Source: a virus. Taken from it: a stretch of 54,305 nt of DNA. A program made the translations under genes and the position numbers. The notes under the pieces were generated by a model. The model was not told the DNA's origin. It ran no database searches and saw nothing but the letters and a program-made list of their open reading frames with translations. The stretch lies in IMG/VR virus record IMGVR_UViG_3300035660_000014, positions 1 through 54,305 of that record; one strand, 5' to 3'. This document shows positions 1 through 54,305 of the stretch, in pieces. The first letter of the stretch is position 1. Each line of letters opens with the position of its first letter.

Positions 1-132
1 GGTGAACAACCACAGGAAACCGGTAAAGGTCCTCCCGGTGTACAACCTGTGGAGACCACACAAACCGACTGCACACCCCAACCACAGGAGGTACGAGAGG
101 AAGATGCTCTTCCCTTTAACCTTCGAGTACAT
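1..132 (-). CDS. TM2-domain membrane protein (3' end outside window)
   Basis: Forty-four codons are visible from the ATG at 132-130, preceded by a strong AAGGAGG ribosome binding site. The visible part starts MYSKVKGKSIFLSYLLWLG and continues into a hydrophobic stretch with the GLHRLYTGRT motif. This matches the TM2 domain, two short transmembrane helices joined by a turn with a conserved G-x-H-R-x-Y-x-G. TM2 proteins are small inner-membrane proteins of poorly known role and occur in phages as accessory genes. It is the last gene after the fibre genes in transcription order. The rest of the gene lies left of position 1. The family assignment rests on this one motif. Confidence 0.6.
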   Translation of the reverse strand, partial: MYSKVKGKSIFLSYLLWLGCAVGLCGLHRLYTGRTFTGFLWLFT

Positions 133-211
133 CGTGCACCTCCTTCACCACATTATATGGCGACCCATCCAACCTTTCATACTCAACACCACAGTGCTCA
201 CCCCACACATG

Positions 212-1243
212 TTATGTGTATTCGTCCACCACCCAGCATCCAGCTGTACCCACACCTCCGGTTTGTGCTGCACTGACCGCCGTTCCGCCACCACCCCCAG
301 CTCCGTAACCCTTACCAGGGCTTCCCACACCGTTGACAATGGCTCCGACTCCGCCGCTACCGAACTTAGACGGAGCACCTCTACCGGAAACGCCGAGAAG
401 ACCGGAGTGCCTTTCCGAGTGTCCGCCGGGTGCACCGCCATCGTTCAGGTCACCGTTTGTGGACACAGTCGCACCCGCACCCCCGGCGGCGAGAATGAGT
501 GTCACCCCTGTTAGCATCCCGGGTCCACCCACGCCACCATTGACAGTGTAGGTTGTCGCCCCGACCACGAAAGTGCTGCTCCCACCGTTACCGCCCGCAC
601 CGCCAGTGTTCGCTCCAGCAGTGCCAGCCGCACCGAGGGTGTAGTTGTAGGTTGTGTTTGGGGTCACGGTCACCGTCTTCTCAAGGTAGCCCCCCGCTCC
701 ACCACCAGCCCCGTACGCCTGGTTGCCCGCCGCGTAGGATGCACCTCCACCTCCACCTCCCCCACCAACACCCCGGATGAAGATGGTTGTCGTGGTCGGT
801 CCGACCTTGTGTGTCGTACCCGATATCAGAACCGTCGTCTTGACGAATCGACCAGCACCACCCGCACCCGATTGCTTAACGTTGCCCTGAGCGTCGATGA
901 CTTTCCATCCTGCCGCATCCGTGTAATCCAGGTGTTCGCCCGGTTGGAGAGTGGTCACGATCAGCACATAGAACGTGCCACCGTGATTGCGCTGCACCGT
1001 AACCGTTGCCGCCACCGTATCAGCGTTATAAATACTCACACCGTTGCATTTGCGTTGCGTGCTGGCGATGGGCGAACCCATAATGATCACGGCGGTCGTA
1101 CCGTTCGTCAGTATCTCGGTTCCGCCGGGTGTGATGGTGGTGGCTGTGATGTCAACCCAGTCGGTACTGCACACAAGTTGATTGGTCGTGACCTCCACGG
1201 CCAGTTTTGCTTCCAACGCTTCGGTTGTGGCATCGAGAATCAT
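212..1243 (-). CDS. Glycine-rich tail fibre / adhesin tip protein
   Basis: This 343-residue protein begins MILDATTEALEAKLAVEV. After about residue 165 it is dominated by glycine, including a run of eight near residue 169, with GAGGGAGG and GGAGGNGG patches. Long glycine-rich loops of this kind are known from receptor-binding tips of phage fibres (the T-even gp38 type folds as a polyglycine-II sandwich). The N-terminal ~150 residues look beta-rich and may attach to the preceding fibre protein, whose gene ends one base upstream. A host-recognition role is inferred from composition and position at the end of the tail cluster. GC-rich codons differ from the A/C-rich plus strand seen elsewhere, suggesting modular exchange. 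Confidence 0.55.
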   Translation of the reverse strand: MILDATTEALEAKLAVEVTTNQLVCSTDWVDITATTITPGGTEILTNGTTAVIIMGSPIASTQRKCNGVSIYNADTVAATVTVQRNHGGTFYVLIVTTLQPGEHLDYTDAAGWKVIDAQGNVKQSGAGGAGRFVKTTVLISGTTHKVGPTTTTIFIRGVGGGGGGGGASYAAGNQAYGAGGGAGGYLEKTVTVTPNTTYNYTLGAAGTAGANTGGAGGNGGSSTFVVGATTYTVNGGVGGPGMLTGVTLILAAGGAGATVSTNGDLNDGGAPGGHSERHSGLLGVSGRGAPSKFGSGGVGAIVNGVGSPGKGYGAGGGGGTAVSAAQTGGVGTAGCWVVDEYT

Positions 1244-1244
1244 T

Positions 1245-2003
1245 TCAGCACCTCAAAGAGACGCACGCGAGCACCTGGGCCTGGGTGAGACCAGAACCTC
1301 CCGCTGGTGCATCCCATGTTCCATTGTCTTTCAGATATTTACCCGAAGGCGTGCCCGTTGCTGGACAACCACCTCTCTTAGCCACGGAGAGGGTGGGCAA
1401 ACGGTCGCCATCCAACGTTCCGGTGGTGATGGTGTCAGCGCCCTGGTTGTGCGCAGCGGGCGGCTGCGCCGTCGAGTGCGTTCCTGATGCGCGGTGTGTT
1501 TCAACGGTCCCGGAGGCTTCCGCACCTACGCCGACTGCGGTATGCGGCGAGCCTGTGCCTGTGATGTGCGTCTGGATGGCCGTGTCCTTCGGTTCGTAGG
1601 CGCTGGCGTGATCATGACTGGCAGTTGCAGCGCCGATGCCTGCCGGAGTGTGAGGACTACCAGTCCCCGTGATATGTGGCTGAATCGCGGGGTCCGCCGC
1701 TTCGTAGGCCACGCTGTGTTTGTCGCTGCCGTGATTCGTCGGCGTCCGGGGGTCCGAAAGGCGGGAATCGCCCTCGGCGACGATGCCGCCATGTGCTCCT
1801 GTTGTCGCCTCGTCGTGCGTGTCGAGGTTGCTCTGCACTCCGGCTGCCGCACCGGCGGTCTCCTTGCCGGCCAAGGCGGGTTCAAGTCCAACGACCTCTG
1901 ATATTTCCAACGTACCCGTGTGGTTAGCACGCCACTTTTCAGGACCGAGTTTGTTGGGGTTCTCATCAGTCCCCGAGGGTTGCCAAACGTGCGTGATAGG
2001 CAT
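1245..2003 (-). CDS. Tail fibre protein with repeated His/Thr-rich segments
   Basis: This 252-residue protein starts MPITHVWQPSGTDENPNK. It contains two copies of the segment IQ(P/T)HITGTGSPHT, each preceded by Y-E-x-x-D-x-A, and ends with TITTGTLDGDRLPTLS and GGSGLTQAQV. The phrase TGTLDGDRLP and a NGTWDAP-type segment are typical of phage tail-fibre shafts. The start has a GGAGAAGAGG ribosome binding site. Neighbouring genes are a repeat protein upstream and a glycine-rich tip protein downstream, as in a fibre operon. A structural, host-contact role is inferred. Base composition is GC-richer than that of the baseplate genes. Confidence 0.6.
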   Translation of the reverse strand: MPITHVWQPSGTDENPNKLGPEKWRANHTGTLEISEVVGLEPALAGKETAGAAAGVQSNLDTHDEATTGAHGGIVAEGDSRLSDPRTPTNHGSDKHSVAYEAADPAIQPHITGTGSPHTPAGIGAATASHDHASAYEPKDTAIQTHITGTGSPHTAVGVGAEASGTVETHRASGTHSTAQPPAAHNQGADTITTGTLDGDRLPTLSVAKRGGCPATGTPSGKYLKDNGTWDAPAGGSGLTQAQVLACVSLRC

Positions 2004-2012
2004 CCTCTTCTC

Positions 2013-2420
2013 CTATTGAATGAAGTCCTCCTGGGCAAACCCCACTTGAGCAAACCCCTCCTGGGCGGGAACGTGAGAGTCGAGATCGTACCAAACACCA
2101 TCCATCAACTTCACCGCAACCACGTGACCTCTAGCGTCAAGTCGCAGGTGCCAGATCGTGTTCCACCCAGCTGGAGTGCTCACCAGAGGGTTTCCATCCA
2201 GGTTGTACCACTTCGTCACCCAACCCGCATCCCACTCGACAAAACCTACCTCGACAACGTGTCCGCGTGCGTCGATACGTAGGTGGTGAAGTGGGTGAGT
2301 ACCTATCGCGGTCTGGCCAAGTGGGTTACCGTCCAGGTCGTACCACCAACCACCCGTCTCACTTTGAAAAGCCACCAGGTGCCCACGTGCATCTATCTGC
2401 AAATGCCAGACTGGTTGCAT
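2013..2420 (-). CDS. Three-repeat protein (H-L-x-D-A-R-G-H repeats)
   Basis: This 135-residue protein consists almost entirely of three ~40-residue repeats built on W-H-L-R-I-D-A-R-G-H-V-V and ending W-Y-D-L-D-G-N-P-L. Such W-x-L-D-G repeats suggest a small beta-propeller or beta-sheet repeat structure, perhaps a carbohydrate-binding or fibre-associated module. No family is recognised with confidence. It sits between the gpI-like baseplate protein and the fibre gene, so a virion role at the tail tip is likely by position. The ribosome binding site before the ATG is weak, so its translation may be coupled to the gene ending upstream. Confidence 0.45.
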   Translation of the reverse strand: MQPVWHLQIDARGHLVAFQSETGGWWYDLDGNPLGQTAIGTHPLHHLRIDARGHVVEVGFVEWDAGWVTKWYNLDGNPLVSTPAGWNTIWHLRLDARGHVVAVKLMDGVWYDLDSHVPAQEGFAQVGFAQEDFIQ

Positions 2421-2430
2421 GTTACACCAC

Positions 2431-4296
2431 TCAAAGCAACGACGTATCCAGTTTCACAGACTGGGGGTCGCCATGGACGAGTTGTTTGTAGAAAGGACTT
2501 GTGGGGTCGGTGTCGATCACGAGCCAACCGTCGTCCTCCCCACCCTGTGGACGCTGGTACACCAAGTCACCACCCTCGATACCCTGTCCAGTGGTGAGCC
2601 ACTCGTAACGGCAGTTGTCCTCCCGGATGTAGTAGAACGAGACCCTAGCACCACGAGGTGGTGGGTCCTTGAACGTAACTGTGAAGTTCCTCGTACCCCG
2701 GTAGTTCACCCTCTTCTGTGCCACAGCAACGTTCGGGTCCACGTCACCACCGAGGGTACCGTACCATGTAGTGTTACCCCCGGGTGTGACCATCTCGATG
2801 GTGTGTACGTTCTGTGTGATCTCCCTCCGTTTGACCGACACAGGTGCGGTATAACTCTGCTTGGTTGAGCACTTCAGGTGGATCGTACCCGCACTCGTGC
2901 TCTGGACTAGGTTAGTCTCCGCACCACTGTTGTCCTCGATAACAACTGCGTCTCCAGGAGAGAACAACGGTGCGGAAGGCGAAGAGATGGAGGTAGCACC
3001 CTGTGGGACAGACCCGATAACAGTTGCAGTGAGTGCGTCGAGTTTCGCCTCGAACCTGACGCTACAGGGGTGGGGTGGTGCACCCACATTGCCCGACCAA
3101 GCGGTAATGGTTCCGTTACCCTTAGTCGGGTGTGACTCGCCCACCTCGTTACCAGGGACACATCTAACGTGGGTCCAATCACCGTCGTCGACGTCTGGCA
3201 ACACTTCGTCGTCCGAAAGCTTCGCGTCACCCACCACGGTGTAATAGAAGACAGGGATAGGTCCACCCACGGGAGTGACCCACCACGGGTCGTTCTCGTC
3301 AGCGGGTGGGAACGTCTCACCCACACAGGGGAACCAGACACGACCCTTTGGTCCCTCATCCTCCCGACCCTTCACAACCGCGGGGAAGATCTCGGTCTCA
3401 GCACACGCCTGACAACCTGACTGACAAGAACCAGACTGGCAACCTTGTTCGCAACTCCCTGCTTCACACCTTGCCCGGCAGTCGAGTGCGCAAGGTTGGT
3501 GTGCCTCACCCGAACCTTCACACCCACCCTGACACGCGACCTGGCACGCGGAGTACTCGCAGGTGGTCTCACAATAGGCCTGGCAGGAGGACTCGCACGT
3601 GACCTGACAAGTAACGTCAACTGTGACTCCTCCGGGACCATCCAAGATGCCACCGGAGGAGTCGCTGTAGGTACCCACCAACCCACTCCCAGCAAGGGAG
3701 TCGCTAACACGAAGGGTTTCCTCCTGGTCAACCCTCTCCATGTTGTGTCGCAGAACAACGTGAATCGGTCTAAGACTCTCGATGACGGGGACCAGTTGCG
3801 AGGCGTCAGTGGGGGAGAGGAATACGGGGTTCCCGAGTGGGTCCAAATAGTACAGGTCGAACCTCGCAGCACGGAGTTGGTGTGTGTAGTCACTAAACCT
3901 AGAGTAGTCACCCTCCTCGTAGGGGACACTCTTCCAGAGTTCCCACGCCTTGTAGAGGATCCCCTCGACCCACCTAAACTGCTTGTCCCATCCGAGGTGG
4001 GTACCCTTCACCTTGTAGAACCCGACCAGGTTCTTGACGAACCACCGCTGGAAGGGGAGACCCAACCCGGAGTCGACCATCGTCCCGAGGGTCGCGGAGA
4101 TGAACAGGAGGAACTCGGGGTCGGTGATGTCGACGTCCATGATACGACCGAACTCACGGATCTCCGTCTCGGTAACACCAACCTCTTGTTCCAGACACTC
4201 GACCACCTTCTGGAAGTTCCCCACCGCATCGGGTCCACCAGACGCGAGGGAGTCCTTATAGCGGACTATCCTCGGGATGAGGTCCCAGAGAGCCAT
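2431..4296 (-). CDS. Baseplate gpI-like tail protein with Cys-rich insert and C-terminal domain
   Basis: This 621-residue protein has an N-terminal ~185-residue helical domain starting MALWDLIPRIVRYKDSLASG. The domain is paralogous to that of the next gene upstream and contains W-E-L-W-K, DYTHQL(R/K)AAR and PIHVV(L)R motifs. It matches the phage tail protein I class that joins baseplate J to the fibres. Residues ~230-298 are a cysteine-rich tract with Cys often every fourth residue (CESSCQAYCETTCE and similar). A beta-rich region of ~320 residues follows, which may bind fibres or ligand. Gene order (gp25, J, I, I') fits the P2 pattern. The call is good for the N-terminal domain and open for the rest. 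Confidence 0.6.
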   Translation of the reverse strand: MALWDLIPRIVRYKDSLASGGPDAVGNFQKVVECLEQEVGVTETEIREFGRIMDVDITDPEFLLFISATLGTMVDSGLGLPFQRWFVKNLVGFYKVKGTHLGWDKQFRWVEGILYKAWELWKSVPYEEGDYSRFSDYTHQLRAARFDLYYLDPLGNPVFLSPTDASQLVPVIESLRPIHVVLRHNMERVDQEETLRVSDSLAGSGLVGTYSDSSGGILDGPGGVTVDVTCQVTCESSCQAYCETTCEYSACQVACQGGCEGSGEAHQPCALDCRARCEAGSCEQGCQSGSCQSGCQACAETEIFPAVVKGREDEGPKGRVWFPCVGETFPPADENDPWWVTPVGGPIPVFYYTVVGDAKLSDDEVLPDVDDGDWTHVRCVPGNEVGESHPTKGNGTITAWSGNVGAPPHPCSVRFEAKLDALTATVIGSVPQGATSISSPSAPLFSPGDAVVIEDNSGAETNLVQSTSAGTIHLKCSTKQSYTAPVSVKRREITQNVHTIEMVTPGGNTTWYGTLGGDVDPNVAVAQKRVNYRGTRNFTVTFKDPPPRGARVSFYYIREDNCRYEWLTTGQGIEGGDLVYQRPQGGEDDGWLVIDTDPTSPFYKQLVHGDPQSVKLDTSLL

Positions 4297-4302
4297 TCAG
4301 AG

Positions 4303-5886
4303 CTACCCTAAAGGTAACTGGCAAGTAACCTCGCAAGTTGCTTCGCAACCACCGAGTTCGCAGACGGTTTGACAGGAGGACTGACAGACCGCCTGGCAGG
4401 TGTTCTCACACACCACCTCACAACCACCCAGTTGGCAGTGGGTCTGGCAGGTGTTCTCACACACCACCTCACAACCACCTAGTTCGCAACTAGTCTGACA
4501 GGTAACCTCACATCCCGTCATACAACCACCGAGTTCGCAACTAGTCTGACAGGCGAGTTGGCAGGTGGTTTGGCACGAAACGGACTCACACTCAGCCTCA
4601 CACCCACCGAGTTCGCAAATTCCCTCACACCCTGCTTCACACACAGCTTGGCACCCCGGTTCGCAACCAACCTGGCAGGGACCCTGGCAGACGAGTTGGC
4701 AGGCTAGTTGGCAATCGGTCTCACACACTACCTCACAACCGAGTTCGCAGGTGGTCTGGCAGGTTGCCTGACAGGTTACCTGACAGGTGTTCTCACATGC
4801 GGTCTCGCAACCCGCGAGTTCACAGGACCCTTGACAGACGTTCTCGCATGGGGTCTCGCAACCACCTTGACAGTAAGCCTGACAGGTGCCCTCACACACC
4901 ACCTCACAACCGAGTTCACAAACGGTCTGACAGGTGGTCTGGCAGGTGGTCTCACACGAGGTCAACTGGCAAGCGAGTTCGCAAGAGGTCTCACACCCAC
5001 CCTGGCATGCAGTCTGACAGGTGGTCTCACAAGTTGCTTCACACCCGGTCTCGCAACTGCCTGCCTCACAACTCGAACCCTCGCAACCGACCGACTCACA
5101 TTGTGCCTCACACCAAGTGACACACGTGGTGAGGACCGTGACGGCGTCGCTCATACCAAGGGGTGGTTCGGTGAAGTGACCACCTAACTGGTGGGGCGAC
5201 CAAAGTTCACCACCAGTCTCACATGTTGCCTCACAACCCGTCTCACAACCGCCTGTGGACTCGCACGCGGAGTCGCAAGCGTGGGGGACGAGATCGGTGG
5301 GGATGTCCCAGGGTGTTCCGGGCGACCTGATCAACACATGTATGGGCAAAACCGGAGTGAGGAGTGCGACCAACTCGTTCCTCACCACGGGGTCGAGCGA
5401 CACCGGTAGGGTAGGGTAACCAGTGGGAACGATGTCCACTCGTGCGGCTTTGAGTTGGTGTGTGTAGTCCCTAAACGGGCTGTAGTCCCACTCCTCGTGA
5501 ACCTTTGTCTTCCACAACTCCCAGGGGACGTGACCAGCCCACCCCCAGAGGGTCAACAGTGAGGAGAGACTTAGGTGGGCTCCCTTCAAGAGCCACACCA
5601 ACACCATACTCTTCACCACCACCCGCTTCTTTGTCGCAGACCAGGAACCGCTATAACCACCACACACGTAGTAGGCGAGGTAGGGGAGGAAGCCTAGAGG
5701 GCAGGTATCGGAGTCGGCCAAGTCCACCAGGTGGCGGATCTCCTCGCTGGTGACCTCCGTTTCCGACTCCAACCCATGAACGATCTTCTTTAGGATGGAC
5801 TCGGTGCCGACCGTTTCGTCGAGTATGCCACTCGCAAGGAGACTTTTAGACCGAACGACAAGAGGGAGGAGGTTGTAAAGGTCCAC
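4303..5886 (-). CDS. Baseplate gpI-like tail protein with long CxxxC-repeat tail
   Basis: This 527-residue protein starts at GTG with an AGAGGAAGAAG site. Residues 1-190 form a helical domain similar to the gpI-like paralogue just downstream (shared LLP/LIP start, WELWK, DYTHQLKAAR, LPIHVLIR). From residue 204 to 523 the protein is almost purely C-(E/Q)-x-x tetrapeptides, about 70 cysteines, with a five-residue step (ELGGC, ELAGC) every few units. No known fold is recognised. Possibilities are a metal-binding rod, a disulfide-stapled helix or solenoid, or an adhesive fibre. A separate protein with the same repeat is encoded at 41045-42271. Position next to baseplate J makes it a virion surface candidate. 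Confidence 0.6.
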   Translation of the reverse strand: MDLYNLLPLVVRSKSLLASGILDETVGTESILKKIVHGLESETEVTSEEIRHLVDLADSDTCPLGFLPYLAYYVCGGYSGSWSATKKRVVVKSMVLVWLLKGAHLSLSSLLTLWGWAGHVPWELWKTKVHEEWDYSPFRDYTHQLKAARVDIVPTGYPTLPVSLDPVVRNELVALLTPVLPIHVLIRSPGTPWDIPTDLVPHACDSACESTGGCETGCEATCETGGELWSPHQLGGHFTEPPLGMSDAVTVLTTCVTWCEAQCESVGCEGSSCEAGSCETGCEATCETTCQTACQGGCETSCELACQLTSCETTCQTTCQTVCELGCEVVCEGTCQAYCQGGCETPCENVCQGSCELAGCETACENTCQVTCQATCQTTCELGCEVVCETDCQLACQLVCQGPCQVGCEPGCQAVCEAGCEGICELGGCEAECESVSCQTTCQLACQTSCELGGCMTGCEVTCQTSCELGGCEVVCENTCQTHCQLGGCEVVCENTCQAVCQSSCQTVCELGGCEATCEVTCQLPLG

Positions 5887-5903
5887 ACCTATCTTCTTCC
5901 TCT

Positions 5904-8900
5904 CTACGCCGTCCCGATGGTGAGATTACCCCTCACCACGAGTTGGGTCTTCAAAACTGGGATGTCCTCGCTGGGGGTTCTCAACATCTGCCTGTACGTG
6001 GACCTCACCACCGTTCCCGCACCTGGGACAGCAGCGAAGGTGAAGTCGTACGCACCAGTATCGTAGTCGATGTGGTTGACACCCCCAGGGTTGACATCAC
6101 CAACCAACGCACCGTTTCCGTCGTCGGTCACGACCTGAATGCCATCGGAGAACGCGATGCCCTTCTCAGAGGTGATCGGGTCCCAGGGGACGATCGGGGG
6201 GTACGTAACCACACCCGTGAACCTTGCAGTGGACCCGTCAGAGGTGGCCTCAACCTCTCCCCTCTGGTAATCAGCCACGTTCCTGTAGGTCGCGTACACG
6301 AGTTGGCCAACAGCGGGTGCGGCGGTGAACGTCACGTCCACCGCACCTGTAGCGTAGTCGATCGTACCCGTACCCGAACCCGTTAGGTTACCCTCCCCGT
6401 CGTCGGTTAACGACTGGGTCCCCGCGAAGACAACCACGGTGTGAGGAACCACAGGGAGGTTCGGTTCGAGATCGAGTGTCGCGATGAAGTGGGTTGTAAC
6501 CGCGTTACCCACACCAATCGCGTCGGTCGACTTTAGGGAGGCAGTGATGAGGTTGACCACAGCATGGGAGACACCAACTGAGTCCTGGATTGCGTTGTAC
6601 ACCTTACTTATCCGTAGGGACACCCCGGGTTCGTTCTCCGCACTATCGAACAGGTCAACCAAACTGTCAGTCACGTTCGTCACAACCACCGCAGAGGTAT
6701 ACTCACTCTCGGGAGTCACAGTCACATCGATGTCCACATAGAGGATAACCCCATTGAGAACCTCCACGTCAGTACACACCACACGGATAGCACCCTCACC
6801 ATTGTTCATGAAGTACGTCTGAAGAGCGTCTTTCAAGCCCACTGAGGGTTCGACGATATTCCCACCACCATCTCTCGCCCATGTGTAGAGTTCGACAGTG
6901 TTGAGTTCCGGGATCTCTTGCTTCAGTTTGGCTTTCGCGAAGGCGACCTTCCCGTAGACAGGACTGCTGAAAGCAGTCGCGAGTGTGTCGAAGTCTCTCT
7001 CAGTAACCGCCCTCCCGTTCGTGGTAGCCCATCGAGGGATCCACAACTTCGCGTGCTCGATGGTCTCCCTCTCTTCACCACCACTCCCTCGGAAAACGTC
7101 ATTCACAACCCCAACGGACACAGAGGTCGGGGGAAGCACACCATCTAGGTACCCATCAATACTGGTGTTCACCTCACCGATGTTGATGTTACCTCTCACA
7201 CCACCACCCACCCTGTAGGTGACCACGATAGAGGACCCAGCGGGAGGGACCTGACCATTCACACCATCCCCAAACAGGACGTACACCTTGTCGTTCTCGT
7301 CGTGTTCCACCTGGTAGGCTGGGGAGGTGGTTGTGGCAAACACGAGAGAGGAGAGTGGAGACCACACAGCACCATCAACCACCACACTGATGGACCCGCT
7401 GACGACACCCGGTTCAGTCAGAGCAAGCCTCAACCAGGTAGCACCCGATCCGACGAACGACTCACTCCGAGCCTCACCCTCGGTGAAGGTGGCGGACCCC
7501 GTGAGAGACCCAGCGGAGATCCTCTGTTCAGCCAACACCCTGAAGGTCACACCCTTCGCGGTCTGGACAGTGGTCCCCACAGGGATAACCACGTCCACAA
7601 CCTGGGGTGCACCGATGGTTGCAGCGCACACAACCGCGGCACCAGTTGGGAGACCTAGTTGGTACCCCACCAACTTCCCCAACCTGATAACCGATTCTCT
7701 ATCCCGGGCTGTTGGAAGGAAACAATTGTGCACAAACACACCAGACCGGAGTCCGAAGTTATGGTGCTGCTCCACACGCAAATCGTAACAGTCCTCCCTT
7801 TCAACAAGACTCCGCACCACCTTCACACGGTGGTTATTAGCACACGCATACTGGTTGGACCAAGTCCTCTTGAGAGTTTCAGATCGCTTCAGGTTTGACT
7901 CGTGTGTCTGCTTACGTCCCAATAGTGCCGCACTGATCCTACACCGGTGCTCGAACGACTTGGCTCGTCCTGTGAGAGCCTCACTTACTTGCGCACCAAA
8001 CCCCTCGGGTTTAGGCACACCGGTTAGCAGGGATGAGACGTGACGTTTTGTGTCCTCCGTGTGGTGGTACCCACGAGCGAACTGGTTGCCTCCCATCCAT
8101 GCCGCGTGTTGGGGTCGCTTTTTACCACGGAAGGCGGAACCCGCACCATATCGCCACTCAGGAGTAACAGTGGGTCCGGAGATTTCACCAGATTTCACAC
8201 GCAACCAATATCGTTGAAGACCCTCAGAGATCCTCCTACGGTGGTCCGCTGTTTTCGGTGTAGAATGCAACTCACGGTGGCCACACCACGTCATCCACTC
8301 AAGCACCTCGGGACGATTGTCTCTTGTGTTGAAGCCACCATCAGGTTGCCTCTTGTGGTGAACCACTTCAAGGGGCACACCAAGAGCAAAGCACAAGTGA
8401 GTCCGGACAAGTTTCTTTATATCTGGTTGATAGAGTAACTCGTAACCCCAACGGTCGTACCAGCGGTACAGTGGCATCAGGGACGTACCAGGAGTGAGAT
8501 CCTTCGCCTCCCTGTAGGTACCGTCACGGAGCATCCATAGGTGGTCTGGGGTACAGCGAACGGATTGGTTGTTGTCGAGAATGACCTCGACCAGTTCGGC
8601 GTTAAGCCGAGTTTTACTCACACCCGTACAGCGACCTGGAACGATCTTCCCGGAAGAGTGGTCGTGGGAGTAAACCCAGAATGGGTCACGACCGACGAGG
8701 TCCTTAATCAGGGCTTCGGTGCCATCCACGAGGGGGATTACAGTATCTCCAGTTAGGCACTCGTTTGCACTGAAATCTAGATAAAAACTCAGGATATCGT
8801 GGGTGTAGGCCACCAACTCCAACCACGCCATCCCTATGGAACTCTCATAAAAGTTGCGCCAAGTATCGGGGAACTTCGCCTGGAGGTGAGCCCGGAGGGC

Positions 8901-8954
8901 CACCATCACACTGTCGAAGTCCCGCGCGGTATAGTCGATCCTTGGAGGTGCCAC
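5904..8954 (-). CDS. Baseplate J-like wedge protein interrupted by an intein
   Basis: This 1016-residue precursor carries a 345-residue intein at residues 66-410, leaving a 671-residue baseplate J-like protein (P2 gpJ / Mu gp47 / T4 gp6 class). The N-extein has R-D-F-D-S-V-M and WLELVAYTHDILSFYLD. The C-extein resumes with the conserved FLPTARDRESVIRL. Two C-terminal modules of ~60 residues are related to one in the capsid protein (see findings). The start is GTG with a TAGGAGG site. It follows the gp25-like gene and precedes the gpI-like gene, the usual order. The protein should form the baseplate wedge ring after splicing. Without splicing the conserved J core would be split. Confidence 0.9.
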   Translation of the reverse strand: MAPPRIDYTARDFDSVMVALRAHLQAKFPDTWRNFYESSIGMAWLELVAYTHDILSFYLDFSANECLTGDTVIPLVDGTEALIKDLVGRDPFWVYSHDHSSGKIVPGRCTGVSKTRLNAELVEVILDNNQSVRCTPDHLWMLRDGTYREAKDLTPGTSLMPLYRWYDRWGYELLYQPDIKKLVRTHLCFALGVPLEVVHHKRQPDGGFNTRDNRPEVLEWMTWCGHRELHSTPKTADHRRRISEGLQRYWLRVKSGEISGPTVTPEWRYGAGSAFRGKKRPQHAAWMGGNQFARGYHHTEDTKRHVSSLLTGVPKPEGFGAQVSEALTGRAKSFEHRCRISAALLGRKQTHESNLKRSETLKRTWSNQYACANNHRVKVVRSLVEREDCYDLRVEQHHNFGLRSGVFVHNCFLPTARDRESVIRLGKLVGYQLGLPTGAAVVCAATIGAPQVVDVVIPVGTTVQTAKGVTFRVLAEQRISAGSLTGSATFTEGEARSESFVGSGATWLRLALTEPGVVSGSISVVVDGAVWSPLSSLVFATTTSPAYQVEHDENDKVYVLFGDGVNGQVPPAGSSIVVTYRVGGGVRGNINIGEVNTSIDGYLDGVLPPTSVSVGVVNDVFRGSGGEERETIEHAKLWIPRWATTNGRAVTERDFDTLATAFSSPVYGKVAFAKAKLKQEIPELNTVELYTWARDGGGNIVEPSVGLKDALQTYFMNNGEGAIRVVCTDVEVLNGVILYVDIDVTVTPESEYTSAVVVTNVTDSLVDLFDSAENEPGVSLRISKVYNAIQDSVGVSHAVVNLITASLKSTDAIGVGNAVTTHFIATLDLEPNLPVVPHTVVVFAGTQSLTDDGEGNLTGSGTGTIDYATGAVDVTFTAAPAVGQLVYATYRNVADYQRGEVEATSDGSTARFTGVVTYPPIVPWDPITSEKGIAFSDGIQVVTDDGNGALVGDVNPGGVNHIDYDTGAYDFTFAAVPGAGTVVRSTYRQMLRTPSEDIPVLKTQLVVRGNLTIGTA
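7725..8759 (-). mobile_element. Intein with HNH homing endonuclease in the baseplate J gene
   Basis: The insert begins with Cys66 (CLTGDTVIPLVDG, block A), has a block B-like CTPDHLW, and ends with block F/G residues CYDLRVEQHHNFGL and VFVHN followed by Cys as the +1 residue. All splice-site residues (Cys1, the His of block B, the penultimate His, terminal Asn, Cys+1) are present. An endonuclease region around intein residues 125-165 contains VVHHKRQPDG, DNRPEVLEWM and HRELH, the HNH signature. Downstream repeats such as HRRRISEGLQ and HRCRISAALLGRKQTHE resemble the NUMOD DNA-binding helices of homing enzymes. The element therefore looks complete and active for both splicing and homing. Confidence 0.9.
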
Positions 8955-8967
8955 CTTTTAGGTCCTC

Positions 8968-9384
8968 CTACACTAGAACCCCGGGTTGGAGCTCAAACGC
9001 GAGTACCTGAACGGACTCCGCCTTGGGGTCCTTCTTCACCCGCCACTGAACTTTCACCCGCAGGGTGTTCCCGTCCATCTCAACACCGTAGTCGAGGAAC
9101 TCCACCCTGTCATCCCACAACTCGACCGCTGTCCGAATCGATGCACCGATAGCGACCACAGTAGCGGGGTCGCCAGGTTCGAACAGCATCCCGGGGACGT
9201 CACTCCCGAAGAGGGGTAACATGACCCGTTCCCCCCTCCTAGTGAGGATGATGTTGATGATGGAAGTCTTGAGGACGTCCTGGTCACTCTTCAACTCAGC
9301 GAACGAGGCGAGGTCCTCACCCCACGGGTACGCGATGTCGCTCCACTTTGTGGTCACCTTAGTGGTTCTCCCACCCGGAGGCAC
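8968..9384 (-). CDS. gp25/gpW-like baseplate wedge protein
   Basis: This 138-residue protein has the hallmarks of the GPW/gp25 family: a WSDIAYPW start, DVLKTSIINIILTRRGER, PLFGSDVPGMLFEP, and a C-terminal strand with LRVKVQWRV. The family forms part of the baseplate wedge and nucleates the sheath. GTG at 9384 is used here. A second GTG at 9360, nine codons in and directly after the TAA of the upstream spike gene, has a better placed GGGAG and would give 130 residues. It lies between the spike gene and baseplate J, as in P2 and in contractile injection systems. Confidence 0.88.
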   Translation of the reverse strand: MPPGGRTTKVTTKWSDIAYPWGEDLASFAELKSDQDVLKTSIINIILTRRGERVMLPLFGSDVPGMLFEPGDPATVVAIGASIRTAVELWDDRVEFLDYGVEMDGNTLRVKVQWRVKKDPKAESVQVLAFELQPGVLV

Positions 9385-10108
9385 GAACCGAAGCGTTGTA
9401 TGTTCCCTCTTCGGCGGACACCCTCACGTTCTTCCCCGTTACCTTAACCTCACCTGAGGCGTTGACAACCAACTTCGTCGCGGTGATCCTAATCTCACCC
9501 GTGAGCGGGTTGATGACGATCGACTGCTCGGGCATACCCGCAGAGAGGTTGACCTTCCCGGTCTCAGACCTAACGTTCACGTCCCAGTCGTCCGCACGGA
9601 GGGCGATCTGCTTGGTGGTTTCGTCAAAGGTCAGGTGTGTCTTCCCCTCCTCGAACACCACCTCGAGGACCTTCGAGGAGGAGAACCTGATCCACATCCC
9701 CGACTTCCTGAAAGGTGGCCTAATGAGGAAGATCTCGGGATAGTCTACACCCACATGGGAATCGTGGACAGCCTCTTCAGGCATCTCGTGTGAGACCTGT
9801 TTCCCGTACCACGTACCCAACCACACGGGTGCGGAAGGGTCGCCTTGCTCGAACGTCACCCACACGGAGGACCCTATAGGTGGTAACGCGACAAACCCGC
9901 AGGAGACCTCGTCACCGTTGATCTTGGTCCTCCCCCCACCCATTGGAAGGCACGGTTCTGCCCAGGGGAGGTCCGCGTCTTTGATCCCCTCCCCATAGAC
10001 CTGAGGGACAAATATCTTGAGCCTCCCCGTGTACGGCCACGAGGTTGAGGAGTCGTCGTTGTCCTTGACAACCCCTCGGAAGAGGCCACAATAGCGGTGG
10101 TCACCCAT
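9359..10108 (-). CDS. Baseplate spike protein, gpV/gp5 OB-fold type
   Basis: In this 249-residue protein, residues ~5-110 carry the OB-fold seen in gp5/gpV/VgrG proteins (Y-x-G-L-F-R-G-V-V, G-R-L-K-I-F-V-P, WAEPCLPMGG, PIGSSVWVTFEQGDPSAPVWLG). The C-terminal half has alternating short beta repeats (ITATKLVVNASGEVKV and similar) consistent with a trimeric beta-helix needle. There is no lysozyme domain, unlike T4 gp5. It should form the membrane-puncturing spike at the hub tip, binding the gpD/gp27-like hub encoded immediately upstream with an 8-base overlap. The ribosome binding site GGAGGACTTACT is strong. Confidence 0.85.
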   Translation of the reverse strand: MGDHRYCGLFRGVVKDNDDSSTSWPYTGRLKIFVPQVYGEGIKDADLPWAEPCLPMGGGRTKINGDEVSCGFVALPPIGSSVWVTFEQGDPSAPVWLGTWYGKQVSHEMPEEAVHDSHVGVDYPEIFLIRPPFRKSGMWIRFSSSKVLEVVFEEGKTHLTFDETTKQIALRADDWDVNVRSETGKVNLSAGMPEQSIVINPLTGEIRITATKLVVNASGEVKVTGKNVRVSAEEGTYNASVRASGWENH

Positions 10109-11192
10109 AGTAAGTCCTCCGCTCGAGCCTCAAGATCGTTCCCTCCAGAGCGGCCTTCCTGAAGTACTCAACTTCATAGACCAACCAGCGACCGGAGGAG
10201 AAATGGTAGTCCCCGGTGGATCCCCTAACGTCAAGGTTCACCAGTTTCCCGACCTTTGCATCCACCGTCGGAGGGAGAACGACCTGGGTCCTGAACAGTG
10301 ACTGACAGTGTTCCGACCAGAGTGCGACACCGATGTTTTTTGCCACTCCTGGAGGAGAGTCACCCACCTGGAACCTTGGTGTGGCCACAACACGTGCGGG
10401 TAGTTCCGCGGGGACGGGACCCTTCGTCGCCAACTTGATGAAGGGAACAGTGGTGTCGTTCGCAAGCCAGAACACGGGTTCCTTCTTCCCGGGGTCGAAC
10501 CCCCTAACCTGGACAGACCTAGCGTTCTCTGGTGCGAGGAAGGCACCCCTACGTGTGACCTCCAATTTGCTAATGTCACCAAGAGTGAGAGTTCCCAAGT
10601 CACTCCCCTGTTCGAACCTCGGAGGGGTGAACACCAGAGTCTTCCCGTCCTCAACATAGAAGAGGAACCCACCCTGTCCGTTGGTGTCTACCGCGAGAGG
10701 CAACAAGGTTTCGCACACGAACACACCATCCGGGAGACCACACTGATAAACCGAAAACTTCCCGAGAGTGGGTGCCACCCTAGGGGTTAACTTGTTCTGC
10801 CTAGCGATGGTCTCGACCATCTCGGAGACCCTCTTCTGGACGAACGCGTTCTCGTGACAGGACTCGCTTAGGACAACACCCGCATCGGTCCCCTCAAGCG
10901 TCAACTCAGCACCATCCGAATAGTACCTCAGTTTCGCGAGATTCGCGCGAACCTTCTTCCAGGAACCTCGTTGAGGGACCTGATCAACAACAGCGGAGAA
11001 CCGAAGGAGGATCTCCACTTGGTCTTCCAGCTTTACCAACTCGTCCCACTTCCCCCGATCCTTGCTGGACAGGTTCATGGAGTAGGTGGAGAGACCAGTA
11101 AGCGACTCCCTGTAGACACACCCCAAAACCTCCTGGTTGATGGAGAGGTCGTTCCCGTTGACCAACATCTCGATCACAAGAGCTAGGGTCAC
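10101..11192 (-). CDS. Baseplate hub protein, gpD/gp27-like
   Basis: This 363-residue protein is GTG-initiated and overlaps the LysM gene by four bases. The sequence reads as the hub class: an N-terminal beta domain (MTLALVIEMLVNGNDLSI), a middle VSEMVETIARQNKL helix typical of gpD/gp27 proteins, and a C-terminal beta domain ending LRLERRTYYG. Its place between the LysM protein and the OB-fold spike is diagnostic. The trimeric hub joins the tube to the spike. Sequence conservation in this class is low, so the call leans on gene order and the central helix motif. Confidence 0.75.
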   Translation of the reverse strand: MTLALVIEMLVNGNDLSINQEVLGCVYRESLTGLSTYSMNLSSKDRGKWDELVKLEDQVEILLRFSAVVDQVPQRGSWKKVRANLAKLRYYSDGAELTLEGTDAGVVLSESCHENAFVQKRVSEMVETIARQNKLTPRVAPTLGKFSVYQCGLPDGVFVCETLLPLAVDTNGQGGFLFYVEDGKTLVFTPPRFEQGSDLGTLTLGDISKLEVTRRGAFLAPENARSVQVRGFDPGKKEPVFWLANDTTVPFIKLATKGPVPAELPARVVATPRFQVGDSPPGVAKNIGVALWSEHCQSLFRTQVVLPPTVDAKVGKLVNLDVRGSTGDYHFSSGRWLVYEVEYFRKAALEGTILRLERRTYYG

Positions 11193-11518
11193 TCTTCCGT
11201 AACCCCCTGTGCGAGTGCCGCGGAGACTGAGCTAGCATGCGGGATAACCAGTGTCGTCCCAACGGTGAGGTCCTTCAACGGGTTCGCGATGTTGTTGACT
11301 ATCGCGATCGCCCACCACAAGGCGGGGTCACCTAACATCTGGGACGCGATTCGGTCGATCCTCTGGAGGTCGCCTTGGGTAACGGTGTAGAGGTCGTACT
11401 CGGCGAGGTCAATCAGCGGGACTTTCCAGAGACCGAACCTGAGTCTCCCGGGGGAGACCAGGTCGTCGACATGTTGGTTCGTCAACCTTAACCTACTAAC
11501 CGCACCGAGTTCAGCCAC
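11189..11518 (-). CDS. LysM-containing baseplate protein (gp53-like)
   Basis: This 109-residue protein has one LysM-like region at residues ~35-95: Y-T-V-T-Q-G-D followed by RIASQMLGDPALWWAIAIVNN, ending in L-T-V-G-T-T-L-V-I-P. Proteins of this shape occur just before the hub gene in P2-like phages, T4 (gp53) and contractile injection systems, where they link hub and wedge. Here the domain is likely structural rather than peptidoglycan-binding. The start is GTG with AGGGAG upstream. It overlaps the hub gene by four bases, suggesting coupled translation. Confidence 0.8.
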   Translation of the reverse strand: MAELGAVSRLRLTNQHVDDLVSPGRLRFGLWKVPLIDLAEYDLYTVTQGDLQRIDRIASQMLGDPALWWAIAIVNNIANPLKDLTVGTTLVIPHASSVSAALAQGVTEE

Positions 11519-11528
11519 GTCGCACCCC

Positions 11529-12062
11529 TTACTCCCTCACCACGTCGTCACACCTAAGAACGAGGGTGATAAGGTTCTGCTCGTCACGGTCCATGTCACC
11601 CCCGCCCATGTCGATCGAGACGGGCCACAGGTTGACCAACTTCCACCCCCTCCTAGTTTGACCACTTGGTGCTAACCAGAAGAGTCTCCCCGTACCGACC
11701 AGTTTCGGTTTGTCCACGAGGTTCCCACTCGGCATACCCCTAACTCGGCAACACCAGTCCCAGAGGTAGTATCTTACGGGGTTCTCGTAGACATAGTCCA
11801 CGAAGGTTGCAGTGAGTTCACTCACCCGTGAGGTTACGGGGACGTACACCACCAAGTTGTTTATTCGAGCCTCTCTCACCTCAGTGACAACCTTCGGGAA
11901 GGTGCACGAGTGGAGTGCGAGCTCGAGGATCTGAGAGGGCAACTCCTTATAAACCGAAGGCGGGGAGATCCTCAACAAGAAGTTGCACTTCCGCTGGGGT
12001 TCGTACTCACGCGACTCACCAGCAGCGATGTGGTTACCTGATAGTACCGCACTCTCAGGCAT
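11529..12062 (-). CDS. Second tail-tube-like protein (tube initiator candidate)
   Basis: This 177-residue protein is paralogous to the tail tube protein at 15249-15785. Both have an N-terminal EPQR-x-x-NFLLR(I/L) motif, a central F-V-D-Y or L-V-D-Y segment, a LFWLAP/LLMFAP strand, and a GGGDMD region near the C-terminus. In contractile systems, extra tube-like proteins (T4 gp48/gp54, Afp5) start the tube on the baseplate hub. Its place between the tape measure and LysM genes fits that role. The function is inferred from paralogy and position. Confidence 0.65.
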   Translation of the reverse strand: MPESAVLSGNHIAAGESREYEPQRKCNFLLRISPPSVYKELPSQILELALHSCTFPKVVTEVREARINNLVVYVPVTSRVSELTATFVDYVYENPVRYYLWDWCCRVRGMPSGNLVDKPKLVGTGRLFWLAPSGQTRRGWKLVNLWPVSIDMGGGDMDRDEQNLITLVLRCDDVVRE

Positions 12063-12064
12063 GC

Positions 12065-12640
12065 TTACGCCCTCGACTTACCCTGGAGGAACGACCACTT
12101 ATGCTTCGGTAGGTCCCTCGCCATCATGCCACGTTTGTGACCCGCCACCTGTGCGTAGGTCGGCACCAACTTCAGAGCAACTCTCGCTCTACGATACATC
12201 CCTGTGGGAACGTCCACGGGGAGGGACCACGTCGCCGACACGTGTGCAACAAAGAAGGTTGCCTGGAACCAGGGCGTCCCATCTTTTCCAACCACAGCAA
12301 CGGTTGTGGCGTTGGAGTAGAGGTTGCCACCATTGTTGGGGTCGCCCATGGGGAGGACCATGTCGTACAACTCCTCGACCACGTTCACCAGGTCCTTCGC
12401 GGTGGCAATCCTGTAACTCACACCAGCTTCGAGGTCCAACCTAAGTTCCACATCGTCCACACTCCCACCACTGTAGAGGTGACTTGATGGGTGCGTTCGG
12501 TGCATCACCACAACCTCTTTCAACTTAGTCAGGTACCCTGTGGTGAGTTCCTCAGGGAGGTAAAACCCGAGCTTCACACCTGTTTGTGTGAGGACCAACA
12601 AGGGTTGGTCCAACAGTGTATTAGCCTCGGGGATGGCCAC
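12065..12640 (-). CDS. Baseplate/tail protein of unknown family
   Basis: This 191-residue protein begins MAIPEANTLLDQPLLVLTQT at a GTG that overlaps the tape measure stop. It appears mostly beta with one helical stretch (TAKDLVNVVEELYDMVLP). A basic C-terminus reads LPKHKWSFLQGKSRA. No family is recognised. It lies between the tape measure and the second tube-like gene, in the segment that encodes tube-tip and hub-adapter proteins in related systems. A structural tail role is probable from context only. Confidence 0.5.
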   Translation of the reverse strand: MAIPEANTLLDQPLLVLTQTGVKLGFYLPEELTTGYLTKLKEVVVMHRTHPSSHLYSGGSVDDVELRLDLEAGVSYRIATAKDLVNVVEELYDMVLPMGDPNNGGNLYSNATTVAVVGKDGTPWFQATFFVAHVSATWSLPVDVPTGMYRRARVALKLVPTYAQVAGHKRGMMARDLPKHKWSFLQGKSRA

Positions 12641-14223
12641 TAGGTACCCCTCAAGGACGCGACCTTAGAGAGCCACGTGTCAACCCCGACTATGTTGTTG
12701 GGGTTCAGGGTGGACTCGTCCCTGTGAAACTCGTACAACCTCCTCACCTCCACGGCGATCCTATCCAGTGCCTCAAGTTGTTGTGGCGACACAGAGGAGA
12801 TCTGACTAACCCCCTCGACGTACTCCATCGGTGTGGGTTCACGTTGCCCCGCAACTCGCGCTGTGGCACGTGCCATCTCGTAGGGCGTCCCGAGGATCGC
12901 TTTCGCCTCCTCACTGAGAGTCGGAGGTGTGGGTCCACGTGTGGCAGGTGGGAGTGTGGGTGGAGGGATCGGAACAGGGTACGCGGCAGACCCGGGTACC
13001 AACTCAAGACCACGGGGACCCTGCATGTAAATCAACCCCTCCTTCCAGGGCAAACGCACACCGACACCTTCTTCCTCAAACTTCGGTGGTTTGATCTTCT
13101 CCTCTATCCACTGGAAGACCTTGGCGAAGAGGGACTCCTCTCTAAGCCACGTGTAGAACTCACCCAACCTCTCCATCATCCAAACCAGTGACTCCGCGAG
13201 TCTAACCCCGAGGTTCGCCAACACGTTCGCCAGGATGTGGGAGAGCTTCACCAGAGGTGGGATTAGGGGTGTGAGCGCCTCGTAGATCTGCAACAAGGCC
13301 TCCTGGAACGGTGCGGCGAGCATCTGGGTGAGATTCTCCAAGACGGTCACCACGGGTTCCATTGCCATCCGGATGAACTTCAGTGGGGAGAGGACGTCAC
13401 CCAGGATCCTAAACGGTTCGGTGATAACGGACAACAAGTGAGATCCCAAGTAGCTCAGCGCACCTGCAGCAGCACCCACGAGCATTCCATGAGGGCCAGC
13501 TGCTGCACCAACTTGTGCACCTTCCGCAACAGCGGATACGGGTCCAGGGAGAGGTGGGAGTGGAGCGACAACTTGTGCTACCGGGACCTCTAACATGTGC
13601 CTGACAAGGACCGCGCGAGCAGAGGGTGTTGCCAGCTCGAATTGCCTCAACACAGCAGCAGAAATGTCACCCCTTCCAAGTTCCTTCGCGAGCATGGCCA
13701 CCACAGAGGGTGTGGCGGACTCAACCGCACGAACAAAGGCGTCGGACATCTCCTTGGGCATCGCCTCGCCCAACATAGTCCTCATCACGCTCACCGCCCG
13801 AGTGAACTGTTCGGGACTTCCCAGAGCGAGTTTCTCGAGTTGGTCACTGAAGGACTCCACACCTTTGGAGGTTTCCATAAAGGAGGTTGCAACCTTACGA
13901 ACCTCTTCCGCAGACGCACCAAAGGTTTCGAGTGCCTTGACGCTCTGTAGGAGGGACCCCAGAGACCGCGTCACACCAAACTCGATCTCCGAACCCGACG
14001 TTCTCGCCGCGAGAGCGAAGTCAACCACACCCTCCTCCGCGACCCTGAGCGCGTCGCTCGTCGACCTCTCCAGCAAAGCCATCCGCTGGGTAGTGCTGGT
14101 GAACGAGGCTGAGAGAGCCTCTGCAGCAGCCTCAACCTTCTGCTCCATTGAGGCCAGTTGGGGGGAGACCTCATCCTTGAACTGTGCGGTCCACTGAAAC
14201 CCCTGCTCGCTAGGACCCGCCAT
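12640..14223 (-). CDS. Tail tape measure protein
   Basis: This 527-residue protein is mostly helical. It has a coiled-coil-like N-terminus (MAGPSEQGFQWTAQFKDEVS, then heptad-rich Ala/Glu segments), an Ala/Gly/Pro-rich hydrophobic centre around residues 220-330 likely to include membrane-active helices, and a Pro-rich region near residue 410. Position directly after the overlapping chaperone pair and before the baseplate genes identifies it. Using the usual ~0.15 nm per residue for helical tape measures, the tail tube would be near 80 nm. The ATG has an AGGAACGCTCCG site and overlaps the frameshift extension by 14 bases. Confidence 0.8.
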   Translation of the reverse strand: MAGPSEQGFQWTAQFKDEVSPQLASMEQKVEAAAEALSASFTSTTQRMALLERSTSDALRVAEEGVVDFALAARTSGSEIEFGVTRSLGSLLQSVKALETFGASAEEVRKVATSFMETSKGVESFSDQLEKLALGSPEQFTRAVSVMRTMLGEAMPKEMSDAFVRAVESATPSVVAMLAKELGRGDISAAVLRQFELATPSARAVLVRHMLEVPVAQVVAPLPPLPGPVSAVAEGAQVGAAAGPHGMLVGAAAGALSYLGSHLLSVITEPFRILGDVLSPLKFIRMAMEPVVTVLENLTQMLAAPFQEALLQIYEALTPLIPPLVKLSHILANVLANLGVRLAESLVWMMERLGEFYTWLREESLFAKVFQWIEEKIKPPKFEEEGVGVRLPWKEGLIYMQGPRGLELVPGSAAYPVPIPPPTLPPATRGPTPPTLSEEAKAILGTPYEMARATARVAGQREPTPMEYVEGVSQISSVSPQQLEALDRIAVEVRRLYEFHRDESTLNPNNIVGVDTWLSKVASLRGT

Positions 14224-14473
14224 CGGAGCGTTCCTTACGGGAGTCCTCTATGGATTGGTTAACCAACTCGAGGAGTTCACGTCGTTCGGGTGTCAACAAC
14301 GTACCCGTATCCGTCCAACTCATCCCCACGTTAGCTACCAGCGCCAACCTTTCCTTCAGTAACTGCCTTCGCGCCACCTTCAGGTTCTTGTCGTCCACTC
14401 CTACTGATGGCGATAACTCTTGGACGAAAAAAGTCGTCGGTGAGGGGCATGAGCCTTTCGAACTCCTCGCCAC
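14210..14473 (-). CDS. Tail assembly chaperone frameshift extension
   Basis: The reading frame overlaps the end of the gp26-like chaperone and ends just inside the tape measure start. Read alone from its own ATG it would be 87 residues, but its first ~14 codons are simply the other frame of the chaperone. The part from 14428 on (FVQELSPSVGVDDKNLKVAR, then a charged helical tail ending KERSDGGS) looks like a genuine protein. The two frames meet at a T6 run, so the more likely product is a ~308-309 residue fusion made by a -2 or +1 ribosomal frameshift, as with gpG-GT of lambda and the Mu chaperone. Independent translation cannot be excluded. Confidence 0.65.
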   Translation of the reverse strand: MARSSKGSCPSPTTFFVQELSPSVGVDDKNLKVARRQLLKERLALVANVGMSWTDTGTLLTPERRELLELVNQSIEDSRKERSDGGS

Positions 14474-15137
14474 ACTTGGGGCAAGCGTAGGAGGGGGTTA
14501 ACACGAGACCACTGTCGTGTACCTCTACCGAACGTTCGATCGTAAGGGAGTCCGCACTTTCCATGTTCTCACACATCGTGAGTGCTGCCGAGGAGTCCAC
14601 CTTCACACCGTCCACGTTGACAATGTGGCGGGAGAGGCGGTAGAAGTGGCCTGTATCACCCTCTCCCGCAATCGGTTTGCTCTCAACGTACCTGGCAACC
14701 TCCTCCTCGTCGCTGACACGGAGCAACCTAAGTTGGACCTTCTTCCCCAGCACAGGGAGGAGAACCTCGAAGGGTTCCTTGTCCTCAGAGGTTAGGACCT
14801 TCAGTTGCAGTCCACTCGGGATGTCCAGTTTCCAGTTGAACCTAGACTTGCACGAGGGGCACTTCACACGGTACTCGTAGTGGGGACCGAAGGTAATGTT
14901 CCTGATGACGAACAGGAGGAAGTACCTGTCGCTACTCAGGAGGTTCGTGACGGGGACCGCCCTGGTCACCAGGCACAGGTCCACCACCCGGTTCAGCAGT
15001 TTGACCCTCTCTGAGCGAGGACTCAGAAGGAGTGACTCCTCTTGGGTAGACATGGGTCTGACTTCAACCCACCCACCGGGGAGTACACCTCCGTAAAAGA
15101 AACCACGACTTGGTAGTTGAACTCTCTCCACGTACAT
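14331..15137 (-). CDS. T4 gp26-type baseplate/tail assembly chaperone (zero-frame product)
   Basis: This 268-residue protein begins MYVERVQLPSRGFFYGGVLP, followed by E-V-R-P-M-S-T-Q-E-E. This is the start typical of the T4-type baseplate hub assembly family (LPS-x-G-x-F-Y ... MT/ST-x-E-E). A CPSCKSRFNW motif near residue 105 and a CPKCGEEF motif near residue 225 form a split zinc ribbon. The family acts as a tail assembly chaperone for the tape measure protein. The last ~31 residues (after D-D-F-F) are replaced if the ribosome shifts frame at 14427-14432. The ATG has a TAGGAGAGAGAC site. It lies between the tube gene and the tape measure. Confidence 0.75.
   Translation of the reverse strand: MYVERVQLPSRGFFYGGVLPGGWVEVRPMSTQEESLLLSPRSERVKLLNRVVDLCLVTRAVPVTNLLSSDRYFLLFVIRNITFGPHYEYRVKCPSCKSRFNWKLDIPSGLQLKVLTSEDKEPFEVLLPVLGKKVQLRLLRVSDEEEVARYVESKPIAGEGDTGHFYRLSRHIVNVDGVKVDSSAALTMCENMESADSLTIERSVEVHDSGLVLTPSYACPKCGEEFERLMPLTDDFFRPRVIAISRSGRQEPEGGAKAVTEGKVGAGS
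14426..14433 (-). promoter_or_regulatory. Candidate programmed frameshift site (CTTTTTTC)
   Basis: On the coding strand the bases are GAC TTT TTT CGT in the frame of the long chaperone and ACT TTT TTC GTC in the frame of the downstream extension. Moving from the first frame to the second needs a -2 or a +1 shift. Six consecutive T allow two phenylalanyl-tRNAs to re-pair after a -2 slip, and skipping the C gives a +1 shift. The site lies ~95 bases before the zero-frame stop and immediately before the tape measure gene, where conserved frameshifts occur in many tailed phages. No obvious pseudoknot was identified by eye. Confidence 0.6.
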
Positions 15138-15180
15138 GTCTCTCTCCTATCCAACACACAACTGAGACCAGTGGTCGTCC

Positions 15181-15216
15181 GTTCGGTCCTTCAGGTCTCT
15201 CCCGTGGGGACCGAAC
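15181..15216 (-). terminator. Inverted repeat downstream of the tail tube gene
   Basis: GTTCGGTCC at 15181-15189 pairs perfectly with GGACCGAAC at 15208-15216 (nine base pairs, 18-base loop). It lies in the ~110-base gap after the tube gene stop. No T-run follows on the minus strand, so it may be an RNA-stabilising or processing hairpin, or an inefficient terminator that lowers expression of the tape measure and baseplate genes relative to tube and sheath. The rest of the gap shows nothing recognisable. Confidence 0.4.
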
Positions 15217-15248
15217 ATTCAACATGATTTTCATCATCGAAACCACAA

Positions 15249-15785
15249 CTAGGCGGCTGACGCGTTGAGAACCTCGAACCAATCCAACTGGAGGGTCAAC
15301 CCGATGTGGCTCTCGTCCGCGGAGTCCATATCCCCACCACCGTTGGCACCGTAGTTCGCTGCTGACGGCCACACCCCGTGGAGCTTCCACTGACGAGTAG
15401 CCACCCCATCGGGGGCGAACATCAGAAGGGTTGCCTGGACCTTAAAGGCACTGCAGAAACCACCCCTCCCTGTCAGCGGGTCGTACACCTTCCTCCGCCA
15501 CTCTGCGATCTCCCGCAGGGTGCCTTGGTCGACGTAGTCGACCAAGTTGATCTCCATCTGTGGGTAAGTCGTCCTCCCGGGGAACTTCCTCTCCCCGTTC
15601 ATGTACCGGATCTGGTGCACGGAGGTGGTGTCCTGCGGGAACGGACACTTCGAGAGTGAGAGTTCGATCACCTGCCCACTCCCACCCTTGGGTGTCAACC
15701 TCAGGAGGAAGTTGTTCCTCCGTTGGGGTTCGAATCCCCCTGCAGCACCAGCGATATGGTCAGCTCCGAGGGTAACTGGGCACAT
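15249..15785 (-). CDS. Tail tube protein (gp19-like)
   Basis: This 178-residue protein has the gp19/tube arrangement: a beta-rich N-terminus with GGFEPQRRNNFLLRL, then SLSKCPFPQDTTSV, NGERKFPGRTTYPQ, VDYVDQGTLREIAEWRRKVYDP and a C-terminal strand ILTLQLDW-like segment. The segments N-G-x-R-K-F-P-G, L-V-D-Y and IAEWRRKVYDP with GDMD... are characteristic of the contractile phage inner tube family. It directly follows the sheath gene in transcription order. The ATG at 15785 has AAAGGAGAG upstream. It is expected to be one of the most abundant virion proteins. A paralogue lies at 11529-12062. Confidence 0.88.
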   Translation of the reverse strand: MCPVTLGADHIAGAAGGFEPQRRNNFLLRLTPKGGSGQVIELSLSKCPFPQDTTSVHQIRYMNGERKFPGRTTYPQMEINLVDYVDQGTLREIAEWRRKVYDPLTGRGGFCSAFKVQATLLMFAPDGVATRQWKLHGVWPSAANYGANGGGDMDSADESHIGLTLQLDWFEVLNASAA

Positions 15786-15815
15786 ACATGCTCTCCTTTC
15801 CTTCCTCAGCTATGT

Positions 15816-17342
15816 TCAAATCCCGGAAAACTCTTCAAAACTGGCGCCTGTTGGCAAAAGCACAAATTCGGTCACGATCATCTCCGCGGCGTGCGTGGGC
15901 TGGATTAGGATTTTCCCCCTCATCTCGTTCCTCGCGATGACTTCCGGGGTGTTGGTGGTGGAGTCGCAGATGACCTTGAACCCATAGAGTCCCCTCCTCC
16001 CCTGGATCGCAAGACACACGGGTTCGACGAGGTCGACGAACCTCTGCCAAGTGGCCTCATCGTTGGGTTCGAACACCAAGTACCTCACAGCGGTCGCGAT
16101 GACCTTCCTCATGTACAACAAGAGCCTTCTGACGTTGATCCTGTCCAGCGAGGTGGTCGCCCTCTGAAGGGTTCTCTGCCCCCAGATAACGAACCCCTGA
16201 CCTGAGAAGTTGACGATCGGGTTGATCGCATTCCCACCACCGTACATGTAGTCCCTCTCACCTTGGGTCGGGCTGTGCTCGATCTCGAGTACGTCGGGGA
16301 GGAGACCTCGATTGAACCCTGCGGGAGCCCACCACGGGTCGGCCACATAATCGGTGTACGCGATCACCGCAGCGGCATGACCCACGGGTGAGATCCACGC
16401 TTCGGAGTCCTGGTTGGAGTCGTAGACCTTCGCCCACGGATAGTACAACGCAGCGTAGGAACTGTTGAGGGCACCAGTCGGATCATCAAGCCCACCTCCC
16501 ACACCGTTGTGCCACTCGACCGCCTGTTGGACCGACTTCCCGTAGGGAACCTCCAAGAGGGTCATACAGTCCCCCCTGGTGGCACAAATGTCGATCAACT
16601 CCGCGACAACCTCCTTCTGCGAGTAACCAGGGACCGCGATGAGGTTGATATCGAGCGTCTCGGGATTCCTGAACAACTGGAGACCCGTTGCGGGGACGAC
16701 CGGAGGACTTCCCGAAACACCTATCACGTCAGAGGTGTCAGCGGGTGCACCGTCGAGACCACCTGAGAACGTCTGAGTACCCACCAGCAGTGTGGTGGGT
16801 GCGGTGTCGAGGACGCTCACGGTGACGTAGTCACTGACTCCGTTGATCCTCGTCGTGATGTAGTTCGGGCTACCCACGTGCGCCGCACCAACAAGTAACC
16901 TGTCGAACACCTCCGCGGTGTAGAGTCCGTCGCGGATCACCACTTTGTGGGTTCCCGCAACCATCCCCGCGGAGATGGTGATGGAGATGGTGTTAGCCCA
17001 ACTCCCTGACGAGTTGGGTGAGAAGCTCAACGTGTCAACCGCACCAGTCCCGTCCTTGACCACGAGCGGGTCGGCTTCCCTGTCGTAGGTTGCAACCCTG
17101 ACAACCCACAACTGGCGACCCCTACGGAGGTACCGTTGTGCCGCGTAGAGACCCATATGCGACACGGAGGGTAACCCGAACAGACCGACAAGCGTTCCCT
17201 CGTCCGTGACGAACGTCAGTTCATTGACGGGACCCTTGCTCGCGGTGGTGACGATACCGAAAATGGATGTGGCCAACGCGGGTGCGTAGAGGGAGAAATC
17301 CCTCTCGACCGCGTAAACCCCTGGAGAGACAACAACAGTCAT
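15816..17342 (-). CDS. Tail sheath protein
   Basis: This 508-residue protein begins MTVVVSPGVYAVERDFSLYA, the classic sheath N-terminus (V-S-P-G-V-Y). Domain residues include FGIVTTASKGPVNE, GSWANTISITISAG and SYAALYYPWAKV. The family's C-terminal core follows, with P-A-G-F-N-R-G, NPIVNFSGQGFVIWGQRTL, SLDRINVRRLLLYMRKVI and EPNDEATWQRFVD. A ~150-residue middle domain is inserted as in other long sheaths. The ATG follows TAGGAGGGAG. It contracts around the tube to drive injection. Length and motifs match the family without anomaly. Confidence 0.95.
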   Translation of the reverse strand: MTVVVSPGVYAVERDFSLYAPALATSIFGIVTTASKGPVNELTFVTDEGTLVGLFGLPSVSHMGLYAAQRYLRRGRQLWVVRVATYDREADPLVVKDGTGAVDTLSFSPNSSGSWANTISITISAGMVAGTHKVVIRDGLYTAEVFDRLLVGAAHVGSPNYITTRINGVSDYVTVSVLDTAPTTLLVGTQTFSGGLDGAPADTSDVIGVSGSPPVVPATGLQLFRNPETLDINLIAVPGYSQKEVVAELIDICATRGDCMTLLEVPYGKSVQQAVEWHNGVGGGLDDPTGALNSSYAALYYPWAKVYDSNQDSEAWISPVGHAAAVIAYTDYVADPWWAPAGFNRGLLPDVLEIEHSPTQGERDYMYGGGNAINPIVNFSGQGFVIWGQRTLQRATTSLDRINVRRLLLYMRKVIATAVRYLVFEPNDEATWQRFVDLVEPVCLAIQGRRGLYGFKVICDSTTNTPEVIARNEMRGKILIQPTHAAEMIVTEFVLLPTGASFEEFSGI

Positions 17343-17360
17343 TGGACTCCCTCCTACTGG

Positions 17361-18065
17361 TTAACCTATAACCTCGACGGTGTCCAGCAACGGACCAGGT
17401 ACCACGAGGTCGGGACTGTCGTGGAAATCTGCCACAATCTTCTCCACGATACCATGCTCTTGTGGTTCCACAACCAACCAACCCAACATCACCAGAGTAA
17501 CTGCCAACCTGAGGGTTCTCTGTTTGTTGGGGTCCTCCACGACGGGGAGCCTCTTCACCTCTCTCACGCTCGTCCACACTAGCCGCTCATTCATCGGGAA
17601 GGGGTGGTCGACACTCACATACTTACCAAACCCGGGAGAGGAAAACACCTTGTGGAGTTGTTGCACGACTGAGTCGAGGTCTCTCAACTCCCTCGACCAA
17701 AAAGTAACCTGGTAGGTGAACTTAATGGGTTCCGGCCACTGCATCGAGTACCACTTCTCCTGGCCTTTGTGGGGGTCCCATGTGTGAGCGAACCTACGAA
17801 GCGAGGCGTTCCTCTCACGTGTGGTGTCGAAGTCCTCACCAACCCGATCGATGGAAGCGAATAGGAGGGGGTGGGTTTTTTGTTTGGACGTCTCACCCAA
17901 CCTCTTCCACACCTGGGCGAAGGCTCTCTCGGGTGTTGCAAAGACACACAGTAACGGCTCTCCCGACTCGTTTGGGGGGTACCGGATTGAGTTGTGGAAG
18001 AGGTCAACCACGCTCTTGTCGTAGTTCCAGTAAAACTGAGTCAGTTCTTCAAGCAACTGTGGCAC
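17361..18065 (-). CDS. Tail terminator / sheath stabiliser (T4 gp15-like candidate)
   Basis: This 234-residue protein is GTG-initiated, after GGGAAG. It starts MPQLLEELTQFYWNYDKSVV and has W-P-E-P-I-K-F-T-Y-Q-V-T-F-W-S-R-E-L-R-D-L-D-type sequence around residue 115, followed by a helix (VVQQLHKVF) and beta strands. The phrase P-x-x-x-x-Y-Q-V-x-x-W followed by an acidic D-M/L-D helix recalls the T4 gp15 tail sheath stabiliser/terminator group. It is immediately upstream of the sheath gene, the usual place for a terminator. The identification is by pattern and position and not firm. Confidence 0.55.
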   Translation of the reverse strand: MPQLLEELTQFYWNYDKSVVDLFHNSIRYPPNESGEPLLCVFATPERAFAQVWKRLGETSKQKTHPLLFASIDRVGEDFDTTRERNASLRRFAHTWDPHKGQEKWYSMQWPEPIKFTYQVTFWSRELRDLDSVVQQLHKVFSSPGFGKYVSVDHPFPMNERLVWTSVREVKRLPVVEDPNKQRTLRLAVTLVMLGWLVVEPQEHGIVEKIVADFHDSPDLVVPGPLLDTVEVIG

Positions 18066-18387
18066 GTGGCTTCCCGTCCACTAGGGAGAACCCCTCCCTC
18101 GACCTCGCACAGGAGACTGCCGCCTTCAAGCTCATCGCTCGCCTGAGCAGTTTGTTCGCGATCACCGCAGTGGGGTCACACGGTGGGAGTTTGCTCAAGA
18201 GAGTGACCACACCACGGAGCATCTCCTCCGCTTCCGCCAACGTGACAGGCGGACCCGTTACGGTGAGGGAGTTAAACAGTGCTCTGACATGAGGGTTGTA
18301 GGAGAACTTCCCCTCACGGGAGAGGTTCTCGAACCACCTCTTCACACACCCCAGGACCTCATCGAGATAGTATACGTCGGGGGACAC
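18049..18387 (-). CDS. Small neck-region protein of unknown family
   Basis: About 112 residues from a GTG at 18387, chosen because GGGAGG lies seven bases upstream. An ATG ten codons earlier (18417) is possible but lacks as good a site. The protein is mostly helical (DEVLGCVKRWFENLSREGKF, TLAEAEEMLRGVV) with three cysteines. It overlaps the genes on both sides, so it is part of a tightly coupled neck operon. No homologue is recognised. A head-tail joining role is inferred from position only. Confidence 0.5.
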   Translation of the reverse strand: MSPDVYYLDEVLGCVKRWFENLSREGKFSYNPHVRALFNSLTVTGPPVTLAEAEEMLRGVVTLLSKLPPCDPTAVIANKLLRRAMSLKAAVSCARSREGFSLVDGKPRATVA

Positions 18388-18778
18388 CTGACAACCTCCC
18401 AACTGCCTTCCCCACACCTATCCGCCAAAACCCGAGCGGAGGGGTTCCGGTGGGAGACCCGTACTCCAGGTCCACCAGTAACCTCTCGGGAATGCCTATC
18501 TGTGCCAGCAACTGTGTGTCAAACCCCACCCTGAACCCACCTTCTGGAAGACCTCGCACAACCAACGCTACACCAAGGCGTTCCAATAACGTAGCGGGGT
18601 CGCCGTATGGTCCACCCACGGAGACGAACCGAGAGACCCTACCCCTGAGTTCCTCCAACACCTGAGACCTCACGAGGTCACAACTCGCTTGAGCAACCCT
18701 GTTGAGCGTTGCCTTGACACCCACAGAGACTCCGTAGGGGGGACTTCCCGTCTTATTGAATAGCATCCTTGAGGACAC
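18359..18778 (-). CDS. Head-tail joining / tail completion protein (HK97 gp10-like candidate)
   Basis: This 139-residue protein is GTG-initiated with AGGG upstream. The pattern of an N-terminal helix (VGVKATLNRVAQASCDLVRS), a beta pair with VGGPYGDPATLLERLG and FRVGFDTQLL, and then L-E-Y-G-S-P-T-G-T-P-P-L-G-F-W is reminiscent of the HK97 gp10/tail completion fold, in which an E-Y-G-T ... P-P-R-P-F motif recurs. Position between neck genes agrees. The 72-base gap upstream (18779-18850) shows no gene or clear signal. Confidence 0.45.
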   Translation of the reverse strand: MSSRMLFNKTGSPPYGVSVGVKATLNRVAQASCDLVRSQVLEELRGRVSRFVSVGGPYGDPATLLERLGVALVVRGLPEGGFRVGFDTQLLAQIGIPERLLVDLEYGSPTGTPPLGFWRIGVGKAVGRLSGVPRRILSR

Positions 18779-18850
18779 TGCGTACCCTGAAGGTTGTACC
18801 GTTGTGTGCTACACTACTTCGTACCAGAAGAATATACACACCCACCTAGG

Positions 18851-19366
18851 TCACTCACGAACTTGGAGCGGGTAAGAGGTTGCCTCCAACCGGAGTTTCT
18901 CCGCGTTAGCCTGCATCAGGAGAGGTACATCGGTGTTGCCGAACCCCGGACCCCTTCTCCACTCCAATACCTCGTAGACCACACCACCGGGGAACTCGAA
19001 CTTGTCACCCGGACCCGCAACCATCACAACCTCCTTCGTTGTGGGGTCCTGAGTGGCAAGACCCACCTCGACGAGGTTGGGTACGGAGACGAAGAGGACC
19101 GCATCTCGGAGTTCCTCGATCCCGAACATTGTGAGAGGGTGGATCTGGTCCGCGGGAGCTACGTATGCCCTGAGGTTCACCACCTCTCCCCACCGCTTCA
19201 TGTAGAGGGGAACCTCGTCGTGGACCTCGTCTATCTCACCCTCAACTGGAGTTTGGAGGACCTGGTACGGGAGGAGTGGGAAGTACCTGTCACACCACTC
19301 CTTGACCATCTGGTAGGTGATGGTGATGTCGTAGATGTTGGCAAAGGTGGGGAAGCTAAACGGCAT
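18851..19366 (-). CDS. Neck/connector protein of unknown family
   Basis: This 171-residue protein begins MPFSFPTFANIYDITITYQM and is largely beta-rich, with a segment GPGDKFEFPGGVVYEVLEW near residue 125 reminiscent of head-tail adaptors that read a dimension and sit between connector and terminator. Two cis features support it as a real gene: an AGGAGACGGAGGT site before the ATG and tight overlap with the nucleotidyltransferase gene end. The exact family is not recognised. Context is the neck gene group between connector and sheath. Confidence 0.5.
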   Translation of the reverse strand: MPFSFPTFANIYDITITYQMVKEWCDRYFPLLPYQVLQTPVEGEIDEVHDEVPLYMKRWGEVVNLRAYVAPADQIHPLTMFGIEELRDAVLFVSVPNLVEVGLATQDPTTKEVVMVAGPGDKFEFPGGVVYEVLEWRRGPGFGNTDVPLLMQANAEKLRLEATSYPLQVRE

Positions 19367-21431
19367 ACCTCCGTCTCCTCCTTCTCTTACGCCGCATCGG
19401 GTAGGTCAACATCCCGAGGGGTACACCGTAACCCGCAACACTCCCGGAGGTTGTGATCTCACCGAACAACCCATCCACCACACGTTCGACCGCGGATTGG
19501 TCGAATGGGAAGGCTTGTTGTGTGGGTTTGCCGAAGAACTGTCGGATGGGTTCGCCCACTCTCCGGACCGCACCCACCTTCCCACCTACTCTTTCGTAGT
19601 CCGCGACCATCGACATGTGCTTGCAGTGGTGACCAGCTTCTCGGTATACCGGACACGTACAGGTGTACCTCCCACCCTCCTCACTAACGGTGTACTCGTC
19701 TCCCGGTTTCCCTCGAACGAACTTCACGACGGACCACGACCTCTTCGCCCGACCCTGCGGGCGGATCGCGGAGACCTCGTAGTCGGTGTCGAATAGTTCC
19801 TCGGTAGTTGGCTTGGTGGGGTTACACCATTTGCAACCCGGAACGGGGTTCGCTGGGTCGTGTGTGTCGTTGTGCAAGTTCTCCGCGTCAGCGTCGGCCA
19901 AACAATCGGGGCAGAGCTCGATACCAAGACAGCCCTGGACGGACGAGTGAGTCAGTTTACCACAACCACGACACCTGACCAACTTGTTGGCACCGCGTCG
20001 GAACTTACCACGGTTGCCTTCGTCAACCAGTTCGTCCACCAGTCGGTCGACTGTGGTCTCAGGTGGGTCAGGTGAGGGTTCGGCGGACTCCATCTTTGCC
20101 AAGCGCTTCCTCCAGTACTCGTTCTTAACGTCCACAGAAAGGGACGCACCACCTTTATCCCACCAAGTGTTGTACTCCCTAGGATAGTAGAACTCAGCAT
20201 AGAGGAAGTAGTACTCCTTCGGTACCCACAACTTCAACTGCAAACGAGCCTCAACCTCCGCTTGCTCACCCAGTGACAAAGTCTCGTACTGCTCCTCCGT
20301 TACACCGAAGTACTTTTCATAATCGGGTTCCCACCAACCCATCCATAAACCAGCGGGTACTGGCTTGGTCGACCGGTGTCGAAAGTACAGCATCCGACGG
20401 TTGTCGGTAACGACCACCCTGTAGTCACCCTCCTCGACGTCTGCGAGTGGCTTTGCCTTCCCACTCAGGAACACCAGTTGGTCTCTCTGCTCACCCAACA
20501 ACCCGTCAACCACCTCATCGAGTGTTGACTCCCCAACGTAGACCTGCAACGGCGCGAGTCTAGTGGCGTAACCACCCGTACCAGCCCAGGGTGCACTCAC
20601 ATGGAGGCTCACCTTACGGGGAAGTCGTGTCTGCCTCGGACCCATCAGCTTCAACAGTCGCTCACCATGTTCAGCCCAGATCTTGTCCGCAGCCTCTTGG
20701 CGCGAAGACGCACGAACCTTCCACGTCTCGAAAGCCTCGGTCATCCCATCCTGCCACAACTCACGCGGGAAGTAGTACTTCGCGATGTAGACCTCGAAGG
20801 TCTCAACACCCCTGGGTTTTCTCGGGTTTCCAGGCCACCGAGTCGCCTCGTCGAATTCCGGACTGTCGTAGAGGTTAACCACACAATCTTTGCAAAGTTG
20901 GTGCTGCTCAATATCCTGGACCATATCTCGATACGCTTGCTGAGAAGTACCTCTAGGTACTTGACGTCGATCTGCCCACAGTTGCCTGGTCACCTCACCA
21001 CAATTGGAGCAGGCAGATTTTGTGTTAACCCGCTCCACTGGTTCGAACCCGTATCCGATGCGGATCCGATCGAAGCGACGTTTGTCGAATGTCTCTCCGA
21101 AAGGGAGTTGATGCTGTACTACCCCACCCGACTCCACCTGGACGGGCACGATGTCAAACACACCACCACCGGGACAGGGAACGTGTCCTCGGAGCATCCC
21201 TGCGAGTGCCTCAGGTGGGGTCTCACCACGGTAGTACACCACGAGGTCGACGTCAGACTCCTCGGAAGGACTACCACCTTGAGCGTAACTTCCTCCGAGG
21301 TCGATGTCCACCACAACAAGACCCTCGGGTGCGAGTCGCCTAACCAACGCGAGGGTGTCGTCGCGATACTTTGGGAACTCCCTCCGGATACGGGAGACGA
21401 ACCGAGAGAAGTTGCCCGTTCGAGGTTCCAT
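19356..21431 (-). CDS. Nucleotidyltransferase-SWIM zinc multidomain protein
   Basis: This 691-residue protein has N-terminal residues ~35-100 carrying the polymerase-beta-type nucleotidyltransferase signature: G-G-S-Y-A-Q-G (46-52), S-D-V-D-L-V (59-64) and a third acidic residue in FDIVPV (Asp93). Two zinc-knuckle segments follow (CSNCGEV ... LCKDC and CRGCGKL ... LCPDC). Near residues 591-605 is a SWIM motif, CTCPVYREAGHHCKH. Three copies of the V-V-D-x-L-h-x-E helix (STLDEVVDGLLGEQ, TVDRLVDELVDE, AVERVVDGLFGE) punctuate the protein. The C-terminus is strongly basic, MRRKRRRRRRYAV. A nucleic-acid or protein nucleotidylating enzyme packaged in the head is a hypothesis. It sits oddly among neck genes. 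Confidence 0.6.
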   Translation of the reverse strand: MEPRTGNFSRFVSRIRREFPKYRDDTLALVRRLAPEGLVVVDIDLGGSYAQGGSPSEESDVDLVVYYRGETPPEALAGMLRGHVPCPGGGVFDIVPVQVESGGVVQHQLPFGETFDKRRFDRIRIGYGFEPVERVNTKSACSNCGEVTRQLWADRRQVPRGTSQQAYRDMVQDIEQHQLCKDCVVNLYDSPEFDEATRWPGNPRKPRGVETFEVYIAKYYFPRELWQDGMTEAFETWKVRASSRQEAADKIWAEHGERLLKLMGPRQTRLPRKVSLHVSAPWAGTGGYATRLAPLQVYVGESTLDEVVDGLLGEQRDQLVFLSGKAKPLADVEEGDYRVVVTDNRRMLYFRHRSTKPVPAGLWMGWWEPDYEKYFGVTEEQYETLSLGEQAEVEARLQLKLWVPKEYYFLYAEFYYPREYNTWWDKGGASLSVDVKNEYWRKRLAKMESAEPSPDPPETTVDRLVDELVDEGNRGKFRRGANKLVRCRGCGKLTHSSVQGCLGIELCPDCLADADAENLHNDTHDPANPVPGCKWCNPTKPTTEELFDTDYEVSAIRPQGRAKRSWSVVKFVRGKPGDEYTVSEEGGRYTCTCPVYREAGHHCKHMSMVADYERVGGKVGAVRRVGEPIRQFFGKPTQQAFPFDQSAVERVVDGLFGEITTSGSVAGYGVPLGMLTYPMRRKRRRRRRYAV

Positions 21432-21432
21432 A

Positions 21433-21921
21433 CTACTCCACCACAGCCTCTCTCTTGATCCTCTCGACCAACTCGATAGAGGGCAACGCGTCCTTCGCGG
21501 TCAGACCGTGGCCAGCGAGGATCTGCTCGTGTACCGCCCTGTGGAGGGTCTCGAACCCGTCGGTGAAGTCGACAACCCTCCCGTCGACGATCACGCACCT
21601 ACTTGTCGCCACGTCGGGTTGGATCGAGAACCTCCAAGCAACGGATGCCCGCTCCAACTCCAAGTCACCCGACGCGTGTGTCTTACCCAACACGGAACGG
21701 GTTGACTGGACCGGACCGAAGACCCAGAGCAGCATGTCGAGGAAGTGGATACCGATGTTCATCAACAATCCACCCGACTTCTGCTCGTCACCCTTCCACG
21801 AGTACGCGTACCACTTTCCTCTCGGTGTACAGTAGTGCAAACCGACGGTGAACCGCTTCGTGCTCTCTCCCACCCGCACCTTAAGTACCTTCACCACTGT
21901 GTGCAACCTCAACTGCAACAC
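21433..21921 (-). pseudogene. C-terminal half of a frameshifted Gfo/Idh/MocA sugar dehydrogenase
   Basis: The 162-residue frame reads as the C-terminal domain of a Gfo/Idh/MocA oxidoreductase of the WlbA/WbpB type: LQLRLHTVV, Y-C-T-P-R-G-K-W-Y-A-Y-S-W-K-G, and G-G-L-L-M-N-I-G-I-H-F-L-D-M-L, the family's catalytic G-G-x-x-x-D/N-x-G-x-H helix. It is in a different frame from the N-terminal half, which ends at 21909. Adding one base near 21917 restores I-H-P-V-L-Q-L-R, as expected for the family. No convincing ribosome binding site precedes its first ATG. It is best regarded as half of a broken gene, unless the missing base is a sequence error or a recoding event. Confidence 0.7.
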
Positions 21922-22301
21922 GGGTGGATCCTGTCGTTGTACTCAGAGTGGGTGAGTGCCAAGCAGTTCTCCGAGTGGATGGTGAGGGGTTTCTCGCAGA
22001 TCACCTCCCTACCCAACCTGAGACCGAGGCGACAGTGCGCGTCGTGGAGGTAGTTGGGTGTGCAGACCACGACGTAGTCCACACCTTCACCAGCTCTTTT
22101 CAGTTTCTCCAGGTGTCGGTCGAACCTCTCGATCTCTCTGAAGTACGACACGTCCCTGAAGTATGAGTCGAGGTAACCAACCGTGTCGTGGGGGTCTGTC
22201 ACAGCAACCAACTCCCCACCAGTCTCCTTTATAGCCCTCACGTGACGGGGAGCGACGTACCCCGCAGCACCGATGATAGCGTACCTATGTTTGCTCAACA
22301 T
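21909..22301 (-). pseudogene. N-terminal NAD-binding half of a frameshifted Gfo/Idh/MocA sugar dehydrogenase
   Basis: About 130 residues from the ATG at 22301, preceded by AAGGTGG. MLSKHRYAIIGAAGYVAPRH carries the G-x-G/A-x-x-x-x-P-R-H Rossmann start typical of UDP-GlcNAc-uronate 3-dehydrogenases. YVVVCTPNYLHDAHC and VICEKPLTI give the family's C-T-P-N and E-K-P motifs. The frame then ends abruptly with R-I-H-P-C-C-S, where family members continue. It would act with the UDP-sugar epimerase of the glycan module ~9 kb upstream, but as written the enzyme is split. Confidence 0.7.
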
Positions 22302-23137
22302 GGGCAAGCCACCTTCGATGACACCGGCACGAGGTCGCACTCAGACCAAATATGATACTCGACTGTACGACGACACTGTGCGCACCACACTCGAGCAGCG
22401 TGGGCTTTCAGTTGCACCACACTGTCGCTCAAACAATACGAAGGTTTAACCTCTACCAACCACACTATACCGTCTACACACTCGGCGACAAAATCCGCGT
22501 AGTAATGATGAAGTGACCCATCCACACACTGGTATGGGATAGGAAAGTCTACACGTCGGTAGGACACGACAGTGGCGAGGGCTTCCATCACTTCTAATGC
22601 AGACCTTTCCATCCGTGATGCACAAAACAGGGAACGTTGATTCTTCGCAGAGAAAAAATAGCTGGACTTTCCCTGCCAACTGTTCTTCTCGGGTTGGAAG
22701 CCACCCGACATGGCACGGCCTTTAGACAAAGACTGCCTTAACCGAGTGGTGGGAGACCGTTTACGGCCAACGTGTGTTGCTCGTACACGTTGAAGGACCA
22801 CATCCTTATGCTCGGCAAAATATGCAAGGCAACTAGCGGAAACACCTTTCCTTATTTCCTCAACCGCTTCAACTGTATGGTGTCGACCGAAGAATGGGTT
22901 GTCGTGGCCACGTCGACGAGTGGACAACTCGGTGCGAAGCTTCGCACACCACAACGATACGTCTTTTCCATAGGCAGACTTGTAGTCAACAACACTCATA
23001 CCATGGGTCCAATAGAGGTGAGCGGGCAAAGCCAAAAACTTGCCCCCACACACTTCGCAAACCACACCAAACTCACGCACACGCTGTTCGTAAACGGCGT
23101 CCAACTTAGCACACCTTTCGGTTTTAGGTCGACTCAT
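22295..23137 (-). CDS. Free-standing homing endonuclease (zinc finger, NUMOD3, PD-(D/E)xK-like nuclease)
   Basis: About 280 residues from the ATG at 23137 with GGAGAGGT upstream. Residues ~25-60 carry C-E-V-C-G followed by H-L-Y-W-T-H-G, the MucR/Ros-like finger common in phage homing enzymes. G-H-D-N-P-F-F-G-R-H-H-T near residue 80 is a NUMOD3 motif. The C-terminal region has E-R-S-A-L-E-V, Y-Y-A-D-F and W-L-V-E-V-K-P, consistent with a restriction-like E...D...ExK nuclease core (TnsA-like/EDxHD group). It lies among accessory genes between connector and neck genes and probably moved in by homing. Codon use and AT content look different from adjacent structural genes. Confidence 0.7.
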   Translation of the reverse strand: MSRPKTERCAKLDAVYEQRVREFGVVCEVCGGKFLALPAHLYWTHGMSVVDYKSAYGKDVSLWCAKLRTELSTRRRGHDNPFFGRHHTVEAVEEIRKGVSASCLAYFAEHKDVVLQRVRATHVGRKRSPTTRLRQSLSKGRAMSGGFQPEKNSWQGKSSYFFSAKNQRSLFCASRMERSALEVMEALATVVSYRRVDFPIPYQCVDGSLHHYYADFVAECVDGIVWLVEVKPSYCLSDSVVQLKAHAARVWCAQCRRTVEYHIWSECDLVPVSSKVACPC

Positions 23138-23609
23138 CACACCTCTCCACCAAATCGTTCACCACACGATTCAGTAGTGAACTAAACTCAATAGCCCACT
23201 TCGGTGTATAAACCTTTCCCATGTATTCCACGCTGAGTATCCTCGAGGACACAAACATCTTGATGGTGGGTCCCTCGATTGCATAAGGATCCCAACCGAA
23301 AAACACGATGGTGGGAACGGGTGGCTTGTCGTACCCATGGATGTGCACCATCCGCGTGCGCAACGAGTACGGGAAAATTGTTCGATACACCCTACTCGGC
23401 CTACCCGCGTCGGAGCCACCGGGTTGCGTGGTGACTTTATCACGGTAGTATATACGGACAGCCTGCCGTCTCCTCGCAGCGTCCGCAATCGCGCTAATCA
23501 TCTCGCGAGTTTCGGGATCGAGGTCATCCCAGAAAGGTGAGCTAGGACCGATCGCACGAGGTGGATGCGGGTGTTCCTGCTCAACCAATCGTGACCTGGT
23601 ACCGCCCAT
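23124..23609 (-). CDS. WYL-like domain protein
   Basis: This 161-residue protein has a helix (ETREMISAIADAARRR) leading to V-R-I-Y-Y-R-D-K, then R-V-Y-R-T-I-F-P-Y-S-L-R, I-H-G-Y-D, and I-K-M-F-V-S-S-R-I-L-S-V-E-Y. The order of these strands matches the WYL fold (ligand-sensing, Sm-like), which normally has I-x-Y ... P-Y-x-L ... L-x-G-Y-D ... F-R-L-x-R-I-x-x-V. No DNA-binding helix-turn-helix is present. WYL domains often sense nucleic acids or nucleotides in defence and regulatory proteins. A phage stand-alone copy could regulate or inhibit. The ATG overlaps the connector gene end by 29 bases. The assignment is from pattern only. Confidence 0.5.
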   Translation of the reverse strand: MGGTRSRLVEQEHPHPPRAIGPSSPFWDDLDPETREMISAIADAARRRQAVRIYYRDKVTTQPGGSDAGRPSRVYRTIFPYSLRTRMVHIHGYDKPPVPTIVFFGWDPYAIEGPTIKMFVSSRILSVEYMGKVYTPKWAIEFSSLLNRVVNDLVERCDEST

Positions 23610-24597
23610 GCGCGATCTTCTTCAACTTCCCTTCCACATCGGTGAGGGTTGTGTTGCCTTCCGTCCTGAGACTCTCCGCGTCGGTGGTAAGAGTACCCCC
23701 TGGTGTGGGTATGCCACCGAACTTCCCACGAATCCTCGCGAGGGTCAGCATCGCGTAGGCGACACACGTACGGAGAAACTCGGTAGCGTATCTGCGCTTG
23801 CTCCCAGTCAGAAGTGTCTCCCACGTCACGAGGTGCCCTGTTATGTAGAACACATCATACGGTCCACCCCACACGTCCACGTACAACTTCCTCGACTCGG
23901 GGTCGTACCTCCAGTCGGGTTCCGTCCCGCGAACCCTCTGGAACATCTCGAAGAACATCCTCATCATGTACCACTCGCCCACCTTCATCGGGGGGTACGC
24001 CATGTGGGTCAGGATCTCGAAGATGTTCATCCTGAGGATGTCCCTCTCCGACTCGGGAAAGAGGAAGCACACATAGTAGACACCCGTGGTGGACGTGTCC
24101 AACTGGGCCACCACACTCTCCGACTGCTCCCTCAGCACGTTGTTCCTCATCACGAAGGTGTACCGGGAGAACAACCGAGAGGCGTCGTTCACCGCGTCTG
24201 TTATCTGGTCGGGGGTCAACTCAACCTGGACGGTCGGGTACCCGAGTTTCCGCTTGATGTAATCCACCACCTGGTCCCATGTCGTGACCTCACAAGCGGT
24301 GGAGGCACCTGATACGGACCCACTGAAATGATAGGTCTCCCCACCGTACACAAACTCGACACAGTAGTCGTAGGTGTACCCACCCGGAGGGACCTCCGTG
24401 TAGGTGTACTCGTAGACGCCCGTCCCGATGTGTGTCAGGTCAGTCCCGTCGGGAACGACCACCACACCGGTGTCGTGCCGCTTGACACCGTAGGCACCAG
24501 TGGGGTTGGAGAGTTTTGCAGAGGTGACGTTGGTCGGGGTGTAAGGCCCACCCTCCGGACCGACCTCGAACGTCCGCCTAATGGTGATGGTACTCAT
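23581..24597 (-). CDS. Connector/neck protein with N-terminal beta-sandwich
   Basis: This 338-residue protein has N-terminal ~105 residues forming an Ig-like beta domain (GTGVYEYTYTEVPPGGYTYD). A helical connector-like region follows, WDQVVDYIKRKLGYPTVQVE, then L-T-P-D-Q-I-T-D-A-V-N-D-A-S-R-L-F-S-R-Y, the pattern seen in phage head-tail connector/neck proteins that dock under the portal. The C-terminal part has VWGGPYDVFYITGHLVTWE and a helical tail. ATG overlaps the upstream stop as ATGA. A T4 gp13/gp14-type head completion role is likely. Confidence 0.6.
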   Translation of the reverse strand: MSTITIRRTFEVGPEGGPYTPTNVTSAKLSNPTGAYGVKRHDTGVVVVPDGTDLTHIGTGVYEYTYTEVPPGGYTYDYCVEFVYGGETYHFSGSVSGASTACEVTTWDQVVDYIKRKLGYPTVQVELTPDQITDAVNDASRLFSRYTFVMRNNVLREQSESVVAQLDTSTTGVYYVCFLFPESERDILRMNIFEILTHMAYPPMKVGEWYMMRMFFEMFQRVRGTEPDWRYDPESRKLYVDVWGGPYDVFYITGHLVTWETLLTGSKRRYATEFLRTCVAYAMLTLARIRGKFGGIPTPGGTLTTDAESLRTEGNTTLTDVEGKLKKIAHGRYQVTIG

Positions 24598-25118
24598 TTG
24601 CTCTTGATGTCCTGTCCGGTGACACGTAAACTGGTGGGTGTACTCGGAACCACCGCGTTAAGTTTCTCGTCGACGCTACCCGCAGCGGGAGCACCAGCGG
24701 TCGGGGCGAGTTTCATCGCGTCTCGCGTCTCCTGGAGGGTGAGACCTCCGGTCTTGTCCGCCAAAGCCTCGTTTGAGTCGGTCGTGTTCGTGAAGGTGCC
24801 GCCGGTCGAAATATCGGTCGGCGTGGCGACGTAAGCGCCAAGCCCATCGTCCGGCGGAACCTTCCAAGTTGCTCGCGACCTTAAAATCTGGTTCGCCGTC
24901 GTAATGCCCACCGAGCCTGGGATAATAAGTTCGGGCTGCTTAACCCACACGAGGCCGGTCGCATAGTCCGTGACCGTTCCGTTGAGGTTGTCCACGAACT
25001 CCGCGACCCGCGTCCCCGCCGCCCGGACGCCCGCCTGGTACGTGCCGTCGTCGCCCACGCGGTCTACCGCCGTCTGGCCGGTACGCGGGAGCCCGATTCT
25101 GGGTGGTCGGAGAATCAC
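24594..25118 (-). CDS. Lcl/DUF1566-like domain protein
   Basis: About 174 residues from GTG 25118, chosen because GAGGAGG lies seven bases upstream; this start overlaps the TGA of a 35-residue gene. The N-terminus reads I-G-L-P-R-T-G-Q-T-A followed by GDDGTYQAGV and DNLNGTVTDYATGLVWVKQP. This is the signature of the Lcl/DUF1566 domain (P-K-T-G-Q-T ... N-G-T-V-T-D-x-x-T-G-L-x-W), found in bacterial surface and fibre proteins. The remaining sequence is Thr/Ala-rich. GC-rich composition contrasts with neighbours, suggesting a recently acquired decoration or fibre-type protein. Confidence 0.6.
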   Translation of the reverse strand: MILRPPRIGLPRTGQTAVDRVGDDGTYQAGVRAAGTRVAEFVDNLNGTVTDYATGLVWVKQPELIIPGSVGITTANQILRSRATWKVPPDDGLGAYVATPTDISTGGTFTNTTDSNEALADKTGGLTLQETRDAMKLAPTAGAPAAGSVDEKLNAVVPSTPTSLRVTGQDIKSK

Positions 25119-25222
25119 GAGAGGACCTCCTCGTAAGTGCCGCCGCCCTCGGCGCAAGCATCGGGATTTGTCAGGTCGGTCACGAACCCCGGCGCATGCG
25201 CATCATAGGTCCAGGTCGCCAT
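25115..25222 (-). CDS. 35-residue hypothetical protein
   Basis: ATG at 25222-25220 is preceded by GAGGG eight bases upstream, and the frame runs 35 codons (MATWTYDAHAPGFVTDLTNP, then a short acidic, Gly-rich tail ending EEVLS) to a TGA that overlaps the GTG of the next gene. Start and stop signals fit the tight operon spacing exactly. GC-rich codons match the downstream DUF1566-like gene and not the zinc-finger gene upstream, so both probably arrived together. No function is recognised. Confidence 0.5.
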   Translation of the reverse strand: MATWTYDAHAPGFVTDLTNPDACAEGGGTYEEVLS

Positions 25223-25225
25223 TGG

Positions 25226-25792
25226 TCAACCCTCAACGGGAGAGACCCCACCTACGTGAGCTTTCCCAACGTGGATCTTCAACCCCTGCTCGGATTTGTA
25301 CCTCCTCCCACACTGGGTACACGCAAACACCCCTGGAGTGACAACGTTTGTCGCCTCCTGTATCACACCACTGGGGGGTGGAGCGACCTCTTCCGACTTA
25401 ACCACGGAGACAGGTGGGGGTGTTGCAGGAGCGGGTGCCACTTTGTGGTACTCCGTGAGGTGCCTCTCCATGTGAACCCTACTCCCAGTCCGGAACAGGT
25501 CACACTTTTTGCAGAAGTAGATACCCGCTCGCCGTGTGTAGAGGTTGGTCTCCTCGTCCACAGGGAGAGTCTCTTGGAGCATCACCCTCGACTGGACAGG
25601 ACGAGGTGGGTAGGTGGGCAACGGGGGTGGACCACCCACAGGGACCTTTGTGAGCTGTCCCCGACCCACAAACCGAGAGTACCACGAGTCAGTACTCCAC
25701 TGTTTGGGTCCGAATGTGGTGGTAACACCACCCTTGCTCGGGATCACAACAGGGAACGGGTTCAGGTTTATGTACTGGTATTGGATACTCAT
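25226..25792 (-). CDS. Head-associated protein with two C2H2-type zinc fingers
   Basis: In this 188-residue protein, residues 1-75 are Pro-rich and beta-like (NPFPVVIPSKGGVTTTFGPK). Finger 1 near residue 93 is F-C-K-K-C-D-L-F ... H-M-E-R-H-L-T-E-Y-H. Finger 2 near residue 155 is F-A-C-T-Q-C-G-R-R-Y-K-S-E-Q-G-L-K-I-H-V-G-K-A-H. Both have the C-x2-C-x12-H-x3-5-H spacing of classical C2H2 fingers, joined by a Pro/Ala linker. It follows the capsid gene and terminator and has an AAAGGAGAGGAGAG site. It may be a capsid decoration or DNA-binding head protein. The role is unproven, but the motif is clear. Confidence 0.6.
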   Translation of the reverse strand: MSIQYQYINLNPFPVVIPSKGGVTTTFGPKQWSTDSWYSRFVGRGQLTKVPVGGPPPLPTYPPRPVQSRVMLQETLPVDEETNLYTRRAGIYFCKKCDLFRTGSRVHMERHLTEYHKVAPAPATPPPVSVVKSEEVAPPPSGVIQEATNVVTPGVFACTQCGRRYKSEQGLKIHVGKAHVGGVSPVEG

Positions 25793-25810
25793 CTCTCCTC
25801 TCCTTTACCC

Positions 25811-25848
25811 AAAAGTGGGCTACCCGAGGGGGTACGGGTAGCCCACTT
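25811..25848 (-). terminator. Rho-independent terminator after the major capsid gene
   Basis: A perfect 13-base-pair stem, AAGTGGGCTACCC at 25813-25825 with GGGTAGCCCACTT at 25836-25848, has a ten-base loop and is followed on the minus strand by TTTT at 25814-25811. It sits ~50 bases after the capsid protein stop and before the zinc-finger gene. It likely terminates or attenuates the abundant capsid transcript, with partial read-through into the neck genes since no strong promoter is evident downstream. Confidence 0.8.
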
Positions 25849-25897
25849 ACCGGACGCAGAGGATCACCATGCACCACACAACTCCAGACCCTTCAGG

Positions 25898-27358
25898 TCA
25901 GGGGCCGAAAGCTCCCCCGGTCTGGGTCACGGTGCCAGTGCAGTACATGTTGGCGTTGACGACCTTGAGACCCGTCCTCTGCATCATCCCCTTCCTGGAG
26001 ATCATGTCGTCGAGGACGATGGTGGGGGTGACGTAGAGGGCGAGGTACGGTGCATAGATGTACCCCGTGTCGAGGAACGACGACCCCTTGAACCCCATCA
26101 GGAACGTGTTCCTCGCCATCGCGGGATCCTTGAACACGGCGAGGTCACCGAGTTCGCCGATCCTCCGGATGCCGACCACACTCGCTGCCGCACCCGCACC
26201 CGCGGATTTGAACTTGCTGAGGGTCTCGATGATGTCGCACACACCGATGCCCGCGACGACCCACGTCGCACTCCGCCGTTGCGTGGCCTGGAAGATGAGG
26301 TTCGACCCCTGGACGAACGCGTCGTAGAGGGACTCCTTATGCCAGATCCACGGAACGTTCACGGGAGGTGTCCTGTCCCACGTCACCGTACCCGCACCAG
26401 CGATCTGCTGGATGTGACGAACGATCTGGTAGTTGACCTCCTTCTGGATCTCGTTCGCCATAAAGGCGGTCACCTCGACCTCGGCGTTGATTCCGTGATA
26501 GGCCTCGAAGTCCTGCTGCGCCTCGATGGACCACCTCGCACGGAGCTTCCTGGGTCTCGCCGTGACGGGACTCGAGGTCAACAGGAGGTCGACTTCGGGG
26601 ATGTCGGTGTTCGCCTCCATGTTGTACTCGTACGAACAGGTGATCGCCGCACCAGCAGCGGGAGCGTTGGCGAACGTGCCGTTATACACACCGTTGGCGT
26701 AGTTGATCGTGTTCACGCCACCGGGGTTGACGTTGCCGACCAGCGCACCGTTCCCGTTGTCGACCACCTCCTGCGTCCCGTCGGTGAACTTCACCGTTCC
26801 CGCACGGACCGGGATGTGAGCGAGCGCACCGGTGCTACCGGCGGTCACACCGTCACCAGTGCCAACCGCCTCCTCCTCCACCACCTCGTCGGTGTAGTGG
26901 GTGTCGGCGGGGGCACCTGCACGGACGTCAAACATCCGCGAACCACGAGCGATCCGTCCCTTCTGGGTCCCATAGAGGACATCCAGATAGAAGACCAACC
27001 CTGTGGGTGCTGTGAGGGGTTGGACGGTGACCAACTCGTTTGCCACCAAGTTGGCGAACACCGCACGGATGAGAGGGAAGACGAACTTCTCGAACGACCC
27101 CACGTGGACCAACCTGGTGGTCTCGTCGAGACCCCGCAACCACTTCATCGAGTTCTCGAGGAGGATAGCGAGAGTCGCCCTAAGGTGTTCCTTGTCCTCA
27201 GGGATACCCTTCAGGAAGTCCACAGTCTTGTGCCGGGAGAACCCACGGATTGCGGAACCCGGCATGCTGCTCCACCTCTCCGCGAGTCGGACACCTATGG
27301 CGCGTGATTCCTCGAGGAGCGCCAAGTGGTCTCCCACGAGTTTGGGTTGCTGTTCCAT
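25898..27358 (-). CDS. Major capsid protein (T4 gp23-like) with inserted beta module
   Basis: This 486-residue protein has an N-terminal ~68-residue propeptide-like helical region (MEQQPKLVGDHLALLEESRA) with candidate hydrophobic-x-Glu cleavage sites (LAE at 25-27, IPE at 52-54, LLE at 66-68). Then FPLIRAVFANLVANELVTVQ and PLTAPTGLVFYLDVLYG match the T4 gp23 signature V-Q-P-M-x-x-P-T-G-x-x-F. The HK97 core continues through KLRARWSIEAQQDFEAYHG, EIQKEVNYQIVRHI and a C-terminal MGFKGSSFLDTGYIYAPYLA with TIVLDDMI. An insertion near residues ~185-250 is related to baseplate J modules. The strong AAGGAG site and following terminator fit very high expression. Confidence 0.92.
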   Translation of the reverse strand: MEQQPKLVGDHLALLEESRAIGVRLAERWSSMPGSAIRGFSRHKTVDFLKGIPEDKEHLRATLAILLENSMKWLRGLDETTRLVHVGSFEKFVFPLIRAVFANLVANELVTVQPLTAPTGLVFYLDVLYGTQKGRIARGSRMFDVRAGAPADTHYTDEVVEEEAVGTGDGVTAGSTGALAHIPVRAGTVKFTDGTQEVVDNGNGALVGNVNPGGVNTINYANGVYNGTFANAPAAGAAITCSYEYNMEANTDIPEVDLLLTSSPVTARPRKLRARWSIEAQQDFEAYHGINAEVEVTAFMANEIQKEVNYQIVRHIQQIAGAGTVTWDRTPPVNVPWIWHKESLYDAFVQGSNLIFQATQRRSATWVVAGIGVCDIIETLSKFKSAGAGAAASVVGIRRIGELGDLAVFKDPAMARNTFLMGFKGSSFLDTGYIYAPYLALYVTPTIVLDDMISRKGMMQRTGLKVVNANMYCTGTVTQTGGAFGP

Positions 27359-27420
27359 CTTGCAACTCCTTCACTGGACCAATTACACAACTTGCACCCA
27401 ACCAACCGTCACACGGGAGG

Positions 27421-28776
27421 TCAAAAGCCTCTCTGGAACAACCTCTCGATTAGGGTGGTGCCACCCTTGCCCTTGTCCACTGAGACGTCCACTCCTCTCA
27501 CCCCTTCCGCGGGATCCACCAGCCTTGTCGCCGGTACCGCGGGTGGAGTGGTGGGTTGTCTCGACTCCCGAACGGTGGTCTTCGCGCCCCTGGTGCTGGG
27601 TCCCTTCAGTGGGAGACCCTTACACCTAAGGCGTAGTTCCTCGGTGATTTCCTTCAGTGCACCGTAACGGCGCTCACGAAGGAGTCTCAACCTCTTCTCC
27701 TCCCTTGCCCTCGTGAGGAGACTGTCCGCAAGCATGGTCGTCGCAGTTAGTCGCTTCTCGAGGACCTTCCTCTGACGGACCCTCTGGAGGAGTTCTTCGG
27801 CAATCGCCGTGGTTACGTTGAGTCGTTTCCTGAGGTCACCCTCTCGGGGAGGACCCATGGGGTGTGCCCTCGCGACAGCCAACTCGGATGCCAACGACTC
27901 AACCAGGTCAACCACTTGCTTGTCCATCGCTATCGCTCCGCGTTTGGGGTTCGGTGGGGACACCTTGTTAGGTACCAACCCACGCAGGTTCCGTTCCCTC
28001 AACACTTTTACCACCTTCTTGGAGGACTCCAGGAGTCTTTCCTTATAGAGGTTGGGCGAACTACCGAGTGCCCTCGAGGTGGACGCTAGGTGGCTACCCA
28101 GTTCGACCAGCGCTAGAGTGTCCACACCCGAGAGGTCACCACCCACCCTCTCGACCAACTCCTTCGCACGATTGAGGAGCGACGTGTGGGTGGACTTCTC
28201 GGACACAACAGGTGTGGGGTATGCGTAGTCGACAGAGGGTTGGTAGACACAATCCCAGGTGTCACAGTCGTAGTTGTCCTCCACGATATCTACGTCACCT
28301 TCCTTGTGAGTGTCCCCTCTACCCCTAGACGAGATACCAATAGGAACTCCACACGCGTGGAGTTCCTGGAGGATCTTCCCCCTCGGCGTGTCCAACACCA
28401 TATACTCACCCAGCACATACTTCCCCGCGGGAACACCGTACTCGTTCCCCTCCTCGAGGAACTCCATCCACGCCTTCTCCACCAAGTGGGAGACCCTCTC
28501 GAGGTGGGTGATACCCGTATCGGGGTGCTCGAGTTCGCCTAGCGCGAGTCTCGCTCGGACCCTCTTCTGGAGTGGCGAGTCGGGTGAGAGGTTCCTATTC
28601 CACACACTCTCGGGGTAGACTCGGTTGTTGGCGTTCTTGACCCCCACCATCTGGAACACACCCCGAGCGCGAAGTCTATCGCTCAAGGGTGGTTTAGCCC
28701 TCTCGATCACCACGTGGTGGGACACCAGCGGGTGGTCTCTCTCAACCAATTGCCGCGGTGAAGACGTGCTCGCCAT
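27421..28776 (-). CDS. Prohead protease (gp21-like) fused to a scaffold/core region
   Basis: In this 451-residue protein, residues ~20-215 show the gp21-type serine protease: V-x-N-A-N-N-R-V-Y-P, G-E-L-E-H-P-D (His84), and V-P-I-G-I-S-S-R-G-R-G (catalytic Ser at 149/150). Residues ~290-395 are highly charged and helical (EELLQRVRQRKVLEKRLTAT), as in prohead core/scaffolding proteins. Protease and scaffold thus appear joined in one chain, and self-cleavage would release them. The protease should mature the capsid protein and any internal proteins by cutting after hydrophobic-x-Glu. It lies directly upstream of the capsid gene. Confidence 0.82.
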   Translation of the reverse strand: MASTSSPRQLVERDHPLVSHHVVIERAKPPLSDRLRARGVFQMVGVKNANNRVYPESVWNRNLSPDSPLQKRVRARLALGELEHPDTGITHLERVSHLVEKAWMEFLEEGNEYGVPAGKYVLGEYMVLDTPRGKILQELHACGVPIGISSRGRGDTHKEGDVDIVEDNYDCDTWDCVYQPSVDYAYPTPVVSEKSTHTSLLNRAKELVERVGGDLSGVDTLALVELGSHLASTSRALGSSPNLYKERLLESSKKVVKVLRERNLRGLVPNKVSPPNPKRGAIAMDKQVVDLVESLASELAVARAHPMGPPREGDLRKRLNVTTAIAEELLQRVRQRKVLEKRLTATTMLADSLLTRAREEKRLRLLRERRYGALKEITEELRLRCKGLPLKGPSTRGAKTTVRESRQPTTPPAVPATRLVDPAEGVRGVDVSVDKGKGGTTLIERLFQRGF

Positions 28777-29041
28777 GACCGTACCTCTCGTCCACGTGAG
28801 TTTTGGGAACCACCCTGATAACCCACTCCACTGTTCCCACCCACAACGCGAACCTGTTCCAGAGCAGGTTCAACAGGTGGTCCACAACGGGGCACCCCAA
28901 CTGGGTTAGGTACAACCCCAACAGTTGGTAGTCCAACAGGTAACTGTCACCCCATGGAACCCTTGCCAACACAACGTCCTGACCTGGTTCTCTCGTCAGG
29001 ACAAGTTCCTCAGGGCGGGGTTCAGTTGGAGGAAGAATCAA
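28742..29041 (-). CDS. Small hypothetical protein upstream of the prohead protease
   Basis: Ninety-nine residues from TTG (AGGAG nine bases upstream), with the start overlapping the previous stop. The protein begins MILPPTEPRPEELVLTREPG, then YLLDYQLLGLYLTQLGCPVV and WNRFALWVGTVEWVIRVVPK. Trp-rich beta strands dominate the second half. No family is recognised. The gene is overlapped by the start of the protease gene by 35 bases, so both frames are used there. The operon context implies a head-morphogenesis role. Confidence 0.5.
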   Translation of the reverse strand: MILPPTEPRPEELVLTREPGQDVVLARVPWGDSYLLDYQLLGLYLTQLGCPVVDHLLNLLWNRFALWVGTVEWVIRVVPKTHVDERYGHGEHVFTAAIG

Positions 29042-29418
29042 TATAACCCCGCTCCTTGGGGTCCCCGTGGGGGAAACTGCGACAACACCACGAGAACACC
29101 CTCCTCCACCCCAGGATTCACGGTAACCTGGAGGTACCTTCTGCGCGTTTCAAACAGGATCGCTTCCTGGCCGAGACCCGTTATCCTCTTCGTCAAGAGA
29201 CCCCCACTCGCAGTGTCACTGAACAACAGAACCGACCAAGTCACCCCATCGTCACTGTCTTGGAGGGAGAGGTCGATGGGGGTAGCGGAGAGGTTGTGTG
29301 CGTGCAAACTCATCCCACCGAAGTGGGTAACGGGGAGTTCGCCCCCGTCTACCACGTACAACCCTGTGGGTCCAACCACAAACCTCGACCTCTCAACTAC
29401 GACTTCGGGTTCGGACAT
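29038..29418 (-). CDS. Beta-sandwich protein, possible decoration or structural protein
   Basis: This 126-residue, all-beta protein has V-V-V-E-R-S-R-F-V-V-G-P-T-G, LSATPIDLSLQDSDDGVTW and RRYLQVTVNPGVEEGVLVVL. It resembles the 116-residue protein at 42733-43083 (N-L-T-P-N-T-L-T-L-I-I-Q-E-S-L-D-G-A-A-W), so the two are likely paralogues. Small Ig-like proteins of this type decorate capsids or tails. Position among head genes favours a head role, but nothing decides it. Confidence 0.45.
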   Translation of the reverse strand: MSEPEVVVERSRFVVGPTGLYVVDGGELPVTHFGGMSLHAHNLSATPIDLSLQDSDDGVTWSVLLFSDTASGGLLTKRITGLGQEAILFETRRRYLQVTVNPGVEEGVLVVLSQFPPRGPQGAGLY

Positions 29419-29959
29419 TGGGTCGCACCCTTCCTAGGGTACCCATCAGGTGTTGGATCACCCTCCGAGGGGGAACACCACGGAGTGCCTCAGTTATCGC
29501 CTCTTCCGCACGCGCACGAACCGTCTTCACACTCATCAAGACCTGCCCTTCGCCACAGAAAGGACAGGTCCTCCGGAACGTGTCCACCCACTCCCCCTTA
29601 CACACACCACACGTGAGGACCTTCGGGCGGGTTACGGGTACACGTCTGGTACTCTCACCACCACCCGCAACAGGTGCCGCACCAACAGGTTCCTCCTCGG
29701 GTGGGAGTTCCTCTTCAGGTGGTTCACCCCCTCCGGAGGGTTCCTCTTCAGGGGGAGGACCCTCATCAGGGGGTTCCGTGGGTGGTTCTTCCTCAGGAGA
29801 CACGTCCCCAGGAAGGCGCCGAAGTGTGGCTGTGAGAGTGAATTCCGCACCACAAACGGGGCACACCAGGAGAGCACCCTCAGTGAGGACCAACATGCGA
29901 ACCTTCGAGAGGTCCACCTGACGGTCGCACTCGGGACACTTTACCGTGTGTCTGCTCAC
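29393..29959 (-). CDS. Double zinc-ribbon protein with Pro/Glu linker
   Basis: This 188-residue protein starts at GTG with an AGGCGGG site. An N-terminal ribbon (CPECDRQVDL, then CPVCGAEFTL) is followed by ~50 residues of Pro-Glu-Gly repeats (P-P-E-E-E type) and a second ribbon (C-G-V-C-K-G-E-W ... C-P-F-C-G-E-G), ending in a basic Arg-rich tail (RVRPNVRTRSRS). The flexible acidic linker suggests a tether between two metal-binding modules. Function is unknown. Zinc ribbons recur in at least ten proteins of this window. Confidence 0.5.
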   Translation of the reverse strand: MSRHTVKCPECDRQVDLSKVRMLVLTEGALLVCPVCGAEFTLTATLRRLPGDVSPEEEPPTEPPDEGPPPEEEPSGGGEPPEEELPPEEEPVGAAPVAGGGESTRRVPVTRPKVLTCGVCKGEWVDTFRRTCPFCGEGQVLMSVKTVRARAEEAITEALRGVPPRRVIQHLMGTLGRVRPNVRTRSRS

Positions 29960-29960
29960 C

Positions 29961-30350
29961 TTACCCGCCTCTCGCCTTTGTGCTCACGTCCACGTTTCCT
30001 GAGAGGGTAACGTTGACGGAGACACCACCCTTCAGATGGGGTTCGTCCGTACTGGGTTTCGATTGGCGAACCTTGAGACACCACTTCGCACCCTCCTCGT
30101 CGGACTCGCTGAGAGAGACCTCCTTATCCGCTCCCATGAGGGAGGTCTTCAACTCGTCGAGGGTCTCCTTAGGTGCGCTCTCACTGAAGTACACAAACAC
30201 CTCGCCCGACCCGTAGTCCGCTTTGCTCCCGATATAGTAGTCACTCAACCTCAGGACACTCAACTTCCTGACCACGTCGTCGAGGACAAGTCCGGGAGGA
30301 ACTACAGTCGTGGGACCACTCGGAGCCTCAACCACTTGCACGTCCTCCAT
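29961..30350 (-). CDS. Hypothetical protein, ferredoxin-like candidate
   Basis: This 129-residue protein has a centre (LSDYYIGSKADYGSGEVFVY, then E-T-L-D-E-L-K-T-S-L-M) with a beta-alpha-beta rhythm like the small modules repeated in the giant cassette proteins at 47927-54305. The C-terminus is beta-rich (VSVNVTLSGNVDVSTK). The ATG lacks a clear ribosome binding site, so initiation may depend on coupling to the upstream gene. No family is recognised. Confidence 0.4.
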   Translation of the reverse strand: MEDVQVVEAPSGPTTVVPPGLVLDDVVRKLSVLRLSDYYIGSKADYGSGEVFVYFSESAPKETLDELKTSLMGADKEVSLSESDEEGAKWCLKVRQSKPSTDEPHLKGGVSVNVTLSGNVDVSTKARGG

Positions 30351-30365
30351 GGGTGGTTCGATGGA

Positions 30366-30836
30366 TTATACTCCACCCTTTAGGTGGACCACTGGGTTTG
30401 TGATGCACTTGAGAAACAAGTCCGCGTCACGACGGGACGTGACGCCGAACAGGGAGACATCGCCAACAGGTGAGGGTGTGTAGACCGCGACGAACAACCG
30501 TCTAGGACAGGCAAGGTTCCTGTCGTACCGTGGGATGACACTTATGGTCAACCCTCCCCCATCCGCGTCCCTCACCGACTCCACAACCTGGTTGTACCTA
30601 CCCAGGTACTCACCCAACACCTTTCCGATGTGGGTGCAGAATGGGGTGTGGTTGGGGAGATAACCCAACTCGGAGAGGTACTCACCAACATTTGCCTCCT
30701 TAAGACCAGGCAGTTGACCTGCAACCATATTCACCCTTCTCTCAACCACCAACTGTGCGGTTGAGAGTGCACCGTCGGGGGAGAACCAGCAACTAAGACT
30801 GTCCCCGTTAACCCTGTACGCGTTGACTCTTCGCAT
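30366..30836 (-). CDS. Hypothetical protein in head-gene operon
   Basis: About 156 residues from ATG 30836, overlapping the glycosyltransferase stop by one base. It begins MRRVNAYRVNGDSLSCWFSP and contains LSTAQLVVERRVNMVAGQLP and YDRNLACPRRLFVAVYTPSP. No domain is recognised. It sits at the junction between the glycan module and the head genes. The tight start-stop overlap shows it belongs to the same transcript. Confidence 0.4.
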   Translation of the reverse strand: MRRVNAYRVNGDSLSCWFSPDGALSTAQLVVERRVNMVAGQLPGLKEANVGEYLSELGYLPNHTPFCTHIGKVLGEYLGRYNQVVESVRDADGGGLTISVIPRYDRNLACPRRLFVAVYTPSPVGDVSLFGVTSRRDADLFLKCITNPVVHLKGGV

Positions 30837-31660
30837 CACTCGAGTGGTTCCCTACCACGTAGGTTCCTGTAAAAGTTCCTCACCCTCTTCTCGACCGCCG
30901 GATCTTTGACCTCCGGACGGATCTTTGTGGGGTGGAATGCCACAACATCCTTCTCCGCGAACGAGAGAGGATCACCACCCAACCTCCACCTAAAGTGGAA
31001 CTTATCCGAGAGAGGAACCACCTCGAGACCACACACCCTCGTGTAGAGTGTTATAAGGTGGTCGTCTGCGATGGTGGTGAACACCTTCGGGGTAGACCAA
31101 GGTGGCGAGAACATTCCCCTCCTTTTCATCTCCGACAGACACGACTGAGTCAAGAGGAACCCACCACCCTGGACACCCTCACCAGGTTGGTACGTTCTCG
31201 GGATCCCTCCAACATATGCCGCAACCTTGTCTCTCTCAGTGGTGAAGATGGTCCGCCAGTGCAGGTTGTCAGCATTGTAGTAACCAACCAACCCGACCTC
31301 GGGAGAGACTACGTAGTCCAACACCTCGAGGTCAACCCCAGGTTTGATGAACAGCGTGTCGTAGTCGCAACTCATGAAGTGGCCAAAGGACATCCTCTCG
31401 GAGAACCACGTGATGGAACACAGAAGGAGTTCCATCAACCCCGCACCCCACCCACACCTATGAGGGGATAGGAACACAGATTCCTCACCAAGGAGACCAC
31501 TCACCACCTTCGCGAGTTTGGTGTTTCCTCCGTCAACCGCGCAGACTACCTTAGTGGTCCCCCTCCCCGTGAACTGCAGGATCGAATCCAGTGTGTCCAA
31601 CACGAGCGCGGGATACGCGTGACACCTAACACAGACCAACAAGTCGTAGTACCCGCTCAT
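30836..31660 (-). CDS. Glycosyltransferase, GT-A-like
   Basis: This 274-residue protein begins MSGYYDLLVCVRCHAYPALV and reads as a Rossmann-like GT-A enzyme. It has VVCAVDGGNTKLAKVV, a metal-binding D-Y-D-T-L-F near residue 103 in place of the usual DxD, GGGFLLTQSCLSEMKRRG, and T-T-I-A-D-D-H-L-I in the acceptor region. A role in adding sugar to a glycan, virion protein or modified base is inferred from the surrounding sugar genes. The ATG follows GAGGGTGG. Confidence 0.6.
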   Translation of the reverse strand: MSGYYDLLVCVRCHAYPALVLDTLDSILQFTGRGTTKVVCAVDGGNTKLAKVVSGLLGEESVFLSPHRCGWGAGLMELLLCSITWFSERMSFGHFMSCDYDTLFIKPGVDLEVLDYVVSPEVGLVGYYNADNLHWRTIFTTERDKVAAYVGGIPRTYQPGEGVQGGGFLLTQSCLSEMKRRGMFSPPWSTPKVFTTIADDHLITLYTRVCGLEVVPLSDKFHFRWRLGGDPLSFAEKDVVAFHPTKIRPEVKDPAVEKRVRNFYRNLRGREPLE

Positions 31661-31668
31661 ACCACCCT

Positions 31669-32775
31669 CTATCCGCGCTCACTACCCAGGTTGGATTCGT
31701 AAAGGGTGCGAGCAATCCGTTGGGCAGCCTTCCCATCCCACAACTCGGGGATCCGACCAACGCGCCACCCCCCTTGGAGAATAGCGTCATGCGCGGTCAT
31801 GATCGCCCTTGGGTCACAACCCACAAGTTGGTTAGTACCCACCTCGACGGTAATCGGTCGCTCAGTGTTGGTACGTAGTGTTGCACAAGGTACACCCAAA
31901 ATGGTCGTCTCTTCTTGGACGCCCCCGGAGTCGGTGAACACCCCAAGGCTATGGGCCATCAGTTTGAGGAAGTCCAGATACCCGAGTGGGTCGATAAGTT
32001 GCACACCAACCAACTGGCGTGAGAGACCGAACCGCGCCAGATTTATGCGTGTCCGTGGGTGGATGGGGAAGACCACGGGTGTCCTCTCCGCGATCTGCCC
32101 AAAAGTGGTGAGGAGTTTCGAAAGCACCTGAGGATTGTCCACGTTAGATGGTCGGTGCAACGTTACCAAAATGTAGGCGCGATCTGTAACCCCCAGTCGG
32201 TCGAGGATACAGCTAGATTCCGCCCGTTCACGACACCGCAAGAGTGTGTCAACCATGACGTTGCCGACAAAGAAGATCCTCTCGTCCGCGACACCCTCGA
32301 CCCGAAGGTTCCTCCGGCCACTCGGTTCGCTAACGAACAAAAAGTCACTAAGAACGTCAGTAAGTAGGCGGTTGATCTCCTCAGGCATCGACCGATCAAA
32401 GCTACGCAGACCCGCCTCCACGTGAATCACCTTAACGCCCACCCTAGCTGCTGTTAAAGCACCAGCAACGGTGCTGTTAACGTCCCCAACCACAAGCACA
32501 GCTTGAGGGCACAGTTTAAGGATTACTGGCTCCAACAGTTTCATGATCTCCGCCGTCTGCGATGTGCACGACCCAGCACTTACCCCTAAGTTGATGTCTG
32601 GTTGTGGGATACCCAGTTCGTCGAAGAACAACCCGCTCATGTTGTGGTTGAGGTGTTGCCCGGTGTGAACCAGGATAGCCTCGATCTCCGGGAACTCCTT
32701 GTAGGCCGCCATAAGGGGTGCGACCTTCATGAAGTTCGGGCGTACACCGCAAATGTTGATGATCCGGATCGTCAC
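31669..32775 (-). CDS. wecB: UDP-N-acetylglucosamine 2-epimerase (non-hydrolysing)
   Basis: About 368 residues from GTG at 32775, chosen for the AGGAG just upstream and because the family starts with V-T-I-R-I-I-N-I-C-G-V-R-P. Key motifs are G-V-R-P-N-F-M-K, H-T-G-Q-H, V-V-G-D-V-N-S-T, VIHVEAGLRSFDRSMPEE and N-R, T-D-S-G-G-V-Q-E-E and N-T-E-R-P-I-T. It interconverts UDP-GlcNAc and UDP-ManNAc (or the diacetamido uronate forms in the WbpI subgroup). With the broken WlbA-like dehydrogenase it suggests a ManNAc-type sugar pathway. Full length with no missing motif. Confidence 0.9.
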   Translation of the reverse strand: MTIRIINICGVRPNFMKVAPLMAAYKEFPEIEAILVHTGQHLNHNMSGLFFDELGIPQPDINLGVSAGSCTSQTAEIMKLLEPVILKLCPQAVLVVGDVNSTVAGALTAARVGVKVIHVEAGLRSFDRSMPEEINRLLTDVLSDFLFVSEPSGRRNLRVEGVADERIFFVGNVMVDTLLRCRERAESSCILDRLGVTDRAYILVTLHRPSNVDNPQVLSKLLTTFGQIAERTPVVFPIHPRTRINLARFGLSRQLVGVQLIDPLGYLDFLKLMAHSLGVFTDSGGVQEETTILGVPCATLRTNTERPITVEVGTNQLVGCDPRAIMTAHDAILQGGWRVGRIPELWDGKAAQRIARTLYESNLGSERG

Positions 32776-32801
32776 ATACTCTCCTAACCGAGGGTGTGTG
32801 G

Positions 32802-33581
32802 TCACCTCCAAAATTCTGTCGTCAACCACTCACCAGGCAACAACAGGTCCTTACGCACGCCCTCAGCCAGAGCAGCATTGGTTACCCCAACCTTTCTCCT
32901 GTCCTCGCAAATAGCCGATATTACGTCGTCCAGTGTGGACCAGGGAACCGCGTTGGCCAACCATCCGTTCCAAACACAGCGCCGTCCCATCAAGCCCAGT
33001 TCGACGACGGTGTTCGAGAGACCGTCGTGTGCAGTAAGACGCAATCCAATAAAGCACTGGGCATAAACTCCAGGCATCTGGTCCGGTTTCACGGAGTGCG
33101 GGGGTGACGAGTAACGGATCATGAACCGGATATCTGGTAAGCGTTTGACCGCCTGCCACACCACACCCATACCGTAACCAGTTGGCGCATCGTGGTTGCT
33201 GTACACGTAAACGAACGGTCCGAGGGGTACAGGCACAAAACCGGTAGGGTTGGAGGGGTAGACGGGTAGGTAGCGAAACCGAGCACCAACCCGCTCCAGG
33301 TCTTCGACAATGGAACGGGATATGGCTAGGTGACGAACGTGTGGAGCCTCGAGAACCCGTTTGTTGCCCGCAAGACCGAGCTTCTTGGCATCCGAACCCC
33401 CCCAGATGAGGACGGCCAACATATTGTTCCTGAGGATGGCACTACGGTCGGCGTTTGTGTAGCAACCGAAGAACACAGCGGGTTGCCCGTGGTCGTGGTA
33501 GTCAACGAGACCGTACTTCACCAGGAAACGTCGCCGGAAGAACCGAATGCTATCCGACACCCTAGCTTGGAGAATCCTCAC
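32802..33581 (-). CDS. Glycosyltransferase-like protein, GT-B type
   Basis: This 259-residue, GTG-initiated protein (GGGAG upstream) has an N-terminal half resembling a reduced GT-B domain (NMLAVLIWGGSDAKKLGLAG, VRHLAISRSIVEDLERVG). The C-terminal nucleotide-sugar domain has F-V-Y-V-Y-S-N-H-D-A-P-T-G-Y-G, I-R-F-M-I-R-Y-S, and A-H-D-G-L-S-N-T-V-V-E-L-G-L-M-G-R, equivalent to the E-x7-E motif of GT4 enzymes. It is shorter than typical GT4 proteins. Overlap with the next glycosyltransferase gene suggests a joint assembly line. Confidence 0.6.
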   Translation of the reverse strand: MRILQARVSDSIRFFRRRFLVKYGLVDYHDHGQPAVFFGCYTNADRSAILRNNMLAVLIWGGSDAKKLGLAGNKRVLEAPHVRHLAISRSIVEDLERVGARFRYLPVYPSNPTGFVPVPLGPFVYVYSNHDAPTGYGMGVVWQAVKRLPDIRFMIRYSSPPHSVKPDQMPGVYAQCFIGLRLTAHDGLSNTVVELGLMGRRCVWNGWLANAVPWSTLDDVISAICEDRRKVGVTNAALAEGVRKDLLLPGEWLTTEFWR

Positions 33582-34645
33582 TTAACTCCCTTCCCGTGTG
33601 CAAACAGCAACCCCTCAAACAGCGGTTTCATACGACGTGCTGAATTCTCGACCGAAAACCTCTGAGCCTGCACCGCGACTTGTGCTGACAGTCGACCACG
33701 CAGTGGGTTGTCCAACATGACGCGGACCAGCGTCTGGTAAAGCACAGGCAGGTCAAATGAGACACGCCTTCCGGTGTGGAATGGGGGGACCATCAACGGG
33801 TAGTCCTCACCCAACAATTCCATACGCGCGCGAGAACGCGCACACAGGATAGGAACACCACACGCTGAGGCTTCGAGTGCCCGGTTACTCCCCACCACGT
33901 CAAACTCAGGCCCTCGGTTACACAACAGAACCAAGTCGCAGGCGGAGATGGCGAATGGGATGTCCCCATGAGAGTAACTCGTGACCACTGTGTTCGGGGT
34001 CGAACCGGGTAACATCAGTCTCCGCTGCTTGTTCCCGGTTGCCACAAGATACCTCAACCCGGGAAACTCACGAACCAGATTCGGCAGTAGTCGCAGGAAC
34101 GCGTCCGGGTAACTCGAGGCGCACAAACGCCCGAAGTGCCCCACAACAAAGTTACCACCCACCGTTCTACGGATCAACCGCGTTCGGGGGTGGTTTTGGA
34201 GGGGGCGGAAACCGTCGTAGACAACCTGATAGAACACCACGGTGTTGGGTCGGGGTCGTCTCTCCTCAGGAAGCCAGTAGAACGTCGCACCCGCTTTCAG
34301 GTCGTCAGCCCATGCCTGCGACTGCACCACAAGATAGTCCGCACTGTTGTAGCAGTCGTACGGACCGTCGGCTACCCAGAGTCTCAACTTGTCCTTCGGG
34401 ATACGGCGGAAGACACCCGGACTCGACCTAACGTAATACAAGTCACAGTCCAACGGGACGTGATCCTCGACGGGTCCCGGGTACTCGACCAAACCGAAGT
34501 CGGACCTCGACTGGTCGAACCTGGTCCCTGAGTAATACACCTCGGCAAACCTACTGACTGCAAGCATCAACCCAACCTCGGTCACGTAGTCACCCTTAGT
34601 TGGGAGAAGTGTCTTGTGATCAGCGTACTGCCAGTAAACTTTCAC
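33578..34645 (-). CDS. Glycosyltransferase family 4-like
   Basis: This 355-residue, GTG-initiated protein (TGAGG site) has a GT-B architecture. N-terminal domain: TEVGLMLAVSRFAEVYYSG. C-terminal domain: V-V-G-H-F-G-R-L, LRYLVATGNKQRRLMLPG, PFAISACDLVLLCNRGPEFD, then S-N-R-A-L-E-A-S-A-C-G-V-P-I-L-C, the conserved E-A-x-A-C-G-x-P-V segment. It should transfer a nucleotide-activated sugar to a growing glycan. It overlaps the next gene by four bases. Confidence 0.72.
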   Translation of the reverse strand: MKVYWQYADHKTLLPTKGDYVTEVGLMLAVSRFAEVYYSGTRFDQSRSDFGLVEYPGPVEDHVPLDCDLYYVRSSPGVFRRIPKDKLRLWVADGPYDCYNSADYLVVQSQAWADDLKAGATFYWLPEERRPRPNTVVFYQVVYDGFRPLQNHPRTRLIRRTVGGNFVVGHFGRLCASSYPDAFLRLLPNLVREFPGLRYLVATGNKQRRLMLPGSTPNTVVTSYSHGDIPFAISACDLVLLCNRGPEFDVVGSNRALEASACGVPILCARSRARMELLGEDYPLMVPPFHTGRRVSFDLPVLYQTLVRVMLDNPLRGRLSAQVAVQAQRFSVENSARRMKPLFEGLLFAHGKGVK

Positions 34646-34665
34646 ACCAACCTCACATCAAACAC

Positions 34666-35289
34666 TTACCGCTGGACCCTTAGGCAACTCAACAACCAGA
34701 TCACCTTGGAACGTACTTTACGACCGAGAAAGTGCTCTGAAATCCGTCGAATCCGGACGAGTGGCTGGTAGCGATCGATCACCGCTTGTTGGGACTCAAA
34801 GTACCTAACGTGTGAAGCGCAGGGGAAGCACGGCACGGACAGAATCACACGCTTACCGACAGGAACAGAAGCCAGGACCGACAAGTCACCAAGGATGTGC
34901 TCCAGTGTTTCCAAAAGAACAGCCACGTCGTACTCCGCATATGCGAAGACCAGAGGGTCACACAGGTTCCCAACCCGGAAGGCAGTGTCGTACCCAGGGT
35001 TCCTGTTACGCGACCAGTTGATCGCCTCACCACTAAAGTCGACACCGAGCACGTACTTTCGACCAGCGGCAATGGCCATATGCGCGAATTGACCCGACCC
35101 GCACCCAAAATCCGCGATCCGTTCTTGTGGGCGGATCCAGTCCACCGCAGTTCTCCAAATCTCCGCGTAGGGGGTCTGCTCAGGTGCAAGCGAGTATGTT
35201 GAGTGGGGATCCTTCCGATCCTTCCTGTAGAACTTATCATACTCCTTCCCGGTGAACTCACGTCCTGCACTGTTCACAATCACTGTCAC
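34666..35289 (-). CDS. SAM-dependent methyltransferase
   Basis: About 207 residues. Motif I is I-A-D-F-G-C-G-S-G-Q-F-A near residue 57. V-L-G-V-D-F-S follows, and YDVAVLLETLEHILGDLSVL is the motif IV region of class I methyltransferases. The first GTG (35289) and the third codon GTG (35283) are both possible; the latter is better spaced after GGAGG. No target domain is recognisable. Its place between glycosyltransferases suggests sugar or small-molecule methylation. Confidence 0.72.
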   Translation of the reverse strand: MTVIVNSAGREFTGKEYDKFYRKDRKDPHSTYSLAPEQTPYAEIWRTAVDWIRPQERIADFGCGSGQFAHMAIAAGRKYVLGVDFSGEAINWSRNRNPGYDTAFRVGNLCDPLVFAYAEYDVAVLLETLEHILGDLSVLASVPVGKRVILSVPCFPCASHVRYFESQQAVIDRYQPLVRIRRISEHFLGRKVRSKVIWLLSCLRVQR

Positions 35290-35984
35290 CTCCGGTGGCT
35301 AGCTAGCATAGCAGCCCGATCCTTTGCGTCAACCGCTAGCAACTGAGGGTCCTTCTTTTTGCTCACATGCCTCGACGTACCGTCGTACCGGTAAATCCAC
35401 TCGGGTTTCGGGTTGTAGACGAAACAGTGGGGTTCCGCCTCACCGACGCGGAGCCAGAGGTCGTAGCTACAAAAGTTACCCCACTGTAAACGATAGGGAC
35501 CGTACTTCTCCCAGACACGCCTGTGCATCATCGAGTCGTCCGTCACGAAGTTCCCTTGGAGGTGCCGCTTGTAGTCGTAAGGCCAACTCACTTCGGTCCG
35601 ATACACCACCAGGTTCTCGTTAGCAGCGTAAAACGCGGAGTAACACACACCCTGACCTCTAGTACAGAGGGTCGCCTCATCCAAGCACTTGGTTGGTAGG
35701 AGGCAATCGTTACCCGAGGTGATCGTCATGTAGTCGCCGCGTGCAACGGCAAGACCAGCATTCAGTTGGCGAAACGCTTGGTGGGCACAAGGAGGTTCGG
35801 GATCCTGGTCTACCACCAACCGAGCACCACACTTCTGGGTCGAAGGAATCGACGGGTCATCCTTCACTGTGGACACAATGAGGTCCAACTCGACTCCCAC
35901 CTGAACCAGACAGGCGTTCAGCGCTGTATGAAACCAATCCGCGCGGTCGTTCCGAGTGAGTAACACCAAAGAAACCCGCATCAA
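35286..35984 (-). CDS. Glycosyltransferase family 2
   Basis: This 232-residue protein begins MRVSLVLLTRNDRADWFHTA, the GT2 start (V-S-x-V-L-x-T-R-N). It contains L-D-L-I-V-S-T-V-K-D-D and G-D-Y-M-T-I-T-S-G-N-D-C-L-L-P, where the DxD is replaced by G-N-D. A W-G-N-F-C-S-Y-D-L-W-L-R segment suits acceptor binding. Start is TTG or the following ATG after AAGGAG. It overlaps the methyltransferase by four bases. Substrate unknown. Confidence 0.72.
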   Translation of the reverse strand: MMRVSLVLLTRNDRADWFHTALNACLVQVGVELDLIVSTVKDDPSIPSTQKCGARLVVDQDPEPPCAHQAFRQLNAGLAVARGDYMTITSGNDCLLPTKCLDEATLCTRGQGVCYSAFYAANENLVVYRTEVSWPYDYKRHLQGNFVTDDSMMHRRVWEKYGPYRLQWGNFCSYDLWLRVGEAEPHCFVYNPKPEWIYRYDGTSRHVSKKKDPQLLAVDAKDRAAMLASHRR

Positions 35985-35990
35985 AGTAGT

Positions 35991-36719
35991 CTACTCCTTC
36001 ACCGCGTAACAGAGGGACGGGTCGCTAGGGAACCTTCGGATACGGAGTTTGCCAATCCCGAGCACCTCGTCCACAGCCAACGTCTCACCCGGCCAGTAGG
36101 GGTGGTTAATGTTATCGAACACCAGAACACCACCCAGTGGCATCCTCGGGACAAAGCACTGCAGAGCCACACGTGTGGGTTCGTACAGGTCGAAGTCCAA
36201 GTAGAGCAAAGCCACGACGAAGTGTGGGTTGTTTGGAACGAACATGGGGATCAGTTTCGTAGCGTCACCACGAATCAACCTGACCTTGGGCATGTGACCG
36301 AGAAACCTATCCTTGTCGAAAGCAGTAACCAACGCGGTCAACTCGTCGTAGGAGTTCGAACACACCTGACCCGGTTGGACCAACTCGGGTCTCGTCCCGA
36401 CGTCCTGGGGTTGGGTACTGGGGAAACCCTCGAAGGTGTCAAAACCGACCACCTGACGACGCCAGTTAGTGGGTTCGAGGATAGCACTCAGCTTTGCCCA
36501 AGCCATAAGTCCACCACCACGGAACACCCCACACTCCACGATCGACCCCTCAACGGGGAGCACCATCCTCATCAACTCGTAGTACGACAGGAACCGTGCC
36601 AGGCTCTGACGAGTGACGTATTTGGGGAAGACTCGTAACTTGTCCGCAACGGCGTCTTGACAAGCGGTGAACAGTGCGACCGTGAGTTCCTCGGAATCCT
36701 TCTCTACTTGAGTCCTCAT
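35991..36719 (-). CDS. TylF/MycF-type sugar O-methyltransferase
   Basis: About 242 residues from ATG 36719, chosen for GGGAGG directly upstream. Family motifs: V-E-C-G-V-F-R-G-G-G, V-V-G-F-D-T-F-E-G-F-P, I-R-G-D-A and L-Y-L-D-F-D-L-Y-E-P-T, with V-F-D-N-I-N-H-P-Y-W-P-G-E near the metal site. TylF/MycF enzymes are Mg-dependent methyltransferases acting on sugars. It forms one transcript with the WbqC-like gene, whose TGA lies one base before this ATG. Confidence 0.8.
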   Translation of the reverse strand: MRTQVEKDSEELTVALFTACQDAVADKLRVFPKYVTRQSLARFLSYYELMRMVLPVEGSIVECGVFRGGGLMAWAKLSAILEPTNWRRQVVGFDTFEGFPSTQPQDVGTRPELVQPGQVCSNSYDELTALVTAFDKDRFLGHMPKVRLIRGDATKLIPMFVPNNPHFVVALLYLDFDLYEPTRVALQCFVPRMPLGGVLVFDNINHPYWPGETLAVDEVLGIGKLRIRRFPSDPSLCYAVKE

Positions 36720-36720
36720 C

Positions 36721-37407
36721 TCAACCTCCCATGAGGATGGAGCGACCCTCATTCTGTCCGTGGTTGAACAGCAGGTCGACGATAGACAACCCGGGGATGA
36801 ACGGGTCGCTGAGTTGCTTGTAGGTGGGGTGGGTGAACTCCTGCCACTCCACCTTCACACCAGCGGTCTCGAACACCTCAGGTTGGACGTAGCGTGCGGA
36901 TCCCTTACCACGCCCGCTTAGGTATGTTGTCGCACCCAGAATCCTACACAACCGCACAATCCTTTGAGTGCCACCCTCACCGGATCCACACCCGAGTGCG
37001 GAACTGCGGACCAACTTCGGACCCCCCAGCAAAGAGACCACCCACTCGATCAACGACGTGTTCAACACGACCAGGTTCTTCTCCCTTCGCAGAAACAAAC
37101 CCTCTAGGTGTGGCCACAAGTGGGTGAAGAAGGGTGCTTTGGCGTAGGCGTTACGGACGGTGCGGAGCAACTTCGCGGTGTTCACCCCCACAATGGTCAC
37201 CTCGTTGAACAAACACCCACAGTGGTGGGAAAGCGGCAATGTCAACATACAAGTACCACTCGGGACCCGGAGGAGAGCGTGGTTCTCGTACTTTGGGCTG
37301 TTGGTAAACACAATGTCGTCCAACAACACAAACACGTCCACGTGGAGTGCCTTGTGGAAGAACCCCAACCACGGGAGAAAGTTCGGTTGGTGGATGGCAA
37401 CTCTCAC
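36721..37407 (-). CDS. WbqC-like family protein
   Basis: This 228-residue protein has the hallmark start M-R-V-A-I-H-Q-P-N-F-L-P-W-L-G-F-F-H-K, then FVLLDDIVFTNSPKYENHAL and T-Y-L-S-G-R-G-K-G-S-A-R-Y, ending F-I-P-G-L-S-I-V-D-L-L-F-N-H-G. These match the WbqC family found in O-antigen and polysaccharide clusters, whose exact reaction is unsettled (amino-sugar transfer is suspected). GTG start after AAGGA, overlapping the upstream methyltransferase stop. Confidence 0.85.
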   Translation of the reverse strand: MRVAIHQPNFLPWLGFFHKALHVDVFVLLDDIVFTNSPKYENHALLRVPSGTCMLTLPLSHHCGCLFNEVTIVGVNTAKLLRTVRNAYAKAPFFTHLWPHLEGLFLRREKNLVVLNTSLIEWVVSLLGGPKLVRSSALGCGSGEGGTQRIVRLCRILGATTYLSGRGKGSARYVQPEVFETAGVKVEWQEFTHPTYKQLSDPFIPGLSIVDLLFNHGQNEGRSILMGG

Positions 37408-38060
37408 GCGAGTGGTTCCTTGTAGATATACAGAGTAAAGTCGTTACCCCTGTAGTCGTGCCTCAACGAGACGTTCGGACTCAACACGTGGTGAACCCAC
37501 TGCAAGGTGGTTAGTGGGGAGTGGTACCAGGACTCGGTGTCTCGCTTGAAGGGTGTCCACTCACTAAGGAAGTTGACCGACACACCCAAACGGCAAGCGC
37601 TGAACATCTCACGTAGTGTTTGTTCCATCCACCGCTGCCCGTTGGGGGTCCTCAGGTTGAAGATACCGGATGCCACAACGTAGTCAAACTCTCGATCGAA
37701 CGGTTGCTGGCAAAGGTCTCGAACACAGAAGTCGGCAGGTGGGGGAAAGTGAGATTGCGCCAACCGCACAAGTCCCTCGTGGATGTCGATACCGAGGTAG
37801 CGCTTCGGTCGCAGGTTCAACATGCACAAAAACCTGTACAGAGCACCATCACCACAACCCACATCCAGGATCGATGTCCGACACGATACCTCACCAACAC
37901 CGCACAACACTCTAAAACGAACCTGCTGGGACTCAACATTGTGCCAACCGACCAGTCCGGGTCCGGGTGCCGCCTCGGCGAGCAACTTGTCGTAACAGGA
38001 CAGGACAATCTTACGGTCCATGTCGAACGTGTGTCCACCCGTCACTGTTAGATGATCCAC
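37404..38060 (-). CDS. SAM-dependent methyltransferase
   Basis: This 218-residue protein has S-I-L-D-V-G-C-G-D-G-A-L-Y near residue 65 as motif I, then R-Y-L-G-I-D-I-H and F-D-Y-V-V-A-S-G-I-F-N-L. Class I methyltransferase with unknown target. It starts at GTG with GAGG upstream, overlapping the deacetylase gene end by 13 bases. Third methyltransferase of the glycan module. Confidence 0.75.
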   Translation of the reverse strand: MDHLTVTGGHTFDMDRKIVLSCYDKLLAEAAPGPGLVGWHNVESQQVRFRVLCGVGEVSCRTSILDVGCGDGALYRFLCMLNLRPKRYLGIDIHEGLVRLAQSHFPPPADFCVRDLCQQPFDREFDYVVASGIFNLRTPNGQRWMEQTLREMFSACRLGVSVNFLSEWTPFKRDTESWYHSPLTTLQWVHHVLSPNVSLRHDYRGNDFTLYIYKEPLA

Positions 38061-38668
38061 CGTAGCACCTCGAACGCCTCAGCGTAACCCGCTCCAATTT
38101 GCACCCCACGAACCCTGGCGAGACCCCTCAGAAAGTCCTCTGTGGTGTAAAGGTGGTCAGCCTGACTACGGTAGGCATGTATGGCCTCAACTTTCCGCCC
38201 AACGTCTTCAGGTGACAGTCGAACGAAGAAGGAAGCCTTGAAGGTCAGGTTGTTCCACGGTAGTTCATACCCCACCAAGGTCGTCCGTTTGAAGGCACGA
38301 AAACCCTCATGGGAGACGACCTGGTGGTCCTGGTGGGTGTCGTCGGTGCTCGGGATGAAAACCATGTCGGGTTGGAGCGACCCCTGGAGAGCGACCAGTA
38401 CCTCTAGGATCGCTTGCCGAAAGGATGGGAAGTTCCGTACTGGGAAGTCCTTCACTTGTACACACCCCACCTGGACACCCAGGATGCGAGTCGCTTGAAT
38501 CACCTCATCCCGAAGGGTGTTGGGAGACCACTGTGCGGATAAACTGGTCTCAGCAGCGGAGAGTGCAACATAGTGGACGTTGTGACCCTCGCGGATCAAT
38601 CGGTGCACCGTCCCACCACAACCGAATTCACCATCATCCGTGTGTGGCGCTAGAATCAGGACGCGCAT
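38048..38668 (-). CDS. PIG-L family N-deacetylase
   Basis: This 206-residue protein begins M-R-V-L-I-L-A-P-H-T-D-D-G-E-F-G-C-G-G-T, the zinc-binding P-H-x-D-D signature of the PIG-L/LmbE family. T-D-D-T-H-Q-D-H-Q-V-V supplies the second metal motif. Members remove N-acetyl groups from GlcNAc-containing substrates. In a phage glycan module it could create a free amine for further modification. ATG follows AAGGGG. Confidence 0.85.
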   Translation of the reverse strand: MRVLILAPHTDDGEFGCGGTVHRLIREGHNVHYVALSAAETSLSAQWSPNTLRDEVIQATRILGVQVGCVQVKDFPVRNFPSFRQAILEVLVALQGSLQPDMVFIPSTDDTHQDHQVVSHEGFRAFKRTTLVGYELPWNNLTFKASFFVRLSPEDVGRKVEAIHAYRSQADHLYTTEDFLRGLARVRGVQIGAGYAEAFEVLRWII

Positions 38669-39519
38669 GTCTGCCCCTTCATCCGCTCAAGCGACGCCGC
38701 CACGATACGGTGGGCACATTTCTTCTGTTCCCCACCAAGAGTGGAACTGATACTACCCGGTCTGGAGGACCGGTAGATGTAGGTCATGTGGTCCACCCAG
38801 AACACCCGACAACCCGTCTCGGCCACAATGACAGCCAGTTGAAGGTCAACCGCGTAGGGGATCGACACATCGAGACCACGCGACTTCTCATACCAGTGTT
38901 TGGAGAAAAACTGCTGGCAACTGGCCTTCCACCACCCGTCAAGGCAGACAGCTTGCCAGAGAGTCCGACCCGGTGGGAGGTTGTGTGACCAACCTGTGTG
39001 AACATGGTCGTTGTAAAACCGCCACCTGCTCCACGCATAACCTAGGTCAGGGTCTCTCCCAAAGAGGGGCACGACACACTCCAAACTGTGGGGTTCCAAG
39101 AGATCGTCCGAACCCACGAACGTTAGGACGGGTCCTTGTGCATACCTAATCCCCTCCGCGAGTGCGGTAGGTAGACCACGATGAGGTAGTCGCAACATCG
39201 AGACCGGCTTACCCACCATCAGTCGCTCGACAGCGCGGTCCGTACCGTCGGTCGAGCCGTCGTCAACCACGAGCACGTCGAAGTCCCGGTAGGTCTGCTG
39301 AAGAGCTGATTGGATAGCGTCACCGACGTAGGGTGCGGTGTTGTACGCAGGCATCAGGATGGTACAGTGAAGCGGCAAGGTCTCCCTCTGGTGTGCGGTG
39401 CGAGGACAAGTATGTGGGTGGGCAAACGGAGTGACGTGGGTGTTCGAGGTAGCACATCTCTCTCCTAACCCAACCACGACTACGTTCGAGGTGAGGGTAC
39501 TACGCACCTGTGGCAGCAC
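38656..39519 (-). CDS. Glycosyltransferase family 2 (start uncertain)
   Basis: The GT2 core is clear: C-T-I-L-M-P-A-Y-N-T-A-P-Y, V-L-V-V-D-D-G-S-T-D-G-T, and T-F-V-G-S-D-D-L-L. Counted from the TTG at 39519 it has 287 residues, but the first ~47 residues look unlike GT2 proteins. A TTG at 39378 with AGAGGG upstream would give a natural N-terminus. The best Shine-Dalgarno/ATG pair nearby (AGGAGAGAG, ATG 39457) is in another frame, so the true start, or a frameshift, remains open. First gene of the glycan module in transcription order. Confidence 0.72.
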   Translation of the reverse strand: MLPQVRSTLTSNVVVVGLGERCATSNTHVTPFAHPHTCPRTAHQRETLPLHCTILMPAYNTAPYVGDAIQSALQQTYRDFDVLVVDDGSTDGTDRAVERLMVGKPVSMLRLPHRGLPTALAEGIRYAQGPVLTFVGSDDLLEPHSLECVVPLFGRDPDLGYAWSRWRFYNDHVHTGWSHNLPPGRTLWQAVCLDGWWKASCQQFFSKHWYEKSRGLDVSIPYAVDLQLAVIVAETGCRVFWVDHMTYIYRSSRPGSISSTLGGEQKKCAHRIVAASLERMKGQTCAS

Positions 39520-39522
39520 GGT

Positions 39523-39777
39523 CTACAGCAGTAACGCCGCCAGCGGGGCGATCTGCTTGATCGCCTCGATACCTGCCTTCATGGCGGCGACCGCCTCAGC
39601 CGCCGCGTGCTTGTTGCCGATCTCGACCTCCACAGCCTGGCAGAGCGTCGCCAATTCCTCGTCCGACACCTGCGCGAGCGCCGCCTCGATCTTCGCGACC
39701 AGCGCCTGTTGCGCTGTCGTGTCCATGTGTGCGAACTCGCCGTCCGCCACCGTGCCTTCACCTGGATTCTGACTCAT
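39523..39777 (-). CDS. Small Ala-rich hypothetical protein
   Basis: This 84-residue protein has a perfect AGGAGG before its ATG. It starts MSQNPGEGTVADGEFAHMDT and is helical and Ala/Glu-rich, with a hydrophobic end (IAPLAALLL). Codons are GC-rich and unlike the following glycan genes. No function is recognised. It may be part of the lysis or membrane gene group with the lipoprotein upstream. The 60 bases before it (39778-39837) show nothing recognisable. Confidence 0.45.
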   Translation of the reverse strand: MSQNPGEGTVADGEFAHMDTTAQQALVAKIEAALAQVSDEELATLCQAVEVEIGNKHAAAEAVAAMKAGIEAIKQIAPLAALLL

Positions 39778-39837
39778 CGCATGCCTCCTGTTTGGGTTCT
39801 TGGATAGGGTTTCAATTCAACAGCTCAAACGGTCCGG

Positions 39838-40335
39838 CTACGGACTTGCCGCAGGAGGCTTCTCGGGATAGAACGTCCGCACCAGGTTGACGACCTCCCG
39901 GGTGATCGCTGGTATCGCCTCGGTCGTCATGCCCGCTCCCATCCACTCCGACACCTTGCCTTTCAGCACCAGGACCTTCGCCAGTTCCGCGTCATTCTTG
40001 TCCTGGGCCTCTTGCATTTTCTTGATGACACCGACCGTGTCGGCCTTCACCTTGTCCCGGTGTGCGATCAGGCTCTTGACCTCGATCTCCATCCTCTCGG
40101 GTGTCAGGTTCAGGGTCTTCAGTTTGTCGATGACCTTCTGCGTAGTGTAGTCGGCGTCAGCCTCGCGTGCCATCGTGTAGATTTTGGCCCACCCGTCCTG
40201 AATCTCATGGTTGTTGACGGCATAGGTCTTGATACCCATCCCGATCCACGCGTCGGACTGCCGCACCGCCAGGGGCTCCAGACACCCCACCACAAACAAC
40301 GTGAGGAACGCCAACACAACCACAGTTTTCCTCAT
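39838..40335 (-). CDS. Putative lipoprotein
   Basis: About 165 residues from ATG 40335, preceded by AAAGGTAGG. An upstream in-frame ATG is ignored because the signal peptide starts here: M-R-K-T-V-V-V-L-A-F-L-T-L-F-V-V-G-C gives a short positive end, a hydrophobic core and a lipobox with Cys18. The mature part is helical and charged (coiled-coil-like DKVKADTVGVIKKMQEAQDK). It could be an outer-membrane lysis partner (o-spanin-like) or an exclusion lipoprotein. Gene context next to a holin candidate favours lysis. Confidence 0.6.
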   Translation of the reverse strand: MRKTVVVLAFLTLFVVGCLEPLAVRQSDAWIGMGIKTYAVNNHEIQDGWAKIYTMAREADADYTTQKVIDKLKTLNLTPERMEIEVKSLIAHRDKVKADTVGVIKKMQEAQDKNDAELAKVLVLKGKVSEWMGAGMTTEAIPAITREVVNLVRTFYPEKPPAASP

Positions 40336-40382
40336 GGTACACCTACCTTTCTTTTCCTCTCCTTGTTCCTTCCACACCTAGT

Positions 40383-40661
40383 TTAGGTGAACGACTTGAT
40401 CGCAGCGGGAATCACGGTCTTCGCTGCCACGTTGTACGTTGCGATCGCTGCCGCACCAATGAAGAGCCCGATCCTGACGTCGTCCAGGGTTACAGGGAGG
40501 GTGCTCCAGATCACGTCCCGAACGACAACCGACAGGACGCCAAGGGCAAGAGACGCGAGGGGAAGTATCCCGGTGTGGTCCTTAACCCACTGGATCAGCT
40601 TCGTGGCTTGAAGCACCACCACAACTAGGGCGGTCAACCCTGCATCACTCCAATCGAACAT
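40383..40661 (-). CDS. Holin candidate
   Basis: This 92-residue protein has three hydrophobic stretches: A-G-L-T-A-L-V-V-V-V-L-Q-A near the N-terminus, I-L-P-L-A-S-L-A-L-G-V-L-S-V-V-V in the middle, and I-G-L-F-I-G-A-A-A-I-A-T-Y-N-V-A near the end, with charged residues between. Size and topology fit a phage holin that permeabilises the inner membrane. No endolysin gene was found in the window. Flanking lipoprotein and membrane genes support a lysis group. Confidence 0.6.
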   Translation of the reverse strand: MFDWSDAGLTALVVVVLQATKLIQWVKDHTGILPLASLALGVLSVVVRDVIWSTLPVTLDDVRIGLFIGAAAIATYNVAAKTVIPAAIKSFT

Positions 40662-40672
40662 GTTCTCTCTCC

Positions 40673-41032
40673 TTACGAGTTTCCTGGTTCACCACCGGAA
40701 GGGGGTGCACTCAACTTCACACTCCCACCGGAGGTGTTGAGTTTTTTGATTGTCCCATCGAGGCTGTCCACAGATTTGGTCAACGACTTGATCTCGGCAA
40801 CCAGGGATGCCTGCTCGACCTTCAGTTGCACAACATAGGCGTTCGCCTCGTCCACACCCCGTTGCATGAGAAGGTAACTACCCACAATACCCGAGACGGC
40901 GACAAGGGAGAGGGTGATGACTACACTCCAGGGGACCTTGGTGTTCAACTTGTCGTACAACCTACCGATCGTCTCGTCCAGTGTTCTGTGTGTCCCCACA
41001 CATTCCTCTCTGGTGACAGGTGGTGAACCCAC
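40673..41032 (-). CDS. Single-pass membrane protein with coiled coil
   Basis: This 119-residue, GTG-initiated protein has AAGGGG upstream. Residues ~34-56 form one membrane helix (WSVVITLSLVAVSGIVGSYL). After it comes a coiled coil (VEQASLVAEIKSLTKSVDSL) and a Gly/Pro/Ser tail. One membrane helix followed by a periplasmic coiled coil is the layout of inner-membrane spanins. With the lipoprotein gene it could form a two-part spanin pair, but this is inference from shape only. Confidence 0.5.
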   Translation of the reverse strand: MGSPPVTREECVGTHRTLDETIGRLYDKLNTKVPWSVVITLSLVAVSGIVGSYLLMQRGVDEANAYVVQLKVEQASLVAEIKSLTKSVDSLDGTIKKLNTSGGSVKLSAPPSGGEPGNS

Positions 41033-41044
41033 GTCTATGTCCCC

Positions 41045-42271
41045 TTACGGTTGTACCACGGTCTCACACTCGTCTTCACAACCACCGAGTTCGCAACCGG
41101 ACTGGCAGGTTACTTGGCAGGTTGCTTGGCAAGTATTCTCACACACCACCTCACAACCACCGAGCTGACAATAGGCCTGACAAGCCACCTGACAACCACC
41201 GAGCTGACAGGCTGTCTGGCAGATGTTCTCACACTCGATCTCACAACCACTGAGCTGACAGAAACCTTGGCATATGGTCTCACACACCTCCTGACAACCA
41301 CCGAGTTCGCAACCTGCTTGGCACTCGGCTTCACAAGCAACCTCGCAACTGGACTGGCAGGTTACTTGGCAGGTTGCTTCGCAGAAATTCTCACACTTGG
41401 TCTCGCATCCACCGAGTTCGCAGGTGTTCTGGCAATGGACCTGACAAGCCACCTCACAACTACTGAGTTGACAGGCTGTCTGGCAAGTATTCTCACACTC
41501 GGTCTCACAACCACCGAGCTGACAGGTGTTCTGGCAGGTGTTCTCACACAACTCCTCACAACTACTGAGTTCACATTGTGCCTGACAACCACCGAGCTGA
41601 CAGATGTTCTGGCAGGTGGTCTCACACGTTTCTTGACAACCACCAAGTTCGCAACCTGCTTGGCACTCGGCTTCACAAGCAACCTCACAACTGAACTGGC
41701 AGGTGAGTTGGCAGGTTGCTTGGCAATCGGCCTCACACACTACCTCACAACCGAGTTGACAGGTGTTCTGGCAAGTATTCTCACACTCGGTCTCACAACC
41801 ACCGAGCTGACAGGAACCTTGGCATGTGGTCTCACACACCTCCTGACAACTACTGAGTTCACATTGTGCCTGACAACCACCGAGCTGACAGATGTTCTGG
41901 CAGGTATTCTCACACTCGGTCTCGCATCCGCTCTGACAGTGGGCCTGACAAGACACCTCACACTCGGTTTGACAACCCTGGAATTCGCAACCGGACTGAC
42001 AGTGGAGTTGGCAGGTGGCCTCACACGCGACCTCGCACCCGACCTCGCAAGTAACCTCGCACCCGACCTCGCAAGTAACCTCGCACCCGACCTCGCAAGT
42101 AACCTCGCACCCGACCTCGCAAGTAACCTCGCACCCGACCTCGCAACCACCGGTACCTATCCTTAACTGGCGACCACCCAGTGTGGTCTTCCCCATTAAC
42201 CCGATGACCAGACACTGACCCTCCTCACCCACGAGGAAAGGGTCGTCGGGTTTGACACCATGGAGTCCCAC
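41045..42271 (-). CDS. CxxxC-period cysteine-repeat protein
   Basis: In this 408-residue protein, residues 1-42 are ordinary (a start at GTG, with VGEEGQCLVIGLMG). The rest is a continuous ladder of C-(E/Q)-x-x tetrapeptides, about 88 cysteines, broken every few units by a five-residue L-G-G-C or L-S-S-C step. Higher-order units such as CETECENTCQ-(N/T) and CQAQCELSSC recur. The first nine units alternate CEVG and CEVT and correspond to a perfect 24-bp DNA repeat. The repeat is the same as in the tail protein at 4303-5886. A metal-rich or disulfide-rich rod is possible. The short N-terminus might bind a virion partner. Confidence 0.6.
   Translation of the reverse strand: MGLHGVKPDDPFLVGEEGQCLVIGLMGKTTLGGRQLRIGTGGCEVGCEVTCEVGCEVTCEVGCEVTCEVGCEVTCEVGCEVACEATCQLHCQSGCEFQGCQTECEVSCQAHCQSGCETECENTCQNICQLGGCQAQCELSSCQEVCETTCQGSCQLGGCETECENTCQNTCQLGCEVVCEADCQATCQLTCQFSCEVACEAECQAGCELGGCQETCETTCQNICQLGGCQAQCELSSCEELCENTCQNTCQLGGCETECENTCQTACQLSSCEVACQVHCQNTCELGGCETKCENFCEATCQVTCQSSCEVACEAECQAGCELGGCQEVCETICQGFCQLSGCEIECENICQTACQLGGCQVACQAYCQLGGCEVVCENTCQATCQVTCQSGCELGGCEDECETVVQP
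42030..42146 (-). repeat. Perfect 24-bp tandem repeat inside the Cys-repeat gene
   Basis: Four identical 24-base units start at 42030, 42054, 42078 and 42102, followed by a 21-base partial copy. Each encodes two tetrapeptides, C-E-V-G and C-E-V-T. Perfect identity at synonymous sites, unlike the diverged remainder of the gene, points to recent slippage or unequal recombination that lengthened the protein. Confidence 0.9.
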
Positions 42272-42272
42272 G

Positions 42273-42647
42273 CTATGCGGGTCCGTTCAGGTTCACCTGA
42301 GGTCCAGGTCGCACCGTTATCGTGGGTGCGCCCACACCACCCTCAATCCCGACCACGAACGTGTCGGAGAGGACACTTGTGATCCCTCCTATCACTGCCA
42401 CGAACAGAACGTGGTAGACACCAACGGGGTAGTCGGAGATGTCCAGAGGTGCACCCCAGTAACCAACCTGCCCATCCAACTGTGCAAGGACAAGTTGAAC
42501 TAGCAGCGTGAGTCCGCCACCCACTAGGTCCACACTGTAGACCCTCGCGATACACGAGTCGGGGTCCACCCTCTGGCCTGTGGCGTCTACGATGGTGGTA
42601 CAAACGTTGAGGTTGCCAGCGAAACCCACCGAGACCTTTGCTAACAA
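42273..42647 (-). CDS. Beta-rich hypothetical protein
   Basis: This 124-residue protein starts at TTG with TAGGAGG upstream. It has a beta-sandwich-like pattern (KVSVGFAGNLNVCTTIVDAT, then VGVYHVLFVAVIGGITSVLS), ending PTITVRPGPQVNLNG. It resembles short Ig-like or carbohydrate-binding proteins placed among fibre genes. No family is recognised. It follows the beta-sandwich gene and precedes the Cys-repeat gene. Confidence 0.4.
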   Translation of the reverse strand: MLAKVSVGFAGNLNVCTTIVDATGQRVDPDSCIARVYSVDLVGGGLTLLVQLVLAQLDGQVGYWGAPLDISDYPVGVYHVLFVAVIGGITSVLSDTFVVGIEGGVGAPTITVRPGPQVNLNGPA

Positions 42648-42678
42648 GGCTGTGCCTCCTACCTAACCAACAAGTCCA

Positions 42679-42708
42679 CCGTACCAGTGGGAGACCACTT
42701 GGGTACGG
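42679..42708 (-). terminator. Imperfect hairpin in the gap between two beta-protein genes
   Basis: CCGTACCAGTGG at 42679-42690 pairs with CCACTTGGGTACGG at 42695-42708 with a small bulge. On the minus strand it lies between the stop at 42733 and the TTG at 42647 and is not followed by a T-run. It may be a weak terminator or an RNA-processing hairpin. Confidence 0.3.
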
Positions 42709-42732
42709 GTTCCACACCACTCCTTGTATCGG

Positions 42733-43083
42733 CTACACCAACGGTGAAGCCCAGATGTGGTTCGTGTCTGCGTAGAGCCTCAACAGGGTGACCTCGAGAT
42801 CCCTGTCAGCACCACCCGCTTGTCCCCTCACCCGCAAGAGGTTCCCACTCGTGGTATTCTTGACCACTATGTCCGCACCGGCACCGGCGGGACCCACTGT
42901 GAAAGACACACCAACGGTCGTCCAGGCAGCCCCGTCGAGAGACTCCTGGATGATAAGCGTCAGGGTGTTAGGTGTGAGGTTCCTGAACACGAACGTCCGC
43001 TGGAGAGAGTTGGTCTCCCTATCCTGGAGGATGGTCGCTTGTGCAGCGGGGACGTCGAGAATGTCGTTCACCAGGTCGATCAT
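42733..43083 (-). CDS. Beta-sandwich protein, paralogue of a head-region protein
   Basis: This 116-residue protein has its ATG overlapping the stop of a 50-residue zinc-ribbon gene as ATGA. The segment F-R-N-L-T-P-N-T-L-T-L-I-I-Q-E-S-L-D-G with A-A-W-T-T-V parallels the N-L-S-A-T-P-I-D-L-S-L-Q-D-S-D-D-G-V-T-W of the protein at 29038-29418, and NLLRVRGQAGG parallels YLQVTVNPG. This looks like a duplicated small all-beta structural protein, perhaps a decoration. Function unknown. Confidence 0.42.
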   Translation of the reverse strand: MIDLVNDILDVPAAQATILQDRETNSLQRTFVFRNLTPNTLTLIIQESLDGAAWTTVGVSFTVGPAGAGADIVVKNTTSGNLLRVRGQAGGADRDLEVTLLRLYADTNHIWASPLV

Positions 43084-43232
43084 TGCCCACCCTCCCTCAC
43101 CTCGGTACGAGCCTTACGCAACAAGCCACACCGCCTGCACGTCAACCAGTTGTGTTCACGTGTCTGCCCATGATGGGTGTGACCGCACGCCGGGCACGAG
43201 TCCGGGTGGTGTTTCCTCTTCCACCTACTCAT
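43080..43232 (-). CDS. 50-residue zinc-ribbon protein
   Basis: ATG at 43232-43230 follows GGGAGGG and the frame runs fifty codons to a TGA that overlaps the next ATG. It starts MSRWKRKHHPDSCPACGHTH and has a second knuckle L-T-C-R-R-C-G-L-L-R-K, with 17 residues between the cysteine pairs. The paired CxxC with a basic body suggests a nucleic-acid or RNA-polymerase-binding mini-ribbon. Start signal, overlap and motif together support a real gene. Confidence 0.55.
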   Translation of the reverse strand: MSRWKRKHHPDSCPACGHTHHGQTREHNWLTCRRCGLLRKARTEVREGGQ

Positions 43233-43233
43233 A

Positions 43234-43323
43234 CTACCCTCCCGCTCCTCGCAACGTCAGACCGTAGGACCCCTCTCGCGAGAGGTCCCACAGTGCAACG
43301 TCGCTGTTGATCGTGCTACCCAA
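43234..43323 (-). CDS. Possible 29-residue peptide
   Basis: TTG at 43323 overlaps the upstream stop, and the frame ends at TAG just before the ATG of the zinc-ribbon gene. It reads L-G-S-T-I-N-S-D-V-A-L-W-D-L-S then a short Gly-rich end. A GGGTGAG lies ~10 bases upstream. It fills an otherwise empty 80-base gap with tight operon spacing. Evidence is thin, and the gap may equally be non-coding. Confidence 0.25.
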   Translation of the reverse strand: MGSTINSDVALWDLSREGSYGLTLRGAGG

Positions 43324-43645
43324 TTAGTGTACACTCACCCAACGGTGAGTGAAAACACAGAAGGTGGTACCGTACCTTTCTGGCGCCGTTGTCGCTGGAC
43401 GCGACCTGGAATTTGCATACCGTTTGCAATTGGTCGATCACCTGATGCAACGTAGTGGGTTGGTCGAGGAGTGACACCAGCGCTCTGTCCCAAATGTCGG
43501 TTACACCTTTCTGGGTCGCGGTGTCCGTCCAACCGACCATTACCACTTGTGTCGCCGACTCAGTCGGCGGACCCGTGCTGAGGTTGACGAGGACGATCGC
43601 AACGATCGCCAATGCCAACCACACTCCCCACAGCAACGCTTTCAT
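43316..43645 (-). CDS. Membrane-anchored small protein
   Basis: This 109-residue protein begins M-K-A-L-L-W-G-V-W-L-A-L-A-I-V-A-I-V-L-V-N, a signal anchor or uncleaved membrane helix. The rest contains VVMVGWTDTATQKGVTDIWD and two cysteines. ATG has AAGGGAG upstream. No family is recognised. It lies with other small membrane proteins near the holin candidate and may be part of the lysis or envelope group. Confidence 0.5.
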   Translation of the reverse strand: MKALLWGVWLALAIVAIVLVNLSTGPPTESATQVVMVGWTDTATQKGVTDIWDRALVSLLDQPTTLHQVIDQLQTVCKFQVASSDNGARKVRYHLLCFHSPLGECTLIG

Positions 43646-43681
43646 CGTACTCTCCCTTCTGTATGTTGTGGACGACCACCA

Positions 43682-43700
43682 CGCACTCTCTCCGAGTGCG
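43682..43700 (-). terminator. Hairpin downstream of the 552-residue zinc-ribbon gene
   Basis: CGCACTC at 43682-43688 pairs perfectly with GAGTGCG at 43694-43700 around a five-base loop, 18 bases after the TAG/TGA end of the large gene and before the small membrane protein. No T-run follows. It is a possible weak terminator or mRNA 3' stabiliser at the border between the cassette of internal-protein candidates and the membrane genes. Confidence 0.35.
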
Positions 43701-43717
43701 CTAGTGCGTCCTAACCC

Positions 43718-45376
43718 TCAATCCACGTCAGCCCACTTCATGCAGGTCTGCAAGAGGTGATTGTAGTCACCACCCATCGCGTCGTCAAGGAACAACTTGA
43801 TCTCCTCCGGTTTGTATCCCGCCTTCCTGAGTGCAACACGCATCTTCCCGAGGAGGGCGAAAGCGTTGCCGTCGGTACCCACGAGTCTCACCCTAGGTCG
43901 TCTGGGGTCGGTTTCAGGGTTGAACGCTCCGGAACCAGTGGGTGTAGGTTCACCCTCCTGTTCTCTTGGTGTCTTCGTGATCACGTCATCACCCACAATG
44001 TCCTTGCCACATGCCGCGCAGTGTGCATCGCCTCCCGGCAGGAAACTCACTTGGTCGGAACCGCAGTAGGGACACTCGAACGCGGGTTCACCTCCTTGCT
44101 CCCTTACCCGATGGAGCAGACCCGACCGTTCGTCCAGCAGTTTGTCCACACCAGCTTCCAAACCCTTATCGAGGGTAGCCTGGACAACTGCGTCACTCAC
44201 ACCACGTCGGGTGAAGGGTGTGCGACCCTCACTCGAGTGGTGGAACTTGTCCTGGTACATGTCACGCATAGCCTTCGTGGGTTCCTTGTGTGGGTCGCCC
44301 ACATCGACGTCGTGCTCGATTTTGAGTATCTCGGCAGCGCGTTCACGGCCCGCACGGATGTCCGCCCTGTCACCATAGTAGTTCTCGTCCTCACACGCGA
44401 GGACGAACGCCACATCGGGAGGGACACCGTTACGGATCGCCCTTAGAGTCTTGGGTATGATGTATCCCAACCCCCGCTCGGGATCCGTGGGTTGCTCACG
44501 AAGTCTGGAACGACCTTCCCGCTGTGTTGCCTTCGCGAGTTGCTGGACCTTCACCGTCGCACCTTTCAGGTTGAGGATCGAGGGATGTGTGGTTCCTCCA
44601 CCCACATACTCCTTCCCGACGAGGAACGAGGAGTGAGCCTTGAACCACCCCATGTCGTCGGGGTCTCTAAGTTTGACCTCCTCGATGGGGATCTCCACAC
44701 GGACGAGGAACTTGTCGGGTGTGTCCTCGTCAAAGGGAACCACGGAAGCCTTCCACGGGAGGGTTACACTGTTCAACACCTCACCCATACTCAACCTCAC
44801 CTTTTCGGCTTCCTCCTGTGTACCGAACGCTGCGGTGAGTCGTTGTTCCTTCGTCACCCACCTGAACTGTGCGGGGTCGACCGGAGGACGGCGAGAGGGG
44901 AGGTACACGTCGCCTCCTTGTTCACCTACTGTGTGGGGTTCCTCCTCAGGAGGGACCTCTCCTGTTGAGGGTTCGCCCACCGAATGGGGTTCCTCAGGTG
45001 GCGGTTCGGGTAGAGGTTCCTCAGCGGGAGGGAGTTCGACCGGAGGGGTCAAACTCACCTTCGGGAGGTTCGTGGTCAACTCCTTCACCAGGTCGAAGAT
45101 CGCCTGCCCGGTAACCTCACTAGGTGTCCCATCACCGAGTCTCCCAGCCAACGCTTGCTGCCACACCGAGTCCTCCACGTTGGCTACCACACTGGGGTCG
45201 AGCTGGACACCCAGTTCGCCGATCGCGGTGCCCACTCTTTGGAGGACCCAGTCGTGGACTAGACCCTCGGTGACACCCTTTCCCTTCGGGCGACCCTCGA
45301 TGGGTTCGCCACAGGAGAGGATGCTCTCCAACGCACTTGTCTCGCCTTCACCCAACAGGTCTTTCGGGTTCGGCAT
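43718..45376 (-). CDS. Large multidomain protein with zinc ribbon and hydrophobic-x-Glu sites
   Basis: This 552-residue protein starts MPNPKDLLGEGETSALESIL, with an AGGAGG site. Regions in order: a helical N-terminus ending in L-G-E; a Pro/Glu-rich linker with V-G-E-Q; a mixed alpha/beta domain around residues 160-260; L-R-E-Q near 290; a helical V-D-K-L-L-D-E followed by V-R-E-Q; a zinc ribbon (CPYCGSD ... CAACGKD); P-R-E-Q-E-G-E-P; and a C-terminal helical domain with L-V-G-T-D-G-N-A-F-A-L-L-G and GGDYNHLLQTCMKW. The C-terminal domain recurs in many phage proteins as a conserved module of unknown role. The recurrent E-Q junctions suggest processing into pieces. Confidence 0.5.
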   Translation of the reverse strand: MPNPKDLLGEGETSALESILSCGEPIEGRPKGKGVTEGLVHDWVLQRVGTAIGELGVQLDPSVVANVEDSVWQQALAGRLGDGTPSEVTGQAIFDLVKELTTNLPKVSLTPPVELPPAEEPLPEPPPEEPHSVGEPSTGEVPPEEEPHTVGEQGGDVYLPSRRPPVDPAQFRWVTKEQRLTAAFGTQEEAEKVRLSMGEVLNSVTLPWKASVVPFDEDTPDKFLVRVEIPIEEVKLRDPDDMGWFKAHSSFLVGKEYVGGGTTHPSILNLKGATVKVQQLAKATQREGRSRLREQPTDPERGLGYIIPKTLRAIRNGVPPDVAFVLACEDENYYGDRADIRAGRERAAEILKIEHDVDVGDPHKEPTKAMRDMYQDKFHHSSEGRTPFTRRGVSDAVVQATLDKGLEAGVDKLLDERSGLLHRVREQGGEPAFECPYCGSDQVSFLPGGDAHCAACGKDIVGDDVITKTPREQEGEPTPTGSGAFNPETDPRRPRVRLVGTDGNAFALLGKMRVALRKAGYKPEEIKLFLDDAMGGDYNHLLQTCMKWADVD

Positions 45377-45638
45377 CTGTCGTTCCTCCTTCGTCCCTCA
45401 GTAGTTCCTCGAGAGTGCCACGGAGGTCATCCAAAGGGAGGGACAACCTTTTGTTGGCCAACTTCGAGGTCGCTTCCGTAACCTCGAATTTTCTGGAGCA
45501 GATGATGCAGGTTGCCTCACCGGGGAGGACCTTATAGGGTCTCCCGCTCTCGTACGCGGGTGTGACGATGATGTTCCCACAGTGGGGACACCTCAGGTCA
45601 CCCAAACACGTCACCTCCGCACTGAGTCCGTTCCTCAC
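45348..45638 (-). CDS. Zinc-ribbon protein
   Basis: This 96-residue, GTG-initiated protein has TAGGAGAG upstream. The N-terminal half is a ribbon: L-R-C-P-H-C-G-N-I-I and A-T-C-I-I-C-S-R-K-F, then a helical basic tail (LPLDDLRGTLEELLRDE). It overlaps the following large gene by 29 bases and the sigma-like gene by four. Operon order suggests it may act with the sigma-like protein in transcription, but no direct evidence exists. Confidence 0.5.
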   Translation of the reverse strand: MRNGLSAEVTCLGDLRCPHCGNIIVTPAYESGRPYKVLPGEATCIICSRKFEVTEATSKLANKRLSLPLDDLRGTLEELLRDEGGTTDAEPERPVG

Positions 45639-46054
45639 TGACTCTCTCCTATGGTGGAAACAGGTTCGGGTTGCTGCGTGAGGATGGGTGGGTACCCATG
45701 CATGCGTGCGATGTCAACGTACCGCTTGAACCTCCGTGCGGAGTCGAGTTCGCACATGATCTCGTTCCAGATGGCCTTGTAGGCGTAGGTTGAGAACTTG
45801 ACTCTGGTGGGGTCGAACTCACCCGAGACTGCTTTCTTCGCAGCCTTTATCAACCCCACCAGACCGATCTGGACGAGGTCCTCGTAGGCGTACCCGTACT
45901 TCATCCCGAGGGCGACGTACTTCTTCGCAACGCTGTGAGCGAGACCCATGTGGTCGGTGATGAGTTTGAACTCATCGACCCCGGCAACCTCCACTATGTG
46001 GTCCACGATTCCCTCCCATGTGAGTTGTACCCTCTCGTGTGGTCTCACGCGCAC
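45635..46054 (-). CDS. Sigma-70 family protein, region 2 only
   Basis: In this 139-residue protein, residues ~35-115 read as sigma-70 region 2: A-H-S-V-A-K-K-Y, Y-G-Y-A-Y-E-D-L-V-Q-I-G-L-V-G-L-I-K-A-A, F-D-P-T-R-V-K-F-S-T-Y-A-Y-K-A-I-W-N-E-I. The D-L-x-Q-x-G and F-S-T-Y-A core and -10-binding helix are intact. Region 4 is absent, so it would need a partner for -35 recognition, as T4 gp55 does with gp33/sliding clamp. GTG 46054 follows GAGGT; a second GTG at 46006 has GGGAGG. A near-consensus promoter lies directly upstream. Likely a late-gene sigma factor. Confidence 0.78.
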   Translation of the reverse strand: MRVRPHERVQLTWEGIVDHIVEVAGVDEFKLITDHMGLAHSVAKKYVALGMKYGYAYEDLVQIGLVGLIKAAKKAVSGEFDPTRVKFSTYAYKAIWNEIMCELDSARRFKRYVDIARMHGYPPILTQQPEPVSTIGESQ

Positions 46055-46066
46055 ACCTCATCTTAT

Positions 46067-46095
46067 ATTATATGGTCTCACCCTCAAGGAATCAA
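46067..46095 (-). promoter_or_regulatory. Sigma-70-type promoter for the sigma-like gene
   Basis: On the minus strand TTGATT (46095-46090) is followed by a 17-base spacer and TATAAT (46072-46067), a near-perfect host housekeeping promoter. Transcription should begin around 46060, only a few bases before GTG 46054, giving a very short leader. It is the clearest promoter in the window and suggests the host polymerase starts the phage sigma gene, which then would switch on the late genes. Confidence 0.75.
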
Positions 46096-46113
46096 GAGGG
46101 GTACCAGATTTTC

Positions 46114-46350
46114 CTACTTCCCCATCGCTGCGAGAACCTCATCAAGGAGGCGGTAGACCACCTTGAGTGCACCAAGTGCGACACCGTAGAACGTTCCCGA
46201 GACGCCACGTGACGTAACACGTCCGATCGTGGTCAACTGCTTAACCACCCTCGCAAGCATGGACTGAAACTCCCTCTCGGTCGCCTCGTCAACCTGCTGA
46301 CCGTTACCAAGGATCTTGTCAACCGCTCTCGCGACCTCACCTTTTGCCAC
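46114..46350 (-). CDS. Small protein with AVDKIL-type N-terminal helix
   Basis: This 78-residue protein starts at GTG with GTAGGAGG upstream. It begins M-A-K-G-E-V-A-R-A-V-D-K-I-L-G-N-G-Q-Q, a copy of the helix shared by neighbouring genes, but with Asn where others have Glu. The rest is hydrophobic and helical (YGVALGALKVVYRLLDEVLA). The ATG-spaced gap downstream (46055-46113) holds the promoter. Possibly an uncleaved internal head protein. No family is recognised. Confidence 0.5.
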   Translation of the reverse strand: MAKGEVARAVDKILGNGQQVDEATEREFQSMLARVVKQLTTIGRVTSRGVSGTFYGVALGALKVVYRLLDEVLAAMGK

Positions 46351-46360
46351 GACTCACCTC

Positions 46361-46651
46361 CTACACGGAGTGGATATCCACCATCAGGGAGTCCTGTCCC
46401 GCCATGGCGTGGGTACAGTCGGGGAGGAACTTTATCACGCCGTCCGTCACTGTCAGGTGGCACACCTTCCCGGCACCGTCTATCGGGTACCTCACCACGA
46501 GGGAGGGCGAGAAAGTTGGTCTCTCGAGGTCACAGTTGAAGGTCCACTCGGTAGAGAACTTGTGGTGGAACCCACACGCGGGACAGAAGAATACCCACCC
46601 GGTCAAGGTACCCGCTGCGTCCCGAATCGCTTGGACCTTGGGAGAGGTCAC
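46361..46651 (-). CDS. DUF6527 family protein
   Basis: About 96 residues from GTG 46651, which overlaps the upstream TGA and has AGGAG nine bases before. An earlier in-frame ATG would add a meaningless extension. It contains F-F-C-P-A-C-G-F-H-H, W-T-F-N-C-D-L-E-R-P-T-F-S-P-S-L-V-V-R, C-H-L-T-V-T-D-G-V-I-K-F-L and D-C-T-H-A-M-A-G-Q, the signature of DUF6527. These small proteins are common in phages and prophages. The family is clear, but its function is unknown. Confidence 0.75.
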   Translation of the reverse strand: MTSPKVQAIRDAAGTLTGWVFFCPACGFHHKFSTEWTFNCDLERPTFSPSLVVRYPIDGAGKVCHLTVTDGVIKFLPDCTHAMAGQDSLMVDIHSV

Positions 46652-46944
46652 CTCTGGATGCTCCTGAGTAGGGTCCTCAACCTCTCCAGCACCAAATAAG
46701 TCACACCCAACTCCTCCCACACGGCGTCTCTCACCTTGGGACCCAACTTCTTGTCGTGTAGGTACCCCGAGAGTTCCTTCACCCTCGACTCCACCCAATG
46801 GAGTGAGTCCCTCGCGGAGGTACCGACGTTCTGAACATACTCCTTGTCGACCTTCGGAGACACCATGTCGGGTGAGGGTGGTGGCACACACCCACCCTCT
46901 AGCAACTCGTCCACCAGTTCGGTGATCTTACTCGACCTGGACAT
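46648..46944 (-). CDS. Small helical protein with LVDELLE-type N-terminus
   Basis: About 98 residues from ATG 46944, beginning M-S-R-S-S-K-I-T-E-L-V-D-E-L-L-E-G-G, a member of the shared helix ending in hydrophobic-x-Glu. A further helical body follows (RDSLHWVESRVKELSGYLHD). It overlaps both neighbours. The start was chosen because sister genes begin in the same way; a weak ribosome binding site means coupling is likely. Function unknown. Candidate internal head protein. Confidence 0.5.
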   Translation of the reverse strand: MSRSSKITELVDELLEGGCVPPPSPDMVSPKVDKEYVQNVGTSARDSLHWVESRVKELSGYLHDKKLGPKVRDAVWEELGVTYLVLERLRTLLRSIQR

Positions 46945-47164
46945 CGATAACACCACGAGACAGGTTACTCGCAAGGTTCGCTGCCACGTCAGCATCACCC
47001 CTGACGTAGAGGTACACCTTTGGCGGACCCAGGTTCGTCACGTAGTACCTCCAACCGTCAGCGGTACGCTCACGGTAGACGGACCAACCACCCAACTTCA
47101 GAACGTGTACGTCCTGCTCGTTCACCAACGAGTCGACCGCGTTCTCGATCTCGTTTCGTGCCAT
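46928..47164 (-). CDS. Small protein with AVDSLVNEQ N-terminal module
   Basis: About 78 residues from ATG 47164 (GGGGGTG upstream), beginning M-A-R-N-E-I-E-N-A-V-D-S-L-V-N-E-Q. The remainder is a compact alpha/beta domain (VLKLGGWSVYRERTADGWRY, then VTNLGPPKVYLYVRG). The N-terminal helix up to V-N-E is nearly identical to those of several genes nearby. A cut after this Glu would release the domain. Function unknown. Confidence 0.55.
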   Translation of the reverse strand: MARNEIENAVDSLVNEQDVHVLKLGGWSVYRERTADGWRYYVTNLGPPKVYLYVRGDADVAANLASNLSRGVIDVQVE

Positions 47165-47184
47165 TCCGTTCACCCCCAGCCAAC

Positions 47185-47445
47185 CTACCAACTAAGCGTG
47201 TGCTCGTCCCTACTGTCCTCCCAACCCAACTTGTAGGCCTTTTCAAGAGCACGCTTCACGATGATCCTCGCTTGGTCGTAAACGGGACCAAACAATGCTG
47301 GGTCGTGGTGCACACCCACCCATTGGGCAATTTCCTCCGCAGTACAAATCGCCAAACTGTTGGGAACGAACCGACTAGGTCCACCCTCTTGCTCGCGAAC
47401 GAGGTTGTCGACCACTTGTTTGACCGTTCTGGGGTCCACCATCAC
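47185..47445 (-). CDS. Small protein with VVDNLVREQ N-terminal module
   Basis: About 86 residues, start GTG/ATG near 47445 after GGTAGGAG. It begins M-V-D-P-R-T-V-K-Q-V-V-D-N-L-V-R-E-Q-E-G-G, then a helical domain (VYDQARIIVKRALEKAYKLG). The same helix-plus-E-Q arrangement as the surrounding genes suggests a common signal. Function unknown. Confidence 0.55.
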   Translation of the reverse strand: MMVDPRTVKQVVDNLVREQEGGPSRFVPNSLAICTAEEIAQWVGVHHDPALFGPVYDQARIIVKRALEKAYKLGWEDSRDEHTLSW

Positions 47446-47451
47446 ACACTC

Positions 47452-47937
47452 CTACCACGTCGACTCGAAGTTCCTGCCACCCCTCGGGAAGGTGATCATC
47501 CTGCCACCACCCACCTGGTTGAGCTTCATTCCCACCAACTCCTCCAACGCGGCGTGAACCTGTGGTGCGATTGCCGCTTCCATCGTCTCCCTGTCGTAGT
47601 CGAGTTCGAACTCGACGTCGTCGGTCGGTTCCTTTGTCTTGACGTCCACGTGGAGGGACTTCCTAACACGAGCCGTAACCGGGATGGTAACCGAGAACGT
47701 GAGTTCACCAGCGTCCTCCGAACCCGCGTAGAGGATCCTATGGCCACCCTTCGTAAGGAGACCAGAGGGTTCACCTGTTGCCCACGGACGAGTGGGAACA
47801 GGTTCCTCAGAGTCCGGAGGTGGGATGAGTTTGCGACCGTGCGTCCGCAAACGTGGGGTTGGTGAGGGATCCTGTGTGGGTGACTCCTGTTCACCCACCA
47901 GACGGTCAACCGCCTTCCGGATCTCGTTACGTGCCAC
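47452..47937 (-). CDS. Protein with AVDRLVGEQ N-terminal module and alpha/beta domain
   Basis: About 161 residues from GTG 47937 (AAGGAG upstream; the longer in-frame ATG is rejected because the module starts here). It opens V-A-R-N-E-I-R-K-A-V-D-R-L-V-G-E-Q, then a Pro-rich stretch, then a beta-rich domain (ELTFSVTIPVTARVRKSLHV) with a helix (ETMEAAIAPQVHAALEELVG). It overlaps the AAA+ gene end. Candidate internal head protein. Confidence 0.55.
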   Translation of the reverse strand: MARNEIRKAVDRLVGEQESPTQDPSPTPRLRTHGRKLIPPPDSEEPVPTRPWATGEPSGLLTKGGHRILYAGSEDAGELTFSVTIPVTARVRKSLHVDVKTKEPTDDVEFELDYDRETMEAAIAPQVHAALEELVGMKLNQVGGGRMITFPRGGRNFESTW

Positions 47938-50900
47938 TTTTCGGCTCCTTACCCGGTTCGTACTCGGGTGGTTGGTGGGAGAAGTTGAGGTTCGGCGTCT
48001 CACCCGTTACGTTGGTCCACATCTGGGAGAACTCCTCCGCCTTCTCCTGGGTAGTGAATTCTATGGCGACGGTGTTGAGGTTCACGTCGTCCACCACAAC
48101 CTTCCCACCGTGGTCCTTCACTAGAGTGTCGAACTGCTCGGGTACCGCGAGTCTCTTGTGCCGAGCGACCCACACTGTGGGTTTCTCGTCCTTCTTGGGT
48201 GGTGTAGGTTCACCCTCCTGTTCCCTCACCTGTCTGGTGGACTCCTCCTTGCGGGGACCGAACTTGCTACACGCGGGTTGGTCTCCCTTCACGTCGGTGG
48301 AACCGGAGTCGGGGTTCGAGCACTTACCCCAACCCTCCCTCTGAGGGTTCGACCCGTAGTAGACACACTTCGAGTGGATTGCGGGACCTTGTTCGGCTAG
48401 GACCTTGTCGACTGCCCGTTCGATGGCATCCCCAACCCCGTGGGGTGGAACTCCACTGAGTGGTTCCTCAGGAGGGTTACCACCCTCCGCAGCCATGTCC
48501 TCCATGCTCGGTAGGTCGCTCGCGTTGGGCGAGATCGCGAACGTGTACCACCTCGGACCCTCGTCCGTCCCGTACATCATCGCAAAGTATTGTATCCCCT
48601 CGGTGGAGTCGACCTTTCCCCTCAGGTAGTACAAGTTCTGGGGACGAAATTGCGCAATTGGGTCCTCCATGATGTCAACATGTGTGATCTCGAAGGAACC
48701 GCGACGTCCAGCACCTAACGCGTCACCAGCACCCAGGAGGGTGTCCTTGTCGAACGGGTCCTTGTAGTCCAACCACAACGCGAGTTTGTCGCCCAAGGGG
48801 TGGTCGGCCGTGATCTCGACACGTTCTCCCAACCGAGTGGGTTGGTCCACAAGCTGGTGGAACCCACACGACTTGCACTCTACAACTCCCACCTCGGGTC
48901 TGTCCTCAAGAGGAGTAACCTCAACGTTGGTGGACTTACACCGCGAGCACCTCTCACTCTTAACCTTCCCCCTCTTGCCCTTCCGTTTCATCTTCGCCTT
49001 GCACTTGGTGCACGTCACCTCGTTGACGTCCGAGGTGACGAGGTACGTGGGCGACCTACGACCGAGGTCGCCACTGGTGTCGCACAGTGTCTTACCTGAT
49101 CCGGTCTTGAGGTGGACAACCTCGGTCTGGAGAGACTCGAGAGGCGGAGGTTCCACACCACGACTCACGCTCTTCGTCCCTCCACGTGCGACCAATAGGC
49201 CTCTCACATACTCCCTCACCTGGTGCAGTGCACGAGAACGGCTAGCGGAGTCCTGGTACTTGTATGGGACCTCCGCGACACTCTCTTTGGCATCGGTGTC
49301 GGGGTCCCACTTCGAGACGACCAGTTCGCCACCGTTGTCGTAGATAGCGTAAGTCGTCCCGTCGTTAGCTTTGTAGGTGGGTTTGAGGGCCTTCCAGTTG
49401 GGTCCAACCGTGTGTGCTGGGTCGACGTCCTCTTGTGGCTCACCCAACACCTTGTCGACAGCACTCTCGATGGAGTCCTCGTCACTCCACCTCTTTGTCG
49501 GCTTACATTCGTAAACCGAGTAGGGGACACCGAGACGTTGGACTACCCTGAGTGCTTTCTCCTGAGACTCGGTGTCGGGAAACTCCATCTGCACCCTACC
49601 GGAGGTCTTGTCGATGTCGAACCTGCTCGGTTGGGCACCCGCGTCGGCGAGTTCCTCCTTGACCGAACCCACCAGGTCGAGGTCGGTGAACTCGAAGTCG
49701 ATGCCCTCCCGCTTCACCGACTCACCGGGACCTTTGGTCTGGTCGAAGTTACCCTCCCACTTGCAGGTTGGACACCGAGCGTGACCTTGGAAGAACTCCA
49801 GCGGGTGTCTACAGGTGGGACAGAGGAGGGTCCCCGACTCGTCCACACTTTGAAGCTCGCGCAAGATATCATGTGCGAGCTCACGGATCTCCTCTTCCTC
49901 CTCAGGTGTGGGTGCCACACCACCTGACTTGTTGTGAAACCTACCGTGAAGCGACCTGATGATGGGTGCTACCTCGTCCTCACCCTGAAACGCGGCAACA
50001 AGGTCGCGGAAGTCTGCCGCCACAACCTCACCCCGCATATCGTCGACAAGAAACTCCTCCAACCGCTTCGGTCTCCGGATGAGTGGCACAAGTTGCTCGA
50101 GTGTGAGGGTCTCCTCGTCCGCCCTGGGAGTGTAGATCCCTGTGAGGGACTCCTTAAGGGTCTCCGCCTTGGGTTCCTCGTAGTGTGCCTTCTTGTCCTC
50201 CCCGATGGAGAGGAGACCCAACCTGGAGGGCAACTTGTCGGAGGGGGAGGACCTAAGGCGCTTGACAACCTCGTCAACTGGTTCGCCAAACGCAAAAGAG
50301 GCGATGACAAACTCCCTAAGGTGACCGAACGAGAACCCGTCCGTCTTCTTCACGAGGTCGTCAATGGCCTCGTCCTCGACCACACCCTTGAGTTTGTGGC
50401 TGAGGTACGCCTTCCTTCCCTCGGCAGGAAGCGTACCGAAGAAGACCTTCCTATCGAACCTCCCCGGACGGAGCAACCTCGGAGGGAACTTCTCTATGTA
50501 GTTCGTGCTCCCGAGGTAGAGGACGTTGTCGACGCTGTTGTCACCGTCTAGGAGTTGCAACAGGGAGTGCTCGCTGTAGCCCACATACTCGTCCAAATCC
50601 TCGAGGACCACGACAACCTTCCTATCGGGTTCGACCTGGCGGAACGCCTTGAGACACTCGATAAGGCTGCTGAGGTCGCGAGCGAAGAACACCACGTCAC
50701 CTCTCTTGATCATCCTCTCCGCGACCTGCTGGATGAGACATGACTTTCCTGTCCCAGGAGGGCCGTAAAGGAGGATGCCTCTGTTGTGGAGGAACCCGAG
50801 CTTCTGGAAGTTCGGCTTGAGGGTCCAGAACGTAGTGACCTCAGCGATGACCTTGTCCATCGCGGTGTTCGGGAACTCGAGGAGCTCGTCCGTCCTCGGT

Positions 50901-51133
50901 TTCACCTTGATGAACTTCGGTCCCTCACAGGTGGTGACCACCTTGTAACCGAACTCCTGGAGTGCGGGACTCAGGACGACGGGACCGACTGGGCTGAATT
51001 CGTTCCCGTCCCTCACGTACTGGGTGTAAGCACGTTTGAGGACCTCGTCACCGGGTGAGCACTCAGTGGACTTGGGAGAGCCAAACCCCTCGGTCAACGG
51101 GTCGACCGCTTTCTTGATCTCGTCGCGTGACAT
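47927..51133 (-). CDS. AAA+ ATPase polyprotein with several hydrophobic-x-Glu modules
   Basis: About 1068 residues from ATG 51133 (TAGGAG site). It begins M-S-R-D-E-I-K-K-A-V-D-P-L-T-E-G. Residues ~90-300 are a classical AAA domain: Walker A G-P-P-G-T-G-K-S (124-131), Walker B VVVVLEDLDE (173-182), G-S-T-N sensor 1 and R-P-G-R-F-D-R. After it come a helical segment, a CPTCRHPLEF ... CPTCKWEGNF ribbon, a ferredoxin-like module, D-S-I-E-S-A-V-D-K-V-L-G-E-P, further zinc ribbons (CTKCKAK, CSRCKST, CKSCGFH), D-A-I-E-R-A-V-D-K-V-L-A-E-Q-G-P, and V-R-E-Q-E-G-E-P. It reads like a chain of domains separated by cleavable helices. Confidence 0.6.
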   Translation of the reverse strand: MSRDEIKKAVDPLTEGFGSPKSTECSPGDEVLKRAYTQYVRDGNEFSPVGPVVLSPALQEFGYKVVTTCEGPKFIKVKPRTDELLEFPNTAMDKVIAEVTTFWTLKPNFQKLGFLHNRGILLYGPPGTGKSCLIQQVAERMIKRGDVVFFARDLSSLIECLKAFRQVEPDRKVVVVLEDLDEYVGYSEHSLLQLLDGDNSVDNVLYLGSTNYIEKFPPRLLRPGRFDRKVFFGTLPAEGRKAYLSHKLKGVVEDEAIDDLVKKTDGFSFGHLREFVIASFAFGEPVDEVVKRLRSSPSDKLPSRLGLLSIGEDKKAHYEEPKAETLKESLTGIYTPRADEETLTLEQLVPLIRRPKRLEEFLVDDMRGEVVAADFRDLVAAFQGEDEVAPIIRSLHGRFHNKSGGVAPTPEEEEEIRELAHDILRELQSVDESGTLLCPTCRHPLEFFQGHARCPTCKWEGNFDQTKGPGESVKREGIDFEFTDLDLVGSVKEELADAGAQPSRFDIDKTSGRVQMEFPDTESQEKALRVVQRLGVPYSVYECKPTKRWSDEDSIESAVDKVLGEPQEDVDPAHTVGPNWKALKPTYKANDGTTYAIYDNGGELVVSKWDPDTDAKESVAEVPYKYQDSASRSRALHQVREYVRGLLVARGGTKSVSRGVEPPPLESLQTEVVHLKTGSGKTLCDTSGDLGRRSPTYLVTSDVNEVTCTKCKAKMKRKGKRGKVKSERCSRCKSTNVEVTPLEDRPEVGVVECKSCGFHQLVDQPTRLGERVEITADHPLGDKLALWLDYKDPFDKDTLLGAGDALGAGRRGSFEITHVDIMEDPIAQFRPQNLYYLRGKVDSTEGIQYFAMMYGTDEGPRWYTFAISPNASDLPSMEDMAAEGGNPPEEPLSGVPPHGVGDAIERAVDKVLAEQGPAIHSKCVYYGSNPQREGWGKCSNPDSGSTDVKGDQPACSKFGPRKEESTRQVREQEGEPTPPKKDEKPTVWVARHKRLAVPEQFDTLVKDHGGKVVVDDVNLNTVAIEFTTQEKAEEFSQMWTNVTGETPNLNFSHQPPEYEPGKEPKSGT

Positions 51134-51146
51134 CGGAGCACTCCTA

Positions 51147-51392
51147 CTAGTCACCACCCATTCCGGCAACCGATTGCACGTCTTGCAGAATCCGGTCCAG
51201 GTCGTTGAGTAGTGCTTGACCTGAACCTAGATTGATGTCCCTGTCGATGAGACTCACCAGATGGTCGAGCGCATGTTTGATCTCCCCCACCTTGGCTACC
51301 ACCTCGTCGTAGGGTTGTGATCCACCACCCTCGGGTGGTCCCTGTTCACCCACCAACCGGTCGACCGCTTTCTGGATCTCGTTCTTTGCCAT
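51147..51392 (-). CDS. Small protein with AVDRLVGEQ N-terminal module
   Basis: This 81-residue protein begins M-A-K-N-E-I-Q-K-A-V-D-R-L-V-G-E-Q-G-P-P-E, almost identical to the start of the gene at 47452-47937. A Gly-rich hinge follows, then a helical domain (YDEVVAKVGEIKHALDHLVS, then GQALLNDLDRILQDVQ). A cut after V-G-E would free a ~64-residue helical peptide. Candidate internal head protein. Confidence 0.6.
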   Translation of the reverse strand: MAKNEIQKAVDRLVGEQGPPEGGGSQPYDEVVAKVGEIKHALDHLVSLIDRDINLGSGQALLNDLDRILQDVQSVAGMGGD

Positions 51393-51404
51393 GTTACGTT
51401 ACCT

Positions 51405-54305
51405 CTACCAACCCTGACCACCTAGTGGGTAACCGGGTTGTGGATACCCACCCTGCACTTGCCTACCCTGGTCCCTCGTGTGAGGTCTCAACTTCGCCAA
51501 CAGCGCCTGGGCAACTGTGGGTGCTTCGTGAGTGGGTAGCAGACGACGAACGTGCCTCAGATACGCTGCTGCAGCCTCTATCCCAGCGGAGTCGACCTCA
51601 CGGAGAAACTCCTCGCACTCGGGGGTTGTGAACGAGTACCAGTCACCGTGAGGTGTCTTAACGTCGGTCTTCTCCTTGAGGATTTGGTCGACCGCCCCCT
51701 CGATGGATTCCTCCTCGGGTGCGTATTGCGCGGGACGGAGTTTCAGGTAAGCCTTCCCACCGAGTTTCCTCACACGCGACCTGAACTCCTCCGCTTTGTC
51801 GCTCGGAACGAGGAACTCGATCCATCCCACGCTGTGACCGGTAACCCTCCCACCGAGTTCCTTCGCGATCACCTCCAGGTTGGTGAGTGCGTCGTCAGGT
51901 GGTATGGTAGGGGTGATGTCCTTCGTGAGCACGGAGAACCGGGACTCGGTGGTTGGTTCACCATTGTCGGGTTGGTAGAACTCTTCCACACCACCTTGGT
52001 AGTAGCAGTCGTTGCAACGAATTATTGTCCCCTCTTCGGGGTCGTTGACGTCCATTAGGCTAGAAGACCCACACCTCGGGCAGGTACCCTGCTTCTGCTG
52101 CTCCACTTCGGTGGTTGAACCTCCTTCCTCACCGAGGACCTCATCTGGGTTAGCGACTCCCAGATCCATAAGTTTCGCTCTCAACTCCTCAACGGGTTCA
52201 CCCGCTTCCTTCGCACGTGAGTACTGGTCCAACAACCCAACCACACGCTCATACCAGGGGAGACCTTTCGCCCAACTTGAAAGAGCGGAGCGACTGATAC
52301 CCGATCGCTCACTAGTCGGAATCACAAAACCGCAGTTGGGACACCTTCCGTGCTCGTCAGGTACGACCTGCTCGTCACACGCCTGGCACCGTACCGTGTT
52401 GGAGGGTTCGCGACGAGCTTCTTGTTTGTGATAACCCCTTACCGGTCTATCGAGTCCCGCACTGAACTTCATGTTCGTAGTTACGGGCACCTCCGTGTTA
52501 CAGATTCTACACTTCACGGAGGTTATCTTACCCGACTCGTCCGCTCGGTAACCCAACAAAAGAGGATCGGGGCACTTGCAACCCGCCTTCCTCAACATAC
52601 GTACCCATCTCTTCTGAACTGAGAGTTCTTCCTCCACTTTCGACTCGACTGTCAGCAAACCACCCACCTGCTCCGTGGACTTGAACGGTTCCTCGATCTC
52701 CATCGGGTTCCCGATCCCGTACAGGTCCGCTTCCACCTGGTCGATGTCGATCCTGAGGAGGGTAACAGGTTGTGCGTCCCCCGGGACGTCAGACTGACCA
52801 GCCAATACAACGTCAGTTACAACGCCCGGGAGGTGTCCACCACTCCCGTAGTAGAGATCTCTTACCATCACCTTATCACCCACGTGTACATCACTACCCC
52901 AAACACGCCTTGTGTCAAGGTCCTCCTCCCTTGGTTCCCGACCGATGTTCGTGACACCATAGTCGCTCAACTCCGACCGCCTGAAGCACATCCCGCAGTC
53001 GGCACAGCACCACTCGTCGGGGTCGCCAGGGGTAGGACGGAGTGGACCACCACACTTTGGGCAACGACTCTCCTTGAGGTTGTCCTCCCCCACAACCTCA
53101 CCAACCTGTTCCTCCACCCGATAGGAGAGTCCATGGTCGTCGAGGAGACGTTTCGCGCTCTCCAGGTCCTCAGGTGAGTGGAACCATATAATAGTGTGAC
53201 CGTCTTTGGAACCCTCGTCTTTGAACTCGAACCCTGCATCACCCAACACTCGGAAGGCTTGAAGGGAGTCGCCCTCGGGGATGGCCAACATCCGCTCGGG
53301 TTCGATGTGCCTAGCTTCCTTCACGTTCGCGTACAGTGCCGCGAGGTGCTTCTTTGCCTTCGCCTTCGAGGAGTGGGTTCCGTGAACCTTCCCTGTCTCC
53401 TTGTTGACCACCTTCCACTTGTCGCCATCCTGTTGGATCTCGTAGGGGTTCTCAGTGAGGAGGGACTCGGGCAACACGAAGGAGATGTGACGCAACCCCT
53501 TCTCGGTTTGTTGCATGAGCACCGTCCTATCCACACCACCATGCTTGACAGCCCGACCTATGGCTTCAACCGCGGCGTCGTAGTCACGACGAACTGCGAG
53601 GACTCGCACGGGGTTTTGGTTGTCGGGGTCGTCCACCTCTACCACTGCGTAGTAACCCATCGTGAGGTTTCGCAACTCGTCGTCCACAGTTGACCTGGTA
53701 GACTCAACAACACATGTGATGCCCGCAGCATCAAGAAGCTCGCGAGCGGCATCACGATCGTCCTGTGTGTGGAACGAGAAGACGGTACGTCCACCTATCC
53801 CCTCATCCTCGAACTCCAAACCAACATCACTCATCGCACGGGAGGCTTGGACAGCCTCCTCATCAGGAACGGAGAGGTCGAGGGAGAAGTACCCAACCTG
53901 CTCCCGGACACGTTGTTTCGACTCACCCTCTTTCAACAACCAGTTCACTACGTCACCGGTCTTTGACTCAAGATCGTGTCGCTGAGAAGACTTCCACTGC
54001 CTCAACTCCTTTCTCTTCCTGTTCAAGTCCCGTACTCGAGCGTCGTACTCCGCAGTCTGTCTGTCTTCCGGCGTCGTGTAGGTCTTACGAATCAGGTCCT
54101 CCATATCACAGATTTCCCTCTTGAGAGCATCTTCGTAGTCGTCCTGCTCCGTCTTCGACTCACCTTGCCCACCACGAGTGATCCGCTCGATCTCCGCGAC
54201 CACAGCATCCCAAGTGGCGAGTCCGAGGTGGGGTAGTTGCAAACCTACCCTCCTAGCAATCTCCTCGTGTTGGTCCTCTAGTGACCCGAACCCCTCGATG
54301 TCCTC
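51405..54305 (-). CDS. Giant zinc-ribbon/ferredoxin-like polyprotein (5' end outside window)
   Basis: The frame is open to the window edge, so the start lies beyond 54305; at least 966 residues are visible. Repeated ~65-residue modules with a beta-alpha-beta rhythm occur (VGLEFEDEGIGGRTVFSFHT and AGFEFKDEGSKDGHTIIWFH). There is a conserved phage segment with GKVHGTHSSKAKAKKHLAAL, and several zinc ribbons (CPKCGGPL ... CADCGMCF; CQACDEQ ... CPNCGFV; CPRCGSSS ... CNDCYYQ). Hydrophobic-x-Glu helices recur, including E-S-I-E-G-A-V-D-Q-I-L-K-E-K and R-V-R-E-Q. No enzyme motif is seen. Likely processed in the same manner as the AAA+ protein, if the hypothesis holds. Confidence 0.5.
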   Translation of the reverse strand, partial: EDIEGFGSLEDQHEEIARRVGLQLPHLGLATWDAVVAEIERITRGGQGESKTEQDDYEDALKREICDMEDLIRKTYTTPEDRQTAEYDARVRDLNRKRKELRQWKSSQRHDLESKTGDVVNWLLKEGESKQRVREQVGYFSLDLSVPDEEAVQASRAMSDVGLEFEDEGIGGRTVFSFHTQDDRDAARELLDAAGITCVVESTRSTVDDELRNLTMGYYAVVEVDDPDNQNPVRVLAVRRDYDAAVEAIGRAVKHGGVDRTVLMQQTEKGLRHISFVLPESLLTENPYEIQQDGDKWKVVNKETGKVHGTHSSKAKAKKHLAALYANVKEARHIEPERMLAIPEGDSLQAFRVLGDAGFEFKDEGSKDGHTIIWFHSPEDLESAKRLLDDHGLSYRVEEQVGEVVGEDNLKESRCPKCGGPLRPTPGDPDEWCCADCGMCFRRSELSDYGVTNIGREPREEDLDTRRVWGSDVHVGDKVMVRDLYYGSGGHLPGVVTDVVLAGQSDVPGDAQPVTLLRIDIDQVEADLYGIGNPMEIEEPFKSTEQVGGLLTVESKVEEELSVQKRWVRMLRKAGCKCPDPLLLGYRADESGKITSVKCRICNTEVPVTTNMKFSAGLDRPVRGYHKQEARREPSNTVRCQACDEQVVPDEHGRCPNCGFVIPTSERSGISRSALSSWAKGLPWYERVVGLLDQYSRAKEAGEPVEELRAKLMDLGVANPDEVLGEEGGSTTEVEQQKQGTCPRCGSSSLMDVNDPEEGTIIRCNDCYYQGGVEEFYQPDNGEPTTESRFSVLTKDITPTIPPDDALTNLEVIAKELGGRVTGHSVGWIEFLVPSDKAEEFRSRVRKLGGKAYLKLRPAQYAPEEESIEGAVDQILKEKTDVKTPHGDWYSFTTPECEEFLREVDSAGIEAAAAYLRHVRRLLPTHEAPTVAQALLAKLRPHTRDQGRQVQGGYPQPGYPLGGQGW

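What the first reader, a model, noticed from the sequence alone, without database searches (positions are those of the whole stretch)
43718..54305. A recurrent AVD-x-L-h-x-E helix heads or punctuates about a dozen proteins and looks like a capsid-targeting/cleavage signal
Seen: N-termini at 51392, 51133, 47937, 47445, 47164, 46944 and 46350 share x-E-I-x-x-A-V-D-x-L-h-x-E followed by Q or G (e.g. MARNEIENAVDSLVNEQ, MAKNEIQKAVDRLVGEQ). Related copies lie inside the large proteins near 49,450 (VDKVLGE), 48,400 (VDKVLAE), 51,680 (VDQILKE), 44,135 (VDKLLDE) and, outside this cassette, 20,500 (VDGLLGE), 20,030 and 19,470 (VDGLFGE). Extra h-R-E-Q junctions occur near 44,100, 44,500, 48,220 and 53,900. 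Known: T4 internal proteins carry an N-terminal amphipathic capsid-targeting sequence ending in (I/L)-x-E, cut by gp21. This phage has a gp21-like protease. Inference: these are head-packaged, protease-processed internal (poly)proteins, including an AAA+ ATPase, perhaps ejected into the host. I know of no description of such a multi-gene polyprotein set.
Basis: partly seen in the sequence, partly recalled or inferred. Interest (0 to 1): 0.95.

Follow-up and report, generated by a model that had tools for sequence, protein, structure and literature searches.

The report
Repeated head-targeting tag punctuates phage polyproteins
A phage puts the same short helical tag at the front of many small proteins and between the domains of its large ones, most likely to send them into the virus head and let the head protease cut them apart; relatives do the same with their own version of the tag, one of them in a 4,069-residue polyprotein.

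Summary
The window carries 14 copies of (I/V)xx(A/V)VDxLhxE in 10 proteins: 7 at N-termini and 7 between domains; 13 of 14 end in h-x-E. A profile built only from the N-terminal copies finds 4 internal copies where 0.03 are expected. Flanking DNA is unrelated, so selection acts on the protein. The phage has an intact gp21-type (S77) protease. Relatives with gp23-like capsid proteins show the same architecture with genome-specific spellings: 'DPIEQAIDMVLxE' (G005), 'xxIExAIDxMLTE' (L058, tandem units that also exist as a separate gene) and 'ESIGGLDRMLSE' punctuating 3,090- and 4,069-aa proteins with ART-like and NUDIX domains (G007). In L058 and G005 tagged genes sit directly upstream of the portal gene. 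Tags are absent from replication genes. Best reading: a T4-CTS-like capsid-targeting and cleavage tag used as punctuation in head-packaged 'polyvalent' polyproteins, cut in trans by the prohead protease. Packaging, cutting and ejection are inferred. CTS, S77 maturation and polyvalent proteins are each known; one genome-specific tag used as both N-terminal label and inter-domain punctuation was not found described. New variant of a known kind.

The parts
51147..51392 (-). 81-aa protein, N-terminal tag MAKNEIQKAVDRLVGE|QGPP
   Evidence: Shine-Dalgarno-like GAGG upstream
47927..51133 (-). 1068-aa polyprotein: N-terminal tag MSRDEIKKAVDPLTE|G, AAA+ ATPase (residues about 33-305), internal tags at residues 555 and 904, VREQ at 969
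   Evidence: Pfam AAA 3.9e-16; its G005 homolog is related to Cdc48 and YjoB; tags; AF2 helix 554-562 in a confidence trough between two folded segments
49439..49471 (-). internal tag IESAVDKVLGE
48392..48424 (-). internal tag IERAVDKVLAE|Q
48218..48229 (-). VREQ junction in the AAA polyprotein
47452..47937 (-). 161-aa protein, N-terminal tag VARNEIRKAVDRLVGE|Q
47185..47445 (-). 86-aa protein, N-terminal tag TVKQVVDNLVRE|Q
46928..47164 (-). 78-aa protein, N-terminal tag MARNEIENAVDSLVNE|Q
46648..46944 (-). 98-aa protein, N-terminal tag SKITELVDELLE|GG
46114..46350 (-). 78-aa protein, N-terminal tag EVARAVDKILGN, without Glu (predicted targeted but not cut)
43718..45376 (-). 552-aa polyprotein: N-terminal domain that in relatives is part of shorter proteins, LREQ at 44492, tag LEAGVDKLLDE at 44129, VREQ at 44096, C-terminal phrog_1933 domain
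   Evidence: phrog_1933 2.4e-19; G001 241-aa homolog of the N-terminal domain
51405..54305 (-). 966-aa (incomplete at the contig end) modular protein with VREQ at 53898 and tag IEGAVDQILKE at 51672
   Evidence: AF2 shows folded segments separated by troughs at 127-141, 202-285, 327-337, 399-412
19356..21431 (-). 691-aa protein: nucleotidyltransferase-like domain, three internal tags (20490, 20019, 19458), basic C-terminal tail RRKRRRRRR
   Evidence: (NTP_transf_2 6.5e-4, just under the cut-off)
27421..28776 (-). prohead protease of family S77 (gp21-like), the proposed cutter
   Evidence: Pfam 5.8e-12, phrog_207 1.8e-32, conserved GELEHP and SSRG motifs in 9 phages
25898..27358 (-). gp23-like major capsid protein with conserved candidate L/M-x-E sites near residues 68 and 79

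Best explanation
The repeated helix is a capsid-targeting and cleavage tag. Its conserved core (I/V-x-x-A-V/I-D-x-L-h) binds a trans-acting partner of the prohead, probably the inner core or scaffold, and brings the tagged polypeptide into the prohead. The S77 protease then cuts after the h-x-E that ends most copies. Small proteins carry one tag at the N-terminus. Large proteins carry tags between domains, so each is a polyprotein whose domains, including the AAA+ ATPase and a nucleotidyltransferase-like domain, are released as separate head-packaged proteins, probably effectors delivered with the DNA. Shown: recurrence, placement at N-termini and between domains or repeat units, protein-level selection, E enrichment, co-occurrence with S77, concerted divergence between genomes. 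Inferred: binding partner, packaging, actual cutting, ejection.
For: Window: 14 copies, far above shuffles. Core copies found without requiring Glu: 37 in three genomes; 28 have Glu at D+4 or D+5 and all 28 fit h-x-E (17% expected, p about 1e-14; the proteins were pre-selected as tag carriers). Flanking DNA 26-31% identical (chance) against 54-68% in the motif, codons near usage expectation. G005: 4 N-terminal seeds find 12 hits of at least 14 bits against 0.20, including the N-terminus of the AAA homolog; none in the region of DNA polymerase, clamp and helicases. L058: four homologous units (three fused, one a separate gene) each directly preceded by the tag, between terminase and portal. G007: 13 hits of at least 18.8 bits, all in the 3,090- and 4,069-aa proteins and none of at least 12 in the other 207. 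Copies cluster by genome (p = 2e-4), as expected if they match a partner in the same phage. S77 protease in all 8 capsid relatives searched. No HExxH peptidase in the window's tagged proteins, so cutting would have to be in trans. T4 precedent: the CTS separates targeting residues from processing residues and cutting is after Glu; copies without Glu fit targeting without cutting.
Against: No virion proteomics. Some copies lack a usable Glu (46350; the L058 AAA protein; C-terminal copies in L058 and G004). Several S77 relatives show no or few copies (G001, G002, G008), so the tag is not required for S77 head maturation; these are fragments. L058 and L057 are fragments in which no protease could be seen. 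An AAA homolog in a 395-kb phage (L055) lies away from head genes. Cultured, more distant relatives (Molly_1, QdP_Psa3, phiXF1) show h-x-E sites but no obvious recurrent tag (by eye). AF2 models were made without alignments and are low confidence (mean pLDDT 42 and 49).
Confidence: 0.74

Rival explanations
1. The helix is a docking or targeting tag only: it binds a scaffold, portal or core protein but is not a protease site. Glu is part of the helix and the large proteins stay whole in the head, as the N4 virion RNA polymerase does.
For: Copies without Glu exist at N-termini (46350) and at C-termini (L058 'VDSVIDKLVGARPL', G004 'VESVIDRLLV'), and the register of Glu varies between D+4 and D+5.
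Against: 28 of 37 core copies end in h-x-E against 17% expected for Glu alone; an S77 protease is encoded; homologous units begin right after the Glu; extra VREQ junctions outside the helix.
Confidence: 0.16
2. The motif acts in the infected cell and not in the virion, for example as a shared interaction helix or degradation signal for a late cytoplasmic complex built round the AAA+ ATPase.
For: An AAA+ ATPase of the Cdc48/YjoB group is present and carries the tag core in three phages; no proteomics exists.
Against: Tagged genes lie directly upstream of the portal gene in L058 and G005 and in late-gene blocks elsewhere; the AAA homolog in L055 lies away from such genes and lacks a clear tag; tags also sit on GNAT, ParB-like, ART-like and NUDIX proteins with no need for one complex.
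Confidence: 0.06
3. The copies are relics of recent duplication or recombination (a mobile 5' cassette) without function of their own.
For: Two window copies are nearly identical in protein sequence; codon identity is slightly above expectation in the window and G005 (0.55 vs 0.44, 0.52 vs 0.40).
Against: Flanking DNA is at chance identity, synonymous positions differ, and the principle recurs in diverged phages with different spellings.
Confidence: 0.03

Closest known systems
T4 capsid targeting sequence of internal proteins IPI-III (Black and co-workers)
   Same: Short N-terminal peptide shared by otherwise unrelated proteins, ending in h-x-E, in a phage with a gp21-type protease; T-even internal proteins are diverse and share only the CTS (PMC3012670; PMC9026906).
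   Different: T4 tags are N-terminal on internal proteins; here the tag also punctuates multidomain proteins and sits at some C-termini, in many copies with genome-specific spelling.
phiKZ, 201phi2-1 and SPN3US head maturation (gp21-like proteases, S/A-x-E or A-x-E sites)
   Same: Many head and ejection proteins cut after Glu by a gp21-like protease (PMC9026906; PMC10052503).
   Different: In SPN3US 13 of 14 sites remove N-terminal propeptides; no recurrent targeting helix or polyprotein punctuation is described in the passages read.
Polyvalent proteins of phages and conjugative elements (Iyer et al. 2017, PMC5512222)
   Same: Multidomain proteins combining ART, GNAT, ParB-like, NTase and other domains, in phages predicted to be packaged in the capsid and injected.
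   Different: Release was proposed through embedded metallopeptidase domains; here the window proteins have no HExxH and carry repeated tags for an external prohead protease.
P1 DarB packaging signal (PMC9024508)
   Same: The N-terminal 30 residues suffice to target a protein into the capsid.
   Different: A single protein; not a repeated inter-domain motif.

Membership tests
T4-type capsid targeting sequence (CTS) | Short (10-19 residue) N-terminal peptide shared by unrelated proteins | tested here: met
   7 window proteins with tags ending at residues 15-19
T4-type capsid targeting sequence (CTS) | Ends in (I/L)-x-E or similar | tested here: met
   13 of 14 window copies; 28 of 37 over three genomes
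T4-type capsid targeting sequence (CTS) | gp21-type protease encoded by the same phage | tested here: met
   not visible in the L058/L057 fragments
T4-type capsid targeting sequence (CTS) | Sequence homology to the T4 CTS itself | not tested
   only the general form resembles it
T4-type capsid targeting sequence (CTS) | Directs protein into the prohead and is removed there | not testable with these tools
   needs experiment
Peptidase S77 (prohead protease) | Family profile and conserved His and Ser motifs | tested here: met
   PF03420 5.8e-12; GELEHP and SSRG conserved
Polyvalent proteins | Several unrelated domains in one polypeptide, of effector type | tested here: met
   G007: Arr/KptA-like ART matches below cut-off and NUDIX 2.5e-13; G005: GNAT + ParB-like; window: AAA+, NTase-like just under cut-off
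Polyvalent proteins | Encoded beside virion, portal or terminase genes | tested here: met
   L058 between terminase and portal; G005 directly upstream of the portal
Polyvalent proteins | Embedded metallopeptidase for self-processing (frequent, not universal) | tested here: not met
   No HExxH in window tagged proteins; HExxH strings only in the G007 giants
Polyvalent proteins | Packaged and injected | not testable with these tools
   no proteomics

The most novel reading that the evidence does not exclude
A true phage polyprotein system: one genome-specific address helix, co-diverging with its prohead partner, marks the polypeptides bound for the head interior and the domain boundaries inside giant precursors (up to 4,069 aa). 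The prohead protease turns these precursors inside the head into a set of separate effectors, so any domain can be added to the payload by placing it beside a tag.
Probability: 0.5. Interest if true: 0.87.

Novelty: new variant of a known kind. Interest (0 to 1): 0.75.

Why it matters
It gives a sequence-only way to read off which proteins a phage puts in its head and where they are cut, links polyvalent proteins to prohead proteolysis, and predicts exact mature N-termini that mass spectrometry can test. A tag that targets and releases cargo, in several genome-specific versions, would also be a tool for loading proteins into phage heads.

Tried and rejected
Duplication of DNA as the cause: rejected by flank identity at chance. 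AVD-type regex in G007, G004, G001 and G002: few or no hits; unsupervised recurrence then showed that G007 uses a different spelling. Degenerate DNA scans of the viral collection for the G005-type tag found only G005 itself, for the window-type tag nothing, and for the G007-type tag two extra contigs that gave no GGLDRML reading frame. tblastn of the 966-aa protein in phages: none. Single-sequence AF2 models too weak for fold search, so none was run. Cultured distant relatives (Molly_1, QdP_Psa3, phiXF1) read by eye: no obvious recurrent tag. MCP search in bacterial genomes: no relative, so no host clue. Literature phrases for 'phage polyprotein' gave nothing.

Full report
WHAT WAS CHECKED. 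The window is a 54.3-kb IMG/VR virus fragment (G000). The phage genes followed here lie on the minus strand. Every hit of the strict pattern falls in a minus-strand coding frame. There are 14 copies in 10 proteins: seven within the first 19 residues and seven inside larger proteins. A profile built only from the seven N-terminal copies recovers internal copies in the AAA protein and in the 691-aa protein at 16-20 bits, with 4 observed and 0.03 expected in shuffled proteins. The copy at 46350 lacks Glu; two others have it one residue earlier. The extra VREQ/LREQ junctions are real, and h-x-E-Q is enriched only in the cassette (12 against 2.2).

PROTEIN, NOT DNA. Between copies, the motif DNA is 54% identical and the flanking 36 bases on either side 26-27%, which is chance. 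Synonymous codons are used almost freely (0.55 same codon against 0.44 expected). G005 and G007 behave likewise. The motif is therefore kept by selection on the protein and is not a recent duplication.

THE MACHINERY. The 27421-28776 protein is an S77 prohead protease. Its GELEHP and SSRG motifs are conserved in nine phages. The capsid protein is gp23-like, and two L/M-x-E sites in its N-terminal region are conserved across the relatives. Which of them is cut is unknown.

RELATIVES. A two-sequence capsid profile found further phages. G005 (135 kb) has its own spelling, DPIEQAIDMVLxE. Four N-terminal seeds recover 12 copies of at least 14 bits against 0.20 expected. They include the N-terminus of a free-standing AAA protein 56% identical to the window's ATPase domain, and a block directly upstream of the portal gene. 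A weaker copy lies between a GNAT and a ParB-like domain. No copy of that strength lies in the region encoding DNA polymerase, clamp, DnaB-type helicase and exonuclease. L058/L057 carry the cassette between terminase and portal. There, four homologous units (19-52% identical in pairwise local alignments), three fused in one protein of about 980 aa and one encoded as a separate gene, are each directly preceded by the tag: NDFIEREIDRVLSE|AFQSK, HTFIETMIDRMLTE|TFKSK, NDPIEEAIDHVLLE|AVKSE and SEQIESAIDLMLTE|TLRSN. The same unit thus occurs either as its own tagged gene or as a tagged segment of a polyprotein. G007 (164 kb) uses ESIGGLDRMLSE. All 13 hits of at least 18.8 bits (10 of them seeds) lie in two giant proteins of 3,090 and 4,069 residues; the other 207 proteins have none of at least 12 bits. 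Those giants contain ADP-ribosyltransferase-like stretches (below Pfam cut-off), a NUDIX domain and HExxH strings, the sort of domains described in the polyvalent proteins of Iyer et al. (PMC5512222). G004 has one internal copy and C-terminal copies on repeat proteins; G001 has terminase and portal side by side without a cassette.

WHAT THE TAG LOOKS LIKE. When only the core is sought, with no Glu required, 37 copies are found in the tagged proteins of three genomes. Of these, 28 have Glu at D+4 or D+5, and in all 28 the residue two before it is hydrophobic, giving h-x-E (17% expected). The proteins had been chosen as tag carriers, so the p-value is indicative. Copies resemble those of their own genome more than those of others (76% nearest neighbours within the genome against 33%; p = 2e-4). 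That is expected if each phage's tags match one partner of its own. Low-confidence AF2 models agree with linker positions: the tag at residue 554 of the AAA protein is a helix in a confidence trough between two better-predicted segments, and the 966-aa protein shows folded segments separated by troughs that hold h-x-E sites.

INTERPRETATION. T4's CTS has residues for targeting (4 and 7) and for processing (8 and 10), and cutting is after Glu (PMC9026906). T-even internal proteins are diverse and share only the CTS (PMC3012670). The present tag has the same form: a conserved core, a usual h-x-E end, and some copies without Glu that would target without cutting. The new element is its use as punctuation inside multidomain proteins. 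The published explanation for release of polyvalent domains is an embedded metallopeptidase; the window's tagged proteins have no HExxH, so the prohead protease acting in trans is the natural candidate. Cutting, packaging and delivery remain inferences.

LIMITS. No proteomics; fragments; gene starts in the relatives come from a simple caller; distant cultured relatives were only read by eye; no control set of phages without S77 was scanned; literature limited to open-access full text.

Noticed in passing
window 5904-8954: Baseplate J-like protein interrupted by an intein (Pfam Intein_splicing 2.6e-17, residues 73-410); the G002 homolog lacks it. Similar intein-like insertions appear to interrupt the portal proteins of G001 and L058.
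   Followed up: partly
window 41045-42271 and 4303-5886: Long tracts of C(E/Q)xxC(E/Q) repeats (GCEVTCEVGCEVTCE...), also in G002 and G008; no Pfam match for 41045-42271.
   Followed up: no
window 21433-23140: A Gfo/Idh/MocA-type oxidoreductase appears in two short ORFs next to a TnsA-like/NUMOD3 endonuclease gene, between head-tail and capsid genes.
   Followed up: partly
window 30836-39519: Cluster of glycosyltransferase-, methyltransferase- and UDP-GlcNAc 2-epimerase-like genes (Epimerase_2 6.5e-99 for 31669-32829; the others judged by eye) inside the structural gene block.
   Followed up: no
window 45635-46054: Sigma-70 region 2 protein (2.4e-12) among the tagged genes but without a tag.
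   Followed up: no
window 19356-19490; G001 25077-26066; G007 140539-152748: Shared C-terminal tail (TTSGSVAGYGVPLG... followed by RRKRRRRRR) after a tag or tag-like stretch; cutting there would free a small strongly basic peptide.
   Followed up: partly
G004 32259-32897 and 42239-42814; L058 1-411: SLEGAP repeat proteins that end in a C-terminal copy of the tag without Glu.
   Followed up: partly
L055 9848-10852: AAA homolog (54% to the window domain) in a 395-kb phage contig with an S77 protease elsewhere, away from head genes and with only a vaguely tag-like N-terminus.
   Followed up: partly
phiXF1 (PP475461) 8245-12261: 1338-aa modular protein with the AAA domain at its C-terminus (41% identity), opposite in order to the window protein.
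   Followed up: partly
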